A program made the translations under genes and the position numbers. 64,000 bases of DNA, taken from Haliea sp. (GTDB taxonomy: Bacteria; Pseudomonadota; Gammaproteobacteria; Pseudomonadales; Halieaceae). Positions 1 through 64,000 of this stretch are shown here, piece by piece. The stretch spans positions 3,881-67,880 of the forward strand of contig JANQUV010000101.1 of assembly GCA_030730585.1 (NCBI GenBank), given 5' to 3'. The notes beneath the pieces are model-generated. The model saw nothing but the letters and a program-made list of their open reading frames with translations, was not told the DNA's origin and did no database searches. Position 1 is the stretch's first letter, and the number at the start of each line of letters is the position of its first letter.

Positions 1-896
1 CGATATTCGATTTCCAGGCGATTGATCAAGTCGGCAATCGGCAGAATATCATGGATGGCCCCCACCCCTTGGCCTGCGGACCACACGTCGCGCCAGCGTT
101 TGGCATCGCTGGTGGAAGCGGCGATGTCGATTTTGGCGCCATCGGGCATGTTGGCAGGGTCATAGCCTGCGTTCACCAGGCTTGCGCGTAGCCAGTTGGC
201 TTTCACGCCCGTTAAAGCATCAGAGCAGACGATGTCCGCACTGTTGGCTTCGACCACCATCTGCTTGTAGGCCTGCTCCGCCATGCTTTCTTCCGTGGCG
301 ATGAAACGTGTGCCCATATAGGCATAGTTGGCGCCTAACACCTGCGCGGCGCGCACCCCGCGGCCGCTGGAAATACCGCCCCCGAGCACGATGTCGCCAT
401 CCCAGAACTGTCGAACCTCCTCCACAAAGGCGAAGCCGGATTGCTGGCCCGTGTGGCCACCTGCACCTGCAGCCACCAGCACCAAGCCGTCGACGCCGGC
501 TTCGATAGCTTTGGCGGCGAAGCGCGTATCAATGACGTCGGCGAACACTTTGCCGCCGTAGCCGTGCACGGCCTCAATGGCTTCTCGCGGGCTACCGAGC
601 GCGGAAATCACCAGCGGCGCCTGATATTTAACGGCGAGTTCCAGGTCCTCAAAGCGGCGCGTGTTGGAGCGGTGCATCATCAGGTTGATGGCCCAGGGGC
701 CGTCACTTTCGCCGCCTGTTGCCTCGGTGATCTGTTGTAGCCAGCGCTCCAACTCTTCGAGGCTGCGTGCGTTAACCGAAGGAAAGGTGCCCACGATGCC
801 GGCGCGGCAGCTGGCGATGACCATTTCCGGGCCTGATTGCAGGAACATGGGTGCCTGGAACACAGGTATGCGCAGAGTGTCGAGAGAGCGAGACAT
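1..896 (-). CDS. Nitronate monooxygenase / 2-nitropropane dioxygenase-like flavin oxidoreductase (3' end truncated by window edge)
   Basis: Reverse-strand translation from the ATG at 896 reads MSRSLDTLRIPVFQAPMFLQSGPEMVIASCRAGIVGTFPSVNARSLEEL...VLVAAGAGGHTGQ..., typical of the NMO family; open to the window edge so absent from the ORF track. Confidence 0.85.
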   Translation of the reverse strand, partial: MSRSLDTLRIPVFQAPMFLQSGPEMVIASCRAGIVGTFPSVNARSLEELERWLQQITEATGGESDGPWAINLMMHRSNTRRFEDLELAVKYQAPLVISALGSPREAIEAVHGYGGKVFADVIDTRFAAKAIEAGVDGLVLVAAGAGGHTGQQSGFAFVEEVRQFWDGDIVLGGGISSGRGVRAAQVLGANYAYMGTRFIATEESMAEQAYKQMVVEANSADIVCSDALTGVKANWLRASLVNAGYDPANMPDGAKIDIAASTSDAKRWRDVWSAGQGVGAIHDILPIADLINRLEIEY

Positions 897-959
897 AGTA
901 GTATCCAGCGATTCGTAGTAGCTTGAGTTAGTAGTGGCTTGAGTTAGTAGCGGCTTGGG

Positions 960-1766
960 TTAGGGGCGTGTGAGCTTGGGCGGTAGTGGCAACAAGCCGC
1001 TGGTGCGCGCCATATACTCGGCGTAACCCGGTTTCTCCCGAGCCAGCTTTTTATCCAGCGTTTTCTGCCCGGTGACGTTAATGATCAGGTAGCTGTACGC
1101 GAGGGGCCCGATGACGGTCAACCAGCCCAGCGGCACCTCACAGGCCACCAGCCAGATTCCCCACCACACGCACAGTTCGCCAAAATAGTTGGGGTGCCGG
1201 GAGTAGCGCCAAAGGCCGCTGCACAGCACTGTGCCGCGATTTTCCGGGTTGGCGCGAAAACGCCGTAGCTGGGCATCGGCGACGGTTTCGGTGACCAGGC
1301 CCAGCAGCCACAGCAGGCTCCCTGCGATGGCAAACCACCCGAGTTGGCCGTCGCCGCCCTGCATGCCCAGCTGTATGGGGAGCGAGGCCAGCCACAGCAC
1401 CACGGCTTGCAGCAAAAACACTTGCCGCAGGCTAAACCAGATAAAGGCCCGTTCGGTGGGCACCCAGCTGCGCAGTTTGGTATAGCGCGGGTCTTCACCG
1501 TGTCCCCAGTTGCGCCCGATCAGGTGTGCCGTGATACGCAGCGCCCAAACCAGCACCATCGCCAGTAACAGCCACTGCAATGATCCACGTGACGGAGCCA
1601 GCGCAAAAGCGGCCAGGGTAATGGCAACAATAATCAACGCGAAGAACATATCGATAATGCTCACATCGCGCAGCGGGATGCTGGCCAGCCACAGCCCAAT
1701 GGCGCAGCCAAACGCCACCGGCACCGTGGTAATGAACAGGAAGAGCAGGTCGATTGGGAGGGTCAC
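960..1766 (-). CDS. DUF1295 domain membrane protein (steroid 5-alpha-reductase / isoprenylcysteine methyltransferase-like)
   Basis: 268 aa, multi-TM, C-terminal SGLWRYSRHPNYFGELCVWWGIWL motif. Confidence 0.85.
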   Translation of the reverse strand: MTLPIDLLFLFITTVPVAFGCAIGLWLASIPLRDVSIIDMFFALIIVAITLAAFALAPSRGSLQWLLLAMVLVWALRITAHLIGRNWGHGEDPRYTKLRSWVPTERAFIWFSLRQVFLLQAVVLWLASLPIQLGMQGGDGQLGWFAIAGSLLWLLGLVTETVADAQLRRFRANPENRGTVLCSGLWRYSRHPNYFGELCVWWGIWLVACEVPLGWLTVIGPLAYSYLIINVTGQKTLDKKLAREKPGYAEYMARTSGLLPLPPKLTRP

Positions 1767-1944
1767 GGCAACCTGTGGCTTTTATAAAGAGACTTGCAGT
1801 CTAGCCAAGCCTTTCCGAGCCCGCAAGCGCCGATGAATTTAAACTTGCATAAAAATACTTCATATCTATAATCAGAAAAAATCCACGCGCAGCGGGGCTT
1901 TCCCCGTCGCCCGACCCCGCACGCCCGACGCCTGGGAGATTACT

Positions 1945-3465
1945 GTGCAGAGCCTTAGCCAATTTACCGAATACCCGTCTGTAGAGCTGTGCATTGGAGG
2001 CGTGACCGAGTTTGCGGATGCCCCGTCATGGATCTATACATTAGACAACCCTTACCTGCACGGAGTGTATGCGCCAACCACCGATGAGCTCGATGTGTCC
2101 GGGCTTGAGGTGCAGGGCGAATTGCCTGCCGACCTCGAAGGCGCTTACTTCCGCAACGGGCCCAACCCTGTGTTCGAGCCGAAGAACCGCTATCACCCGT
2201 TCGACGGTGATGGCATGGTGCACGGCGTGTATTTCCGCGACGGCCAGGCCGCTTACCGTAATCGGTACGTTGATACAGTGGCTATGCAGGGCGAGCGTGC
2301 AGAGCACCGGTCAACATCACCGGGTGTGATGGGGCCGTTCGATTATTCTGTGTCGTCGTTTGGAATTAAGGACACGTCCAACACCGATGTGGTGTTTTTC
2401 AATGGCGACCTGATGAGCCTGTGGTACAACGCCGGGCACCCCTATCGTCTGGATGCGCATACCCTTGGCACCAAGGGCTATTACGATTTGCAGGGCCGCG
2501 CGCAACGGCGTATGTCCGCGCACTCCAAAGTCGACTGGGCGACCGGCGAATTGCTGTTCTTTGATTATGGCGATGAGCCGCCTTACATGACGTATGGTGT
2601 GGCGGACCCGAGTGGCAAAGTGCTGCACGAAGTGGCGATCGATTTGCCCGGGCCGCGACTGCCGCACGACATTGGTTTTACCACGAACTATACGATCCTC
2701 CACGACCTGCCGTTTTTTCATGACATGAATGTGCTGCGCCAGCACGGTTACCGGGTGCTGACGTTTCACAAGGACATTCCTGCGCGCTTCGGTTTGATTC
2801 CGCGCCACGGTGCGGGGAGTGATGTACGCTGGTTTGAGTGCGAGCCCTGCTACATTTTGCACACCAGTAATGCGTGGGAGGCTGGAGACTGGGTCATCAT
2901 GGATGGCTGCCGTTCAACCAACCCCATGCCTCAAAGCAAACCTGGCGAGGGCGATTTGGCGTCGATGCTGGCCTACATGCGCCTGGAGGCGAACAACTAC
3001 CGCTGGCGCTTTAACCTGCGAACCGGGGAGGTGCGTGAAGGGCCGCTCGACGACCTCAATACCGAGTTTAACAAGACCAACCCGCTGTATCACGGCCGCG
3101 AGAGCCGGTTTGCCTACCATCAGCACATCCCTCTGCACCACGAAGGTGGCTATACGCTGCGTTTTACCGGGTTGGTGAAGTACGACAACGAAAGCGGGAA
3201 ACGCTGGCAGTGGAATTACGGGAAGGGCGTGTTCGGCAGTGAGGCGGTGTTTGCGCCGCGCCGTGGCGCTGCCGCAGCGGCGGGGGAAGATGATGGCTAC
3301 GTGATCACCCTGGTAACGGACAGCACAACCTGGCAGTCGGATTGCCTGGTGTTTGAGGCGCAAGATATCGAGCAGGGGCCGGTGGCCCGAGTGCGCATGC
3401 CGCACCGCATTCCTTACGGATTCCATGCTACTTGGGCGCGCGGTGAAGATTTGTGGCGCGCCTGA
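1945..3465 (+). CDS. Carotenoid oxygenase family protein (RPE65-like dioxygenase)
   Basis: 506 aa, GTG start; GAYFRNGPNP, FDGDGMVHGVYF and four candidate iron-ligand His regions (MSAHSKVD, LPHDIGF/ILHDLPFF, CYILHTSNAWE, GFHATW). Confidence 0.9.
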   Translation: MQSLSQFTEYPSVELCIGGVTEFADAPSWIYTLDNPYLHGVYAPTTDELDVSGLEVQGELPADLEGAYFRNGPNPVFEPKNRYHPFDGDGMVHGVYFRDGQAAYRNRYVDTVAMQGERAEHRSTSPGVMGPFDYSVSSFGIKDTSNTDVVFFNGDLMSLWYNAGHPYRLDAHTLGTKGYYDLQGRAQRRMSAHSKVDWATGELLFFDYGDEPPYMTYGVADPSGKVLHEVAIDLPGPRLPHDIGFTTNYTILHDLPFFHDMNVLRQHGYRVLTFHKDIPARFGLIPRHGAGSDVRWFECEPCYILHTSNAWEAGDWVIMDGCRSTNPMPQSKPGEGDLASMLAYMRLEANNYRWRFNLRTGEVREGPLDDLNTEFNKTNPLYHGRESRFAYHQHIPLHHEGGYTLRFTGLVKYDNESGKRWQWNYGKGVFGSEAVFAPRRGAAAAAGEDDGYVITLVTDSTTWQSDCLVFEAQDIEQGPVARVRMPHRIPYGFHATWARGEDLWRA

Positions 3466-3586
3466 TGTCGCAGCAGCCCTAACCGCGGCCTTGTATTTCA
3501 GAAAAGTTGAGATACACTTGGTTCGTTAATGCAAGTAACAAGACGGGCCCCCGTTTTCAAAAATCATAATAGTGTAAGAGGCTCCC

Positions 3587-5908
3587 ATGAGACATTCCAA
3601 GCTCCGCTTAGCGATCCACACTCTGGCCATTGTGCCTTTCGCGTTGCCGTTGCTGGCCAACGCACAGCAACAGCTTGAAGAGGTTTTGGTCACCGCTGAA
3701 AAGCGGGAACAGAGTATCCAGGACGTGCCCCTTTCCGTCGCCGCCCTCGCCGGCAACGATATTGAAGTGGGCAAAATCAGCGGCCTGAACGACATCGCAT
3801 TCCGTACGCCCGGGCTAACGTACAATCAGTTCAGCATCGGCGAGCCGCGCATTTATATTCGCGGTATTGGTAACAGCTCGGACTCAGCCGGCAGCGACCC
3901 CGCGGTGGGTGTCTTCCTTGATGAGGTGTACATTGGCCGTACCGGCGGTGTGGGCTTTGACTTGTTTGATCTGGAGCGCATTGAAATTCTCCGCGGCCCA
4001 CAGGGCACGCTGTATGGCAAGAATACCAACGGCGGTGCCATCAATATCGTCACCTCGCGGCCTAGCCAAGAAACTGAAATGCGTGTTCGCGTGTCTACCG
4101 GTACCGACCAACTGCGGCATTTTCAAGGTTTGGCCAGCGGCGGGTTAACCGATCGTGTCGCGGGTAAGCTTGTTTACTCCTACCGCGATCGCGACGGCTA
4201 CGGGCGTAACGTGATCACCCCGGGTGACATCAGTACGCTTGGGAATCTGTCGCAAAGCCCTATTATCGGCCCGAGCATTGGTGCCGCCGGTGCGGGTGAA
4301 CGCCTTGATGATGCGCGCTCAGTAAACGTGCGTGGCCAGTTGATGTTCGATCTTACAGAGCGGGTTGATTTACTGCTCAGCGCCGACTACGCGCGCGATG
4401 AAACGGCAGGCCCATGCCGCCATATTCAGAACGTCGATAATGCCATTGCAGGCCTGGGGCCCTTCTGGGAGCTGGCGATGTCGGATGAGTACATGGCAGA
4501 CGAGCGTCACTGCGCCAGCCAGTTCGATACCTCGCAGAAGCGTGAAGTGAACGGCCTGATGGCTCGCTTCGAGGCGGATCTCGACTGGGGTAGCTTAACC
4601 TCTATCACCGCCTGGCGTTCCAGTGACTACAACTGGGTAGACGACCTCACCAGCCTGCCGCTGAACAACCTCACGGCACCATCACCTCCGGGTGTGCCTC
4701 TGCCCCCCGGCTTCTTTACCACCCCAGGCAACGTGATTGACGGCGCCGAGGAAGAGGCTTCGCAGTTCTCTCAAGAGTTCCGCCTCGCTGGCAACACCGA
4801 TCGGGTGAACTGGCTGGCAGGCGTGTTCTTCATGGAAGAGGATGTGGAGCGCGCTGAAGAGTTCTACACGCAATACAGCACGCCTCTGCAGGGCTTGGGT
4901 TTGGCGGGCATCGGTGATGTGTTGTTTACTCAGGACAACACTACCACCAGCTATGCGGTCTATGGGCAGGCCGATTGGTCACTCACCGACCAGCTCACGC
5001 TCACTTACGGGGTGCGCTGGGCCGAGGACGAAAAGGAGATCACTCAAAATTCTATCGACTTGTTGGACACCACACCCTCCGGTGTGCCGCTGATCCTGCC
5101 TTCCTTTGCTGCACCCGTGTCGGCGGATGACTCATGGTCAGAGGTTACGCATAAGCTGTCGCTGGCTTATCGCCCCACCGACGACATGATGTTGTATGCC
5201 ACGTATTCCGAGGGCTTCAAGAGTGGTGCGTTCCAGTCGCAAACCAACTTGGCGAGCGTAGCAACGGAAGCGGTCGACCCGGAAGTGGTGCAGAACGTTG
5301 AAGTGGGTATGAAGTCTTCATGGTGGGATCGCCGCCTGCAGTTTAACCTCTCTTACTACGATATGGACTATGAAGACCTGCAGGTGTTCGAGCTCAATAG
5401 TCGGTTCCTGTTGGTATTGCTCAACGCGCAGGCCGAATCCAAAGGGGTAGAAGCCTCTATTGACTTGGTGCCCATTGAAAACCTCACATTGAACACCAGC
5501 TATAACTGGAGCGACGCCTCCTTCAAGGAGTTCACCAACTCCAATGGGCTCGACCTTGCAGGCCGTGACCTGCCCTTTGCGCCGGATGCTGCTTTAACGA
5601 CCTCTGCCAACTATCGGGTTAACCTGGCCAATGGCAGCGCACTGGACTTCGGTGTCAGCTATAGCTGGAAGGATGATTACTTCACTGGCCCGCAAAACCG
5701 GCCCGTGGAGCGGCAGGCGGCGATTGAGCTGTTGGATGCCAGTGTGAGCTGGACCAGCGCCGACGGTTCTCTTGCAGTGGATGTGTGGGGTAAGAACCTG
5801 AACGATGAACTACAGGTCAGCAGCCGCATCGTTGACCCAACCGGTGTCACTTCCGAGTACTACATGCCACCGCGCACAGCGGGCGTAACGCTCACCAAGA
5901 GCTTCTGA
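3587..5908 (+). CDS. TonB-dependent receptor
   Basis: 773 aa; signal peptide, TonB-box-like LEEVLVTAEKREQSIQDVPLSV plug, GTLYGKNTNGGAINIVT, C-terminal aromatic beta-strand ending ..GVTLTKSF. Confidence 0.95.
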   Translation: MRHSKLRLAIHTLAIVPFALPLLANAQQQLEEVLVTAEKREQSIQDVPLSVAALAGNDIEVGKISGLNDIAFRTPGLTYNQFSIGEPRIYIRGIGNSSDSAGSDPAVGVFLDEVYIGRTGGVGFDLFDLERIEILRGPQGTLYGKNTNGGAINIVTSRPSQETEMRVRVSTGTDQLRHFQGLASGGLTDRVAGKLVYSYRDRDGYGRNVITPGDISTLGNLSQSPIIGPSIGAAGAGERLDDARSVNVRGQLMFDLTERVDLLLSADYARDETAGPCRHIQNVDNAIAGLGPFWELAMSDEYMADERHCASQFDTSQKREVNGLMARFEADLDWGSLTSITAWRSSDYNWVDDLTSLPLNNLTAPSPPGVPLPPGFFTTPGNVIDGAEEEASQFSQEFRLAGNTDRVNWLAGVFFMEEDVERAEEFYTQYSTPLQGLGLAGIGDVLFTQDNTTTSYAVYGQADWSLTDQLTLTYGVRWAEDEKEITQNSIDLLDTTPSGVPLILPSFAAPVSADDSWSEVTHKLSLAYRPTDDMMLYATYSEGFKSGAFQSQTNLASVATEAVDPEVVQNVEVGMKSSWWDRRLQFNLSYYDMDYEDLQVFELNSRFLLVLLNAQAESKGVEASIDLVPIENLTLNTSYNWSDASFKEFTNSNGLDLAGRDLPFAPDAALTTSANYRVNLANGSALDFGVSYSWKDDYFTGPQNRPVERQAAIELLDASVSWTSADGSLAVDVWGKNLNDELQVSSRIVDPTGVTSEYYMPPRTAGVTLTKSF

Positions 5909-6069
5909 GCTGAACCTGGGCTGCTCTGGGTTTTCGGCTCAGGCAGCCCAGGCAGCTGCGGTGCAATTGACAGATGTCAGCATTGATGACGCGAGTGGAG
6001 GCTCGCGTCTATATCGCTTACTATATTTGCCAATGAAGATTGAACCCTCCCTGGTTGTCTCGCACGCGT

Positions 6070-7011
6070 ATGGATAAGCTAAGAACCCGCGCCAGCTCTA
6101 TCAACCGTGCGCTGGACCAAATTGGCGACAAGTGGTGCCTGCTGATCATTCAGGAAGTTTTCTGGGGCATTAATACCTTTGGTGGCATGCTGGCTGCCAC
6201 GGGCGTGTCCCGCGGTGTTTTGTCCAACCGTCTGACATGGCTGCAAGAGCAGGATTGCCTGCGCAAGCGCGTTGCCGGCGGCAGTTCCCGTCACCCTGTT
6301 TATCACCTCACGCGTAAATCGGTGGACATGTACCAGATGTCCCTGATGGCTGTTACGTGGGAGGAACGCTATTTCCCGCCCCCCGCCGAGGGCAAGGTCC
6401 ATCTGCGTCACCGCACCTGCGGCAACACTCTGCAACCGCGGTTGCGCTGCAGCAGCTGTCGGCAGGACGTGGATGGACGAGACGTAAGCTATCACCCGGG
6501 CCCGGGTGCCACTCGCGATGTGCGCAGTAAAAAAGTCCGGCGGCGCTCATCGTTACCGGCGACGGATGTTCCCGGTGAGCACAGCGTATACCGCAACCTG
6601 GTTGATCTTGTCGGTGATCGCTGGACCGCGAATGTCATTGCACTGGCTTTCCATGGCTTGCAGCGTTTTGATGACTTTCACCACGAGTTACCGGTGGCGA
6701 CGAATATTCTGTCTGACCGCATGCGTTTCCTGGTGCAGCGTGGAGTTTTTGTCACCCGTCCTTACCAGCAGCGCCCCCTTCGCCACGGCTATGAGCTCAC
6801 GGAGTTGGGTTGGGACCTGTTTCCCTACTTCCTGACCTTGCTGCAGTGGGGCGACAAATGGTGCGACCCGAACGGGGCGGGCCGGCCTATGTGTTTAACG
6901 CACACACTCTGCGGTGAAAACTTGCACGGTGAGGTGGTATGCAATCACTGCGGCGAAGAGCTGGATGCTCACCATGTTGACTTTACGATAGGGCCCGAAG
7001 CGCGGCTGTAG
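6070..7011 (+). CDS. Tandem HxlR-type winged-helix transcriptional regulator, each copy followed by a zinc-ribbon-like segment
   Basis: Two repeats: INRALDQIGDKWCLLIIQEVFWG..GVLSNRLTWL / YRNLVDLVGDRWTANVIALAFHG..NILSDRMRFL, followed by CGN..CSSC and CGEN..CNHC. First ATG in frame at 6070; the ORF track start at 6040 is TTG. Confidence 0.85.
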   Translation: MDKLRTRASSINRALDQIGDKWCLLIIQEVFWGINTFGGMLAATGVSRGVLSNRLTWLQEQDCLRKRVAGGSSRHPVYHLTRKSVDMYQMSLMAVTWEERYFPPPAEGKVHLRHRTCGNTLQPRLRCSSCRQDVDGRDVSYHPGPGATRDVRSKKVRRRSSLPATDVPGEHSVYRNLVDLVGDRWTANVIALAFHGLQRFDDFHHELPVATNILSDRMRFLVQRGVFVTRPYQQRPLRHGYELTELGWDLFPYFLTLLQWGDKWCDPNGAGRPMCLTHTLCGENLHGEVVCNHCGEELDAHHVDFTIGPEARL

Positions 7012-7104
7012 TCTGCCTGTCGGCATTGATTGCATAAACAGACTTTGCTGTGGCACTGTACGGGCCCCTATTCAAAATAACTGCCACCGCCCATGGAGAG
7101 CCCG

Positions 7105-8796
7105 ATGAGCGCCCTGTTTGCCAAACACCAGGATCTACTCAACAAAGCGTTGGACGCTTGTGCCCAGCGCTATGCCTGGAGTGGCTGGCCGGAAAGTCCC
7201 AGTAGTAAAATTCACGGGGAAGAGAAGCCGGCAGCGGGCCAGGCGCAGTTTGAATCATTATTAGGGCAGGACTTCCCGCTGGCGCAGCCGGCAGAAGTGG
7301 GCCGGGTAGGTGAAGAGGTGTCGCCCTATACCGGGGAGCCGCTCGGTGTACGCTATCCCAAGGTCGACCCTGAAGCCTTATTTACAGCGATTAATGAGGC
7401 CCGTCCCAGTTGGGCGGCGGCCAGCCCTGAAGCGCGTGTTGGCGTGTGTCTGGAAATTTTGCAGCGCTGCGGTGAGCAGCTCTTCGAAAACGCACACGCG
7501 ACGATGCATACCTCCGGTCAATCCTACGTTATGGCCTTTGCCGGTAGCGGGGCCAACGCCCTGGACCGTGGGCTTGAAGCCCTGGCTTACGCGCACAAGG
7601 CCATGCAGGATGTGCCTGCCACCGCGCGCTGGGAGCGCCAGTTTGGCCGCGACGGCGTGGCCAGCCTCGACAAGCGCTATCGTTTGGTGCCACGCGGCAT
7701 CGGGGTGGTGATTTGCTGCGCTACCTTCCCGCTGTGGAACACCTATCCGGCGCTGTGTGCCTCGCTGGCAACCGGCAATCCGGTAGTGTTAAAGCCACAT
7801 CCGGCGGCAACGCTGCCGGTGGCAATGGTGGCGCGCGCCTGTCGAGAAGTGCTGGCCGAAGCCGGCTTTGATCCCAATCTCGTGACTTTGGCGGCCGATA
7901 CCCGTGCTGCGCCGGCGACGCTACCTCTTATTCAACACCCCGACACGGCGATTATTGACTTCACCGGCAGCCCGCGCTTCGGCAGCTGGCTGGAGCAGAA
8001 TTGCCCGGGCAAGCAGGTCTACACAGAAACCGCAGGCTGTAATTCCGTGGTGCTGGAGTCCACCGATGACTTGCTCGCTACGGCCCGCGCCATTGCCCAT
8101 TCCTTGTGTCAGGCGTCGGCGCAAATGTGCACCAGCGTGCAGAACATACATATACCCGCCGCGGGGGTGAGAGTGGCCGGTGAGGTGGTACCGCAGGCCG
8201 CCGTGGCCGCGGCGATTTGTGTCGCGGTAGACCATTGGCTCGCCGACCCGCGCGCCGCGGCGACGCTCTGCGGTACGCTGTTTGACCCCACGGTGCAGGC
8301 TAATGTCGACCGCTACCGTACGCTGGCCGCAGCCGATGGGCGCATCCTGCGCGATTCAGCGCCCTACGAAAACCCGGGCTTTCCGCTTGCGCGCACGGCT
8401 ACTCCGCTGGTTATCGCGGCCAGTGAAGCGGATCGTGCCTGGTATCGAGAAGAAGTCTTTGGCCCGGTGTCTTTCATTATCGCCAACGCAGATGCAGACG
8501 CCTGTTTACGCGATGCCACCGGCAACGCCCGTGATTGTGGCGCCATTACGTCGCACGTGTACTCGACAGATCCTGTTTTTCTGGCACGCGCGGTGGATGC
8601 CTACCACGCGGCGGGTGCTTCGGTGGCGTGCAATTTGACGGGCATGCCCATCAACTTCGCTGCAGCCTATTCAGATTTCCACGTCACCGGGTTAAACCCC
8701 GCAGGCAACGCCTGCCTTGCGGACCTCGCGTTTGTCAGCAATCGCTTCCGCATTGTGCAAACCAAGTTCATGGGCCTGGCACCCGCCAACGCCTGA
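7105..8796 (+). CDS. paaN: Phenylacetic acid degradation protein PaaN (aldehyde dehydrogenase superfamily)
   Basis: About 563 aa ALDH-fold protein; MSALFAKHQDLLNKALDACAQRYAWSGWPESPSSKIHGE N-terminus and GIGVVICCATFPLWNTYPALCASLATGNPVVLKPHP. Confidence 0.85.
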   Translation: MSALFAKHQDLLNKALDACAQRYAWSGWPESPSSKIHGEEKPAAGQAQFESLLGQDFPLAQPAEVGRVGEEVSPYTGEPLGVRYPKVDPEALFTAINEARPSWAAASPEARVGVCLEILQRCGEQLFENAHATMHTSGQSYVMAFAGSGANALDRGLEALAYAHKAMQDVPATARWERQFGRDGVASLDKRYRLVPRGIGVVICCATFPLWNTYPALCASLATGNPVVLKPHPAATLPVAMVARACREVLAEAGFDPNLVTLAADTRAAPATLPLIQHPDTAIIDFTGSPRFGSWLEQNCPGKQVYTETAGCNSVVLESTDDLLATARAIAHSLCQASAQMCTSVQNIHIPAAGVRVAGEVVPQAAVAAAICVAVDHWLADPRAAATLCGTLFDPTVQANVDRYRTLAAADGRILRDSAPYENPGFPLARTATPLVIAASEADRAWYREEVFGPVSFIIANADADACLRDATGNARDCGAITSHVYSTDPVFLARAVDAYHAAGASVACNLTGMPINFAAAYSDFHVTGLNPAGNACLADLAFVSNRFRIVQTKFMGLAPANA

Positions 8797-8851
8797 GTGT
8801 TCGATAACGAGCGTTAGAGTATGGGCACGGCCGAGTTAATGCGCTGAGGTA

Positions 8852-10354
8852 TCACGGGCCATGTGTATTCTCGCGGAATGCCAATGCCTCGGCTATCTGA
8901 GGCACACCGATACTGGTGCAGCCGCCCATGTCAGCGAGTGTTTGCGCTACGCGCAGGCTGCGATGCAGGCCGCGGCCCGACAACTGCAGTGCGTCTGCTG
9001 CCTCCTCCAGTTGTTGCCGCGCTTCGGGTTGCAGTGCCCAAAGCTTTGCCAGTTGGCTTTCCGGCAGAATAGCGTTGGTGCAGTTCTGACGATCCATCTG
9101 CCGTTGGCGAGCCGCAAGCACGCGCGCGCGCACCTGTGCCGATGATTCCCCTTTCGCTTGTGTACCCAACAGTAAGCGTGCCTTGAGCCTATGCATACTT
9201 ACGTGCAGGTCAATACGGTCGAGCAGTGGCCCCGATAAGCGTTGCCGATAGCGCTGGATCTGGTCACTTGTGCAACGGCAGCTGTGCTCCGTGTCACCGA
9301 AGAAGCCGCAAGGGCAGGGGTTCATGGCGGCGACCAGCTGAAAGCGCGCCGGGTAAGTGAACTTGTGCGCGGCTCGCGAGAGGGTAATAGCCCCGGCTTC
9401 CAGCGGCTCGCGCAGCATCTCCAATGCCTGACGGCTGAATTCCGGTAGTTCATCCAGAAATAGTACGCCACCGTGCGCGAGGCTGATTTCACCGGGCCTT
9501 GGCTTCGCGCCGCCACCGATCAAAGCCGCCGCGCTGGCACTGTGATGGGGGTTGCGAAAGGGCCGCCGCCACAAATGCTGAAGGCCGGTACTGTCGTGGA
9601 AGCTGTGCAGTGCGGCACAGGTTAGCGCCTCATGCGTATCGGGCTCGGGCAGCAGTCCGGGCAGCCGGCTCGCGAGCAGAGTTTTCCCGGTGCCGGGAGG
9701 GCCGCTTAGCAGCAGGTTGTGACCACCGGAGGCAGCGATCTCCAGCGCACGCCGTGCCAGGCTCTGCCCGGCAACATCGACAAGGTCCGGGTATTGGGCG
9801 GGGTCTGCTGGCCGCGGCTGGTGATCTTGTACGGCCAGTGGATGGCGGCCATTAAGGTGCGCGCACAGGGTGAGCAGATCCTCCGCCGCAACAATACGGC
9901 TGCCGGGCACGGCCGCGGCCAGTGTAGCGCTCGCCGCGGGGGTGACCAAAGCGCGCCCGGCGGCGGTGCAGGCTAAAGCGGCGGGGATAATGCCTGGGAC
10001 TGCGCGCACATCGCCACTGAGCGCCAGTTCCCCGATAAATTCGTGCTGCGCGAGTGCTTCGTGTGGCAGCTGGCCGGAGGCGGCGAGAATGCCCAGTGCT
10101 ATTGGCAGGTCGAAGCGGCCGCCCTCTTTGGGTAGGTCGGCGGGGGCCAGGTTGACGGTGATACGGCGGTCCGGAAACTGGAAGTGCGCCTGCTGCAGGG
10201 CGCAGCGCACCCTGTCGCGGCTCTCACGCACGGCGGTTTCTGGCAAGCCGACAATTTGGAAGCTGGGTAGCCCGTTGCCGAGGTGAGTTTCCACCTGCAC
10301 CAGCGGTGCTTCAATGCCGGCCGCAGCACGGCTGTACACAACAGACAGTTCCAT
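8852..10354 (-). CDS. comM: YifB/ComM family Mg-chelatase-like AAA+ ATPase
   Basis: 500 aa; Walker A GPPGTGKTL, NPCPCGFFGD, LDRIDLHV; N-terminal MELSVVYSRAAAGIEAPLVQVETHLGNGLPSFQIVGLPETAVRESRDRVR. Confidence 0.95.
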   Translation of the reverse strand: MELSVVYSRAAAGIEAPLVQVETHLGNGLPSFQIVGLPETAVRESRDRVRCALQQAHFQFPDRRITVNLAPADLPKEGGRFDLPIALGILAASGQLPHEALAQHEFIGELALSGDVRAVPGIIPAALACTAAGRALVTPAASATLAAAVPGSRIVAAEDLLTLCAHLNGRHPLAVQDHQPRPADPAQYPDLVDVAGQSLARRALEIAASGGHNLLLSGPPGTGKTLLASRLPGLLPEPDTHEALTCAALHSFHDSTGLQHLWRRPFRNPHHSASAAALIGGGAKPRPGEISLAHGGVLFLDELPEFSRQALEMLREPLEAGAITLSRAAHKFTYPARFQLVAAMNPCPCGFFGDTEHSCRCTSDQIQRYRQRLSGPLLDRIDLHVSMHRLKARLLLGTQAKGESSAQVRARVLAARQRQMDRQNCTNAILPESQLAKLWALQPEARQQLEEAADALQLSGRGLHRSLRVAQTLADMGGCTSIGVPQIAEALAFRENTHGP

Positions 10355-10401
10355 GGCTCATCCTTGAGCAGGCCCGCATGGCAATTACTGTGCTTTGCGG
10401 G

Positions 10402-10662
10402 TCAGTTATTAAGCTGCGACGCCTCAAATTCTTTGGTCAGCCCTTCCAGTTCTGCTTCCAATGCGGCAACTCTAGCGCGGGTTCTGGCCAATATGGCCGC
10501 CTGTGCGTCGAACTCTTCTCGGCTCACCACCTCGAGTTTCCCCAGAGCCGATTGGGCGAGCGCACGCAGGCCTTTGTCCACTTCGGAACGCAAACCTGAA
10601 CTGCCAGCCAGGGCAGACATCTGCTGCAGGACATCGCCTAAAGGGGGTGGTTTTAGTGCCAT
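10402..10662 (-). CDS. ubiK: UbiK (YqiC) family ubiquinone biosynthesis accessory factor
   Basis: 86 aa coiled-coil; LEVVSREEFDAQAAILARTRARVAALEAELEGL is the characteristic YqiC segment; next to comM as in other gammaproteobacteria. Confidence 0.85.
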   Translation of the reverse strand: MALKPPPLGDVLQQMSALAGSSGLRSEVDKGLRALAQSALGKLEVVSREEFDAQAAILARTRARVAALEAELEGLTKEFEASQLNN

Positions 10663-10737
10663 GACTCATAATTCCTGCAGTGCAAAAACGAGATATCAGT
10701 GTAGTGGAATTGTGGGAGGGGGCACAGATCATCTTGG

Positions 10738-10754
10738 TGCACCAATATCGTGCG
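10738..10754 (+). promoter_or_regulatory. Candidate NtrC binding site (TGCACCAATATCGTGCG) upstream of torF-glnK-amtB
   Basis: Close to the NtrC consensus TGCACC-N5-GGTGCA; lies about 110-120 bp upstream of the sigma-54 promoter. Confidence 0.55.
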
Positions 10755-10860
10755 ACGCTCTATTATGGTGCGTGCTACGCGTGGTTGTCCGACCTCAAAG
10801 GGTTGTAAAAGAACGATAAAAATCATTTAACGTGTTGATTCTGTTAATTATATAAATATT

Positions 10861-10876
10861 TGGCACGGTGCCTGCA
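10861..10876 (+). promoter_or_regulatory. Sigma-54 (-24/-12) promoter TGGCACGGTGCCTGCA
   Basis: GG-N10-GC spacing and TGGCACG..TGC core; 92 bp upstream of the torF ATG. Confidence 0.75.
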
Positions 10877-10967
10877 AACCCCTTGGTGCTAACGCGAACG
10901 CAGCACAGTAGAAAAGTTTCGTGCCTCGCACACGCTTTTTTGACTTTCAAAACCAGGAGAACGACCC

Positions 10968-11642
10968 ATGCTGAACAAAAAAATGCTTCCCGCTTCCCTC
11001 GCCATCGCCCTGTTCGCAGGCGCGACTGCTGCTCAGGCAGAAGTCAGCGCTAACGTGACACTGGCCACAGACTATGTGTTCCGGGGTATTTCGCAAACCG
11101 ACGAGAAGGGCGCCATTCAGGGCGGCTTCGACTGGTCCGGCGAGACTGGTCTGTATGCCGGCATCTGGGCCTCCAACGTCGCCTTCGGCGGTGCTACTAC
11201 CGAAATGGATTACTACTTCGGCTACGCCGGCGAAACCGATGGCGGCTTCGGTTACGACGTGGGTTTCTTCTACTTTGATTACGAAGGTGAGCCTTCCCTC
11301 GACTACATCGAATACGCCCTGGGCCTGAGCTACGCCGACTTCAGTGTTGGCTTTGTGTACTCAGATGAGTTCGGTGATGGCGGCCCCGAGTACATGTACT
11401 ACTCGGCCGGTTATTCCCTGGGCCTGACTGAGGATATCAGCGTTGACTTCAACGTCGGCTTTACTGATACCGACCAGGACGACTACTGGGAAGACGGTGC
11501 CGACAGCTACACAGACTACGGTGTGACCTTTGGCTATAGCGCCATGGAGCTCGACTTCGCGCTGGCGCTGATTGGCACCGATCTCGACGACGTTGATGCC
11601 GCGGACGATCGCATTGTGTTCTCCATCTCGAAGAGCCTTTAA
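10968..11642 (+). CDS. TorF family putative porin (TIGR02001-like)
   Basis: 224 aa; signal peptide, EVSANVTLATDYVFRGISQTDEKGAIQGGFDWSGETGLYAGIWASNV. Confidence 0.9.
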   Translation: MLNKKMLPASLAIALFAGATAAQAEVSANVTLATDYVFRGISQTDEKGAIQGGFDWSGETGLYAGIWASNVAFGGATTEMDYYFGYAGETDGGFGYDVGFFYFDYEGEPSLDYIEYALGLSYADFSVGFVYSDEFGDGGPEYMYYSAGYSLGLTEDISVDFNVGFTDTDQDDYWEDGADSYTDYGVTFGYSAMELDFALALIGTDLDDVDAADDRIVFSISKSL

Positions 11643-11664
11643 GCGATTCGGGACTGAACCTTAC

Positions 11665-11682
11665 GGCGCCCCCTGGGGCGCC
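11665..11682 (+). other. Perfect 8-bp-stem intergenic hairpin between torF and glnK
   Basis: GGCGCCCC-CT-GGGGCGCC, with no T-tract after it. Confidence 0.7.
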
Positions 11683-11689
11683 CTGTTGA

Positions 11690-12043
<354 letters not shown>

Positions 12044-12066
12044 ATCCACCGATACTAACGACGAGA

Positions 12067-13347
12067 GTGATTCCCATGGAAAATCAGATATTTGAATTAC
12101 AGTACGCGATGGACACCTTTTACTTTTTGGTGTGCGGCGCCCTCGTGATGTGGATGGCAGCCGGCTTCGCGATGCTGGAGGCGGGCCTCGTGCGCGCCAA
12201 GAACACGACAGAAATCTTAACCAAAAACGTCGCCTTGTATGCGATTGCTTGCACCATGTACCTGATATGCGGTTACCAGTTTATGTACGACGGTGGCTTC
12301 TTCTTGTCGGGCGTTACGACCGTGGCGCAAATGGATGATGCGGCGGTTGCCGCTGTGCTGGCGGATTCAGCAGAGGCTGGCTTCGGCGGCGATTCGGTGT
12401 ACTCCGGTGCCTCGGACTTCTTCTTCCAGGTGGTGTTTGTTGCCACTGCTATGTCGATCGTGTCAGGCGCGGTGGCTGAGCGGATGAAGTTGTGGGCCTT
12501 CCTGGCGTTTGCCGTAGTCATGACTGGCGTGATCTACCCGATTGAGGGTGGCTGGACTTGGGGTGGTAAGCCAGTTCCGTTTATTGGCGAACTGTCTTAT
12601 AGCGACTACGCAGGTTCAGGCATTGTACACCTGGCCGGTGCTGCCGCAGCGCTTGCAGGGGTTTTGCTGCTCGGGCCACGCAAGGGCAAGTATGCAGCCG
12701 ACGGTTCTGTAAAGGCCATACCGGGTGCGAATATGCCACTCGCAACGCTGGGTACCTTCATCTTGTGGATGGGTTGGTTTGGCTTTAACGGCGGCTCCAC
12801 CCTGAAGTTGGGTGGCATTTCAGTCGCCAACGAAGTGGCTAACGTGTTTTTGAACACCAACGCTGCCGCTGCAGGTGGTTTGATCGCGGCACTGCTGCTG
12901 TCACGCTTGATCTTCGGCAAAGCCGACCTGACCATGGCGCTTAACGGTGCATTGGCTGGCCTGGTGGCGATTACCGCAGAGCCTGCCGATCCCTCGCCGA
13001 TGTTGGCGATGATGATTGGTGCCATCGGTGGTGCGATTGTTGTGTTCAGCATCGTGGCCATGGACAAGATCAAAATTGACGATCCTGTCGGCGCCATCTC
13101 GGTCCACGGCGTGGTCGGTATCTGGGGTATCTTCGCAGTACTGCTGTCTGACCCCGATGCCACCTTTATGGGCCAGCTTGTCGGCACATTGGTCATCTTT
13201 GGCTGGGTCTTCGGTGCGAGCTTGATCACCTGGGGGATTATCAAAGCCGTCATGGGTGTGCGCGTCAGCGAAGAGGAAGAGTACGAAGGTGTGGATATCT
13301 CCGAATGTGGTATGGAAGCGTACCCGGAGTTCGTCGCACAGAAGTGA
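12067..13347 (+). CDS. amtB: Ammonium transporter AmtB
   Basis: 426 aa; DTFYFLVCGALVMWMAAGFAMLEAGLVRAKNTTEILTKN, DDPVGAISVHGVVGIWG. Confidence 0.97.
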   Translation: MIPMENQIFELQYAMDTFYFLVCGALVMWMAAGFAMLEAGLVRAKNTTEILTKNVALYAIACTMYLICGYQFMYDGGFFLSGVTTVAQMDDAAVAAVLADSAEAGFGGDSVYSGASDFFFQVVFVATAMSIVSGAVAERMKLWAFLAFAVVMTGVIYPIEGGWTWGGKPVPFIGELSYSDYAGSGIVHLAGAAAALAGVLLLGPRKGKYAADGSVKAIPGANMPLATLGTFILWMGWFGFNGGSTLKLGGISVANEVANVFLNTNAAAAGGLIAALLLSRLIFGKADLTMALNGALAGLVAITAEPADPSPMLAMMIGAIGGAIVVFSIVAMDKIKIDDPVGAISVHGVVGIWGIFAVLLSDPDATFMGQLVGTLVIFGWVFGASLITWGIIKAVMGVRVSEEEEYEGVDISECGMEAYPEFVAQK

Positions 13348-13384
13348 GTTACAACTTGCGGGCGCATTGATGCAATGCGTGTTT

Positions 13385-13408
13385 GGGGGCCTTCGGGCCC
13401 CCTTTTTT
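13385..13408 (+). terminator. Rho-independent terminator after amtB
   Basis: GGGGGCC-TTCG-GGCCCCC followed by TTTTTT. Confidence 0.9.
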
Positions 13409-13419
13409 GTGCCTGCCGA

Positions 13420-14451
13420 TTAAGCCGTGGCTTCTAGCAGCTCGGCAGCAGCCGCCAAAATGGTCGCAGTTTCTCCGGGTAGGCGCCCTGGCCCACCCGC
13501 AACATGCCCAAAATCAGAATTCAGCACACGACACTCCAGCCCCAGTGCTGCCGCATCGCGTGCAGCATCCACTGCCGTGAAATACAGGTCTGTGCTACTG
13601 GGCATGAGAATGCCAGGGCACTGCACACGGTGTGCGGTGCGATCCGCAGTAGCCCCCTTGCTGTCGGGGTCCAGCAGGTTTGCACTTTGCCATGTGCGCA
13701 GCTGAGCCAGCAGGTTATTCGCGTCCTGGTTGAGGTGATCTTCTATCCAGAACTGCAATAGGGCCTCGACTGAAGTAAAACCGAGTTGTCGATAAAGGCC
13801 ATTGCGAAAAAAGGCCTGACTGTAGGCCCAGCCGGCATACACGGTAGCGAACGCGCTTAGGCCTCGAATAGGGGGTTCACGGTAGTGGCCGCCGGCAAAC
13901 GCTGCATCGGCTGTGAGTGCGCTGGCAACGCCTTGCAAAAATACCTGATTGTGTGGATGGCAGTTGGCAGTCGCGCAAATCGCCAGCACGCTACCCACCT
14001 CGCGCGGGTAGTCGTAGGCCCACTGTAGTGACTGGATGCCGCCCATCGACCAGCCCATTACCAACCGCGGGTGGGCAGCCGCAAAGCGCGCGGCGAGCAG
14101 CTGATGCTGCGCACGCACGTTGTCGGCGATGCTCACCAAGGGAAAATGTGGCCCGGCCTGTGCGCCGCGTGTATTGCTCGGTGAGCTGGACTCTCCAGCA
14201 CCCAACAGGCAAGGAATGATCACGCAGTAGTCACCCGCGCCCAGCGGGCTGTTGGGGGCATCAACCCACGCGCGATTGCTGGCCCCAACGCCGCCGTAGT
14301 AGGTGGGTAGCAGCACCAGGTTATCTTTTGGTGCATTGAGTGCACCAAATTGGTGGTAACGCAGTATTGCGCCGCGCAGCACGTGGCCGCTGCCCAGTAC
14401 AAAATCCCCCAAGTGGAACGCAAGCTCCTGCCAATTTTCGTTATTTTTCAA
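13420..14451 (-). CDS. Alpha/beta-fold hydrolase, homoserine O-acetyltransferase (MetX)-like
   Basis: 343 aa; LRGAILRYHQFGALNAPKDNLVLLPTYYGGVGASNRAW, nucleophile elbow VMGWSMGGIQSLQWAYDYP, C-terminal FGHVAGGPG. Confidence 0.8.
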   Translation of the reverse strand: MKNNENWQELAFHLGDFVLGSGHVLRGAILRYHQFGALNAPKDNLVLLPTYYGGVGASNRAWVDAPNSPLGAGDYCVIIPCLLGAGESSSPSNTRGAQAGPHFPLVSIADNVRAQHQLLAARFAAAHPRLVMGWSMGGIQSLQWAYDYPREVGSVLAICATANCHPHNQVFLQGVASALTADAAFAGGHYREPPIRGLSAFATVYAGWAYSQAFFRNGLYRQLGFTSVEALLQFWIEDHLNQDANNLLAQLRTWQSANLLDPDSKGATADRTAHRVQCPGILMPSSTDLYFTAVDAARDAAALGLECRVLNSDFGHVAGGPGRLPGETATILAAAAELLEATA

Positions 14452-14486
14452 TGACTTGGTCCTTTTTTTCGGTGAGCGATATTAAA

Positions 14487-14512
14487 CATACATTCTGGCA
14501 TGTTTCTTGGAT
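14487..14512 (+). promoter_or_regulatory. Candidate sigma-54-like promoter overlapping an AcrR-like half-site (ACATACATTCTGGCATGTTTCTTGGA) upstream of glnT
   Basis: TGGCATG-N4-TTGG resembles -24/-12 (GG-N10-GG, one mismatch at -12); its ACATACATTCTGGCATG segment recurs at the desaturase-operon promoter. Confidence 0.5.
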
Positions 14513-14554
14513 GCTTCTGTGTAGCAAGAAACATTCCCGCACATGGAGATTCCT

Positions 14555-15907
14555 ATGGAAATTGAGCAGTTAAAGCAACGGTGCCTGGAGCAGGGCATAA
14601 AATACGGTATTGCCAGCTATGTGGATATTCACGGCGCAAGCAAGGGCAAGTTTGTACCCGTCGGCCATTTCAAGCAGATGTTCGCAGGTTCGGAGCTGTT
14701 TACCGGCGCCGCTCTAGACGGTGTGCCACAAGATATTTCCGATGACGAGGTTGCTGCGATGCCGGATATGGCCTCTATGCAGCAATGCCAGTGGAATCCG
14801 GAGCTGGCGTGGTTTGCCAGCGACCTGTATCTCAAGGGGCAACCCTTTGCGGCCTGTTCACGCAATATCCTCAAGCGGCAGTTAGCCAAGGCCGAGGCGA
14901 TGGGGTTCACCTTTAACCTGGGAATTGAGACCGAATTTTTTATTCTGAAAAAAGGGGCTGACGGCAAGCCGGTACCGTTTAGTGAGCGCGATACGCAGGG
15001 TAAGCCCTGTTATGACATCCCGACCATGATGGACAATATCGGGATTATTGATGAACTGGTGCAGGCGCTGACTGATATGGGCTGGGGGGTTTATTCCTTT
15101 GACCACGAAGATGCCAACGGCCAGTTTGAAATCGACTTCAACTATACCGATGCTCTCACAATGTCCGACCGCCTGGTCTATTTCCGGCTGCTGGCCAATG
15201 AGATTGCGCGTAAGCACGGCGCTTTCGCCAGCTTCATGCCCAAGCCCTTTGCCGATAGAACGGGCAGTGGTGCGCACTACAATATGTCCCTGGCAAGCCT
15301 GGATTCAGGGCAGAACCTGTTCGCTGTAGCGCCTGATGATGACCGCTACGGTTGCGGTGTGTCCGAACTCGCGTATCAGTTTATTGGCGGTGTGCTGCGC
15401 CACGCGAAGGCGATTAGCGCCGTGGTTGCGCCTACGGTCAATAGCTACAAACGCCTGGTGCGCCAAGGCAGCATGTCAGGTTCCACATGGGCACCGGTAT
15501 TCTGTTGCTACGGCAACAACAATCGTACCAACATGCTGCGCATTCCCAGTGCCGGTGCTCGTGTTGAATGTCGCGCGCCTGATATCGCCTGTAACCCGTA
15601 TCTGGGTGCTGCGCTGATGCTGGCCGCTGGCCTGCAAGGCATTGAGCAGGGCATTGACCCGGGCCTGCCGCATCGGGAAAACATGTATCGCTATAGCGAT
15701 GCGGATATCGCCAAGGCCGGTATCGAATGCTTGCCGAAAACGTTATCAGAAGCCACCGATGCGATTGCCTCTGATGAGCTGGCGCATGAGGTATTGGGCG
15801 CCGAAATGCACAAGGCCTTCATCGACTTCAAGCGCGCTGAGTGGGATAGCTATCACAACACCGTGTCTGAATGGGAAGTGGCACGTTATCTGCGACTGTT
15901 TGGTTAA
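14555..15907 (+). CDS. glnT: Type III glutamine synthetase-like ligase (GlnT / gamma-glutamylmethylamide synthetase-like)
   Basis: About 450 aa; KYGIASYVDIHGASKGKFVPVGHF, GIETEFFIL, GSGAHYNMSL, RIPSAGARVECRAPDIACNPYLGAALMLAAG; start at 14555 preferred because GGAGA lies upstream. Confidence 0.8.
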   Translation: MEIEQLKQRCLEQGIKYGIASYVDIHGASKGKFVPVGHFKQMFAGSELFTGAALDGVPQDISDDEVAAMPDMASMQQCQWNPELAWFASDLYLKGQPFAACSRNILKRQLAKAEAMGFTFNLGIETEFFILKKGADGKPVPFSERDTQGKPCYDIPTMMDNIGIIDELVQALTDMGWGVYSFDHEDANGQFEIDFNYTDALTMSDRLVYFRLLANEIARKHGAFASFMPKPFADRTGSGAHYNMSLASLDSGQNLFAVAPDDDRYGCGVSELAYQFIGGVLRHAKAISAVVAPTVNSYKRLVRQGSMSGSTWAPVFCCYGNNNRTNMLRIPSAGARVECRAPDIACNPYLGAALMLAAGLQGIEQGIDPGLPHRENMYRYSDADIAKAGIECLPKTLSEATDAIASDELAHEVLGAEMHKAFIDFKRAEWDSYHNTVSEWEVARYLRLFG

Positions 15908-15921
15908 AGGAGGATTGCGGC

Positions 15922-15945
15922 GGCGCTCTGCAGAGCGCCTTTTTT
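15922..15945 (+). terminator. Rho-independent terminator after glnT
   Basis: GGCGCTCTG/CAGAGCGCC palindrome followed by TTTTTT. Confidence 0.9.
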
Positions 15946-16024
15946 ACGCACGCTGCTACAACCGCGCGCTTGCCTTTGCTGTGCGTAATTATACACTGGG
16001 GCATCGAAGTGACCGGGGCACAAC

Positions 16025-16636
16025 ATGAGGCGAACCAAGGAGGATGCAGCGAAAACCCGCCAGAGTTTGGTGGATGCTGCGCTGAAACTCTTTGGCCAAC
16101 GCGGTTATAGCGGCACCACGCTGCGTTTGATTGCAGAGGAGGCAGGGTGCTCGCGGGGGCCAATCTATTGGCATTTCGCTAGCAAAGAAGAGCTCTTTGA
16201 AGAGATTTTGGCGTACTCGCAGCTGCCTCTGGAGCGTTTGGTCGCTCTGCACCATGAGGCCAGCGACCCCGAGGCGGCGGCTGCAGATTTCTCCCGACAA
16301 TGGCTTCGGATGCTGCTTGACGACAGCTACTTTCGCCAGTCTTTCGAGATCTTCCTGAATAAAACAGAGTTCACCGAGGCGGTGTCGAAAACCTTGGCCC
16401 GAGAGCGAGCTTTGACGGCATCGTTGCTGGCCACGTTCTCAGCCTGGGTTGATCGCTATCGTCTTGCGCAGGGTTTGCAGGGCGGAGTAAACAGTCGCAC
16501 GGCCGCCTTGTCGCTCTATGCCTATTTGATGGGTATTACGCAGAGCTGGTTGTTCGACCCGGGCATTGTCGACCTCGATAATAATCTTGATTTCTTTGTG
16601 GGGGAGTTTTTGCGTCTGCTACGCACAGTCGAGTGA
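16025..16636 (+). CDS. TetR family transcriptional regulator (AcrR/TtgR-like)
   Basis: 203 aa; RQSLVDAALKLFGQRGYSGTTLRLIAEEAGCSRGPIYWHFASKEELFEEI. Confidence 0.9.
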   Translation: MRRTKEDAAKTRQSLVDAALKLFGQRGYSGTTLRLIAEEAGCSRGPIYWHFASKEELFEEILAYSQLPLERLVALHHEASDPEAAAADFSRQWLRMLLDDSYFRQSFEIFLNKTEFTEAVSKTLARERALTASLLATFSAWVDRYRLAQGLQGGVNSRTAALSLYAYLMGITQSWLFDPGIVDLDNNLDFFVGEFLRLLRTVE

Positions 16637-17413
16637 CTGTGCGCGCATCATCTGGCGAATCTTTCGCTCCAGGTAACGGTACTCTTCAAAGTCGAGAATA
16701 GCGTCGCGGTCAGCGCTGCTTTTTTCCAGCCCTGGACGTATGGTTTCGAGAATTCGTCCTGGTTGAGTGCCCATAAAAAACACCACATCACCGAGATAGA
16801 GCGCCTCCTCAATGTCGTGTGACACCATGAGCACTGTGGTGCGTTCCTGGTGAACAATCTCCAGCAGCAGGCTCTGCATCTGCCATCGAGTTTCGGGGTC
16901 TAGCGCTCCGAATGGTTCGTCCATCAGCAACAAGGAAGGATTGCTTGCCAAGCTGCGGGCGATGGCAACGCGCTGCTGCATCCCCCCAGACAGCTGGTGA
17001 GGATAGGCGCGCTCGAAGCCGTTGAGTTTCACGGCTTTGATAAAATAGGGAACGACACCCTCGCGCAAGCTTAACGCTTCCCCGCGGGCTTTCAGCCCGA
17101 AGGCAACGTTTTCCTCAACCGTCAACCAGGGAAATGAGCTGTAGTTTTGGAATACCATGCCCCGGTCTACGCCTGGGCCAAAAACCTGCATGCCATCGAC
17201 AGCAATGCTGCCTTGATCATGAGTTTCCAGCCCCGCGATGATCCGCAGCAAAGTGGACTTGCCGCAGCCTGAAGGCCCCAGCAGTATGCCCACGCTGGTT
17301 TTTTGCAGTTCGAAACTGATGTCGTCCAGGGCTTTTAAAGACTGCCCCGAGCGCAGCAAAAACTGCTTGCTGACGCCCGAGACGGTAAGCCCGCTAGTGG
17401 CGGTTGTGGTCAT
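16619..17413 (-). CDS. ABC transporter ATP-binding protein (NitT/TauT/SsuB family)
   Basis: Walker [10 protein letters not shown], signature [16 protein letters not shown], Walker [13 protein letters not shown]; start [11 protein letters not shown] at 17413. Confidence 0.92.
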
Positions 17414-18435
17414 TTTTTCAGCGCCGCGGCCAGGGGGGTGGTGTCTACACCGGCTGACATGGGCATCGCTTTGTCGATGAAGCCGAACTTCAGCCACCAG
17501 TCGGTGGTGACGTCCCAGTGGTTTTGCATGCCGTCAGCGATAATGCCCAAGGGCAGTTCACCCGGTATCAGACCCATAAAGACAGCGGCTTGCTCGCGGT
17601 CAAAGACGAAGATGCCACCCTTGAGAATTTCGCCGGTGCTGCCCAACACCTGTTCGACATCAGCCACCTCAAATTGCAGGCCATCGGCGATAATCTGGTT
17701 GGCTTCGGTGGTATTTGTTTTCCAGAACTCGACGGCGTTAAAGTAGGCGCGCGTCAGTTTTGCCGCGTCCTCAGGCCGCTGTTCCAAAAAGGCGGTGCTC
17801 ATGTACAGCGCATCACCGAGCATGGCGGTGGTGATGTATTTTTCTTCCGTAGAATCGGCTGCGACGGTTGCACCGGGCATGGCTTCAAGTACCTGCGAGC
17901 CATAGGGCTCCCAGAACTCTGCCGCGGCTGCAGTGCCACCCACCATGGCACCTACTGCATCGTCCATGATCAGGTTGGTGAAGGTGACTTCTTCAATCCC
18001 CACACCGTTGTCGGTCAGCCATTCCGCCATGAAGATTTGGGTAAGCCCACCTTCGAGCACGGCGACCGTCTTGCCTTTGAGTTGCTCGGCGCTGCTGATA
18101 CCCGGCGCCAGAATGATCTTGTCGGTACCATAAGACGGGTTGGTATAAGTCACCAGTTTGATGCCGACGTCTTTGTCAGCGGCGATGGGGCCGTATTCCG
18201 CCGTGCTTGAAGAGGCGTGTAATTCTCCGGCAGTCATCAGTGCAAAGCTTTGATACGGGTCTTCGATAATGCTGATATCCAGTTCCAGGCCTTCGGCGAG
18301 TCCTTTCTCTTTAGCGATAAACCAGAAGCCGTAACCCGGCCAGGAAAACAGTGACAGTTTCACGGGTTCGGCCGCGTGTGTGGCTGACCCTAGCGCGAGG
18401 GCCAGAATAGCAATGCCAGATCGAATGTAGCGCAT
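17410..18435 (-). CDS. ABC transporter substrate-binding protein (NitT/TauT family, SsuA/NMT1-like)
   Basis: Signal peptide MRYIRSGIAILALALGSATHAAEPVKLSLFSWPGYGFWFIAKEKGL; 4-bp overlap with the ATPase gene; start at 18435. Confidence 0.88.
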   Translation of the reverse strand: MRYIRSGIAILALALGSATHAAEPVKLSLFSWPGYGFWFIAKEKGLAEGLELDISIIEDPYQSFALMTAGELHASSSTAEYGPIAADKDVGIKLVTYTNPSYGTDKIILAPGISSAEQLKGKTVAVLEGGLTQIFMAEWLTDNGVGIEEVTFTNLIMDDAVGAMVGGTAAAAEFWEPYGSQVLEAMPGATVAADSTEEKYITTAMLGDALYMSTAFLEQRPEDAAKLTRAYFNAVEFWKTNTTEANQIIADGLQFEVADVEQVLGSTGEILKGGIFVFDREQAAVFMGLIPGELPLGIIADGMQNHWDVTTDWWLKFGFIDKAMPMSAGVDTTPLAAALKK

Positions 18436-18463
18436 GGTAGTGCTCCTTTTACAGTGAGTGCTG

Positions 18464-19306
18464 CTAGTGGGACTCGAGGTAACGAAACGCAGTGCGGTGC
18501 AGCAGTTTGAACAATGCGTCGAAAAACAGGCCAAGGAGGCCGATGACCAAAATGCCGGCCATGATGTCGTCGATGTGTACGAAGCGCCTGGCGCGCATCA
18601 TCATGGCGCCAATACCATCGGTGGCGGCGACAATTTCCGCAATCACCAGGTAGGTCCAGCTCACCGCCAGCATCTGGCGAAGCACGTCCAGATATCCAGG
18701 CAGGCTTGAGCGCAGGGTTACGGATATGAGTATTTGCGGCGCACGCAGGCCCAGCGTGCGCGCCGTTTCCGTGTACACCTTGGGCACTTGGCGGGTCACA
18801 TCAGCCAACATGATGATTAAGAAGAACAACACGCCTAGCACCAGTAGTGCGATTTTTTGCTCATCGCCAGTGCCCAGCCACATGAGTAACAGTGGAATAA
18901 AAGCTGGTGCAGGCAGGTAGCGGAAAGCCCCCGCGACAGGCCCGAGGACGCGTTCTATGGGGCGGTAGGCGCCCATCAGCAGCCCCAGCGGCAGGGCGAT
19001 GGTCACGGCGATAGAAAAACTGATGAGAATGCGCTTTACACTGGCCCAGATGTCACTGGCGAAATCTTTTTCGGTGAGCAGCTCGTACAGGCTAAGAAAG
19101 ACTTTTTCTGGCCCGGGGAACAGGCGTGGCGGCGCAAGTTCAGCGTGTGCTGCCAGGTACCAGCCACCCAGAAACAAAAACCAGCCCAAGGCGCCCAGCA
19201 CAGTGCGAGAGCCGAGGATGGCGGCAACGTTGCCAGAGACATTGCCAGCGGCATTGCCCTCAGCACTCATCGAGGGGGCATCACCTTTGTTGATCGCTTC
19301 AGCCAT
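18464..19306 (-). CDS. ABC transporter permease (NitT/TauT family, SsuC-like)
   Basis: 280 aa multi-TM; TARTLGLRAPQILISVTLRSSLPGYLDVLRQMLAVSWTYLVIAEIVAATDGIG. Confidence 0.9.
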   Translation of the reverse strand: MAEAINKGDAPSMSAEGNAAGNVSGNVAAILGSRTVLGALGWFLFLGGWYLAAHAELAPPRLFPGPEKVFLSLYELLTEKDFASDIWASVKRILISFSIAVTIALPLGLLMGAYRPIERVLGPVAGAFRYLPAPAFIPLLLMWLGTGDEQKIALLVLGVLFFLIIMLADVTRQVPKVYTETARTLGLRAPQILISVTLRSSLPGYLDVLRQMLAVSWTYLVIAEIVAATDGIGAMMMRARRFVHIDDIMAGILVIGLLGLFFDALFKLLHRTAFRYLESH

Positions 19307-19312
19307 GGCCGG

Positions 19313-20326
19313 TTAAAACGCAGTCAGAAAACTGAGTGCGTCTACGCCCACGGCGCGGCCCTCTTTGAGTGACGTTTTTACTTCATCGGCGCCGTACTCC
19401 TCGGCGTAGATGCGTGACACACGGTGTTTGTGAAAGGCCTTGGCCTGCATTAGAAAGCCGAGTGTCTGTTGCTCAACTCCGGGGTACATTGTCTGGTGCA
19501 GCTCGGGCAGGCGGTACCAGCCAAGAGTGGGTTTTTCGTGGTGTGCATTGTGGTAGCAGAAGTTCAGCACCAGCAGGTTGATGGCAGGGAATCGGCCGGA
19601 TAGTAAATTGCTGTAGGTGTTGCGCTGTTCGTATTCGGCGTCACCGCGGTGTGGAAACACGGTGTCCTTTTCATCGAGGTTGAAGATCACTTCGTAGTTG
19701 TGCTGGTAGCAATCCATGAAACGCAGTGCCGTTAGCAGCAGCAGCTGGGACAGTGTGTAGAGCAGAATTGCCGCTGGACTAATGACCAAAACCAGGGCTA
19801 GCAGAGCGCCGCGCACCATCAGTACGCGCAGAACTCGCCCACGTTGCTCGCGCTTCGACTCCATCACCCAGGGCGCGATAACCAACATGGTATGCATCAT
19901 GATTTCAACGGCAGGTATATAGGCCCATTCCGCTGCTTTAACTACTTTAGCGATTGTCGGGCGGCTGCGCAGGTAGCTGCGGTAATCCCAAACCACCGGG
20001 TCGTAGTTGTCGACGTGGTGACGCATGTGCTTGTAGCGGATGTCTTCAAAGCGCCCATAGCAGCTGCCGATAACCCAGTTCAGGACTTTGCCCAACGCGG
20101 CATTGGCCTTTGCCGACATAAACACAGCGTTGTGGCCACAGTCATGCAATAGGTACGCGGCGATGACCATGCTGTGCGCAACGGCGATAACGCCCACTGC
20201 GTTGAGTGCTGCGTTGTTCTGAAACAGTGCCAGCCAGCCGCCGATGTAGGCGATAGTGATGTAGGCGAGGACCAACACGGTGTAGTGTGCCCCAGCGGGG
20301 TCGCGTAGTTTAAAGAAATCACGCAT
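19313..20326 (-). CDS. Fatty acid desaturase/hydroxylase family membrane di-iron protein
   Basis: Three histidine boxes: HDCGH (LLHDCGHNAVF), HMRHH (YKHMRHHVDN), HNAHH (FCYHNAHHEKPTLGWYRLPELH); multiple TM segments; ATG at 20326 overlaps the upstream gene's stop. Confidence 0.85.
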   Translation of the reverse strand: MRDFFKLRDPAGAHYTVLVLAYITIAYIGGWLALFQNNAALNAVGVIAVAHSMVIAAYLLHDCGHNAVFMSAKANAALGKVLNWVIGSCYGRFEDIRYKHMRHHVDNYDPVVWDYRSYLRSRPTIAKVVKAAEWAYIPAVEIMMHTMLVIAPWVMESKREQRGRVLRVLMVRGALLALVLVISPAAILLYTLSQLLLLTALRFMDCYQHNYEVIFNLDEKDTVFPHRGDAEYEQRNTYSNLLSGRFPAINLLVLNFCYHNAHHEKPTLGWYRLPELHQTMYPGVEQQTLGFLMQAKAFHKHRVSRIYAEEYGADEVKTSLKEGRAVGVDALSFLTAF

Positions 20327-21191
20327 GAGTAGCCTCCTTGTGGGCAGGTGATTGTGACCAGTGCGCGAAATGTTCTTGTTCCCGTGCGCCAATCCAGCGG
20401 TTGAGTTCCCAGAGGTCGGCTATAGGTGCGTTGGTAAAGGGGAGGTGGTGCAGGTAGCCGTCGGGCCCAAACTCGGGCGTCATGGTGGTTTCTTGATATC
20501 CGCGTGCTTGCTGTGCCGACCAAACTGCCTCCCAGCAGCGTTGGTGGCTGGCCAATGCCTCAGCGTATTCTGGAGCACCGGGGTGCGGCACTTGGGGCCC
20601 CTGGTCGTAACCGACACGTGAGTGCACGTGATGCGCGTGCTGTGCCGCCAGCGTGATCGCGTCCCACTCGCTATCCATCAGGCGTTCGGACACCACCACC
20701 CAGTGGCTGAAGTCACAGGTAATTTTGATGTCGGGCAACTGTTCCAGTATTGCCACGGTATTCCACGGGCAGTAGAAGCTGCGCCCGCGGTGCGTTTCAA
20801 AGGAGCACAAAACATCGTGACTTGCCGCGATGTCCATGGCGGCTTTGAAAAAATCCACGCTGGTTTGAATTGGCCAGGCGTCGCAGCCGCCCATTACGTT
20901 GACAAAGCGAGGCCCCAGCGGCTTTCCCAGCACGATTTGTGCTTCCAGATCTTCGAGGTGTTCACGGACGGTCGCTCGTCGACGAGGCACGTAGGAGCCT
21001 GCGGTGCAGATTTCCTGCACCCAGTCCAATGCATGGGCTTGGAGTGCCGCCGCCAATGCAGAGTAGTGCGCCGGGTCGGGGTGTTTCGCGGGCGCCTCTA
21101 ACCCTGAGAAGCCGGCCTCGATGACGAGCTGTGCGGCTTCTTCGATGCTACCGGTGTGACCCCACAGGGTTTTGAAGGTGCGTAATTGCAT
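20319..21191 (-). CDS. Sugar phosphate isomerase/epimerase-like TIM-barrel protein
   Basis: 290 aa; SIEEAAQLVIEAGFSGLEAPAKHPD, FVNVMGGCDAW, SFETHRGRSFYCPWNT, ITCDFSHWVVVSERL, HVHSRVG. Confidence 0.85.
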   Translation of the reverse strand: MQLRTFKTLWGHTGSIEEAAQLVIEAGFSGLEAPAKHPDPAHYSALAAALQAHALDWVQEICTAGSYVPRRRATVREHLEDLEAQIVLGKPLGPRFVNVMGGCDAWPIQTSVDFFKAAMDIAASHDVLCSFETHRGRSFYCPWNTVAILEQLPDIKITCDFSHWVVVSERLMDSEWDAITLAAQHAHHVHSRVGYDQGPQVPHPGAPEYAEALASHQRCWEAVWSAQQARGYQETTMTPEFGPDGYLHHLPFTNAPIADLWELNRWIGAREQEHFAHWSQSPAHKEATHA

Positions 21192-21227
21192 GGTGTTGTC
21201 CTGAGATTGGCTTGCCGGTTACGAAGG

Positions 21228-21243
21228 AGCAACTTCCATGCCA
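21228..21243 (-). promoter_or_regulatory. Sigma-54 promoter TGGCATGGAAGTTGCT for the isomerase-desaturase-ABC operon
   Basis: Minus strand: GG-N10-GC, near-consensus TGGCAYG-N4-TTGCT; about 37 bp upstream of the ATG at 21191. Confidence 0.75.
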
Positions 21244-21257
21244 GAATGTATGTATAA
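21237..21257 (-). promoter_or_regulatory. Copy of the shared 21-bp operator-like motif TTATACATACATTCTGGCATG
   Basis: 20/21 identical to TTAAACATACATTCTGGCATG upstream of glnT, same orientation relative to its gene. Confidence 0.6.
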
Positions 21258-21491
21258 ATATAAGATACTGATATAAAAGAAAAAATTTGATGTAGCGAGG
21301 GTGGAGTGATTGGCAGTAGGGAGATGGATGCACCGTAACGTGTGCTTGTGGGACTCTTTTTGGTGCATGGTGTGTGGCTTGACCCGTCACGACGATGTGT
21401 TGGTGGGCCGGCCGGTAGCTGCTTCACTGAACAGCGGGTCAGTGCGATTCCAGGCGTACCGTGGCGCGGCGTGATGCAGGCTTGGCCCCTG

Positions 21492-21526
21492 TGCACCAAA
21501 GTGGGTCGATGACTGCAAATGGTGCA
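21492..21526 (+). promoter_or_regulatory. Candidate NtrC site cluster (TGCACCAAAGTGGGTCG, TGACTGCAAATGGTGCA) between divergent sigma-54 promoters
   Basis: Two elements each with one perfect NtrC half-site (TGCACC or GGTGCA); 65-100 bp upstream of the guanidine-operon sigma-54 promoter. Confidence 0.45.
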
Positions 21527-21590
21527 TTCTGTGGTGCACGGTTTGTCTTGAGCGTGCTAATACAGCCCTTAGGCTCTGGTATTAGGTTGC

Positions 21591-21606
21591 TGGCATGGTT
21601 CATGCT
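21591..21606 (+). promoter_or_regulatory. Sigma-54 promoter TGGCATGGTTCATGCT for the guanidine operon
   Basis: GG-N10-GC; about 50 bp upstream of the riboswitch. Confidence 0.72.
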
Positions 21607-21654
21607 TATACAACTTGTGTCCGTACTCCTGACATGACGCGACACAAGAATACC

Positions 21655-21765
21655 AATAGAGCGCTAGGGTTCCGGCCGCATTGAACGCGGTGTCTGGTCC
21701 GAGAGCACTCGACCTTTCAGTGAAGGGTTACACGGCGGGATAAAAGCCCGGGAGAACTGAAGGCG
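21655..21765 (+). ncRNA. Guanidine-I (ykkC) riboswitch
   Basis: Conserved motifs CTAGGGTTCCG ... CTGGTCCGAGAG ... ACACGGCGGGATAAAAGCCCGGGAGA in the leader of a urea carboxylase/UAAP operon. Confidence 0.93.
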
Positions 21766-21832
21766 AAATGCCGGGGGTACTCTGTGATTCGTCAACGTGA
21801 TTAACCGAAGAAACGCAACTGAGAGGTCCGCC

Positions 21833-22873
21833 ATGAAACGTCTTTCCATTTTTGTACTCTTCTTGATGCTGTCATCGACAGCGTCGGCTCGTGACAGTTT
21901 TAAAATCTGCTGGTCGATTTATGTTGGCTGGGTTCCCTGGGCCTACGGTGCCGATCAGGGCATTGTGAAAAAGTGGGCTGACAAGTACGACATCGACATC
22001 GAGGTTGTGCAAATCAACGATTACATCGAGTCCATCAACCAATACACCATGGGCGAATTCGACGCCTGCACCATGACCAATATGGATGCGTTGACCATTC
22101 CCGCAGCGGGTGGCGTTGACAGCACTGCACTGATTGTTGGTGATTTTTCCAACGGTAATGATGGCATCGTGCTCAAGGGTAAGGAGTCGCTGGAAGACAT
22201 TAAGGGCCAGAGTGTGAATCTGGTGGAGCTGAGTGTGTCGCATTACCTGCTTGCACGCGGGCTGGAGAGTGTGGGTTTAACTGAGCGTGACGTGCAGGTA
22301 GTCAATACCTCCGATGCCGACATGGTCGCTGTGTATGCCACGCCGGGCGTGACCGCCGTCGCCACCTGGAATCCTTTGTTAAGTGAAGTGGCCGGTATGC
22401 CTGACAGCCACCTTGTCTTTGACTCTTCGCAGATACCAGGCGAAGTCATTGACCTGTTGATCATCAACACTGAAACGTTGGCTGAGAACCCGGCGTTGGG
22501 CAAAGCACTGACTGGCGCCTGGTACGAAATCATGGCGCACATGAACGGCGGTGATGCGCAAGCCGAGGCCGCCAAGACCTTCCTGGCTGAGCTTTCCGGT
22601 ACAGATCTGGTGGGCTTTGAGTCGCAGCTGGCGAGCACGGAAATGTTTTACACCCCTGCTGCCGCCATGGCGCTCGCCAACAGTGAGCAACTAAAAGCCA
22701 CCATGCAAACGGTAGCGGAGTTCTCTTACCAGCATGGTTTGCTGGGTGAGGGCGCGCCTGATGCCACGTTCATCGGTGTGCAAACGCCGGCAGGTGTGTT
22801 CGGAGACAGCAACAATATCAAGTTGCGCTTTGATCCGACCTTTATGCAGATGGCGTTGGACGGCGAACTCTAA
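21833..22873 (+). CDS. Urea carboxylase-associated (guanidine) ABC transporter substrate-binding protein
   Basis: Signal peptide then FKICWSIYVGWVPWAYGADQGIVKKWADKYDIDIEVVQINDYIESINQYTMGEFDACTMTNMDAL. Confidence 0.92.
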   Translation: MKRLSIFVLFLMLSSTASARDSFKICWSIYVGWVPWAYGADQGIVKKWADKYDIDIEVVQINDYIESINQYTMGEFDACTMTNMDALTIPAAGGVDSTALIVGDFSNGNDGIVLKGKESLEDIKGQSVNLVELSVSHYLLARGLESVGLTERDVQVVNTSDADMVAVYATPGVTAVATWNPLLSEVAGMPDSHLVFDSSQIPGEVIDLLIINTETLAENPALGKALTGAWYEIMAHMNGGDAQAEAAKTFLAELSGTDLVGFESQLASTEMFYTPAAAMALANSEQLKATMQTVAEFSYQHGLLGEGAPDATFIGVQTPAGVFGDSNNIKLRFDPTFMQMALDGEL

Positions 22874-22933
22874 CCCAAGGACTGAACCCGGGGGTGGCAC
22901 ACTCCCGACGTTTTTTCCCTCTAAGGACGGCCC

Positions 22934-23752
22934 ATGAAACGCTTGATCAACCAGACACCTTCCCCAGTGTTGCGTGTGGTGCTTGGCCTGTTGCCCTTTG
23001 TGCTGTTGGTCTTGCTTTACACCTATGCCTCGGATGCCCGGCTGGCGGAAAACCCGGCAGACAAGCTGTTGCCAAGCTTTGGCCAGATCGGTGACGCGAT
23101 TCAGCGTATGGCCTTTGAGCCGAGCAAGCGCAGCGGCGACTATTTGGTTTGGGAAGATACACTGGCCAGCCTGACCCGACTAGGTTTGGGGGTGTTAATC
23201 GCCGCGACTCTGGGCCTTGCCTTGGGCTTGTTTACTGGCGCTCTGCCGCTGGTGTCGGCTTCTGCCAGCCCCTTGTTGACAGTCATTTCCCTAATTCCAC
23301 CGCTGGCCATTTTGCCCGTGCTGTTTATTGTTTTTGGTTTGGGTGAGTTATCGAAGGTGGCGCTGATTGCGATTGGCATTACACCTTTTATTGCCCGCGA
23401 CATTCAGCGGCGCACGCAGGAAATTCCCTATGAGCAGTTGGTCAAGGCGCAAACTCTGGGTGCGAATACCAGCCAGATTATTTGTCGTGTGCTGCTGCCC
23501 CAGCTGATGCCGCGGTTGCTGGACGCGGTGCGTCTGTCCTTGGGTGCGGGTTGGTTGTTTCTCATCGCGGCAGAGGCCATCGCTGCCACCGAAGGCTTGG
23601 GCTATCGCATCTTTCTGGTACGTCGTTATATGGCTATGGACGTGATTCTGCCTTATGTCGCCTGGATTACGCTGCTTGCGTTTGTGATCGATGCCTCTTT
23701 GGCAGCGCTCAGCCGTCGCCTGTTTCCCTGGCACGGCCAAGGAGGCCACTAA
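22934..23752 (+). CDS. ABC transporter permease (guanidine/urea carboxylase-associated)
   Basis: 272 aa, multi-TM; KAQTLGANTSQIICRVLLPQLMPRLLDAVRLSLGAGWLFLIAAEAIAATEGLGYRIF. Confidence 0.92.
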   Translation: MKRLINQTPSPVLRVVLGLLPFVLLVLLYTYASDARLAENPADKLLPSFGQIGDAIQRMAFEPSKRSGDYLVWEDTLASLTRLGLGVLIAATLGLALGLFTGALPLVSASASPLLTVISLIPPLAILPVLFIVFGLGELSKVALIAIGITPFIARDIQRRTQEIPYEQLVKAQTLGANTSQIICRVLLPQLMPRLLDAVRLSLGAGWLFLIAAEAIAATEGLGYRIFLVRRYMAMDVILPYVAWITLLAFVIDASLAALSRRLFPWHGQGGH

Positions 23753-24546
23753 TGATTGAGGCGCGCAATGTATGGAAAAAATACGGCGACAAAGTCGTGT
23801 TGGAAAGAATCAATCTGCAGGTCAAAGAGGGCGAGTTTGTCACTCTGGTGGGTACCTCCGGTTGTGGCAAGAGCACCTTCCTCAAAATGCTTTTGGGCAC
23901 AGAGTCGGCTAGCAGCGGAGAATTGCTGCTGCACGGCAAGCCGGTACCGGGTGAGCCTGGCCCGGATCGCGGCATCGTATTTCAGCAGTACTCGGTGTTT
24001 CCACACCTTAGCGTACTGCAGAATGTGATGGCGGCGCGCGGGTTTGCGGGCCGCAATATGACCGGATTACTGTTTGGCCGTGCGCGACGCGAGGCCTACC
24101 AAGAGGCACTCGCGCTGTTGGAGGAAGTTGGCCTGGCGCATGCGCAAGCGCTCTATCCCGCAGAGCTGTCGGGAGGCATGCGGCAACGCCTGGCCATTGC
24201 TCAGGCGCTGTTGGGGCGCCCAGGCATTCTTTTGCTCGACGAGCCCTTCGGTGCGCTAGACCCCGGCATTCGGGCCGACATGCATGAGCTGGTGTTGCGC
24301 CTGTGGCGGCAATATCGGCTCACGGTTTTTTTAGTTACCCATGACTTAAAGGAAGGCTTTTATCTGGGCACTCGGCTGTGGGTGTTCGACAAGACGCGAC
24401 ACGACCCCCAGGCGCCGGATGCTTACGGTGCCACCATTACTTACGATCTGCCGGTAGGCAAGGTTGATCGGGAAACCCTGACCGAAATTGACCGCGATCT
24501 AGCGCGTACCGCAAACCAGATGGAACGAGACCATGAAGCCCTTTGA
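23752..24546 (+). CDS. ABC transporter ATP-binding protein (guanidine/urea carboxylase-associated)
   Basis: Walker A GTSGCGKST, signature [32 protein letters not shown] overlap with the permease gene; track start 23482 is too long. Confidence 0.93.
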   Translation: MIEARNVWKKYGDKVVLERINLQVKEGEFVTLVGTSGCGKSTFLKMLLGTESASSGELLLHGKPVPGEPGPDRGIVFQQYSVFPHLSVLQNVMAARGFAGRNMTGLLFGRARREAYQEALALLEEVGLAHAQALYPAELSGGMRQRLAIAQALLGRPGILLLDEPFGALDPGIRADMHELVLRLWRQYRLTVFLVTHDLKEGFYLGTRLWVFDKTRHDPQAPDAYGATITYDLPVGKVDRETLTEIDRDLARTANQMERDHEAL

Positions 24547-25249
24547 ATATTCAACTGAGATCGCCCCGGGCGGGCATTGGTCGGTGCGCCTGCGCAAGGG
24601 CACGCGCATGCAGATCACGGATACCGCCGGTAACGCCAACCTGGGCATGTTGTTTTACAACCCCGAGAATCTGCTCGAACGCTATAACGCGCCCGACACA
24701 TTAAAGTGTCAGCACACCTTCAAGTTGACGCGCGGCCATTGCCTGTATTCGGATATGGGTCGGATTTTTGCCTCGATTGTTGAGGATTCTTTGGGTTGGC
24801 ACGAAACGGTCTGTGGCAATTTACGGGCGCAACAGACTGCCGAACGATATGGCGTGCGCAACTACCAGCACGACCGCAATGACTGGCATCAGAACGGCCA
24901 CGATGCGTTCCTGGTGGAGTTAGCGAAATACGGTTTGGGCGAAGCGGATATGGCTGCCAACATCAATTGGTTTAGCCGTGTGGCCACTAATGAGGCCGGT
25001 AAGTTGCTGCTGGTGGATGGCCACAGCACGCCGGGTAGCCAAGTCACCCTGCGTTTTGAAATGGACACCCTGGTCCTACTCCACGCTTGCCCTCATCCGC
25101 TGAGTGAGGCGGCGCTGTATCCGCGTAAGCCAGTGCATATCAGCTTGGGTGTGTCTCCGCCAGTAGCCGATGACGACGCCTGCCTGAATCACTGCGAGGA
25201 AAATCGCCGGGGTTTTCGCAACACAATGCTCTACCACCTGGGACGCTGA
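24533..25249 (+). CDS. Urea amidolyase-associated protein UAAP1 (DUF1989; carboxyguanidine deiminase subunit)
   Basis: 238 aa; [70 protein letters not shown]. Confidence 0.9.
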
Positions 25250-25259
25250 GGAGCCTGCC

Positions 25260-25901
25260 ATGTTAATTGAAAGTGACCGTCAGCCCGAGCAGGCCAGCAG
25301 TCGCACCATTGTTGCCGCGGGTGATTACTATCTGGGCTCAGTGCAGTCTGGCCAGACGCTGCGCATTCTGGATATTGAAGGCAACCAAGCAGCCGATACG
25401 CTATTTTACTCTGCGCAAGATCCCGCTGAACGTTACAGCGTGACCGACACCATCCGTGAGCAGGGTAATGTCTACTTAACAACGGGTTCTGTACTGCGCT
25501 CTCTGCGCAACACCCCGATGCTGGAAATTGTTGCGGATACCTGTGGCCGTCACGACACCCTGGGCGGTGCCTGTGCCAGCGAAAGTAATACCGTGCGTTA
25601 CGACCTGGAAAAGCGCTGTATGCACTCCTGCCGGGATAGCTGGATGCTGGCTATTACCGAGCACCCGGAATACGGCATTGGCAAGCGTGACATTGGCCAC
25701 AACATCAACTTTTTCATGAACGTACCGGTTACCGAGGCGGGTGGTTTGACCTTTGAAGATGGCATTTCAGCACCCGGAAAATATGTGGAGCTGACGGCCC
25801 TGATGGACGTGTTCGTGCTGGTTTCGAACTGCCCGCAGTTGAATAACCCCTGCAATGGCTTCAACCCTACGCCGATTGAAGTGTTGGTTTGGGATAACTG
25901 A
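25260..25901 (+). CDS. Urea amidolyase-associated protein UAAP2 (DUF1989; carboxyguanidine deiminase subunit)
   Basis: 213 aa; [70 protein letters not shown]. Confidence 0.9.
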
Positions 25902-25972
25902 ATCACTTAATCCCTGTGTGGACGGCCACAACAGGCAACGACAGGACGGGACGGCCCGCATCAGGTTTCTCC

Positions 25973-28900
25973 ATGTTTGACACAGTACTTGTAGCTAACC
26001 GCGGGGCGATTGCGACCCGCATCATGCGTACGCTCAAGCGGCTGGGTGTTCGCTCAGTGGCGGTTTACGCCGATTGCGATGCCGACAGCCTGCATGTCCG
26101 CCATGCGGATGAAGCCTTCTGCTTGGGTGAGGGCGGCGCTGCCGATACCTATCTTAATATGGAGCGTATTCTGCAAGTGGCGCAGGAGTCGGGTGCCCAG
26201 GCGATTCATCCCGGTTACGGGTTTCTCAGCGAGAACGCGGCCTTCGTAGAGCGCTGCGAGGCGGCGGGCATCGCGTTTATTGGCCCTACCGCAGAGCAGA
26301 TGCGGGCCTTTGGTTTGAAGCATCGCGCGCGTGAGCTCGCCGAGGCTGCCGGTGTGCCCTTGCTGCCCGGCTCCGGGTTGCTAGCAAGCTTGTCTGACGC
26401 GAGTAGTGAAGCCGCGCGCATTGGTTACCCGGTGATGCTCAAGAGTACTGCGGGTGGTGGCGGGATTGGTATGCAGCTATGCCACGACGCGCAGGAGCTG
26501 GCCAGCGCATTTGATTCCGTGCGGCGCCTGGGCGCCAACAATTTTGCCGATGACAGTGTGTTCCTGGAAAAATTTATTGCCTGTGCCCGACACATCGAGG
26601 TGCAGATTGTGGGTGACGGCCAGGGCACTGCGCTGGCCTTGGGTGAGCGCGATTGCTCCAGCCAGCGCCGTAATCAAAAAGTGGTGGAGGAGTGCCCGGC
26701 CCCGAATTTGTCGGCGACGATTCGGGAGGCGTTGCACGCCACCGCTGAGCGCTTGCTTGCCAGTATCGATTACCGCAATGCGGGCACAGTGGAATTCATT
26801 TACGACGCCGACAGTGCCGACTTTTACTTTCTTGAAGTGAACACCCGTTTGCAGGTTGAGCACGGTGTAACTGAGGAAGTCTACGGCGTCGACCTGGTGG
26901 AATGGATGTTGCGCATAGCCGCGGGCCAAGCTCCAGATCTCAATGCGGAGCGGGCGGCGCTGGCACCCTGCGGGCATGCCATTCAAGTACGTGTATACGC
27001 CGAGGATCCCTGGCTCGATTTTCAGCCTAGTGCCGGTTTACTGAGCTGGGTGAGTTTCCCTGCCGGAGAGGGAATACGTATTGATCACTGGATTGAATCG
27101 GGTATTGAAGTGCCGTCGTTCTTCGACCCGATGCTGGCGAAAGTGATTGTCCATGCGCAGGACCGGGCCGCTGCGTTGGCCAAACTGCAGCATATACTGG
27201 ATGCAGTGGAGCTTTATGGTAGCGAGACCAATCTAGATTATTTACGCGCCTTGAGCCGCGATAACACCCTGGCGCAAGGTGAAGTGACCACGCGCTACCT
27301 GAATCGCTTCAGCTACCGCCCCGCACGTGTGGACGTTCTTCACGGCGGCACACAAACGACCCTGCAGGATTACCCGGGCCGCCAAGGGCATTGGGACGTG
27401 GGTGTGCCGCCCTCGGGGCCATTCGATAGCTACTCGTTTCGGCTTGCCAATCGTCTCTTGGGTAATGCAGCAGACGCAACAGCGCTGGAAATCACCTTGC
27501 AAGGCCCGACGCTACGCTTTGCAGTGGCGACGCAGTTGGTCATCACCGGAGCAGTTATTGAGGCCACTATAGATGGCCAGACGGTTCCCATGTGGCAGCT
27601 GTTTTCGGTACAGGCCGGCCAGACACTGCAGCTGGGGCGCGTGCGGGATGCAGGCGCGCGTGCCTATCTCGCCGTGTGCGGGGGCATTCAGTGCCCTCAG
27701 TACCTCGGCTCACGGTCAACGTTTACGCTAGGCCTGTTCGGCGGACACAACGGACGGGCGCTGCGTACCGGTGATGTGTTGCGGCTAGCCGAGACTGCAA
27801 TTCCTGTTCCAAAATCAGCGCCAGAGCGCACACTCCCGCCCGAGCTGTTGCCGACGATTAGCCAGCAGTGGCAGCTGCGGGTGATTTACGGGCCTCACGG
27901 CGCCCCGGACTTTTTTACCGCAAATGATATAGAAGCGTTCTTTGCCGCAGACTGGGAGATTCACTATAACTCCAGTCGCACAGGGGTGCGTTTGATTGGC
28001 CCTAAACCACAGTGGGCCCGCGCTGATGGTGGCGAGGCGGGCCTGCATCCGTCCAATATTCACGACAACGGTTATGCCTTCGGTACGGTCGATTTCACCG
28101 GCGATATGCCGGTAATTCTGGGGCCCGATGGGCCGTCACTGGGTGGCTTCGTTTGCCCCGCCACGGTGATCAGCGCGGATTTGTGGAAACTGGGGCAGTT
28201 GCGTGCAGGTGATCGGGTCAAATTTGTTGCGGTTAGCCTGGAGCAGGCCGTAGCACTGGAGTCTGCGCAAGAGCAGGCGATAGAGTCGCTCGCGGTTGTG
28301 CCCTGCGCGTGGCAGCCCATTGTGCCTGAGTCGCCGATTCTGGCGCGCTTCCCGGCATCGGTGTTCGGTGATGAAATTGTCTGCCGCAGCGCCGGCGACC
28401 ACTTTTTACTGGTTGAATATGGCGAACAGGTGTTGGATATCCGTTTGCGCTTCCGTGCCCACGCCTTGATGCAATGGCTGGAGCAGCATCCGCTGCCGGG
28501 CTTGCGTGAGCTGATTCCGGGTATTCGATCCCTGCAGATTCATTTTGATAGCCAGGTGCTTAGCCACGCAGAATTGCTGCAGCACCTGGAGAGTGGTGAG
28601 CGTGCGCTGGCCACGCAGCTTGCCCAGCTGAGCGTGCCATCACGCATTGTGCACATTCCACTTTCCTGGGACGACGAGGCATGCCAACTGGCAGTTGAGA
28701 AGTATGCGCAGTCTGTACGCAAGGATGCCCCCTGGTGCCCGAGCAATCTGGAATTTATTCGGCGCATCAACGGGCTTGATGATATTGAGGCGGTCAAGCG
28801 TATCGTCTTTGAAGCCTCTTATTTGGTGATGGGGCTGGGAGACGTCTATCTCGGCGCACCGGTGGCAACCCCTGTGGATCCGCGTCACCGGCTGGTCACC

Positions 28901-29617
28901 ACCAAGTACAACCCGGCGCGCACCTGGACTGCAGAAAACTCCGTGGGCATCGGCGGTTCCTACCTGTGTGTCTACGGCATGGAGGGCCCGGGGGGTTATC
29001 AGTTTGTAGGGCGTACCTTGCAAATGTGGAACCGCTATCGGCGTACGGTAGAATTCGAGCAGCCATGGCTGCTGCGGTTCTTCGACCAGATCCGGTTTTA
29101 CGAAGTGAGCCACGACGAGCTGCAGCAGATACGCCGCGATTTCCCCCAAGGCCGCTATCCGCTCACCGTTGAGCAGAGCCAATTCTCACTGGCGGACTAC
29201 GAACAGTTTGTGGCTAACAACACTGCCGATATTGCCCGGTTTCGTGAACACCGCCAGCGAGCGTTCGGGGCAGAGCTGGAACGTTGGCATGCCAACGGCC
29301 AGTTTAACTTTGCCGAGCAAGAAGTGCCGCCCAGTGTCTCTCAGCAGAGTTGGCCCGATACGGCAACGGTGGTGGATAGCCCGGTTTCAGGCAGCATCTG
29401 GCAGATGCAGGTGCAAGCAGGTGATGCAGTGCGCCGTGGTGACACCTTGGTCATTCTTGAGTCGATGAAGATGGAAATTGCGGTGCAGGCCCCCTGTGAT
29501 GCCACCGTCACCCAGCTGTTGTTGGCACCCGGGGCGCGCGTTGCCCCGGGGCAAGCACTGGTGGTGCTTGAGGACGCGGAGACGGAAACAGTGCAAGAGG
29601 GGGGCGTTCAGCGATGA
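25973..29617 (+). CDS. Urea/guanidine carboxylase (biotin-dependent, multidomain)
   Basis: About 1214 aa: biotin carboxylase ([21 protein letters not shown]), KipA/KipI-like domains ([31 protein letters not shown]), BCCP with ESMKMEI. Confidence 0.95.
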   Translation: [1214 protein letters not shown]

Positions 29618-31434
29618 ACCGCGATATGACAATTTCCGCTTTGCAGGCGGCCTACAGTAGCGGTGAGCTCACGCCAGCCGCTCTCATGGAAGACATCCGC
29701 CAGCGGGCGGCAGAGTATGCTGCGCATAATATTTGGGTGACGCTGCTGAGCGCGGAGGAGCAAGCAGGCTGGCTGCAGGGGCTTGCACAGCGTGACCGCG
29801 CAACGCATCCCTTGTGGGGGATACCGTTTGCAATCAAGGACAATATCGACCTGGCGGGTGTTCCCACCACTGCGGGGTGCCCGCAGTTTGCTTACACCCC
29901 ATCGGGGTCAGCACAGGTCGTGCAGCAGCTTATTGACGCCGGTGCTATTCCGGTGGGTAAAGCCAACCTGGACCAGTTCGCGACTGGGCTCAATGGCACG
30001 CGCTCGCCTTACGGGCCATGCCGCAATGCGTTTGCGGCTGACTATATTTCGGGCGGGTCCAGCTCGGGTTCATCCGTCGCGGTGGCCCTTGGTTTGGCCA
30101 GTTTCAGCTTGGGAACCGATACTGCGGGTTCCGGCCGCGTGCCGGCCTGTTTCAATAATCTGGTCGGCGTGAAGCCAACCCGAGGCTTGCTCTCATCCAG
30201 CGGTCTGGTGCCCGCCTGTCGCAGCCTCGATTGCATCAGCCTGTTTGCTCTCGATACTGACGACGCCAACCGCGTGCTGGCTTGCGCAGAGGGCTTCGAT
30301 GCACGCGACGGCTATAGCCGTCACAATGCATTTGCCAACACAGCACGCGCCTACGGTTTGCGAGCCGGCTCCTTGAGGATTGGCGTACTGGCGGCTGAGC
30401 AGCTGCAGTTTTTCGGTGATACTGCCTACGAAGCTGCGTACTGGCAGACTTTGGACTCGCTCAGTGCCGCCGGAGTAGAGTTAGTGACCGTAGATTACGC
30501 GCCCTTTGATCAGGCGGCGCGGTTGCTTTACGACGGCCCGTGGGTGGCGGAACGCTATATTGCCTGTCAGCCCTTGTTGGAAGATGCCCCCGAGGTTATT
30601 CACCCTGTGGTGCGGCAGATTGTGGCGCAGGGCAAGACACCCTTGGCCACCGACCTGTTCCACGCACAGTATCAGTTGGCGGCGCTGCAGCAGCAATGCG
30701 CCGCCGCGATGACGGGGCTTGATTGTTTGTTGACGCCCACGGCTGGTCGCTTGTTCAGTGTGGAGGACATGTTGGCCGAACCGGTGCTCTACAACGCACA
30801 GCTGGGCTATTACACCAATTTTATGAATCTGCTGGACATGGCAGCGGTGGCCGTGCCGACTGCGTTTACCCAACAGGGCTTGCCTTTCGGCGTCACGTTG
30901 GCGGGCGCGGCGTTCAGCGACCGCGCCTTGCTGTCGATCGCCAATCGGCTGCGCGCGCTGCTTCCACTGCCCTTGGGGGCGCTGGGAGTGCCAGCGTCTG
31001 TAACGGCAGGGGTGCCGGTGGGCGATCCCGAGCGCACCGATCTGGTGGTGTGTGGCGCGCACCTTGAGGGCCTGCCGCTGAACTGGCAGCTTGTGGAGCG
31101 CGGTGCGCAGCTGAGTGAGCGCACGACAAGCGCGGCTTGCTACCGTCTTTACGTACTGGCCGGTGGCCCCCCAATGCGACCGGGCATGGTGCGTGATGAA
31201 GGTGGGGGGCGGGCCATTGAGGTAGAGGTCTGGTCGATTCCTACGCACGAGCTGGGCAGTTTTGTCGCCGCTATTCCGGCGCCCTTAGGTATCGGCAAAG
31301 TGGAGCTGGCGGATGGTCGCTGGGTCAGTGGGTTCATCTGTGAAGCTCATGGCATAGTGGGGGCGAAGGAGGAAATCACGGGCTTTAGTGGTTGGCGTAG
31401 TTGGCTGGAGAGGACTATTGCGGGTGATCGGTGA
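29614..31434 (+). CDS. atzF: Allophanate hydrolase
   Basis: 606 aa amidase-signature protein (GIPFAIKDNIDLAGVPTTAGCP, GGSSSGSSVAVALGLASFSLGTDTAGSGRVPA) with C-terminal allophanate hydrolase domain (FVAAIPAPLGIGKVELADG). Confidence 0.95.
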   Translation: MNRDMTISALQAAYSSGELTPAALMEDIRQRAAEYAAHNIWVTLLSAEEQAGWLQGLAQRDRATHPLWGIPFAIKDNIDLAGVPTTAGCPQFAYTPSGSAQVVQQLIDAGAIPVGKANLDQFATGLNGTRSPYGPCRNAFAADYISGGSSSGSSVAVALGLASFSLGTDTAGSGRVPACFNNLVGVKPTRGLLSSSGLVPACRSLDCISLFALDTDDANRVLACAEGFDARDGYSRHNAFANTARAYGLRAGSLRIGVLAAEQLQFFGDTAYEAAYWQTLDSLSAAGVELVTVDYAPFDQAARLLYDGPWVAERYIACQPLLEDAPEVIHPVVRQIVAQGKTPLATDLFHAQYQLAALQQQCAAAMTGLDCLLTPTAGRLFSVEDMLAEPVLYNAQLGYYTNFMNLLDMAAVAVPTAFTQQGLPFGVTLAGAAFSDRALLSIANRLRALLPLPLGALGVPASVTAGVPVGDPERTDLVVCGAHLEGLPLNWQLVERGAQLSERTTSAACYRLYVLAGGPPMRPGMVRDEGGGRAIEVEVWSIPTHELGSFVAAIPAPLGIGKVELADGRWVSGFICEAHGIVGAKEEITGFSGWRSWLERTIAGDR

Positions 31435-31464
31435 CCACGCGTAGCGGTATGGCGTATACTTTAA

Positions 31465-31830
<366 letters not shown>

Positions 31831-31868
31831 GGTCGCTGCTGCTTCGGGGTGGCGGGCTACGTTGCGCG

Positions 31869-32570
31869 TTATCCCAGTGAGGCAATCGTCGCTGGCAGGT
31901 CGCGCAGCGCCGTGATCTCGGCATCGGCCTGGTATTGTGCCGGTTCCCAGGGTGAACCACCCAAATTCACCCACACGGTACGCAGCCCCACTTGCTGGGC
32001 TCCCAAAATATCATGGTCCGGGTTGTCACCGACGTGCACCATCTGCTGCGGGGCCACGCCGGTTTTGGCCAGCGCTGCGTGGAACATGTCGGGGGCCGGT
32101 TTGCTTGCTCCGACTTCCTCGGCCAGAAAAGCAAAATCAAAGTACTCTGCAGCATCTGTTTTGTAGATATCAGCGTTGCCATTGGTTAGCGCTCCCAGCC
32201 TGTAGCGTCTGGACAGCTGCTGTAACACATCGAGTGCCTCGGCATACAATTCGACTTTATGACGCTCCTGCAAGAAGGCGGCAAATGCCTCGCGCGCGCC
32301 GGCCTCACTGTCCTGCGTGCTGAAACCAGCCGCTTTCTGCAACTCGAACAGCATGCGTATACGCATCTGGCTAACGTGGTGTGCCAGCTCTGGATACTGC
32401 TTCCAGACCCGCTTTTTGAATTCCCACAGAGCATCGTGATCGTATTGCTCGATACATCCCGGTCGATGCTGCAGTAACCAGCTTCGCTGTGCCTGTTCGG
32501 CGCGCAGTATCGCGGGTTCAACATCCCACAGGGTATTGTCCAGGTCGAAAGTGATAACGCGGATGTTCAT
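31869..32570 (-). CDS. HAD-superfamily hydrolase (YigB-like)
   Basis: 233 aa from MNIRVITFDLDNTLWDVEPAIL; LGALTNGNADI; MVHVGDNPDHDILGAQQVGLRTVWVN; next to xerC as in E. coli yigB. Confidence 0.88.
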   Translation of the reverse strand: MNIRVITFDLDNTLWDVEPAILRAEQAQRSWLLQHRPGCIEQYDHDALWEFKKRVWKQYPELAHHVSQMRIRMLFELQKAAGFSTQDSEAGAREAFAAFLQERHKVELYAEALDVLQQLSRRYRLGALTNGNADIYKTDAAEYFDFAFLAEEVGASKPAPDMFHAALAKTGVAPQQMVHVGDNPDHDILGAQQVGLRTVWVNLGGSPWEPAQYQADAEITALRDLPATIASLG

Positions 32571-32574
32571 GAAC

Positions 32575-33489
32575 TTAATCCGTTTCTGGCTTGCGGCGGC
32601 GAGCGCGTGGATGCGCGGCATCGTAAACCTTGGCCAGATGCTGGAAGTCGAGATGCGTATAGATCTGCGTGGTGGCGATATTGGCGTGCCCCAGAAGTTC
32701 TTGGACGGCCCGCAAGTCACCACTGGACTCCAGCATGTGGCTGGCAAAAGAATGACGTAGCATGTGGGGGTGCACGTCCTGATACATGCCTGCGCGCCTT
32801 CCCTGCAGGCGCAGGCGATCTTGTATGGCGCGTACACTGATGCGCTGGCCGCGTTGGCTTAGAAACAGTGCCAGGTCGGTGCTTTCAGGGCGCACGTCCA
32901 ACCAGCGCCGCAGTGCGCCAATGGCCACAGAGCCAACCGGCACGGTGCGCGTCTTGCGGCCCTTGCCAGTTACGGTCAATAGCTGAGCCTGCTGATCAAC
33001 ATCGCCAAGATTTATCGCAGCCAGTTCTGCCAGGCGCAATCCGGATGAGTAGAACAGTTCTGCGATAGCGCTGTCGCGCCGCGCTATGGGGTTGTCTTCT
33101 TTGAACTGCAGGTAGCGATTCACCTGGTCCGCATCCAGTGTTTTAGGCAGGCGTCGCGGTTGCCTCGGGGCCTGCACGGCAGCGGCAGGGTTGCGGCTGT
33201 GGCCCTGCTGGCGGCCCAGATAGTGAAAAAATGAACGCACGGCAGACAGGGCTCGCTGGATGCTGCTGCCGGCGAGGCCGCGGCGATGCAGCAGGCTCAC
33301 CCAGGCCCGAATGTGGGCTTCTTGAAGCTGCGCAGGGTCGTCGTGCCCACGTTCGCTGCAAAAACTCAGCAAAGTGTGCAGGTCACGCTCGTAGTTGCTG
33401 ACCGTATGGGGCGATAGCTGCCGAACGTTTCGCAGATAAGCAATAAAGGCTTCACTGGCGGTGGTGAGCGGTATGCTGTCGGGCATCAT
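32575..33489 (-). CDS. xerC: Tyrosine recombinase XerC
   Basis: 304 aa; HMLRHSFASHMLESSGDLRAVQELLGHANIATTQIYTHLDF. Confidence 0.95.
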   Translation of the reverse strand: MMPDSIPLTTASEAFIAYLRNVRQLSPHTVSNYERDLHTLLSFCSERGHDDPAQLQEAHIRAWVSLLHRRGLAGSSIQRALSAVRSFFHYLGRQQGHSRNPAAAVQAPRQPRRLPKTLDADQVNRYLQFKEDNPIARRDSAIAELFYSSGLRLAELAAINLGDVDQQAQLLTVTGKGRKTRTVPVGSVAIGALRRWLDVRPESTDLALFLSQRGQRISVRAIQDRLRLQGRRAGMYQDVHPHMLRHSFASHMLESSGDLRAVQELLGHANIATTQIYTHLDFQHLAKVYDAAHPRARRRKPETD

Positions 33490-34238
33490 GCCGCGATGGG
33501 TGCGTCCAGCCGGGGCAGTACGCGAACCATGACTTCCGCGATATGTTGCAGAAACAGTGTGCCCATGGTGCTGGTGTAGTGGTGTGCGTCGGAACTGCCG
33601 ACGGCGAGCACGCCGATGTCTTCGTCCCCCACCAACAGCGGCATGACTGCAGCTGAACCGACGCTGCCAGCGCCTTCGAAGAGAAAGTCGAGCTCCTCTT
33701 GGCGCAGAGGCCCGCAAACCGCCTTGCGTCCGCGCAGCAGAGCCCCGATCGCTGCTTTGGCGCTGTCGGCCCCTGCCATACGCACACCGGCTGGTGCGGC
33801 ATCCGGTGCGCCAAACAGGATCATGCTGACGTGCTCAACGCCAAATTCGGCGTGCATGGCGTGTTGGTAGGCGGCGTAGAGCTCAGTTGTCGAAGATGCG
33901 TCCAATAAGGCAAGAACGAGGTGACGAGTCTGTTCGTAGAGTTTATCGTTGCTGCGTGCGTTTGCTGTCAGTGCGTTGAGTCGTTGGCGCATCTCAGTAT
34001 TGCGCTCGCGCAGCACGCTGACTTGCTTCTCCACCAGTGATACCGCACTGCCCGAGGCGTGATTCACATGGAGGAAATCCAGCATATCCGGGTGACGCTG
34101 GAGAAAATCACTGTGGTTCTTCAGGTATTCACGGACAGCGTCATCGTCCAGTGCTGCGTTGCCCGCAGTGGTCGCCGGTTCGTTCCTGGGTGGCATGGTC
34201 TGGTCTCCCTCATCCCGGTGCTCATGCACCGGCGTCAT
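33486..34238 (-). CDS. DUF484 family protein
   Basis: [43 protein letters not shown]; between dapF and xerC. Confidence 0.92.
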
Positions 34239-35065
34239 ATTCTGATACTGCCCTCGAACACGACGGCTGTCGGCCCGGTCATGGTGACTGAACTGCCCGG
34301 CCCGGGCCAGTGGATTTCAAGCTTACCGCCGGGCAGGTGAACTGTCACGGTATCCTGCAGCCAGCCTCGCGTCATACCGTAGACGGCGGCAGCGCAGGCG
34401 CCCGTGCCGCAGGCCAGCGTTTCTCCGGCGCCACGTTCGTAAACCCGCAAGCGTATTTCATGTTCGGACAGCACCTGCATAAACCCGGCGTTGACTCGCT
34501 GTGGGAAGTCTGGATGGTGCTCAATGGCTGGGCCCAGAGTTGCTACCGGCGCGGAGTCGACATCTTCGACGCGCAACACCGCGTGCGGATTTCCCATGGA
34601 GAGCGCGCCAATGTCGAGCGACTCCCCGCCCGCTTGCAAACGATAGCTTGGTGCAGTGACCGCAGCCTGCAGGGGTATGCGGGCCGGCTCAAAGGCGGGC
34701 TCACCCATGTCGACCTCAACCTGGTGTTTATCGCGCAGCCGCAGCTCCAATATGCCTCCGGCAGTTTGTACGCGTATGACGCGTTTGCCGGTCAGATTTT
34801 TGTCGCGCACAAAACGGGCGAAGCAGCGTGCTCCGTTACCGCAGTTCTCAACTTCACTGCCGTCGGCGTTGAAGATTCGATAGCGAAAATCGACTTCGGG
34901 GCTGTCCGGTGGCTCAACCAGCAACACCTGGTCGCAGCCAATGCCAAAATGCCGGTCGGCCAAGAACTGGATGTCCTGCTCACGCGGCCGATAGCGCTGC
35001 GAGATCAGGTCGATCACCACAAAGTCGTTGCCGGCGCCGTGCATTTTAGTGAACTTGAGCAGCAT
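34235..35065 (-). CDS. dapF: Diaminopimelate epimerase
   Basis: 276 aa [53 protein letters not shown]. Confidence 0.97.
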
Positions 35066-35078
35066 TGCAGTGAGCGCC

Positions 35079-36329
35079 TCAGTCCGGCAGGCGGCGTTCA
35101 CGCCGCAGCAAATCGTCGAGTGTTTCACGGGCGCCGGCAATATGCATTGCGTTGCCATCGACCATGATTTCAGCCGCGCGCGGGCGGGTGTTGTAGTTGG
35201 AACTCATGCTGAAGCCATAGGCGCCTGCACCGAACATGGCGAGCAGGCTACCTTCTTCAAGGGCCAGGGTGCGTTGCTTGCCCAGGAAGTCACCGGTTTC
35301 GCAGACCGGGCCGACGATATCCCAGGTGGCATGAATGCCGTTGGCCGCCGGGCGGCTGGGTTGGATGTCCAGCCAGGCTTGATAGAGAGCCGGGCGGATC
35401 ATGTCGTTCATACCGGCGTCAACAAGGGCAAAATTGTGTTCGGGGGTTTGCTTCAGGTATTCAACCCGCGTGAGCAAAATGCCCGCATTGGCTGCAATGG
35501 AGCGCCCGGGCTCGAACACCAGCGGCATGCGCCGTTCACCCAGTTCGTTGCGGATAGCGGCGATGTAGTCTGCAATCGCGGGTGGCTCTTCATCACGGTA
35601 GCGCACGCCGAGCCCACCGCCGAGGTCCAGATGGCGGATTTCAATGCCCTCGGCGGCCAAGGTGTCAACGAGCAGCAGCAGGCGGCGCAGGGCGGCAATA
35701 AAAGGGCTCAGTTCAGTGAGCTGCGAGCCAATGTGGCAGTCGAGGCCTTGCACATTGATGTGCGGCAGGGCGACCGCGCGGCGGTAAAGCGGCAGTGCTT
35801 CATCCACTCCAAGGCCAAACTTGTTTTCCCGCAGGCCTGTGGAAATGTAAGGATGAGTGCGCGCATCGACATCGGGATTGACGCGAATTGAGACCGGCGC
35901 TTGCATACCCAGCTGCCCGGCTACACGGTTCAGCACATCCAGCTCTGCGGCGGATTCCACATTGAAGCAGTGTATGCCAAGCTCCAGCGCACGCGTCATT
36001 TCTGTTGCTGTCTTCGCTACACCTGAAAATACGGTTTTTGCCGGGTCGCCGCCTGCGGCAATCACGCGTTCCAATTCGCCGACTGAAACGATATCGAAGC
36101 CGGCCCCCATGCGCGCCAATACGTCCAGCACTGCCAGGTTGGAGTTGGCTTTGACCGCGTAGCAAATCAGGTGCGGCCAGTCAGCGAGAGCGTCCTGGTA
36201 GGCGTGCAGAGACGCCTCGAGAGCAGCCCTCGAGTACACGTAGCAAGGCGTGCCGTGCTGCTGCGCGATGTCGTCAACGGGGATGTTTTCGGCGTGCAAG
36301 ACACCGTCGTGGTATTGGAAAAAACTCAT
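35079..36329 (-). CDS. lysA: Diaminopimelate decarboxylase
   Basis: 416 aa; [43 protein letters not shown]. Confidence 0.97.
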
Positions 36330-36344
36330 GGCTGCTCTGCGTGC

Positions 36345-36551
36345 TCAGTCGTTGGCGGGGGAGGGCGTGGACGGTTGTGTGGCGGGCCGTTCAGCCGGTG
36401 ACACCGGCACTGCTGCTGCGGGCGGGGCCACAGGCGAAGGGCTACCCTGCGGAGGCAACTGCAACGGGCCAGTTTGGCCGCAGCCAGTCAATAATAAGAT
36501 CGTCACTGGCAGCGCGAATAGCGCAGTAGCGCGAATATTGAACATGTCCAA
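36345..36551 (-). CDS. lptM: LptM (YifL)-like LPS translocon maturation chaperone lipoprotein
   Basis: 68 aa; lipobox LLLTGCGQTGPLQLPPQ; upstream of lysA. Confidence 0.8.
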   Translation of the reverse strand: MDMFNIRATALFALPVTILLLTGCGQTGPLQLPPQGSPSPVAPPAAAVPVSPAERPATQPSTPSPAND

Positions 36552-36679
36552 GGTTCCGGCGTTAAAAGCGGCCAGTATACCTGAATTGCGCTTGCGATCA
36601 TGGCAGGATCGCAGCCAAAATGTGTTTGGGCCGGTGTTGCTGTGCTGGTTTCTTGTGAATTGTTAAAGAGACTTAATTC

Positions 36680-37690
36680 GTGCATTTGACTGTATTGCGA
36701 CCGACTGCTTTTCTGCGCTCCGTATTTTTTGCCACGGCGGTTATGCTTCTGGCGGTATTCATAGTGCCAGGGGCTGGCGCCGCAGAGCCTCTGTATGGCA
36801 AGAACCTTTCCCCCATCGCTGGTTTGCTGGGCCTGCCATCCGCACGCAGCGCAGCGCTCACACCGGTAGCCAGCATGGCGTTTGCTGCACACGGGGCGCT
36901 GGCCAGCCACTCGGTGTTTGAGTCGGACACCGGCGAGGCGTTGCGCCTGGATGGCGAAACCCACCGGCTGGCTTTGGAGTGGCGTTACGGCTTATCTCCG
37001 GCGTGGGATGTGCAGGTGGAAGTGCCTTGGCTGAGCCATGCCGGCGGTTCACTGGATAGCCTGATTGATGGCTGGCATGAGCTGTGGGGCATGCCTGACG
37101 GAGGGCGTGATGCGGTGCCGCGTGACCAGCTGCGCTTTCGCTACGAGTCGCCTATCGATGCGATCGACCTGCGTGACAGTGCTTCTGGATTAGGTGACAT
37201 CACCGTGGCGCTGAATCGGGCCCTGGTCGCGCAGGGCGCTTGGCGTGTCAGTGCTGGCGTTGGCTACAAGCTGGCCAGCGGCGATGAGCGTGAGTTTTTG
37301 GGCAGCGGTGCCGAAGATGCGTTCCTGGTACTGCGCAGCGGTTGGGCGCCCGCCAACAGCCGCCTGCACGTTCAGGGTCAGGCAGGCTACCTGCGAGCCG
37401 GTAACTCGCCCATATTGGGCGCGGAGCAAGCGCGTGACCTGTGGTTTGCCGGGTTGGGTGTGAGTTGGGCATTGTATGAAAGTATCACTTTGCTGGCCCA
37501 GATGGACAGCCACGGTGCGCCACTGGATAGCGGCTTGACGGCGCTCGGTGCCAGTTCGTTGCTGCTCAATGTAGGCGCGCGCTGGGAGCTGAACTCGCGT
37601 TGGGCGCTGGAGGCGGGTTTTATCGAAGATATCCGTGTGGCAACGGCGCCGGACATTACGTTCCAGGCGAGTGTACGCTTCACCCCGTAG
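36680..37690 (+). CDS. DUF3187 family outer-membrane-like protein
   Basis: 336 aa; signal peptide, PLYGKNLSPIAGLLGLPSAR, WQVEVPWLSHAGG-like beta-barrel segments. Confidence 0.8.
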   Translation: MHLTVLRPTAFLRSVFFATAVMLLAVFIVPGAGAAEPLYGKNLSPIAGLLGLPSARSAALTPVASMAFAAHGALASHSVFESDTGEALRLDGETHRLALEWRYGLSPAWDVQVEVPWLSHAGGSLDSLIDGWHELWGMPDGGRDAVPRDQLRFRYESPIDAIDLRDSASGLGDITVALNRALVAQGAWRVSAGVGYKLASGDEREFLGSGAEDAFLVLRSGWAPANSRLHVQGQAGYLRAGNSPILGAEQARDLWFAGLGVSWALYESITLLAQMDSHGAPLDSGLTALGASSLLLNVGARWELNSRWALEAGFIEDIRVATAPDITFQASVRFTP

Positions 37691-37783
37691 CGCGAGTGAC
37701 GGCGCAGGTTGATGAGGGTATGGTCATGCCCGCGCGAGCACAATCTCTGCGCCAAGAGCCGGATTGGAGTGCTGCATCACCAC

Positions 37784-39187
37784 TTATGGCGTGCGCTCTT
37801 CGAGCCGTTGCAACGCTGTTTTTGCTGCGGCGCGCACTTGTCGGGGTGCCGTGCCGCCCAGATGATCGCGCGCTGCAACAGAGCCCTCAAGGGTAAGCAC
37901 GTCGAATACATCGGCCTCAATGTCGGCACTGAACTGCTGTAGCGTGGCCAGCGACATATCTGCGAGGTCGGTATCTGTCTCCACACCATGGCCCACCGCC
38001 ATACCGACGACTTCGTGCGCATCGCGGAACGGTAAGCCCTTGCGGACCAGATAATCAGCGAGATCGGTCGCGGTGGAAAAGCCGCGGCGCGCTGCTTCTC
38101 GCATCTGCTCCTTGCGGGGCACAACAGCGGGAATCATATCGGCGAATGCTCGCAAGCTGCCAAGCACTGTGTCAATGGTGTCGAAGATGGGTTCTTTGTC
38201 TTCCTGATTGTCTTTGTTATAGGCCAGCGGCTGGCTCTTCATCAAGGTTAACAGCGATACCAAATGTCCATTCACTCGGCCTACCTTGCCGCGCACCAGT
38301 TCCGGCACGTCGGGGTTTTTCTTCTGCGGCATGATGGAAGAACCAGTGCAGAAGCGATCGGGCAAGGCGATGAAGTTGAACTGAGCAGAAGTCCATAGGA
38401 CGAGTTCTTCCGACATCCTCGACAGGTGGGTCATTAACAGCGCTGCGAAGCTGCAGAATTCGATCGCAAAGTCGCGATCCGAGACAGAATCGAGCGAGTT
38501 AACGGTGGGGCGGTCAAAGCCCAGTGCGTGTGCTGTCATCTCGCGGTCAATGGGATAAGTAGTGCCGGCCAGAGCAGCAGCCCCGAGAGGCGATTGATTG
38601 AGCCGAGCGCGGCAGTCAATCAGCCGCCCGTAGTCGCGCTCAAGCATCTCGTTCCAGGCCAGCAGATGGTGGCCGAACACCACCGGCTGCGCCGTTTGCA
38701 GGTGGGTAAAGCCCGGCATGATGGTATCGCAATGGTTGGCGGCGAGTTCAATGGTGCCGCGCTGCAGGCGCGTGAGCTCAAGGCCAATGACGTCGATGGC
38801 GGCGCGCAGGTGCAGGCGAATATCGGTGGCCACCTGATCATTGCGTGAGCGCCCGGTGTGCAGCTTTTTCCCGGTGTTGCCTATCAGCTCTGTCAGGCGC
38901 GCCTCAATATTCATGTGCACGTCTTCGCGCTCGATAGACCACTGGAACTGGCCGTCTTCGATTTCAGTCAACACACGATCCAGTCCGCCCTGAATTTGTG
39001 TGCGCTCATCCTCAGTGAGAACCCCGACTGCACAGAGCATGTCGGCGTGCGCGCGCGACCCCTGAATATCATCCTGCGCCATGCGCTGGTCGAACTGCAC
39101 CGAAGCAGTGAAGCGTTGAACGAACTGGTCAGTAGGTTCAGCGAAGCGTCCGCCCCAGAGGGTATTAGAATCTTTGTGCTTGCTCAT
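37784..39187 (-). CDS. argH: Argininosuccinate lyase
   Basis: 467 aa from [50 protein letters not shown]. Confidence 0.97.
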
Positions 39188-39304
39188 GTTCATCCACGCG
39201 AAGTTGAGGGCCCACGATTGGGCCATGGCTGGCTGGCGCTGTGGCGCTTGTTCCTGTTGCGCAAGGGTGCAAGTATACCATTGGGGAAGCAAAGGTTTGT
39301 GCAG

Positions 39305-40363
39305 ATGCAAGACGCAATGGAGCAGCAAGGTAGCAGTGGGGAGCATGCCTCTGGCGCATTCTTTATTCCCGATCTGTGCGCGCCACGTCCGCTCTTGTTC
39401 CTGGTCTTGCTCGCAGAGCTTATGGTGCTGATCTACACCCTGACCGCCAGCAACTTGCCGCGCTTCGACTGGCATATTCTGGCCACCGCCTCCATCCTCG
39501 TACAGTGGCTGGTGCTGGCCAGCGCGGTGGCTCTGTGCCTGCTTCGCGACTGGTTTTCGCGCCACAGCTTGTTGCTGGCCGCGTCAGGAAGTATTTTCGT
39601 CGTGTTGTTGGTAACAGGTTTTTCCAGTGAGCTGGTGGTACGGTTTTATCCACCACTGATGGGGCTTGCAGATGACCGCTGGTGGCTACTGCGCAATCTG
39701 CTTGTTGCGGCGCTCATCACTGGCATCGCGCTGCGCTATTTCTACTTGCAGCAGCAGTTGACCCTGCGTGAGCGCTCCGAATTGCAGGCACGTATAGATG
39801 CGTTAACGGCGCGTATCCGCCCGCACTTTCTCTTCAACACACTCAACAGCATCGCCAGCCTGATTGCCAGTCACCCTGAGCGCGCTGAAGCCGCAGTAGA
39901 AGACCTTGCGGATCTGTTTCGGGCTAGCCTGCGGCAGGCTGGCCGCGCTGACACCGTAGCTGAAGAGGTGCATCGCTGTGAGCTTTACCTGGGCATTGAG
40001 CGTTTGCGCCTGGGTGATCGCTTGCAGGTAGATTGGCAAATCGCGGAAGCGGTAGGCGGCCTGCCAATGCCCAGCCTGATTTTACAACCGCTGATTGAAA
40101 ATGCCGTATATCACGGTGTCTCATTGTTGCCCGCCGGTGGTGTGGTGCGTATTCGCCTGACCCTGCAGGGCAATGTGATACATGCAATGGTTGAGAATCC
40201 GCGTCCCGAGCCACCGGATCCCAGCAGCGGTGAACGGATGGCGCTGATGAATATCAAACAGCGTTTGCAAGCCCTATACGGTGAAGAGGCGAGCCTCGTT
40301 CATCAAGCAGTCAGCGGCTACTTTCGCGTTGCAATGCATTATCCTGCCGAGCGCGCGGCATGA
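39305..40363 (+). CDS. algZ: LytS/AlgZ-type sensor histidine kinase
   Basis: 352 aa; multi-TM N-terminus, [28 protein letters not shown] His-kinase motif; divergent from argH, upstream of algR. Confidence 0.9.
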
Positions 40364-41088
40364 AGATTTTACTGGTCGACGATGAGCCACTGGCGCGTGA
40401 GCGCTTGCGTCGTTTGCTGCACAGGCTGCGGCCCGAGGCGGTGGTGATCGAAGCCGATTCCGGGAAGGCTGCGCTTGCAGTCATGGCGCAAGACGACCCC
40501 GCGCTGGTGCTGCTCGATGTCCGTATGCCGGGTATGGATGGCATTGAAGTGGCGGCGGCGCTCGACTGCCTGCCAGCGCCGCCTGCCGTGATTTTTTGTA
40601 CGGCGTACGATGAATACGCACTCGAAGCGCTGCGACATCAGGCGGTTGCCTACCTCTTGAAACCGGTGCGGGAAGTGGAGTTGGCGCGTGCGCTGGCAAC
40701 AGCGGGTCGAGTCAACCGGGTACAACTGGCGGCGCTGTCAGACGGCGAACTGCCGGGCCGCTCGCAGGTGAGCAGTCAGGGCCATCGCGGCCTGGAAACG
40801 CTGCCGATAGCAGATGTTCGCTGCTTCGTTGCTGAACAAAAATACGTTACGGCATTTGCTCCGCAGCGTGAGCTTCTGATTCAGGATCCGTTGAAAGATC
40901 TGGAGCAGGAGTTTGCGGCAGATTTTTTACGGGTGCACCGCAACGCACTGGTGGCCTTGCGCCATATCCGTCGCTTGCGGCGTGATGCTGACGGCAGCTG
41001 GTCGGTTGAGCTCGATGGCATTGCCTTGCAGCCCCAGGTGAGCCGGCGGCATTTGGCTGAGGTGAAGGCGAGGCTGCAGCAGGCATAG
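40360..41088 (+). CDS. algR: LytTR family response regulator (AlgR)
   Basis: 242 aa; [20 protein letters not shown] receiver, LytTR C-terminus ADFLRVHRNALVALRHIRRLRR. Confidence 0.93.
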   Translation: MKILLVDDEPLARERLRRLLHRLRPEAVVIEADSGKAALAVMAQDDPALVLLDVRMPGMDGIEVAAALDCLPAPPAVIFCTAYDEYALEALRHQAVAYLLKPVREVELARALATAGRVNRVQLAALSDGELPGRSQVSSQGHRGLETLPIADVRCFVAEQKYVTAFAPQRELLIQDPLKDLEQEFAADFLRVHRNALVALRHIRRLRRDADGSWSVELDGIALQPQVSRRHLAEVKARLQQA

Positions 41089-41128
41089 AGTTTGGTCTTT
41101 TTTCTGTTTTCAGGTCTGGGAGTCTCAT

Positions 41129-41165
41129 CGACGGTTCGACGGTTCGACGGTTCGACGGTTCGACG
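41129..41165 (+). repeat. 8-bp tandem repeat (CGACGGTT)x4 + CGACG
   Basis: Read directly: cgacggttcgacggttcgacggttcgacggttcgacg. Confidence 0.95.
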
Positions 41166-41191
41166 ATGTGAGTGGCTGTCTTCCGGAGGGC

Positions 41192-41562
41192 GGCCCGTTG
41201 GGCCGCTGCGTCGCTCCGGGGCCCGGAGGTTCTTTTTGCTCCACTACGGGCGCATGCGACTCGCTAACCGTGTTTCTTCTTGCGCTGCCGTCCGGCGGCT
41301 GAGTTTTTGGCAGGTTTGGTGTCTGCCAAGGCTGCTGTGTTCTTGCGTTGGCTCGTTCCTACTGTGTGGGCTGCGGGTTGGCAGGGCCTAAGGTGGTGGG
41401 GAGTTCGAGCCGACGCCCTCCGAGTCCGCAAAAAGACCTCCAAACCCCGAATCAACGCGGTGTGGTTGCATCGGCTGCGAAGCGTTTAACACCCAGCGCG
41501 GCTCTGATGCTGTGCTTGGGCCTGCATCGCCAGCGACGCAGCGGCCCAACGGGCCGCCGACC
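41192..41562. repeat. Repeat-rich noncoding element bounded by a 27-bp perfect inverted repeat, between algR and hemC
   Basis: GGCGGCCCGTTGGGCCGCTGCGTCGCT near 41192 and its exact reverse complement AGCGACGCAGCGGCCCAACGGGCCGCC ending near 41561; a further related inverted segment extends to about 41690. Confidence 0.8.
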
Positions 41563-41746
41563 AAGCAAAGCCACCAGCCCCCCACAAGTCTGGCCCACCG
41601 TAAGCCGCATGCCTCCGCAATGGAGCAGGAAGTAAGCCACTGCGCGAAGCGAAGCAGCCGCCCAGCGGCTCGCCCCCAGCAGCGCGAAAGTCGCAGCACC
41701 CCGATGTGGCTGGTATCATCGCACTATCATCTTTTGGAAGCCGCTA

Positions 41747-42679
41747 ATGCCCCGTACCGTAACCATTGCCACCCGCGAAAGCCCCTTAGCCCTGTGGCAG
41801 GCCGAATTTGTGCGCGACGAGCTGCAGCGCGCGCACCCCGGTCTGGACGTGCAGATTCTGGGCATGACCTCACGTGGTGACCAGCTGCTGGAGGTACCTT
41901 TGTCGAAAGTGGGTGGCAAAGGCCTTTTCGTCAAAGAACTCGAGACTGCTCTGCTTGACGGCAGCGCGGATATTGCCGTGCATTCGATGAAAGATGTGCC
42001 AATGGAGTTTCCCGAGGGTTTGGCTTTGGGTGTCATTTGTGAACGTGAAGACCCTCGCGATGCCTTTGTCAGTAATCGCTATGAGTGTGTCAATGCAATG
42101 CCCGCTGGCAGCGTTGTGGGTACTTCCAGCCTGCGTCGGGAGTGCCAGTTGCGTGCAGCACGCCCGGACCTCGAAGTGCGCTTCCTGCGCGGGAATGTTC
42201 AAACGCGTTTGCGCAAGCTGGATGCCGGGGAGTATGACGCGATTCTGCTCGCCACTGCCGGGCTGTTGCGCCTTGAAATGGATGGGCGTATTCGCCAGCG
42301 CATAGCGGTGACGGATTCTCTGCCGGCTGGGGGGCAAGGTGCGGTGGGTATTGAGTTGCGCAGCAGCGACCGCGAGATGCTGGCCTTGCTACAACCGCTG
42401 CATCATGCGCAGACGGCGTTGCGAGTGGCAGCAGAGCGGGCGCTGAACCGCAGGCTTGAGGGTGGCTGTCAGGTGCCGATTGCCTGTTATGCGGAGCTTG
42501 AGTCGGGCGGCGAAACTTTATGGTTGCGTGGGCTTGTAGGCCGTCCCGATGGGGGCCTGCTGCTGCGCGCGGAAGCCCGTGCACCGGTTGCGGAAGCCGA
42601 AGCGCTGGGTGTTGCGGTGGCGGAGGATTTGCTCGCGCAGGGTGCGTCTGCGATTTTGGCCGAGGTCTATGGCCGCTAA
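41747..42679 (+). CDS. hemC: Hydroxymethylbilane synthase
   Basis: 310 aa; [46 protein letters not shown]. Confidence 0.97.
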
Positions 42680-43442
42680 CGCGGTTCTGGTCACCCGCCC
42701 TGCCGGCCAGGGTGACGGTCTCTGCGCTGCGCTGGCGGCGCGGGGTTTTGCGGTTCATCACCTGCCTCTTTTGGCGCTGGAGTCTGTGCTGCCGCTGCCG
42801 GCCAGCGAACGTAGTCGTGTTTTGGCTCTTGACCAGGTGCAGCATATTATTTTTGTGAGCGCCAATGCGGTGCATTTTGGCATGTCTGTTATCGAGCGTT
42901 ACTGGCCCCAGTTGCCGGTGGGCCTGCAGTGGTATGCCGTAGGTGACGGCACAGCCCGCGCACTCGCGGCTTTTGATGTTGTGGCGCAGACACCTGGCGA
43001 TGATATGACCAGCGAGGGGTTGTTGAGCCTGGCGGGCTTGCGTGACTGCGCGAACGAACGAGTGCTGATCGTTAAGGGCGAGGGAGGGCGCGACGCGTTG
43101 CTGCGCGAGCTAACGCTGCGGGGTGCCCGTGTAGAAACTCTGGCGTGTTATCGGCGTGTTGCGCCGCGAATGGCCTCGGGCGAAATGGCTGCGAAGCTTG
43201 CACACTGGAAAATTAATCTGGTTTGTATCAGCAGCGGTGAAGGCTTGGCGAATATGTTGGCGTTGCTTAGCCCTGCAGAAACCTCTAAGTTACAAATGAT
43301 AAGTTTGCTGTTGCCGTCGCAGCGTGTTGCGGATGCGGCGCGTGCAGCGGGATTTCGGCATTGCCTGATAGCGGACAATGCCTCCGATGGCGCCATGTTG
43401 CGGGCGCTGGAGCGCTGGAAGCCGGCTACGGGAGAAGATTAA
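42669..43442 (+). CDS. hemD: Uroporphyrinogen-III synthase
   Basis: About 257 aa from [27 protein letters not shown]; follows hemC with overlap. Confidence 0.9.
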
Positions 43443-44741
43443 GTGAGTGAAGACCAAAAACCGGCGGAGTCGCCCTCGACGCGAGCTCCTGATGCTGGCT
43501 CGGCAGAGCCAGCGCATGAGCGCATCGAAAGCTCAGAGCAAAAACTTGAACAACAGCCCGAGCAAAAGCCCGAGCAAAAGTCTGACCAAAAGCCTGACCA
43601 AAAGTCCGAGCGAGCGCCGAAACCGGCGGCAGAGGCAGCACAAAAAGCTGCGCCCGAGTCACGTTCTTCTAAACGTTCCGGTGGCGGCATTGCCTGGTTG
43701 TCCCTGCTGCTAGTGGTTGCTCTGGGTGTAGCTGCGGCTTGGTTTTTGCTGCAGGCGCAAGCCAGGGAAGTCGCGCTGCTCGAGCGCTTGGCAGATCTTG
43801 AGCGGGCTGGTTCCGCAAGCTCAGCCGTGATGGTGGATGACTCCGCCATCCGTGCTGAGTTGGGTGCCTTGGAAAGTAGTCTGCAGCAGTCTATTGACCA
43901 ACGTGTTGCGGTTTTGCAACCGCGTCTGCAAAGCCAGTTGGGTTCGCTGCAGGAGCAGGGCTCGCGGCTACAGGCGTTGGAGACGCAGTTGGCTGAGCAG
44001 CGCGCCGAGCTGGCGCAGCTGCGTGGCGGTGACCGCGATAGCTGGCTCTTGGCTGAAGTGGAATATTTGCTGCGTTTGGCCAACCAGCGGCTCATTATGG
44101 CCGGCGATGTCGAGTCGGCTCAGCGTCTGTTACACAGTGCAGATGGTATTTTGCGCCAACTCGACAGTGTGGGTTTGTATCCGGTGCGCGCTGCAGTGGC
44201 CGATGAACTCGCGATGTTGCGCGCATTGCCGCAGTTGGACGTAGAAGGTGTGTATCTGCGTTTGGGCGCACTGGTGGATCAAGTGGCGGCGCTGGTAATT
44301 TTTGAGCTGCCGGAACGTGTGGGTGAGCTCGAAGCAACACCGGCTGACAGTTGGCAACAACGTTTGCAGCAGGGCTACCAGCAAGCGCTGGCAACCTTAT
44401 CCAGTTATATCGTGGTGCGGCGCCGTGAGGTGCCTGTAGAGGCCCTGGTCGACCCACAATGGGAAGGCCTGTTGCGGCAGAATCTGGTGATGTTGTTGCA
44501 GCAAGCCCAAGTTGCGCTGTTGTCGGGCAATCAACCGTTGTATGAGGCCAGCTTGCAGCGCGCCCGGGGTTGGTTGATGGAGTTTTTTCTCGCCGATGAG
44601 GCGGCCGCAACGGCTGCGGTAAGGGAGTTGGATGATCTCACCGACGAGGTGATCGCCGTACCCTTGCCTGATATTTCAGCTTCTTTAGTAGCGCTGAAGA
44701 CGTATACCGAACCGCGCCTGCAGCGCAACGGGACACCGTAA
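43443..44741 (+). CDS. hemX: HemX family protein (uroporphyrinogen-III C-methyltransferase-like)
   Basis: 432 aa, GTG start; low-complexity N-terminus, one TM segment, WLLAEVEYLLRLANQRLIMAGD. Confidence 0.92.
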   Translation: MSEDQKPAESPSTRAPDAGSAEPAHERIESSEQKLEQQPEQKPEQKSDQKPDQKSERAPKPAAEAAQKAAPESRSSKRSGGGIAWLSLLLVVALGVAAAWFLLQAQAREVALLERLADLERAGSASSAVMVDDSAIRAELGALESSLQQSIDQRVAVLQPRLQSQLGSLQEQGSRLQALETQLAEQRAELAQLRGGDRDSWLLAEVEYLLRLANQRLIMAGDVESAQRLLHSADGILRQLDSVGLYPVRAAVADELAMLRALPQLDVEGVYLRLGALVDQVAALVIFELPERVGELEATPADSWQQRLQQGYQQALATLSSYIVVRRREVPVEALVDPQWEGLLRQNLVMLLQQAQVALLSGNQPLYEASLQRARGWLMEFFLADEAAATAAVRELDDLTDEVIAVPLPDISASLVALKTYTEPRLQRNGTP

Positions 44742-44744
44742 GCT

Positions 44745-45974
44745 ATGCGTGGCCTGTTGATATTGGCACTGTTGGCTCTGTTGCTGGGAGTGGGGATAGT
44801 TGCGCTGATCGAAAACCACCCGGGTTATGTGCTGGTGGCGTACGGTCAATACACGGTGGAAACCAGCCTCTGGGTGGGGCTGGTGTTGCTAGCCGTGTTC
44901 GTGACACTGCTCTATCTGCTAATCGGTTTACTGCGCAAGGTGTTCAGCGGGCAGCGTTCTGTTGCGGGTTGGCTCGGCCAACGCAAGGCGCGCCGCGCCG
45001 CACGGCTGACCCACCGAGGCTTGATCAGTTTCATTGAGGGCAATTGGGTGCGAGCGCGTAGCCAGCTGCTTAGCGGCGCTGCTCACAGTGAAGTGCCATT
45101 ACTGAATTATCTGACGGCCGCCCGGGCCAGTTTCCAGCTGGATGAGCCGGATAAAATGCGCGAGTACCTGGGCATTGCGGAACAGGCGAATGCCGATGCC
45201 GGAATTGCTGTAGCGTTGACTCAGGCAGAATTGAAGCTGCAAGGGGGGCACTTTGAGCAGGCGGTGGCAACCTTGGAGCGTGCGCGCCGCAATGCCGGCC
45301 GCCATCCTCATGTTTTGAAGCTGCTGCACAGCGCCTATCGCGGCCTTGAAGACTGGGATGCGTTGCTGAAATTACTGCCCGAGCTGCGCAAGCATGGTGT
45401 TCTGCCAGATGATTCACTACTGGAGCTTGAGCGCAGCGCTCACACGCGTTTGCTTGAGCGCTGCGCGACTGCTGACGGCGATGGTGCGGCCGCAGCGCTC
45501 CAGCAATGCTGGGAGGCGATGCCGGCATCGCTGCGCCAAAACAAGGCCATCCTGCGCAATTACGTCGGCCACCTTATTCGCGCCAAGGATTTTATGGCAG
45601 CGGCGAAGCTTGTCCAGCGGGCATTGAAGCAGGAGTGGGACGGAGATTTGGTGCGCTTGTTCGGTTACGTAGAGTTGCCCGATGCAGGCCGCCAACTCGC
45701 TCAGGCAGAGGCGTGGTTGACCGATCATCCACGTGATCATCAGTTACTGCTTACGCTGGGCAGGCTGGCGTGCCGTCATCAGCTGTGGGGCAAGGCGCGG
45801 GATTATTTTGAAGGCAGCTATCGTCAGCGGCATACGTCCGAGACGTGCGCGGAGCTGGGCCGTCTGCTGGCAGCGCTTGGTGAAGACAAAGACAGCGCTC
45901 TGTATTTTCGCGAGGGGCTGTTGTTACGGGAAAAGACCCTGCCTGTGCTGCCGGCGCCGCAAAAGTCCGACTAG
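44745..45974 (+). CDS. hemY: HemY family protein (heme biosynthesis-associated TPR membrane protein)
   Basis: 409 aa; two N-terminal TM segments then TPR-like helices; follows hemX. Confidence 0.92.
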
Positions 45975-47482
45975 AGCTCGCGGTCACCACCAGGTAGATT
46001 GATTCCCAATTCGCTCCACAACGTGTCTATGCGCGCTTTTACCTCGCTGCTCATGGCGATGGGGCTGCCCCATTCACGGGTGGTTTCGCCGGGCCACTTG
46101 TTGGTGGCGTCGAAACCGACCTTGGATCCCAGGCCTGCTACAGGTGAAGCAAAGTCGAGATAGTCTATCGGCGTGTTGTCGATGAATACGCTATCGCGCT
46201 GGGGGTCCATACGGGTCGTCATAGCCCAGATTACATCCTGCCAATTTCGCGCATTGACGTCGTCGTCGGTGACAATCACAAATTTGGTGTACATAAACTG
46301 GCGCAAAAACGACCAGACGCCCAACATGACGCGCTTGGCGTGGCCGGGATATTCCTTGCGTATGGTGACAATAGCCATACGGTAGGAGCAGCCTTCGGGT
46401 GGCAAGTAAAAATCCACAATCTCGGGAAACTGTTTTTGTAGAATGGGCACAAACACTTCGTTCAGTGCCAGCCCCAGAATCGCCGGCTCGTCTGGGGGCC
46501 GCCCGGTATAGGTGCTGTGATAGATAGGGTTTTCACGATGGGTAATTGCTTCCACCGTAAACACCGGAAAGCGTTCGACTTCGTTGTAGTAGCCCGTATG
46601 GTCGCCAAAGGGGCCCTCATCGGCCATTTCCCCAGGCTCAAGGTAGCCTTCAAGAATAAATTCGGCGCTGGCCGGTACCTGCAGCCCGTGTTGCCGGCAG
46701 CCGTCGGTATAACATTCGGTCAGTTCGGTCTTGGCGCCCCGTAACAGGCCCGCGAATGCATATTCGGACAGGCTGTCCGGAACGGGTGTAACCGCGCCCA
46801 GTGTCGTTGCGGGGTCGGCGCCCAAGGCAATCGCCACGGGGTAACGCTGCCCCGGGTGCTGTAGTTGCCAGTCGCGAAAGTCCAATGCACCGCCGCGGTG
46901 CGACAACCAGCGCAGAATCAGCTTGTTGCGAGCGATCAACTGCATGCGGTAGATGCCAAGATTTTGCCGGGTTTTGTTTGGGCCGCGAGTGATCACCAGC
47001 GGCCAGGTGACCAGTGGGCCGGCATCCCCTGGCCAGCAGGTTTGAATGGGCAATTGGTACAAGTCGACGTCGTCGCCGCTCTTGGCGTGGAATTGGCAGG
47101 GCGCGTTGCGGACCAGCTTGGGCCCCATATTCATGACTTGCTTGAGCAACGGTGCTTTTTCCCAGGCATCGCGCAGCCCCTTGGGCGGATCAGGCTGACG
47201 CAGGTAGGCGAGAATCTCGCCAATCTCACGCAGTGCCTTGACGTTTTCCGCGCCCATGCCCAGGGCCACGCGGGTTTGCGTGCCAAACAGGTTGACCAGA
47301 ACGGGAATGTTGCTGCCTTTGGGGTTCTCGAAGAGCAGGGCGGGGCCGCCAGCACGCAGGGTGCGGTCGGCAATTTCAGTCATTTCCAGATAGGGGTCAA
47401 CTTCCTGGTGAATGCGCACCAGTTCCCCGCGCTGTTCCAGTGCGGTAATGAATTCGCGGAGGTCTTTATAGGCAGTAGTCAC
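45971..47482 (-). CDS. ubiD: UbiD 4-hydroxy-3-polyprenylbenzoate decarboxylase
   Basis: 503 aa; [47 protein letters not shown]. Confidence 0.95.
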
Positions 47483-47531
47483 GGGCTGTCCTGGCTGGCG
47501 GCTTTGGCGAGAGGACAGTATAGCGTGCTCT

Positions 47532-47553
47532 GGGGCCGGCCTACGCCGGCCCC
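47532..47553 (-). other. Strong GC hairpin downstream of rho
   Basis: GGGGCCGGC-CTAC-GCCGGCCCC (9-bp stem); no T-tract on either strand. Confidence 0.7.
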
Positions 47554-47563
47554 GGATTAACTT

Positions 47564-48832
47564 TTATTTGCGCTTCATGGACATGAAGAACTCGTCGTTA
47601 GTCTTGGTGTCCCTGAGCTTGTCGAGCAAGAATTCAATGGCAGGGCCGTCTTCCATGCTGTGCAGCAGCTTGCGTAGAATCCACATGCGCTGCAGCTCTT
47701 CTTCGCCGGTGAGCAGTTCTTCCCTGCGAGTGCCGGAGCGGCGGATGTTGATGGCGGGGTAGACGCGCTTCTCAGCAATTTTGCGGTCGAGGTGCAGCTC
47801 CATATTACCGGTGCCCTTGAACTCCTCGTAGATGACCTCGTCCATCTTTGAACCGGTGTCGACCAAGGCGGTAGCGATAATTGACAGGCTGCCGCCCTCT
47901 TCAATGTTGCGTGCCGCACCAAAGAAACGTTTGGGACGCTCTAGCGCGTGGGCATCAACACCACCTGTCAGTACTTTGCCGGAACTGGGTACTACGGTGT
48001 TGTAGGCGCGGGCGAGGCGAGTGATGGAGTCGAGCAGAATCACCACGTCACGTTTGTGCTCGACCAGGCGCTTGGCCTTCTCGATGACCATATCGGCCAC
48101 CTGCACGTGCCGCGAGGGTGGCTCGTCGAAGGTAGATGCCACCACTTCCGCGCCGCGTATACCCACGGTGCGCTGCATGTCGGTGACTTCTTCCGGACGT
48201 TCGTCTATTAACAAGACGATGATGTAGCACTCGGGATTGTTGGTCAGAATCGCCTGCGCGATGCTCTGCATAATGACGGTTTTACCCGCTTTGGGCGGTG
48301 CTACCAGCAAACCGCGCTGGCCCTTGCCAATCGGTGCAACCAGGTCGATGACGCGGCCAATCAGATCCTCGGTGCTGCCGTTGCCTTTTTCCAGCGTCAG
48401 ACGCTTGTCGGCAAACAGCGGAGTGAGGTTTTCGAAGAGAATTTTGTGTTTGGCGTTTTCTGGCCGGTTGAAATTGATCTCGTCCACTTTGAGTAGAGCG
48501 AAGTAACGCTCGCTGTCCTTCGGGGGGCGTATTTTTCCGGAGATACTGTCGCCCGTACGCAAGTTGAAGCGGCGGATCTGGCTGGGCGAGACGTAAATGT
48601 CGTCGGGCCCGGCGAGGTAAGAGCTGTCTGAGGATCTTAGAAAACCAAAGCCATCTTGCAGGATTTCCAGGACACCATCGCCGTAGATATCCTCGCCACT
48701 TTTTGCATGGCGTTTGAGGACCGCAAAGATGATGTCTTGCTTACGGGACCTGGCCATATTTTCGAGGCCGATCTCCTTGGCAATATCAATCAATTCCTGC
48801 GTGGATTTGGTTTTAAGGTCGGTTAGATTCAT
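47564..48832 (-). CDS. rho: Transcription termination factor Rho
   Basis: 422 aa; [69 protein letters not shown]. Confidence 0.98.
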
Positions 48833-49078
48833 AGAGGAGCGCTGAGTTGTTGTTCAGGGAAGACGTTCAATGCAAACAGGCGTACCGCCGGGAAACCGGC
48901 TAGAAGCGTCGAGGATGCAGCGTTAAATCGTTGGGTGGCAGAGTTATTATCGCGACACGGGGCCGTGCAACAAGAGAGAATGTAGCACGCTGGGTTGGGG
49001 GCGTCTAGCGTTTTTGCGGCTTGCTGCCAGCCATGCCATAGCGTGCAAGAACAGACAGGAAAGCCGCATTGCTGCAGC

Positions 49079-49405
49079 TCAGACGACCTCTTTTATGAAT
49101 TCGATGAGTTGGCTCTTGGACAGTGCACCGACTTTGGTGGCTTCTGCACTGCCGCCTTTGAACAGGATCAGCGTGGGTATTCCGCGAATGCCGAACTTGG
49201 GTGGAATGTCCGGGTTGGCATCCACGTCTACTTTGCATACTTTGAGTTTGCCGGCGTATTCACTGGCGATCTCGTCCAGGACCGGCGCGATCATTTTGCA
49301 CGGGCCGCACCACTCTGCCCAGAAATCGACGAGTACCGGCAGGTCGGCGCTTAAGACGTCGGCATCAAAACTTGCGTCGCTGACGTGTACGATGTGTTCG
49401 CTCAT
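49079..49405 (-). CDS. trxA: Thioredoxin
   Basis: 108 aa; [21 protein letters not shown]. Confidence 0.97.
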
Positions 49406-49555
49406 GGTGCTCTCCAGTTGCTGTGGCGTTGTGACGGCAGCGCAGTTGCTGCGGTTCACCGCCTAACGGTGAGGCACAATGATACCATTGGGTTTTGCGC
49501 GTACAACCGTCGTTCGGGAGTTTTTCGTTATGACCTTATACCTGATGCTCAGGTG

Positions 49556-49837
49556 ATGACAGTGGTATCGGGCTGGACGGTGTACTTACTGCGTTGTGCT
49601 GATGGCAGCCTGTATACCGGAGTGACCGTTGATCTGCAGCGGCGGCTGGCGCAGCACAACGGCGAGCGCGCAGGTGGGCCACGTTATACCCGGGGGCGTC
49701 GTCCTGTCGCGTTGATCTGGGCAGAGCCGGCAATTGACCGCTCGGAGGCGCAGCGGCGCGAGGCTGAGGTCAAGCGCTGGCCGCGGAAGGCTAAATTGGC
49801 GCTGTCCATGGGTGTGGCACTCAGCCTGCCGGGGTGA
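49556..49837 (+). CDS. GIY-YIG nuclease family protein
   Basis: VYLLRCADGSLYTGVTVDLQRRLAQHNGERAGGPRYTRGRRPVALIW. Confidence 0.92.
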   Translation: MTVVSGWTVYLLRCADGSLYTGVTVDLQRRLAQHNGERAGGPRYTRGRRPVALIWAEPAIDRSEAQRREAEVKRWPRKAKLALSMGVALSLPG

Positions 49838-51719
49838 GCGTCTCCAGCTCTTCTTGCTGTGCCAGCCATTGCTCCTCAAGCAGCGCCTGCTGCGCCTTCA
49901 ATGCGCCTTCTTCCCGCACCAGGTCAGCCAGTTCGCGGGTGCTGCTTTCGGTATAGACCGCGGGGTCTGCCAGGCGTGCTTGCAGCACTGCCAAGGCCTG
50001 TTCCGCTTGCGCCAGAGCCTTTTCCGTTTGCACGATTTCGCGTTGCAAGGGGCGTAAGCGCTCGCGCTCCGCAGCCGCTTGTTGCCGACGCACCTTAGCG
50101 GATAACTCCGGCCCGCCTGGTGCCGGACTGGCTGCGGTATCGCTGGTTCGGTAACTGCCAAGAATCCACTTTTCGTAGGCTCGCAGGTCGTCTTCGTACT
50201 CTTCAACCACGCCATCGTGCACCAGCAGCAGCTCGTCAGCCGTGTTGCGCAGTAAATGGCGGTCGTGGCTGACCAGAATTAACGCGCCCTCGTAGCCTTG
50301 CAGCGCCATTTCCATAGCATTGCGCATATCCAGATCAAGGTGGTTGGTGGGTTCGTCCAGCACCAGCAGGTTGGGCTTTTGCCACACCACCAGCGCCAGC
50401 GCCAGCCTGGCCTTTTCACCGCCTGAAAAAGGTGCAATCGGTTGTGTGGCTGTGTCGCCGCGAAAGTTGAAGCCGCCGAGGAAGTTGAGAATATCCTGGT
50501 CGCGCGCTTCCGGGCTGAGCCGCTGCACGTGCAGGGCGGCACTGGCCTGCAGGTCGAGCGCCTCCAGCTGTTGTTGGTCGAAATAGCCGATGCGGCAGTG
50601 CTCGCCCGCCTGGCGCGTTCCTGCCAGCAGCGGCAGGCGGCCAATGAGGCTTTTTAACAGGGTCGACTTGCCCGCGCCATTTTTGCCCAACAGGCCAATG
50701 CGTGAGCCCGGGCGGAGCATCAGGGTGACGTTTTGCAAGATGGGCTTGCCAGCGTACCCCAGGCCCGCCTCATCCAGGCGCAGTAGCGGGTCGCTGCTTT
50801 TCCCTGCCGGCGGGAACACGAAATTAAAGGGCGAGTCGATGTGCGCGGGTGCCAGCTGCTGCATACGCTCGAGCTCTTTCAACCGGCTTTGCGCCTGGCG
50901 TGCTTTGGTCGCTTTGTAGCGAAAGCGGCGTACAAAATCTTCAACATGGGCGATGCGCTGCTGTTGTTTTTCGAAGCTCGCTTGCTGATTGGCGAGCATT
51001 TCCGCGCGCAAGCGTTCGTAGTCGGAGTAGTTGCCCTTCCAGGACTGCAGCTGTTCGCTCTCTATGCTGAGAATGCGTTCGCAGGTTGCATCGATAAAAT
51101 CCCGGTCATGGGAAATCATCAGCAGGGTTCCCGGGTAGGCCTGTAGCCACTGCTCCAACCACAGTGTGGCGTCCAGATCCAGGTGGTTGGTCGGCTCGTC
51201 CAGCAACAGCATGTCCGAAGGGGTCATTAAAGCGCGGGCCAGGTTCAGGCGAATGCGCCAGCCGCCTGAGAAGTCGCTTACGGGCCGGGTTGCGGCATCG
51301 GGTGCAAAGCCTAGGCCTTGCAGTAAACGCTGTACGCGGTTTTCGATGCTGTAGCCGTCGGCTTCTTCCATCTTGCTGTGCAGGGCCGCAGCACGTTGAA
51401 AGTCACCGCTGCCTTCCGCGGCTTCGAGCTCAGCGCAAAGGCTTGCGAGGCGGGCGTCACCCTGGAGAACGTAGCGTCCAGCTGTTTCTTCAGTGGTCGC
51501 CACTTCTTGCGCCATATGCGCCAAGCGCAGATTGTTCATACCCTCAATGGCGCCGGCGTCCGCCTGCAACCTGCCCATCAGCATGGAGAACAGGCTCGAC
51601 TTGCCACTGCCATTGGCGCCGATCAAGGCCAGTTTTTGCCCCGGTTGCAGCGTAACATTGGCGCCCTGGAGCAACAGCTTGCTGCCCCGGCGCAATTCTA
51701 TGTCGCGTAGTATGATCAT
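49821..51719 (-). CDS. ABC-F family ATP-binding protein (YheS-like)
   Basis: 632 aa from MIILRDIELRRGSKLLLQGANVTLQPGQKLALIGANGSGKSSLF; two ABC domains with LLLDEPTNHLD and LLVLDEPTNHLD. Confidence 0.93.
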   Translation of the reverse strand: MIILRDIELRRGSKLLLQGANVTLQPGQKLALIGANGSGKSSLFSMLMGRLQADAGAIEGMNNLRLAHMAQEVATTEETAGRYVLQGDARLASLCAELEAAEGSGDFQRAAALHSKMEEADGYSIENRVQRLLQGLGFAPDAATRPVSDFSGGWRIRLNLARALMTPSDMLLLDEPTNHLDLDATLWLEQWLQAYPGTLLMISHDRDFIDATCERILSIESEQLQSWKGNYSDYERLRAEMLANQQASFEKQQQRIAHVEDFVRRFRYKATKARQAQSRLKELERMQQLAPAHIDSPFNFVFPPAGKSSDPLLRLDEAGLGYAGKPILQNVTLMLRPGSRIGLLGKNGAGKSTLLKSLIGRLPLLAGTRQAGEHCRIGYFDQQQLEALDLQASAALHVQRLSPEARDQDILNFLGGFNFRGDTATQPIAPFSGGEKARLALALVVWQKPNLLVLDEPTNHLDLDMRNAMEMALQGYEGALILVSHDRHLLRNTADELLLVHDGVVEEYEDDLRAYEKWILGSYRTSDTAASPAPGGPELSAKVRRQQAAAERERLRPLQREIVQTEKALAQAEQALAVLQARLADPAVYTESSTRELADLVREEGALKAQQALLEEQWLAQQEELETLTPAG

Positions 51720-51770
51720 TTGGCCGCGCATTCTACGCGCAGCGATTCTCTCTAACCAGCTGGAGCTGCA

Positions 51771-52259
51771 ATGAATAATCCGCTGTGGACATTCTCTGTG
51801 TATCGCTATCAACAACCGGGCGTGGCAGAGGCCTGCCTAGAGGCGCAGGATTACTGTGGAGCTGATGTAAACCTGCTGTTCTACGCGGCTTGGCTGGCCA
51901 GCCAGCAGCAGGCACTGACGCTGGCTCAGTGGCCACAGCTGGCGGCACTGGTGGCACCCTGGCGGCAGCGCGTGGTGGAGCCGCTACGTACACTGCGCCG
52001 CGACTGGCGAGATTTACCCGGGGCGCAGAGCCTCCGCCGCGAGCTGCAGGCACTGGAGCTCGCTGCCGAGGAGTCGCAGCAGGCGTCAATATGGGCTTGG
52101 CATGAGCGCTCTGCGCAGCTAGCGCCTGCCACTGAATGGGAGGCCGGTTTGTTAGCGGCACTGGACTATTTGATGCCGCCTGACGGGATAGGCAGTGTAC
52201 AGCGCAAGGCACTGTTGGAGCGGCTTTCAGCGTTGTTCGGTGGGCCGGGGGTGGCGTAG
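51771..52259 (+). CDS. TIGR02444 family protein
   Basis: 162 aa; LWTFSVYRYQQPGVAEACLEAQDYCGADVNLLFYAAWLA. Confidence 0.9.
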   Translation: MNNPLWTFSVYRYQQPGVAEACLEAQDYCGADVNLLFYAAWLASQQQALTLAQWPQLAALVAPWRQRVVEPLRTLRRDWRDLPGAQSLRRELQALELAAEESQQASIWAWHERSAQLAPATEWEAGLLAALDYLMPPDGIGSVQRKALLERLSALFGGPGVA

Positions 52260-52335
52260 TGGTGGCTCGCGGTAGTATTATCTGCTGCCTGACGGTTTTG
52301 CCGCATGTTCATTTATCTGACCTATGGAACCCATT

Positions 52336-53097
52336 ATGAAGAAATACGCATTGCCGCTTGCTCTGGTCGCGACTCTGACCCTGCAAGCCTGTAACCAACA
52401 GCCTGCTCCAGAGACTGTCGACAGCGCAGCCGCCGTGACACTGGAAGACAGCAACCAGCGTTTGAGCTATGGCATCGCCTTTGGCCTTGGCCAGCGCATG
52501 GCAGCCGACGGTGTACCAATGGACGTGGATGCTTTCAGCGCAGGCCTTCGCGACGCGATGGAAGGCTCTGAGCCGCGCATGACTCAAGAAGAAATTCAGG
52601 CCGAGATGCAGGCATACCAAGAGCGGGCGATGGCTGAGCAGCAGGCGGCTATTACTGCAGCTGGTGAAGCAAATGAGGCGACATCAGCCGCTTTTTTGGC
52701 GGAAAACGGCGCTCGTGAAGGTGTTGTTACGACCGAATCTGGCCTGCAGTACGAGGTGCTGGAAGCTGGTGAAGGCGCAAGCCCCGGCGCAGATGACACC
52801 GTTGAAGTTCACTACCGCGGTACGTTGGTGGATGGCACCGAGTTCGATTCATCCTACAAGCGCGGCGAGACGGTGAGCTTTGGCGTGAGCCAGGTGATCG
52901 CGGGCTGGACTGAGGCGTTGCAGCTGATGTCACCCGGCGCCAAGTGGAAGTTGTTCATTCCGTCGGACCTGGCCTACGGCCCAGCCGGCGCGGGCAACCT
53001 GATTGGACCCAACGCAGCATTGGTGTTTGAAGTCGAGCTGGTTGCCGTGACAGCCGCCGCCGAGCAAGCGCCGGAAGCTGCTGCCGCCGAGGGCTGA
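52336..53097 (+). CDS. FKBP-type peptidyl-prolyl cis-trans isomerase (periplasmic lipoprotein-like)
   Basis: MKKYALPLALVATLTLQACNQQ lipobox; DTVEVHYRGTLVDGTEFDSSYKRGETVSFGVSQVIAGWTEALQLM. Confidence 0.95.
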   Translation: MKKYALPLALVATLTLQACNQQPAPETVDSAAAVTLEDSNQRLSYGIAFGLGQRMAADGVPMDVDAFSAGLRDAMEGSEPRMTQEEIQAEMQAYQERAMAEQQAAITAAGEANEATSAAFLAENGAREGVVTTESGLQYEVLEAGEGASPGADDTVEVHYRGTLVDGTEFDSSYKRGETVSFGVSQVIAGWTEALQLMSPGAKWKLFIPSDLAYGPAGAGNLIGPNAALVFEVELVAVTAAAEQAPEAAAAEG

Positions 53098-53103
53098 CCT
53101 GCG

Positions 53104-53592
53104 TTAGTTCGTTCCCTCCGGCGCCGTTTGTAACTGGCGCCGGTGGTTAGTGTGGAGGCCGGCAATGAGCCGGTCCTCTAACACGAACCTTGATTCCAGC
53201 AGTTCTCCCAGTGCAGATAAATCCCTGAGTAGGGTCTCGGGATAGGGCGTACCTGAACCGTACTTTTCCTCGTAAGCCAGAATAACGTCCGTGGTATCGG
53301 CAATCTCCGGTATCAGTGCTGTGGCGAGTGTAGTGCCGCCATCGCCAAACGCCTCGGCCTCATTCAGCAGTTCCTTGTAGACTTCGAAGTGCCCCGCAGA
53401 TACGTAATCGACCAGTAGCTCACAGAGTTCACGCTGACGTCGACTGATGGCTGCAGAGCCGTCTATGTCGTCGCTGACCACAACCAGTGCGGTATACCGG
53501 GCAAGCACCGACCGGCGCTCACTGAGCCAGGCGGTCAGGAGGTTTTCAACAGCCAGAAACTGGTCTGCAGGGCTGTGACTTTGGTGTGGCAT
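53104..53592 (-). CDS. Rsd/AlgQ family anti-sigma-70 regulator
   Basis: 162 aa; VENLLTAWLSERRSVLARYTALV.. RQRELCELLVDYVSAGHFEVYKELLNEAE; next to dsbB. Confidence 0.85.
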   Translation of the reverse strand: MPHQSHSPADQFLAVENLLTAWLSERRSVLARYTALVVVSDDIDGSAAISRRQRELCELLVDYVSAGHFEVYKELLNEAEAFGDGGTTLATALIPEIADTTDVILAYEEKYGSGTPYPETLLRDLSALGELLESRFVLEDRLIAGLHTNHRRQLQTAPEGTN

Positions 53593-53670
53593 AGGGTGTG
53601 CTCTTGAGCAAAGGCTGTGTAGCCACTATAGCGACAGGCTACTGCGTGCCGCAAGCACAGCTCGAGAACA

Positions 53671-54165
53671 TTAGCCGCGGCGCAGGGTCTGCCAAACGCT
53701 GATGACAGTGAGCGCTAAAAACAGCAGCAGTGTTTGCTCGGGAATGCTCAGCCCCAGCAGTGTCCAGTGTGTTTCAGCACAGTTGCCATCGCCCATCAAC
53801 ACCATGCTCAGCGTATCTTTGAACGGCAGTGTTTCCAGCATGTATTCAAGGCTTGGGCCGCAGGCCGGTACCTGATCGGGTGGCAGGTGCTGTAGCCATA
53901 CGTGACGCGCAGCGACCGCGCCACCCCCCACAGCAGTGGCGGCGCAGAGCACGCCGTAAACCCGACGGCCCCAGGCGAGCGGGTTGTGCAGTGCCGCAAA
54001 CAGTGCAATCAGGCCACCAGCAATAACAAAAACGCGCTGGGTCATGCACAGCGGACAGGGGTTGAGCCCTACCTGATATTGCAGGAACCAGGCAAATAAC
54101 ATCGCCAGCAGTGCCAGGCCGGCGAGCCCGAAGTAGACGAGGCGAGGGGTTAGCGTTTGCAGCAT
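53671..54165 (-). CDS. dsbB: Disulfide bond formation protein B
   Basis: 164 aa, 4 TM; NPCPLCMTQRVFV and VPACGPSLEYM. Confidence 0.95.
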   Translation of the reverse strand: MLQTLTPRLVYFGLAGLALLAMLFAWFLQYQVGLNPCPLCMTQRVFVIAGGLIALFAALHNPLAWGRRVYGVLCAATAVGGGAVAARHVWLQHLPPDQVPACGPSLEYMLETLPFKDTLSMVLMGDGNCAETHWTLLGLSIPEQTLLLFLALTVISVWQTLRRG

Positions 54166-54197
54166 GGTTTGAATCCTTGTGCGGCTGAGGCCTGCGT

Positions 54198-55787
54198 TTA
54201 AAAGAGTGTCCGGTATTGGCCAAAAAAGCGGGCAAGATACTCGTCAAAATCGATATCTTCCTGGGCTTCCAGGCGGTGCTGGGCCTCCAGCGACTGCCGC
54301 GTTTCATCTTCGAAGCGCTGGCGGCTGGTTTCTGACAGCGGTTGCTCGCGGAAGTGCCGCGCCCAGTGCTCGCTATAGGCCATAGCCAGGCGGAAAAAGG
54401 GCAGGTCCTGGTCGCGCATCTCTTGCAACACGCGCGCGGAGGGGGTCAAATTGCTGTCGCTGACTTTCGCCTGCTGTTCGGCTCGTGCAGCTTCGTAGAG
54501 TGTGCTGCTGTGAGCTGCATCGAGCAGGCTCGCAATGCCGGACATGTCGTCCAGCAAGTCTGTGGCCAACGTGCTCATCGGAGCATCGCCCCGGGCCGTG
54601 CGCAGACGCAGCCCGGGCTCCCGCCCACGGTTCACCACCGCATTGAAATTGTCTGTTTGCAATGCGCGCTCAGCATCACCACAGGCAGGGCTGTTTTCCA
54701 GCAGGCAGTACATCAGGAAGGTGTCGAGAAAGCGCATCTGGCTGGCATTGATTCCCACGGGTGAGAATGGGCTGACGTCGATACAACGCACCTCGACATA
54801 CTCGATGCCCGCACGGCGCAGGGCCGCGAGGGGAGCTTCGCCCGGCTGCGTCACCCGCTTGGGGCGAATGGTGCTGTAGAACTCATTTTCTATTTGCAAC
54901 AAGCTGTCGTTCAGCTGTTGATAATCGCCCTGCTGCCCTGCCGGAAAAGCCTGGTAGGGTGGGTGCGGATGCATGATGGCATCGCGCAGTGCCAGCACAT
55001 AGTTGTCCAGCGAGTTGTAGCAAACCGTGAGCCCCTTTTGTGCCTTGCTGTTATACCCGAGATCACCCATGCGTAGCGCTGTGCCCCAGGGCCGATGCAG
55101 GGTGCGGCCCGTGTCGTCGAACGGCTCTAGCCCTTGATTGTCGAGGCCGCGCAGGAAACTGGCACACACAGCGGGCGAGGCGCCGAACAAATAGATTAGC
55201 AGCCAGGAATGCCGGTGAAAGTTGCGGATGAGGCCCAGGTAACGATCGGTCACGTAATCTTGCAGGGTGCTGGGGTTGCCGGCATCGTCCCAGGCTCGCT
55301 GCCAATAGTCTGCGGGTAACGAGAAATTGTAGTGAATGCCCGCAATCGTTTGCATTAGCCGGCCATAGCGATGGCCCAAGCCATAGCGGTACACTTTTTT
55401 CATGCGCGCAACATTGGCGTTGCCGTACTCGGCTACTGGAATGCTGTCATCGCCGTTGACTACGCAGGGCATGCTGGTGGCCCAGAGCATTTCATCGCCA
55501 ATTTTGCTGTAGGTGAAGCGGTGAATGTCGGCCAGCGTGTCGAGGCTTTGTTCAATGCTGGTGTCCACCGGCGTGATGAACTCCAGCAGCGCTTCCGAGT
55601 AGTCGGTGGTGATAGACGAGTGTGTCAGGGCCGAGCCCAGCCCTGCCGGATGACGGGTCTGTGCAAGACGGCCCTCAGGAGTGATGCGCAGGCTCTCTTT
55701 CTCGAGGCCGCGCTGGATACGCTGCAGAAGATCGGCATAACCGGGGCCGGCCAGCGTCTGCAGTTGGCTGTGCAAGTGAGGGGTCAA
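54198..55787 (-). CDS. gshA: Glutamate-cysteine ligase (proteobacterial type), probable TTG start
   Basis: RGLEKESLRITPEGRLAQTRHPAGLGSALTHSSITTDYSEALLEFITP; AAGGAG Shine-Dalgarno upstream of the TTG at 55787; the track's longer start at 55841 is less likely. Confidence 0.9.
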   Translation of the reverse strand: MTPHLHSQLQTLAGPGYADLLQRIQRGLEKESLRITPEGRLAQTRHPAGLGSALTHSSITTDYSEALLEFITPVDTSIEQSLDTLADIHRFTYSKIGDEMLWATSMPCVVNGDDSIPVAEYGNANVARMKKVYRYGLGHRYGRLMQTIAGIHYNFSLPADYWQRAWDDAGNPSTLQDYVTDRYLGLIRNFHRHSWLLIYLFGASPAVCASFLRGLDNQGLEPFDDTGRTLHRPWGTALRMGDLGYNSKAQKGLTVCYNSLDNYVLALRDAIMHPHPPYQAFPAGQQGDYQQLNDSLLQIENEFYSTIRPKRVTQPGEAPLAALRRAGIEYVEVRCIDVSPFSPVGINASQMRFLDTFLMYCLLENSPACGDAERALQTDNFNAVVNRGREPGLRLRTARGDAPMSTLATDLLDDMSGIASLLDAAHSSTLYEAARAEQQAKVSDSNLTPSARVLQEMRDQDLPFFRLAMAYSEHWARHFREQPLSETSRQRFEDETRQSLEAQHRLEAQEDIDFDEYLARFFGQYRTLF

Positions 55788-56068
55788 AAGGAGCTCCTTA
55801 GTGTGGCTTTGGACACGTCGGGAACCTTGTCCCGCCGCCACGGCTGTGAAAGTGTAGCTGCCAACGGGGAGTGAGTACAGGAATCGGTACGCTTTGTGAT
55901 GTGCGACGGTGTGGTCGATAAAAACTCACGGATGAGCCTTTAGTTATGACAACACTCTTGTCGATTGTGCACGGGGTGCTAGAGTGGCGGTGCGTCTTGC
56001 GCGGAGGGCGCGGTTGAAGCGTATAAAACTGCCGTCCACGGGGCAGTATTGTTAGGGGATACGACAGC

Positions 56069-57211
56069 GTGCGTATTGCTGATTGGCTCAAAACGTTAGC
56101 GACAGAGCAGGGTTCTGACCTCTATCTGAGTACCGGGGCACCTCCGTGTGCCAAGTTTCAGGGTAAATTGCGCCCTATCGCGCGTGAAACTCTCAAGCCT
56201 GGCGAGATACGTGAGATTGCGTGTGAAATCATGGATGCCACGCAGCAGGCTGAATTTGCGCAAGAGCTTGAGATGAATCTGGCGTTGTCGCTGTCTGGGT
56301 TTGGTCGGTTTCGCATCAACATTTTTATGCAGCGCAACGAAGTGAGCATCGTCGCGCGGAACATTGTTGCGGAAATTCCGCACTGGAAAGATCTGCGATT
56401 GCCGGAAAGCCTTACCGAAGTAGTGATGCGCAAGCGCGGATTGGTGCTATTTGTCGGTGCCACGGGGTCCGGTAAGTCCACGTCGTTGGCGGCTCTCATT
56501 GACTATCGCAACACTCATAGCGCCGGCCATATCGTTACCATCGAAGATCCTGTGGAGTATGTGCATAACCACAAGAAGTCGATCATCAATCAGCGTGAAG
56601 TGGGTGTCGATACGCGCAACTGGCACAACGCACTGAAAAACACGCTGCGGCAGGCTCCGGATGTGATTTTGATTGGAGAGATTCGCGACCGTGAGACTAT
56701 GGAGCATGCCATCGCCTTTGCCGAAACAGGTCACCTGTGTATCTCTACCCTGCACGCGAATAACGCCAACCAGGCGCTGGACCGTATCATCAACTTCTTT
56801 CCTGAGGCCAAGCGCCACCAGTTGCTGATGGATCTCTCTTTGAACCTACAGGCCTTCGTGTCGCAGCGGTTGATCCCAACCGTGGACGGCAAGCGCTGCG
56901 CTGCGATCGAAATCCTGTTGGGTACGCCGATGGTGGCGGATTTGATTCTCAAAGGTGAGATCGAGTCGATCAAAGAGGTGATGGCAAAGTCGGAAAATCA
57001 GGGTATGAAGACCTTCGATAGCGCGCTGTTGGAGTTGTTCAAGGAGGGTTTGATCTCTGAAGACGAGGCGCTGCGCAACGCCGACTCGCCGAACAACGTG
57101 CGCCTGAAAATCAAGTTTGCCAAAGAGGGTGATTTGCGCGGCCCAGAGGGCTCGTTCAAGCTGAGCGTCGAAGGGTTCGACGACCAAAACGATCCACCCC
57201 CGATATTTTAG
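56069..57211 (+). CDS. pilU: PilT/PilU-type twitching motility ATPase (PilU-like)
   Basis: 380 aa, GTG start; GATGSGKSTSLAALIDYRN, ITIEDPVEYVHNHKKSIINQREVGVDT, AETGHLCISTLHANNANQALDRI. Confidence 0.9.
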   Translation: MRIADWLKTLATEQGSDLYLSTGAPPCAKFQGKLRPIARETLKPGEIREIACEIMDATQQAEFAQELEMNLALSLSGFGRFRINIFMQRNEVSIVARNIVAEIPHWKDLRLPESLTEVVMRKRGLVLFVGATGSGKSTSLAALIDYRNTHSAGHIVTIEDPVEYVHNHKKSIINQREVGVDTRNWHNALKNTLRQAPDVILIGEIRDRETMEHAIAFAETGHLCISTLHANNANQALDRIINFFPEAKRHQLLMDLSLNLQAFVSQRLIPTVDGKRCAAIEILLGTPMVADLILKGEIESIKEVMAKSENQGMKTFDSALLELFKEGLISEDEALRNADSPNNVRLKIKFAKEGDLRGPEGSFKLSVEGFDDQNDPPPIF

Positions 57212-57223
57212 GTGCGGCCGGCG

Positions 57224-57442
57224 TCAGGATATAGACATGAGCTTGGACGCCAGTAGTAAGGCGAATATCACCCATAGCACAAGCGCAAGCACCAGCTGCC
57301 GTTTGCGTGGTTTGGACAATGTTTGTGGGAGGGGTTTACGCATGAGGTGAATGTCTGGAGATCCACAGGCGGGGCAATATCCGCGCTCGTCACACTTTTG
57401 CCCCCGGTAGCTGCATTGCCTGCATTGATAGAACATGTGCAC
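57224..57442 (-). CDS. Small zinc-ribbon + TM hypothetical protein
   Basis: 72 aa; CRQC..CPAC motif then a single TM (LVLALVLWVIFALLLASKLM); fits tightly beside the VWA gene. Confidence 0.6.
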   Translation of the reverse strand: MHMFYQCRQCSYRGQKCDERGYCPACGSPDIHLMRKPLPQTLSKPRKRQLVLALVLWVIFALLLASKLMSIS

Positions 57443-57443
57443 C

Positions 57444-58880
57444 TTACCGATTGATTTTTAGCAGTTGATCCACGACGCGTTCCAGCTGCGTCAGGTTGTT
57501 GCATTCGGCCGCGAAATGGCAAGCGCTGAGGTACCGCAACATTTCGGAGTCGCCCGTCCCCCAGGCTCTCCGTGATTCCGGGTTTAGCCAAATCACCCGG
57601 CGGCTGCGCTGGTAAATACTGCGCATAATGTCCAACTGCGGATCGCTGTTGTTATTCCTCGCATCGCCGAGAATAATGACTGTTGTGTTGCTGTTGATGT
57701 CATCTAGTGCCAGTCGCGCGAAATCCTGCAGGCTTTTGCCGTAATCCGTGGCACCCCCATACCGCCAGTTAACCAATTCGATGGCTTTGTCCACCGGGTA
57801 CTGGTCAAACAGCTCGCTCACTTCGCCCAAATGGCTGGAGAACGCGAAGCTGCGAACCTTGGGCAGCACATCCTGCAGGCTGTAGAGAAACAGCAGCAAA
57901 AATTTCGCATAGGCCGCCACGGAGCCGCTGACATCACAGATCGCCAGCAGCTGGGGCTTTTGCTTGCGCACCCGCTTCCAGTGAGTATGGAACAGGATGC
58001 CGTCGTTGGCGATACCCCGACGCAGCGTTCGCCCCATGTCGAGGCGGCCGCGGCGGTAGCTACGCTGCTTGCGAGCGTGACGCTCGGCCAGCTTGCGGGC
58101 CATTTGCCGCACCAGTTCGTGAACCCGGTGCAGATAGCGATGTTCCAGGTTGCTGAGACGCGTGTGGCTCAGCAGGTTGTCCATAAAGCGTGCGTTCTGG
58201 CCTTCAGCCTGCAGCAAGTACTGGCGCTCTACATAGTCGCGAACCTGTTCGCGCAGGATATCGCGATAGCGCCGCAGAGGCTCCAGTGCCGGGCTCTGGC
58301 TTTGCTCCAGTGCCGCCAGCGTGCGCCGTAGTTGCTCTTCGCCCATGGCGTCGAGCATACGCCGCGTGAACTGTCCTTTTTGTGTGAACATGCGGATTTG
58401 GCTCAGGCCAACCCCTGCCGCGGCTTCGCCCAGCGCAAGGTTGAGTGCGGTGCTGTCGTTGTTGCGCAGCTGCTGCAGAAGAGGGCTTGCGAGCAGCTCG
58501 CTGAGTGCGGCATCGCTTGCGGCGGTGGCGTCCAGCAGGCTCTCAGCACCCGCTCCGCCAAACTCCTCAGTGCCTCCCTCAGCGCTTGCCACTGGTGTGC
58601 CTGCAGGGGCATCTTGTTCGTTGGCGGCGGTGTCGCGCTCTTCGCGGGTGCTGGCAAAGTCCGACAGCGATCGGTCAAAAAAACGGTTAAAGCAATGCTG
58701 AAACAGAGCCTCCTCTTGCGGTGTTTTTGCCAGTGCAGCGGCGAGGCCATCGCGCAGGCGCTCGCGCTGGGCGTAGCCCAAAGTAGCGGCAACCGCCATG
58801 GCGTCCAGCGTTTCAGCGGGCGATACACGCACATCATGGCTGCGTAGCAGGCGGATAAAACTGACCAGATGGCTTTGCAT
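57444..58880 (-). CDS. VWA domain-containing CoxE-like protein
   Basis: From MQSHLVSFIRLLRSHDVRVSPAETLDAMAVAATLGYAQRERLRDGLAAALAKT; LLAICDVSGSVAAYAKFLLLFLYSL MIDAS-like. Confidence 0.9.
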   Translation of the reverse strand: MQSHLVSFIRLLRSHDVRVSPAETLDAMAVAATLGYAQRERLRDGLAAALAKTPQEEALFQHCFNRFFDRSLSDFASTREERDTAANEQDAPAGTPVASAEGGTEEFGGAGAESLLDATAASDAALSELLASPLLQQLRNNDSTALNLALGEAAAGVGLSQIRMFTQKGQFTRRMLDAMGEEQLRRTLAALEQSQSPALEPLRRYRDILREQVRDYVERQYLLQAEGQNARFMDNLLSHTRLSNLEHRYLHRVHELVRQMARKLAERHARKQRSYRRGRLDMGRTLRRGIANDGILFHTHWKRVRKQKPQLLAICDVSGSVAAYAKFLLLFLYSLQDVLPKVRSFAFSSHLGEVSELFDQYPVDKAIELVNWRYGGATDYGKSLQDFARLALDDINSNTTVIILGDARNNNSDPQLDIMRSIYQRSRRVIWLNPESRRAWGTGDSEMLRYLSACHFAAECNNLTQLERVVDQLLKINR

Positions 58881-58899
58881 ATTGGGGTGATTGGCCCGC

Positions 58900-59841
58900 T
58901 TAGCTCTGTGCTGGCCGTGGCAGCAGTTCGCGAAGGCCGCTTTCCACGGTATTGATGTCGTCTTCAAACTTCAGCAACACGTTTAGCGTGCTGTGAATGA
59001 TGTCGGCATCCAGCTCTCGTGCATGCAGCAGCAAAAGGCTGCGTGCCCAGTCGATCGTTTCCGAAATGGCGGGTGACTTCTTGAGGTCGAGGTCGCGCAG
59101 CGAATGTACGAACTGCACCAGCTGATGACGCAGCTGCTGGTCGATGTCGGGGACTCTGCTGAGCACAATGCGCTCCTCCAGTTCAACACTGGGAAACGGG
59201 ATGTAGAGGTGCAGGCAGCGTCGTTTGAGAGCGTCGCTGATATCCCGAGTGTTGTTGCTGGTCAGAAACACCATGGGTGAAACACGGGCCTTAATTGTCC
59301 CAATTTCCGGAATGGAAACCTGGTAGTCGGACAATATCTCCAACAGCAAAGACTCGAATTCGTAGTCGGACTTGTCCACTTCATCAATCAGCAATATTGC
59401 TCCGCGTTCTTGCTGCATGGCTTTCAGCAAAGGCCTGGGTTCAAGGAACTCCTCTGAGTAGAATGTATCGCCAAACTGATGTAGCCGCTCCACAGATGCA
59501 GCGAGCCCATCCGCGCCCTGTAGCAGATCACCCAGCTTTTCCTTCAATATTTGGGTGTAGAGCAATTGCTTGCCGTATTTCCACTCATAGAGCGCTTTCG
59601 CTTCATCCAGCCCTTCATAGCACTGCAGGCGTATGAGCGGCAGGTCGAGCATCAGGGCGGTCGTTTTTGCCAGCTCTGTTTTGCCCACACCGGGCGGCCC
59701 TTCAACAAGAATGGGTTTACGCAGTTGGAAGGCGAGAAACACAGCTGTGGCAATTTTTGGGCTACAGATATAGCCAAACGACTCAAAGCCCTGCTCTATA
59801 GCTTCGATGGAAGCCAGTTGCGGGAAATCCTGGGTGTGCAC
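58900..59841 (-). CDS. MoxR-like AAA+ ATPase
   Basis: 313 aa; VEGPPGVGKTELAKT, ILLIDEVDKSDYEFESLLLEILSD. Confidence 0.92.
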   Translation of the reverse strand: MHTQDFPQLASIEAIEQGFESFGYICSPKIATAVFLAFQLRKPILVEGPPGVGKTELAKTTALMLDLPLIRLQCYEGLDEAKALYEWKYGKQLLYTQILKEKLGDLLQGADGLAASVERLHQFGDTFYSEEFLEPRPLLKAMQQERGAILLIDEVDKSDYEFESLLLEILSDYQVSIPEIGTIKARVSPMVFLTSNNTRDISDALKRRCLHLYIPFPSVELEERIVLSRVPDIDQQLRHQLVQFVHSLRDLDLKKSPAISETIDWARSLLLLHARELDADIIHSTLNVLLKFEDDINTVESGLRELLPRPAQS

Positions 59842-59862
59842 GTAGAATCCTCGTGAAGGCGG

Positions 59863-60873
59863 TTAACCGCCAGTGGTGTTCATGAAGCGCAGAATGTCCG
59901 GTTCATCGCTGTGGGTAAAGTGGTGTTGCTCGGGTTTCAGCGCTAGTGCGGCAATCAGCGCATTGGCCAGTGTGGCTTGTGTCGTAGCAGGTTCGCGCAG
60001 CAGCTCACGCAGGTCGGTGGAATGCTCATTGCCCAAGCATAGCAAAAGCCGCCCTTCCACGGTCAGCCTCACCCGGTTGCACAGGTGGCAAAAATTGTTG
60101 CTGTGAGGTGAAATAAAGCCAATTTGCGACGGGCTGTCGGGCATGCTGAAGTAGCGCGCCGGGCCCGCACTGCCGCCGGGTTCACCCAGAGCCGTGAGCG
60201 GATAGCGTTGCTCTATACGCCGGCGCAGTTGCTCGCTACTGCAAAAGCTCAGTGGCCTGCTGTGTTCGTCGATACGACCCAGCGGCATTTCTTCGATGAA
60301 AGCGAGGTCAATGCCGCGCTCACGAACAAACTCGACGAGGTCGAGTACCTCGTCGTCGTTGCGCCCGCTGAGAATGACTGCGTTGAGTTTGATGCGCTCG
60401 AAGCCACTGGCCACTGCGGTATCGATGCCGGCGAGCACCTGATGCAGGTCGCCGGTGCGGGTGAGTTCGCGAAAACGTGCAGGTTGCAGGCTGTCCAGGC
60501 TGATATTGAGCTTGCTGACACCCGCTCTCTGCAGTGGCTGAGCCATGGTCGCCAACCGCGAACCGTTGGTCGTCAGGGCGAGAGTCTTGAGCCCCGGCAG
60601 CTCGCCCAGGCGCTCGACCAGGGATAGCATGTTGCGGCGAATTAAGGGTTCGCCACCGGTCAACCGTATTTTACTGATACCCAAACCCACGGCGGCTTCA
60701 GCAACGCGGTATAACTCCTCTAGGGAGAGTACCTCGGAGCGCGGTACGAACTGCATATCCTCAGCCATGCAATACACGCAGCGGAAGTCGCAGCGGTCAG
60801 TCACGGATAACCGCAAATAATTTATCCGCCGTTGAAAGGGGTCGATCAGATCGGTGGGTAGTTCAGGGCTCAT
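59863..60873 (-). CDS. moaA: GTP 3',8-cyclase MoaA
   Basis: 336 aa; [50 protein letters not shown]. Confidence 0.97.
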
Positions 60874-60988
60874 GCCGGTAGTGTACTGTTTGCTGAGGGT
60901 TCACTCTAGTCGCCACGTTGCTCCAGGGCAGGCTTTACACAGCCCTTTGCTCTGGGCAGGATGCGAACTGCGATTCTGGGGAGCGACC

Positions 60989-62059
60989 ATGCGAACAACA
61001 CAAAGTCTTGCCCTCGCGTTAACACTGCTGGGCTTCTGCCTGTTGCCGTGGGCGGCGAGCGCCGATAACTGCGCTCCGGTTGAGGGTGTTCAGTCAATTT
61101 GCGGCCTCGCGGCCCCGGAAGACCTGGTGTCTGCGCCCAACGGGCGCGACCTGATTTTCGGCCAAATGGCCGAGCCGGGCGGACTCTATCTACTGGATAC
61201 CCGGGATGACTCAGTACATCCGCTGTTGTCTGCGGAGCGGCTAGCTGCGCCCGAGGCGGGTTGGGGCGACCCCGCTTGCAGCCAGCCCACCTCGTGGCTG
61301 GAGGCGCATGGGCTTGACCTGCGGCAGCGCGCAGACGGACGGTGGCAGCTGCTGGTGGTTAACCATGCAGAGCGTGAATCCGTCGAATTCTATGAGTTGG
61401 AGGATCCGGTCAGTGACCGTCCCCGTGCACTCTGGCGTGGCTGCGCTGAAGCTCCCGCTCGAGGAAATTTCAACGATGTTGCCGGCCTTGCTGATGGCAG
61501 CCTGTTGGTGACGCATATGGCCCATCGCCGCTGGCCGTTGACCACCGCGTTGTTGGCCGCCTTGGGGCGTAACACGGGATTCGTTTACCGCTGGACGCCG
61601 GAGGCCGGGTTCGTGCCCCTGCCCGCGACCCGCGCGGCGCATCCCAATGGCATCATATTGTCGGCAGATGAGCAGAGCTTCTTTCTCAATGTGTACCTCG
61701 GCGATGAGCTACAGCACCGAGCCCTGCCTGATGGGGAATTACTCGGCTCGGTTGCGATAGCCAAGCCCGACAATGCCAGCTGGTCGGACGATGGGCAGTT
61801 GCTGATAGCGTCTCACGAGGGTTCGTTGTGGCAGGTTTTCCGCAGCCTCTCGCAAGGGCAGGAGCGCCCTAGCGAGCTACCTTTCAGTATTATATCGGTA
61901 GACCCGGTGACGCTTGCGGCGCGGCCTTTACTGCGGCGTGCGGGGCCGCCGATGGGCGCAGGTACCGTGGCGTTGCAGCGCGGTGACGCTTTATACATAG
62001 GTTCCTACGTTGGGGATCGTATTATCCGGCTGCCGCTGCCCACGAGCCGCGGTCAGTGA
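60989..62059 (+). CDS. SMP-30/arylesterase-like beta-propeller protein (periplasmic)
   Basis: Signal peptide MRTTQSLALALTLLGFCLLPWAASA; FNDVAGLADGSLLVTHMA, AAHPNGIILSADEQSFFLNVYLGDEL. Confidence 0.75.
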   Translation: MRTTQSLALALTLLGFCLLPWAASADNCAPVEGVQSICGLAAPEDLVSAPNGRDLIFGQMAEPGGLYLLDTRDDSVHPLLSAERLAAPEAGWGDPACSQPTSWLEAHGLDLRQRADGRWQLLVVNHAERESVEFYELEDPVSDRPRALWRGCAEAPARGNFNDVAGLADGSLLVTHMAHRRWPLTTALLAALGRNTGFVYRWTPEAGFVPLPATRAAHPNGIILSADEQSFFLNVYLGDELQHRALPDGELLGSVAIAKPDNASWSDDGQLLIASHEGSLWQVFRSLSQGQERPSELPFSIISVDPVTLAARPLLRRAGPPMGAGTVALQRGDALYIGSYVGDRIIRLPLPTSRGQ

Positions 62060-63435
62060 GCGCTTTTCGCAGCTTGTTGTTGTGGGGCACGCCACCGCTG
62101 GCTGTGTTGCTGGCGCTGTGCTTGCAGCAAGCGGGTTTCAGCTACGACATTGCGGTGGTGTCGATGGTTGCGCTGTGGTGCGTGCTCTGGTGGGTCTTTG
62201 AGCCGGTACCGATTCCGGTCACTTCGCTGCTGCCTATTGCGCTGCTGCCTTTACTCGGTGTTTTGACACCGGCGCAGGTCGGCCAGGCCTACGGTTCGCC
62301 ACTGATTTTGTTGTTGCTTGGGGGTTTTTTGCTCTCTAAGGCGATGGAGCATTCCGGGGCTCATCGGCGCATCGCGTTGGGTTTGGTGCGTGTCGTCGGC
62401 GCTGACAGCGGCCGGCGTCTGGTGCTCGGTTTTATGATTGCCGCCGCCAGCCTCAGCATGTGGATTTCCAACACGGCGACAACGTTGATGTTGTTGCCGG
62501 TGGCGCTAGCCGTGCTGGAGGCGACTGACCGGCGGCGCGAGCTGGCGGTGCCTTTGCTACTGGGTGTGGCCTATGCGGCCAGTGTCGGTGGCATCGGTAC
62601 CCCGATCGGTACGCCGCCCAACCTGATTTTCATGCAGGTTTATGAGCAAACGACCGGTGAGTCCATCAGCTTCACCCGCTGGATGAGCTGGGCGGTGCCG
62701 GTGGTGGTGGTCATGGTTCCGCTGATGGCCTTTATCCTTACGCGCAGGCTGTCGGGGCCTATTGTTGTAGAGATGCCCACAAGCGGTGTGTGGCGCACCG
62801 AGGAAAAGCGTGTGCTGTTCGTGTTCGGCCTCACTGCACTGGCTTGGATCACACGGGGTGAGCCCTTCGGTGGGTGGCAGGCATTGTTGGGCTTGCCGCA
62901 GGCTAATGATGCCTCTGTGGCGCTGTTGGCGGTGGTCTTGATGTTTGTGTTGCCGAATGGCAAGGGTGGGCGTCTGCTCGACTGGGAGCGAGCCAGCACC
63001 ATTCCCTGGGGCGTGCTGCTGCTGTTTTCCGGCGGTATCTGCCTGGCCAGTGGCTTCGTGGCGTCAGGCTTAAGCGATGTGATGGGCAAGGCGCTCGCCG
63101 GCCTGACCGGTATGCCACTGTGGCTACTGTTATTGCTGATTTGTCTCGCGGTCACGTTCATGACCGAGACGACCTCCAATACTGCGAGTACCACTTTGCT
63201 CATGCCGGTGCTGGCTGCTGCCGCGCTGGCCGCGGGCTTGCCGCTGGAAATGATTATGGTGCCGGCAGCGATGAGTGCGAGCTGTGCGTTTATGCTGCCC
63301 GTGGCGACTGCACCGAATTCGGTGGTCTATGGCAGTGGCCTGATCACCACCGCGCAAATGGCGAGGGAAGGCTTTTTGTTGAATATCGCGGGTGCGCTGA
63401 TCATCAGCACCCTGTGTTATTTTTTGATCGGGTAG
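62056..63435 (+). CDS. SLC13/DASS family permease
   Basis: 459 aa, GTG start overlapping the upstream stop; GGFLLSKAMEHSGAHRRIAL, MWISNTATTLMLLPVALAV, ETTSNTASTTLLMPVLAA. Confidence 0.92.
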   Translation: MSAFRSLLLWGTPPLAVLLALCLQQAGFSYDIAVVSMVALWCVLWWVFEPVPIPVTSLLPIALLPLLGVLTPAQVGQAYGSPLILLLLGGFLLSKAMEHSGAHRRIALGLVRVVGADSGRRLVLGFMIAAASLSMWISNTATTLMLLPVALAVLEATDRRRELAVPLLLGVAYAASVGGIGTPIGTPPNLIFMQVYEQTTGESISFTRWMSWAVPVVVVMVPLMAFILTRRLSGPIVVEMPTSGVWRTEEKRVLFVFGLTALAWITRGEPFGGWQALLGLPQANDASVALLAVVLMFVLPNGKGGRLLDWERASTIPWGVLLLFSGGICLASGFVASGLSDVMGKALAGLTGMPLWLLLLLICLAVTFMTETTSNTASTTLLMPVLAAAALAAGLPLEMIMVPAAMSASCAFMLPVATAPNSVVYGSGLITTAQMAREGFLLNIAGALIISTLCYFLIG

Positions 63436-63474
63436 CGCCTGCAGCAGTGTCGCACTGCCGCAGGCTTAAGCCGT

Positions 63475-63954
63475 TTAGAGCAGCGCCATCATGCTGTCTG
63501 CAGAGCTCACGTCAACGCCGGCGCCAGGTTCTACGTTTAGCTGGGTAACAGTGCCGTTGTCCACAACCATGGCGAAACGCTGGCTGCGCTTACCCAGGCC
63601 AAAACCTGTGCCATCCAGTTCCAGGCCTAATGCGGTGGTGAATTCGCCGTTGCCGTCGCCCAGCATCAGCAATTCTTCGGCGTTTTGTGCCTTGCCCCAG
63701 GCATCCATCACAAAAGCATCGTTAACCGCCATACAGGCAATGGTATCAACGCCCTTGGCTTTGATTTTATCTGCATTGACCACATACCCGGGGAGGTGGG
63801 TGAGTGAGCAGCCCGGGGTGAACGCGCCTGGAACCGCAAACAAAACGACTTTTTTACCGGCAAAAATATCGTCGGTGCTAATGTTAACCGGGCCTTCAGC
63901 GCCCATGGTCTTAAGGGTTACTGCGGGGATTTTGTCGCCAACTTTAATGGTCAT
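63475..63954 (-). CDS. Peroxiredoxin (Prx5-type, AhpC/TSA family)
   Basis: 159 aa; GKKVVLFAVPGAFTPGCSLTHLPGYV. Confidence 0.95.
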   Translation of the reverse strand: MTIKVGDKIPAVTLKTMGAEGPVNISTDDIFAGKKVVLFAVPGAFTPGCSLTHLPGYVVNADKIKAKGVDTIACMAVNDAFVMDAWGKAQNAEELLMLGDGNGEFTTALGLELDGTGFGLGKRSQRFAMVVDNGTVTQLNVEPGAGVDVSSADSMMALL

Positions 63955-64000
63955 GTTACTCTCCTTGAACTGAATGAGGTTTTCGTAGAGCGAGGATCAT

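Follow-up and report, generated by a model that had tools for sequence, protein, structure and literature searches.

A short stretch of Haliea DNA places genes for a desaturase-like protein and a TIM-barrel protein, with their own importer, next to an operon for the breakdown of guanidine. Which compound does this block take up, and by what chemistry is it processed? The first-pass annotation had proposed a nitrogen-acquisition system in which an imported compound is oxidised and then isomerised or cleaved. The window below is the whole stretch analysed, 64,000 nucleotides.

The gene block and its conservation

All of the genes named in the annotation were found where it had placed them and belong to the families that it had assigned. 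The TIM-barrel protein is called ISO here and the oxygenase DES.

13420..14451, (-): MetX-like alpha/beta hydrolase, nearest subfamily PRK07581 (unnamed)
14484..14505, (+): probable TetR operator ahead of GlnT, an inverted repeat, AAACATACATTCTGGCATGTTT
14543..15907, (+): GlnT, type III glutamine synthetase-like or GmaS-like ligase (TIGR03105)
16025..16636, (+): TetR/AcrR-type regulator, convergent with the ISO-DES operon
16619..17413, (-): ATPase of the ABC importer, probably starting at ATG 17413
17410..18435, (-): NMT1/SsuA-type periplasmic binding protein for the substrate, with ATG 18435 as its likely start
18464..19306, (-): NitT/TauT-type ABC permease (PF00528)
19313..20326, (-): DES, membrane di-iron oxygenase (PF00487, three His boxes)
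20319..21191, (-): ISO, xylose-isomerase-like TIM barrel (PF01261)
21228..21244, (-): sigma-54 type -24/-12 promoter of the ISO-DES operon, CTGGCATGGAAGTTGCT
21237..21254, (-): TACATACATTCTGGCATG element that overlaps the -24 box and may be a TetR half-site
21653..21756, (+): Guanidine-I riboswitch belonging to the guanidine carboxylase operon (95.4 bits against a gathering cut-off of 63)
21797..31434, (+): guanidine carboxylase operon, divergent from the ISO-DES operon, with binding protein, permease, ATPase, CgdA/UAAP1 (24533), CgdB/UAAP2 (25260), carboxylase (25916) and allophanate hydrolase (29614)

ISO and DES overlap by 8 bases, 6 bases separate DES from the permease, and the binding protein and ATPase genes overlap by about 4. 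The NMT1/SsuA-type binding protein, BPD permease and ATPase occur together and identify a NitT/TauT ABC importer, whose binding protein differs from that of the guanidine operon.

DES matches PF00487 at 109 bits (cut-off 29.7), its only family match, and the three His boxes are invariant in 20 homologues. No named lipid-desaturase model reached its cut-off against DES, and the DES profile, run against the sequences in the PDB, matched no solved structure; the lytic transglycosylase matches of a single-sequence search look spurious and were discarded. ISO scores above the cut-off of PF01261, and its modelled structure is a TIM barrel; E132, D160, H163, H188 and E240 are among its conserved residues. 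In the models, the DES fold resembles AlkB/desaturase-type proteins and the ISO fold sugar epimerases. The block was also considered for anti-phage defence and gave no match.

Conservation among relatives had been set beforehand as one of two tests of the proposed system. The same gene order, with all eight genes, is seen in Halioglobus, Alloalcanivorax, an Oleiphilaceae bacterium and other gammaproteobacteria, and the block is intact in at least nine loci with no guanidine operon alongside, so that it is not a chance neighbourhood. One locus (L053) joins importer, GlnT, DES, ISO, CgdAB, carboxylase and allophanate hydrolase in a single gene run. In another (L146) a MetX-like homologue adjoins DES.

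Guanidine linkage and exchange of partners

Only one enzyme pair has so far been described for the breakdown of methylguanidine, in halophiles. MgdH, a 2-oxoglutarate dioxygenase of Vreelandella boliviensis, hydroxylates methylguanidine, and MgdL, reported to be specific for N-(hydroxymethyl)guanidine, cleaves that compound to guanidine and formaldehyde (PMC12508155, 2025). The annotation's remark that no characterised pathway has the composition of this block is thus literally true, but the same two-step chemistry has been published for unrelated proteins.

The known pair consists of a soluble 2-oxoglutarate/Fe dioxygenase (MgdH) and a beta-barrel protein (MgdL), whereas DES is a membrane protein of PF00487 and ISO a TIM barrel. 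MgdH-type proteins match PF14226/PF03171, and the dioxygenase domain that is their hallmark (DIOX_N + 2OG-FeII_Oxy, 2-oxoglutarate/Fe(II)-dependent) is not in DES. ISO was rejected as an MgdL homologue because it falls in a different fold family, PF01261; MgdL homologues match no Pfam family, and five of five retain the D-L-R motif at the published D49/R51. The window's block further differs from the MgdH/MgdL system in having its own importer, GlnT, hydrolase, TetR regulator and sigma-54 promoter, and no riboswitch. What the two systems have in common is an oxygenase with a lyase-type partner, tied to guanidine carboxylase genes and guanidine riboswitches, and partners that interchange between them in related genomes.

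In L051 and L053 the start of DES is immediately preceded by a Guanidine-II riboswitch, and a Guanidine-I riboswitch heads DES-containing operons in L048, L053, L144, L145 and L148. The ISO operon of the window has no riboswitch of its own, and an Rfam search of eight loci, mostly of the window's type, found none. All four pairings of an MgdH-type dioxygenase or DES with MgdL or ISO were found, each in loci with guanidine riboswitches: MgdH with MgdL (L109 and L110, matching the operon of PMC12508155), MgdH-type with ISO (L075, L076, L077, L128-L132), DES with MgdL (L144, L145) and DES with ISO (the window, L051-L053). In L075 the MgdH-type and ISO genes neighbour those for CgdAB and the carboxylase, and the locus contains three guanidine riboswitches. 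L051 and L144 come from the same bacterial family and their DES genes group as sisters in the tree, yet the lyase is swapped, ISO in the former and MgdL in the latter. ISO-dioxygenase pairs also occur with an amino-acid-type importer in Pseudomonas-like genomes and with guanidinobutyrase in other genomes; no riboswitches were found at these pairs, and ISO may therefore handle other hydroxyalkyl-guanidines.

Guanidine-carboxylase genes were found in every DES-ISO genome tested, against a background of about 8%, except G045, which holds the divergent locus L047. CgdAB was present in all 15 genomes tested from one set of loci, in 6/6 ISO-positive versus 17/268 ISO-negative class genomes (Fisher p 2e-7), and in seven of seven further ISO genomes. 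It is absent from genomes in which DES relatives have another TIM barrel as their partner, and from the genome of L047, the sole locus with formaldehyde genes (FrmA-FrmB, directly upstream of ISO-DES).

A proposed methylguanidine route and its alternatives

From these comparisons we consider it quite likely that the block scavenges nitrogen from an N-methylated guanidine, most likely methylguanidine, through hydroxylation by DES and cleavage by ISO. The NitT/TauT importer would bring in methylguanidine, DES would hydroxylate the N-methyl group to give the hemiaminal N-(hydroxymethyl)guanidine, and ISO would cleave this to guanidine and formaldehyde. The guanidine would then pass through the adjacent guanidine carboxylase, CgdAB and allophanate hydrolase to ammonium. 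That pathway supplies the downstream route; it acts on guanidine itself and has no demethylating enzymes. The annotation's substituted guanidine is the substrate that best fits the comparative evidence, and its nitrogen-acquisition block with an oxygenase and a TIM-barrel enzyme, conserved and sigma-54-controlled, is supported. Oxidation and cleavage of the imported compound are supported too, but ISO is more likely a lyase than an isomerase, and the product passed on is likely guanidine, to the neighbouring carboxylase, rather than an amine or ammonium captured by GlnT.

The best explanation, as judged from sequence comparison, is that DES and ISO serve as non-homologous replacements for MgdH and MgdL. 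It is fairly likely that they form a second, independently evolved methylguanidine demethylase, made of a membrane di-iron hydroxylase and a TIM-barrel hemiaminal lyase, each interchangeable with MgdH or MgdL, and provided with a dedicated importer. DES shares His boxes, topology and fold with membrane di-iron FADS/AlkB-type oxygenases, but is proposed to act on a small cation and not on lipids or alkanes. If this reading is correct, a different pair does the job of MgdH and MgdL in Haliea, Alloalcanivorax, Methylophaga and others, and the use of methylated guanidines as a source of nitrogen in the sea would be wider than known; for Methylophaga they might also be a one-carbon source. The membrane 'desaturase' family would gain a small water-soluble substrate, of a class new to FADS-like enzymes, and N-(hydroxymethyl)guanidine cleavage a second protein family, in a rare case of both steps of a pathway being independently swapped.

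The Haliea genomes, including the window's, also carry an MgdH-type gene (C131, 55-57% identical), which in the window's genome is followed by a remote MgdL homologue, so that the block could there serve another alkylguanidine. DES-ISO might then oxidatively dealkylate N,N-dimethylguanidine, a longer alkylguanidine or a guanidino acid, releasing guanidine and an aldehyde, a reading also favoured by the block's distinct binding protein and by the ISO relatives that accompany guanidinobutyrase or the amino-acid-type importer. We think it unlikely, however: an MgdH-type gene above ~40% identity is absent from 21 of the 27 distinct genomes with DES-ISO that were searched, so DES-ISO could fill exactly that role there (the Alloalcanivorax and Methylophaga genomes have no close MgdH), and DES pairs with homologues of MgdL, with its reported specificity for N-(hydroxymethyl)guanidine.

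Glutamylated-amine routes include those of Puu and aniline. A comparable scheme would have GlnT join glutamate to an amine or guanidine, DES oxidise the conjugate, and the MetX-like or a creatininase-type hydrolase free the product. The GlnT and MetX-like genes do keep their order in the full block. In GlnT the Asp that binds ammonium in glutamine synthetase is missing, and the amine pocket carries an additional conserved Asp. But GlnT does not accompany DES-ISO in Methylophaga, L051, L047 or L069, nor DES with MgdL in L144, and we regard such a scheme as very improbable. Least credible of all is that DES is an ordinary lipid or carotenoid desaturase or hydroxylase and ISO a sugar isomerase, in an incidental neighbourhood; an ordinary lipid desaturase was the other case that the annotation had set against its own proposal. 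Family-level matches that extend only to PF00487 and PF01261, and the resemblance of the folds to AlkB/desaturase-type proteins and sugar epimerases, would agree with it. It is nevertheless strongly disfavoured and was rejected. Guanidine riboswitches, which sit immediately ahead of DES homologues in L051, L053 and L144, and guanidine-carboxylase genes are linked to the pair time and again, and partners are swapped with MgdH and MgdL; the failure of every named lipid-desaturase model to reach its cut-off likewise speaks against it.

Accessory enzymes and regulation

GlnT, in the preferred methylguanidine route, would perhaps capture amine or ammonium. It is dispensable, since DES-ISO pairs lack it in Methylophaga and L051, and as the central nitrogen-capture step it is not needed, being missing from many DES-ISO loci. 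Like GmaS it scores above the TIGR03105 cut-off (560 bits against 470) and keeps the catalytic Asp177, Glu186 and Arg312, without Asp50'. The methylamine pocket of GmaS (Gln175, Asn188) is not retained: in RhGmaS numbering Gln175 is Ser and Asn188 is Asp (S185 and D198 of GlnT), and both changes are fixed in 10/10 homologues. The 'MetX-like' protein misses every MetX cut-off (TIGR01392, 95 bits against 500) and comes just below that of PRK07581 (305 against 332). An amine oxidase gene beside ISO-DES, divergent, was seen in Methylophaga only and is not used as evidence.

The sigma-54 type promoter that the annotation had placed before ISO lies 36 bases upstream of its ATG. Within the window alone the match is not exceptional, with four found versus 2.3 expected by chance; upstream of ISO, a strict pattern, TGGCA[TC]-N5-TTGC at -24/-12, is matched in 15 of 21 homologous loci versus 0.005 expected after shuffling. 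With rpoN encoded in the window's genome, this bears out the promoter. Transcription would be by RNA polymerase with sigma-54 under nitrogen limitation; NtrC sites in the window show no excess above chance. The element before GlnT, annotated as a related promoter, makes a better inverted repeat, AAACATRC-N6-GCATGTTT, and is predicted to be probably mainly a TetR operator: a plain sigma-54 promoter was rejected for its weak -12 element, and a palindromic operator fits better. Nine of ten homologous loci retain the repeat, with small differences. The TetR protein probably represses the block, and its gene stays with ISO-DES in Methylophaga, whose locus has no transporter, GlnT or hydrolase.

The eight-gene block and its control elements

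The host of the window belongs to the Haliea group of the family Halieaceae, its nearest named relatives found being Haliea alexandrii and Haliea salexigens. Gene calls and family assignments bear out the genes placed by the first-pass annotation. A TIM-barrel protein (ISO), a three-His-box membrane di-iron oxygenase (DES) and a NitT/TauT permease, binding protein and ATPase are tightly packed on the minus strand, with few-base gaps or overlaps and up to ~30 bases between genes; TetR and GlnT lie on the plus strand and a MetX-like hydrolase on the minus strand. A 605-base gap separates this block from a guanidine carboxylase operon.

20319-21191, minus strand: ISO (PF01261)
19313-20326, minus strand: DES (PF00487)
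Plus strand: Guanidine-I riboswitch, heading the guanidine carboxylase operon across the 605-base gap
Plus strand: guanidine carboxylase operon (CgdA/UAAP1, CgdB/UAAP2, carboxylase TIGR02712, allophanate hydrolase)
12067-13347: ammonium transporter gene adjoining the block, also kept in the other Haliea loci

Conservation among relatives, on which the annotation had made its reading depend, was found: all eight genes reappear, their order unchanged, in nine loci (L041, L057, L061, L063, L064, L065, L067, L070, L071), in none of which the guanidine operon is adjacent. In Methylophaga (L059, L060, L062) TetR alone accompanies ISO-DES, and in L069, from a Thiogranum MAG, the pair stands on its own. 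This pattern marks the block as a unit, with ISO-DES as its core. In L060 a copper amine oxidase gene (7204-9249) is divergent from ISO-DES.

A strict sigma-54-type match, TGGCA[TC]-N5-TTGC, lies 29 to 82 bases upstream of ISO in 15 of 21 loci versus 0.005 expected from shuffled upstreams, a test that overstates the case because the loci are partly related. Within the window alone such matches are not rare, and the weight rests on conservation; rpoN was found in the genome. Most loci retain an inverted repeat upstream of GlnT, of the type AAACATRC-N6-GCATGTTT or ATACATGC-N6-GCATGTAT, consistent with a TetR operator. GlnT keeps the catalytic residues of GmaS and, like it, lacks the ammonium-binding Asp, but differs at two amine-pocket positions, both changes being fixed.

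The best solved matches to the AlphaFold2 model of DES (pLDDT 90) were an AlkB-type hydroxylase and two chloroplast motor complex chains, all weakly significant; those of ISO (pLDDT 89) were TIM-barrel epimerases.

Exchange of partners with MgdH and MgdL

The methylguanidine hydroxylase MgdH and the N-(hydroxymethyl)guanidine lyase MgdL are encoded within a guanidine carboxylase operon having Guanidine-I and -II riboswitches, and methylguanidine raises levels of formaldehyde-detoxification proteins (PMC12508155); neither a desaturase nor an isomerase came up in a text search of that paper. Loci L109 and L110 have this known arrangement, dioxygenase then MgdL; in L109 both riboswitches sit where the published ones do, and MgdL residues 49-51 read D-L-R.

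In Paraburkholderia sprentiae (L075) ISO is paired with an MgdH-family dioxygenase beside CgdAB and carboxylase; the locus contains three guanidine riboswitches, though none directly before ISO. Such pairs also occur in L076, L077 and L128-L132. Conversely, in L144 and L145 the partner of DES is an MgdL homologue. The DES proteins of L051 (DES-ISO) and L144 (DES-MgdL), from the same bacterial family, are sisters in the DES tree (98/94 support), and in the ISO tree dioxygenase-paired ISOs are placed between riboswitch-linked DES-ISOs and the window's clade. These swaps and tree positions put ISO in MgdL's place and DES in MgdH's.

L051 and L053 each have Guanidine-II immediately upstream of the DES start, and Guanidine-I stands at the head of the DES operons of L048, L053, L144, L145 and L148. 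L053 is one gene run of importer, creatininase-family protein, GlnT, DES, ISO, CgdAB, carboxylase and allophanate hydrolase. Loci of the window's own type have no riboswitch before ISO.

In L129-L132, L054, L077 and L130, ISO and an MgdH-type dioxygenase occur with an amino-acid-type ABC importer, some adding guanidinobutyrase, class II aldolase and hydroxyacid dehydrogenase; these sets are likely to serve a guanidino acid by a related route.

Co-occurrence with CgdB and the proposed route

CgdB was present in all 15 genomes tested from loci of the homologue search, in 6/6 ISO-positive versus 17/268 ISO-negative class genomes (Fisher 2e-7), in 7/7 relatives with DES of at least 75% identity versus 4/51 others (1e-6), and in 7/7 further ISO genomes (excluding G598, apparently the L070 genome a second time); the counts span many genera and the statistics ignore relatedness. 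It was not found in G045, whose divergent locus L047 is the one DES-ISO locus lacking it, nor in G319 (L148), a genome with DES but no ISO, although Guanidine-I precedes the DES operon there. It was also not found in the genomes of L042-L046 (other Halieaceae and relatives), which carry a sister DES clade with a different TIM barrel, ~24% identical to ISO, adjacent or close in 4/5 loci; the substrate there is probably another methylated or alkylated compound.

The comparative steps above are observed, and from them we infer the chemistry of the DES-ISO route as follows: after import of the substrate, DES would hydroxylate its N-methyl group, ISO would cleave the product to guanidine and formaldehyde, and the neighbouring guanidine carboxylase operon would convert guanidine to ammonium. 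The earlier interpretation, in which an imported nitrogen compound is oxidised and isomerised or cleaved to an amine or ammonium captured by GlnT, is partly supported: import, oxidation and cleavage are retained, with ammonium now assigned to the carboxylase operon. The demethylation chemistry is already known; DES and ISO are proposed as new enzymes for it, as far as the literature searched shows.

The main doubt is that DES-ISO in Haliea may act on a different substrate, as an MgdH-type gene with a remote homologue of MgdL is also present in Haliea, and guanidinobutyrase accompanies some ISO relatives. Among genomes searched for MgdH, close orthologues (at least 54%) occur only in the six Haliea genomes, leaving 21 of the 27 distinct DES-ISO genomes without one. 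In the window's own genome (L116, contig C131, 225-2232) the MgdH-type dioxygenase comes first, and behind it lies the remote homologue of MgdL, with 26% identity and an intact D-L-R. Next come a binding protein of the guanidine type and a transporter of the EamA family, and together these genes probably form a second demethylase set.

Two further families recur. An MBL-fold protein, which may hydrolyse a pathway compound, accompanies DES, ISO or MgdL, mostly in guanidine-riboswitch loci, and was not seen in the window's block. Creatininase-family hydrolases perhaps tie guanidine-linked operons to creatinine-derived methylguanidine.

MBL-fold protein, AHL-lactonase type: L052 8802-9584; L061 17910-18692; L075 9238-10020; also L144, L145, L148
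Creatininase-family hydrolases, in guanidine-linked operons: L052 11566-12336; L053 12870-13622; L145 5604-6389; L148 10497-11672
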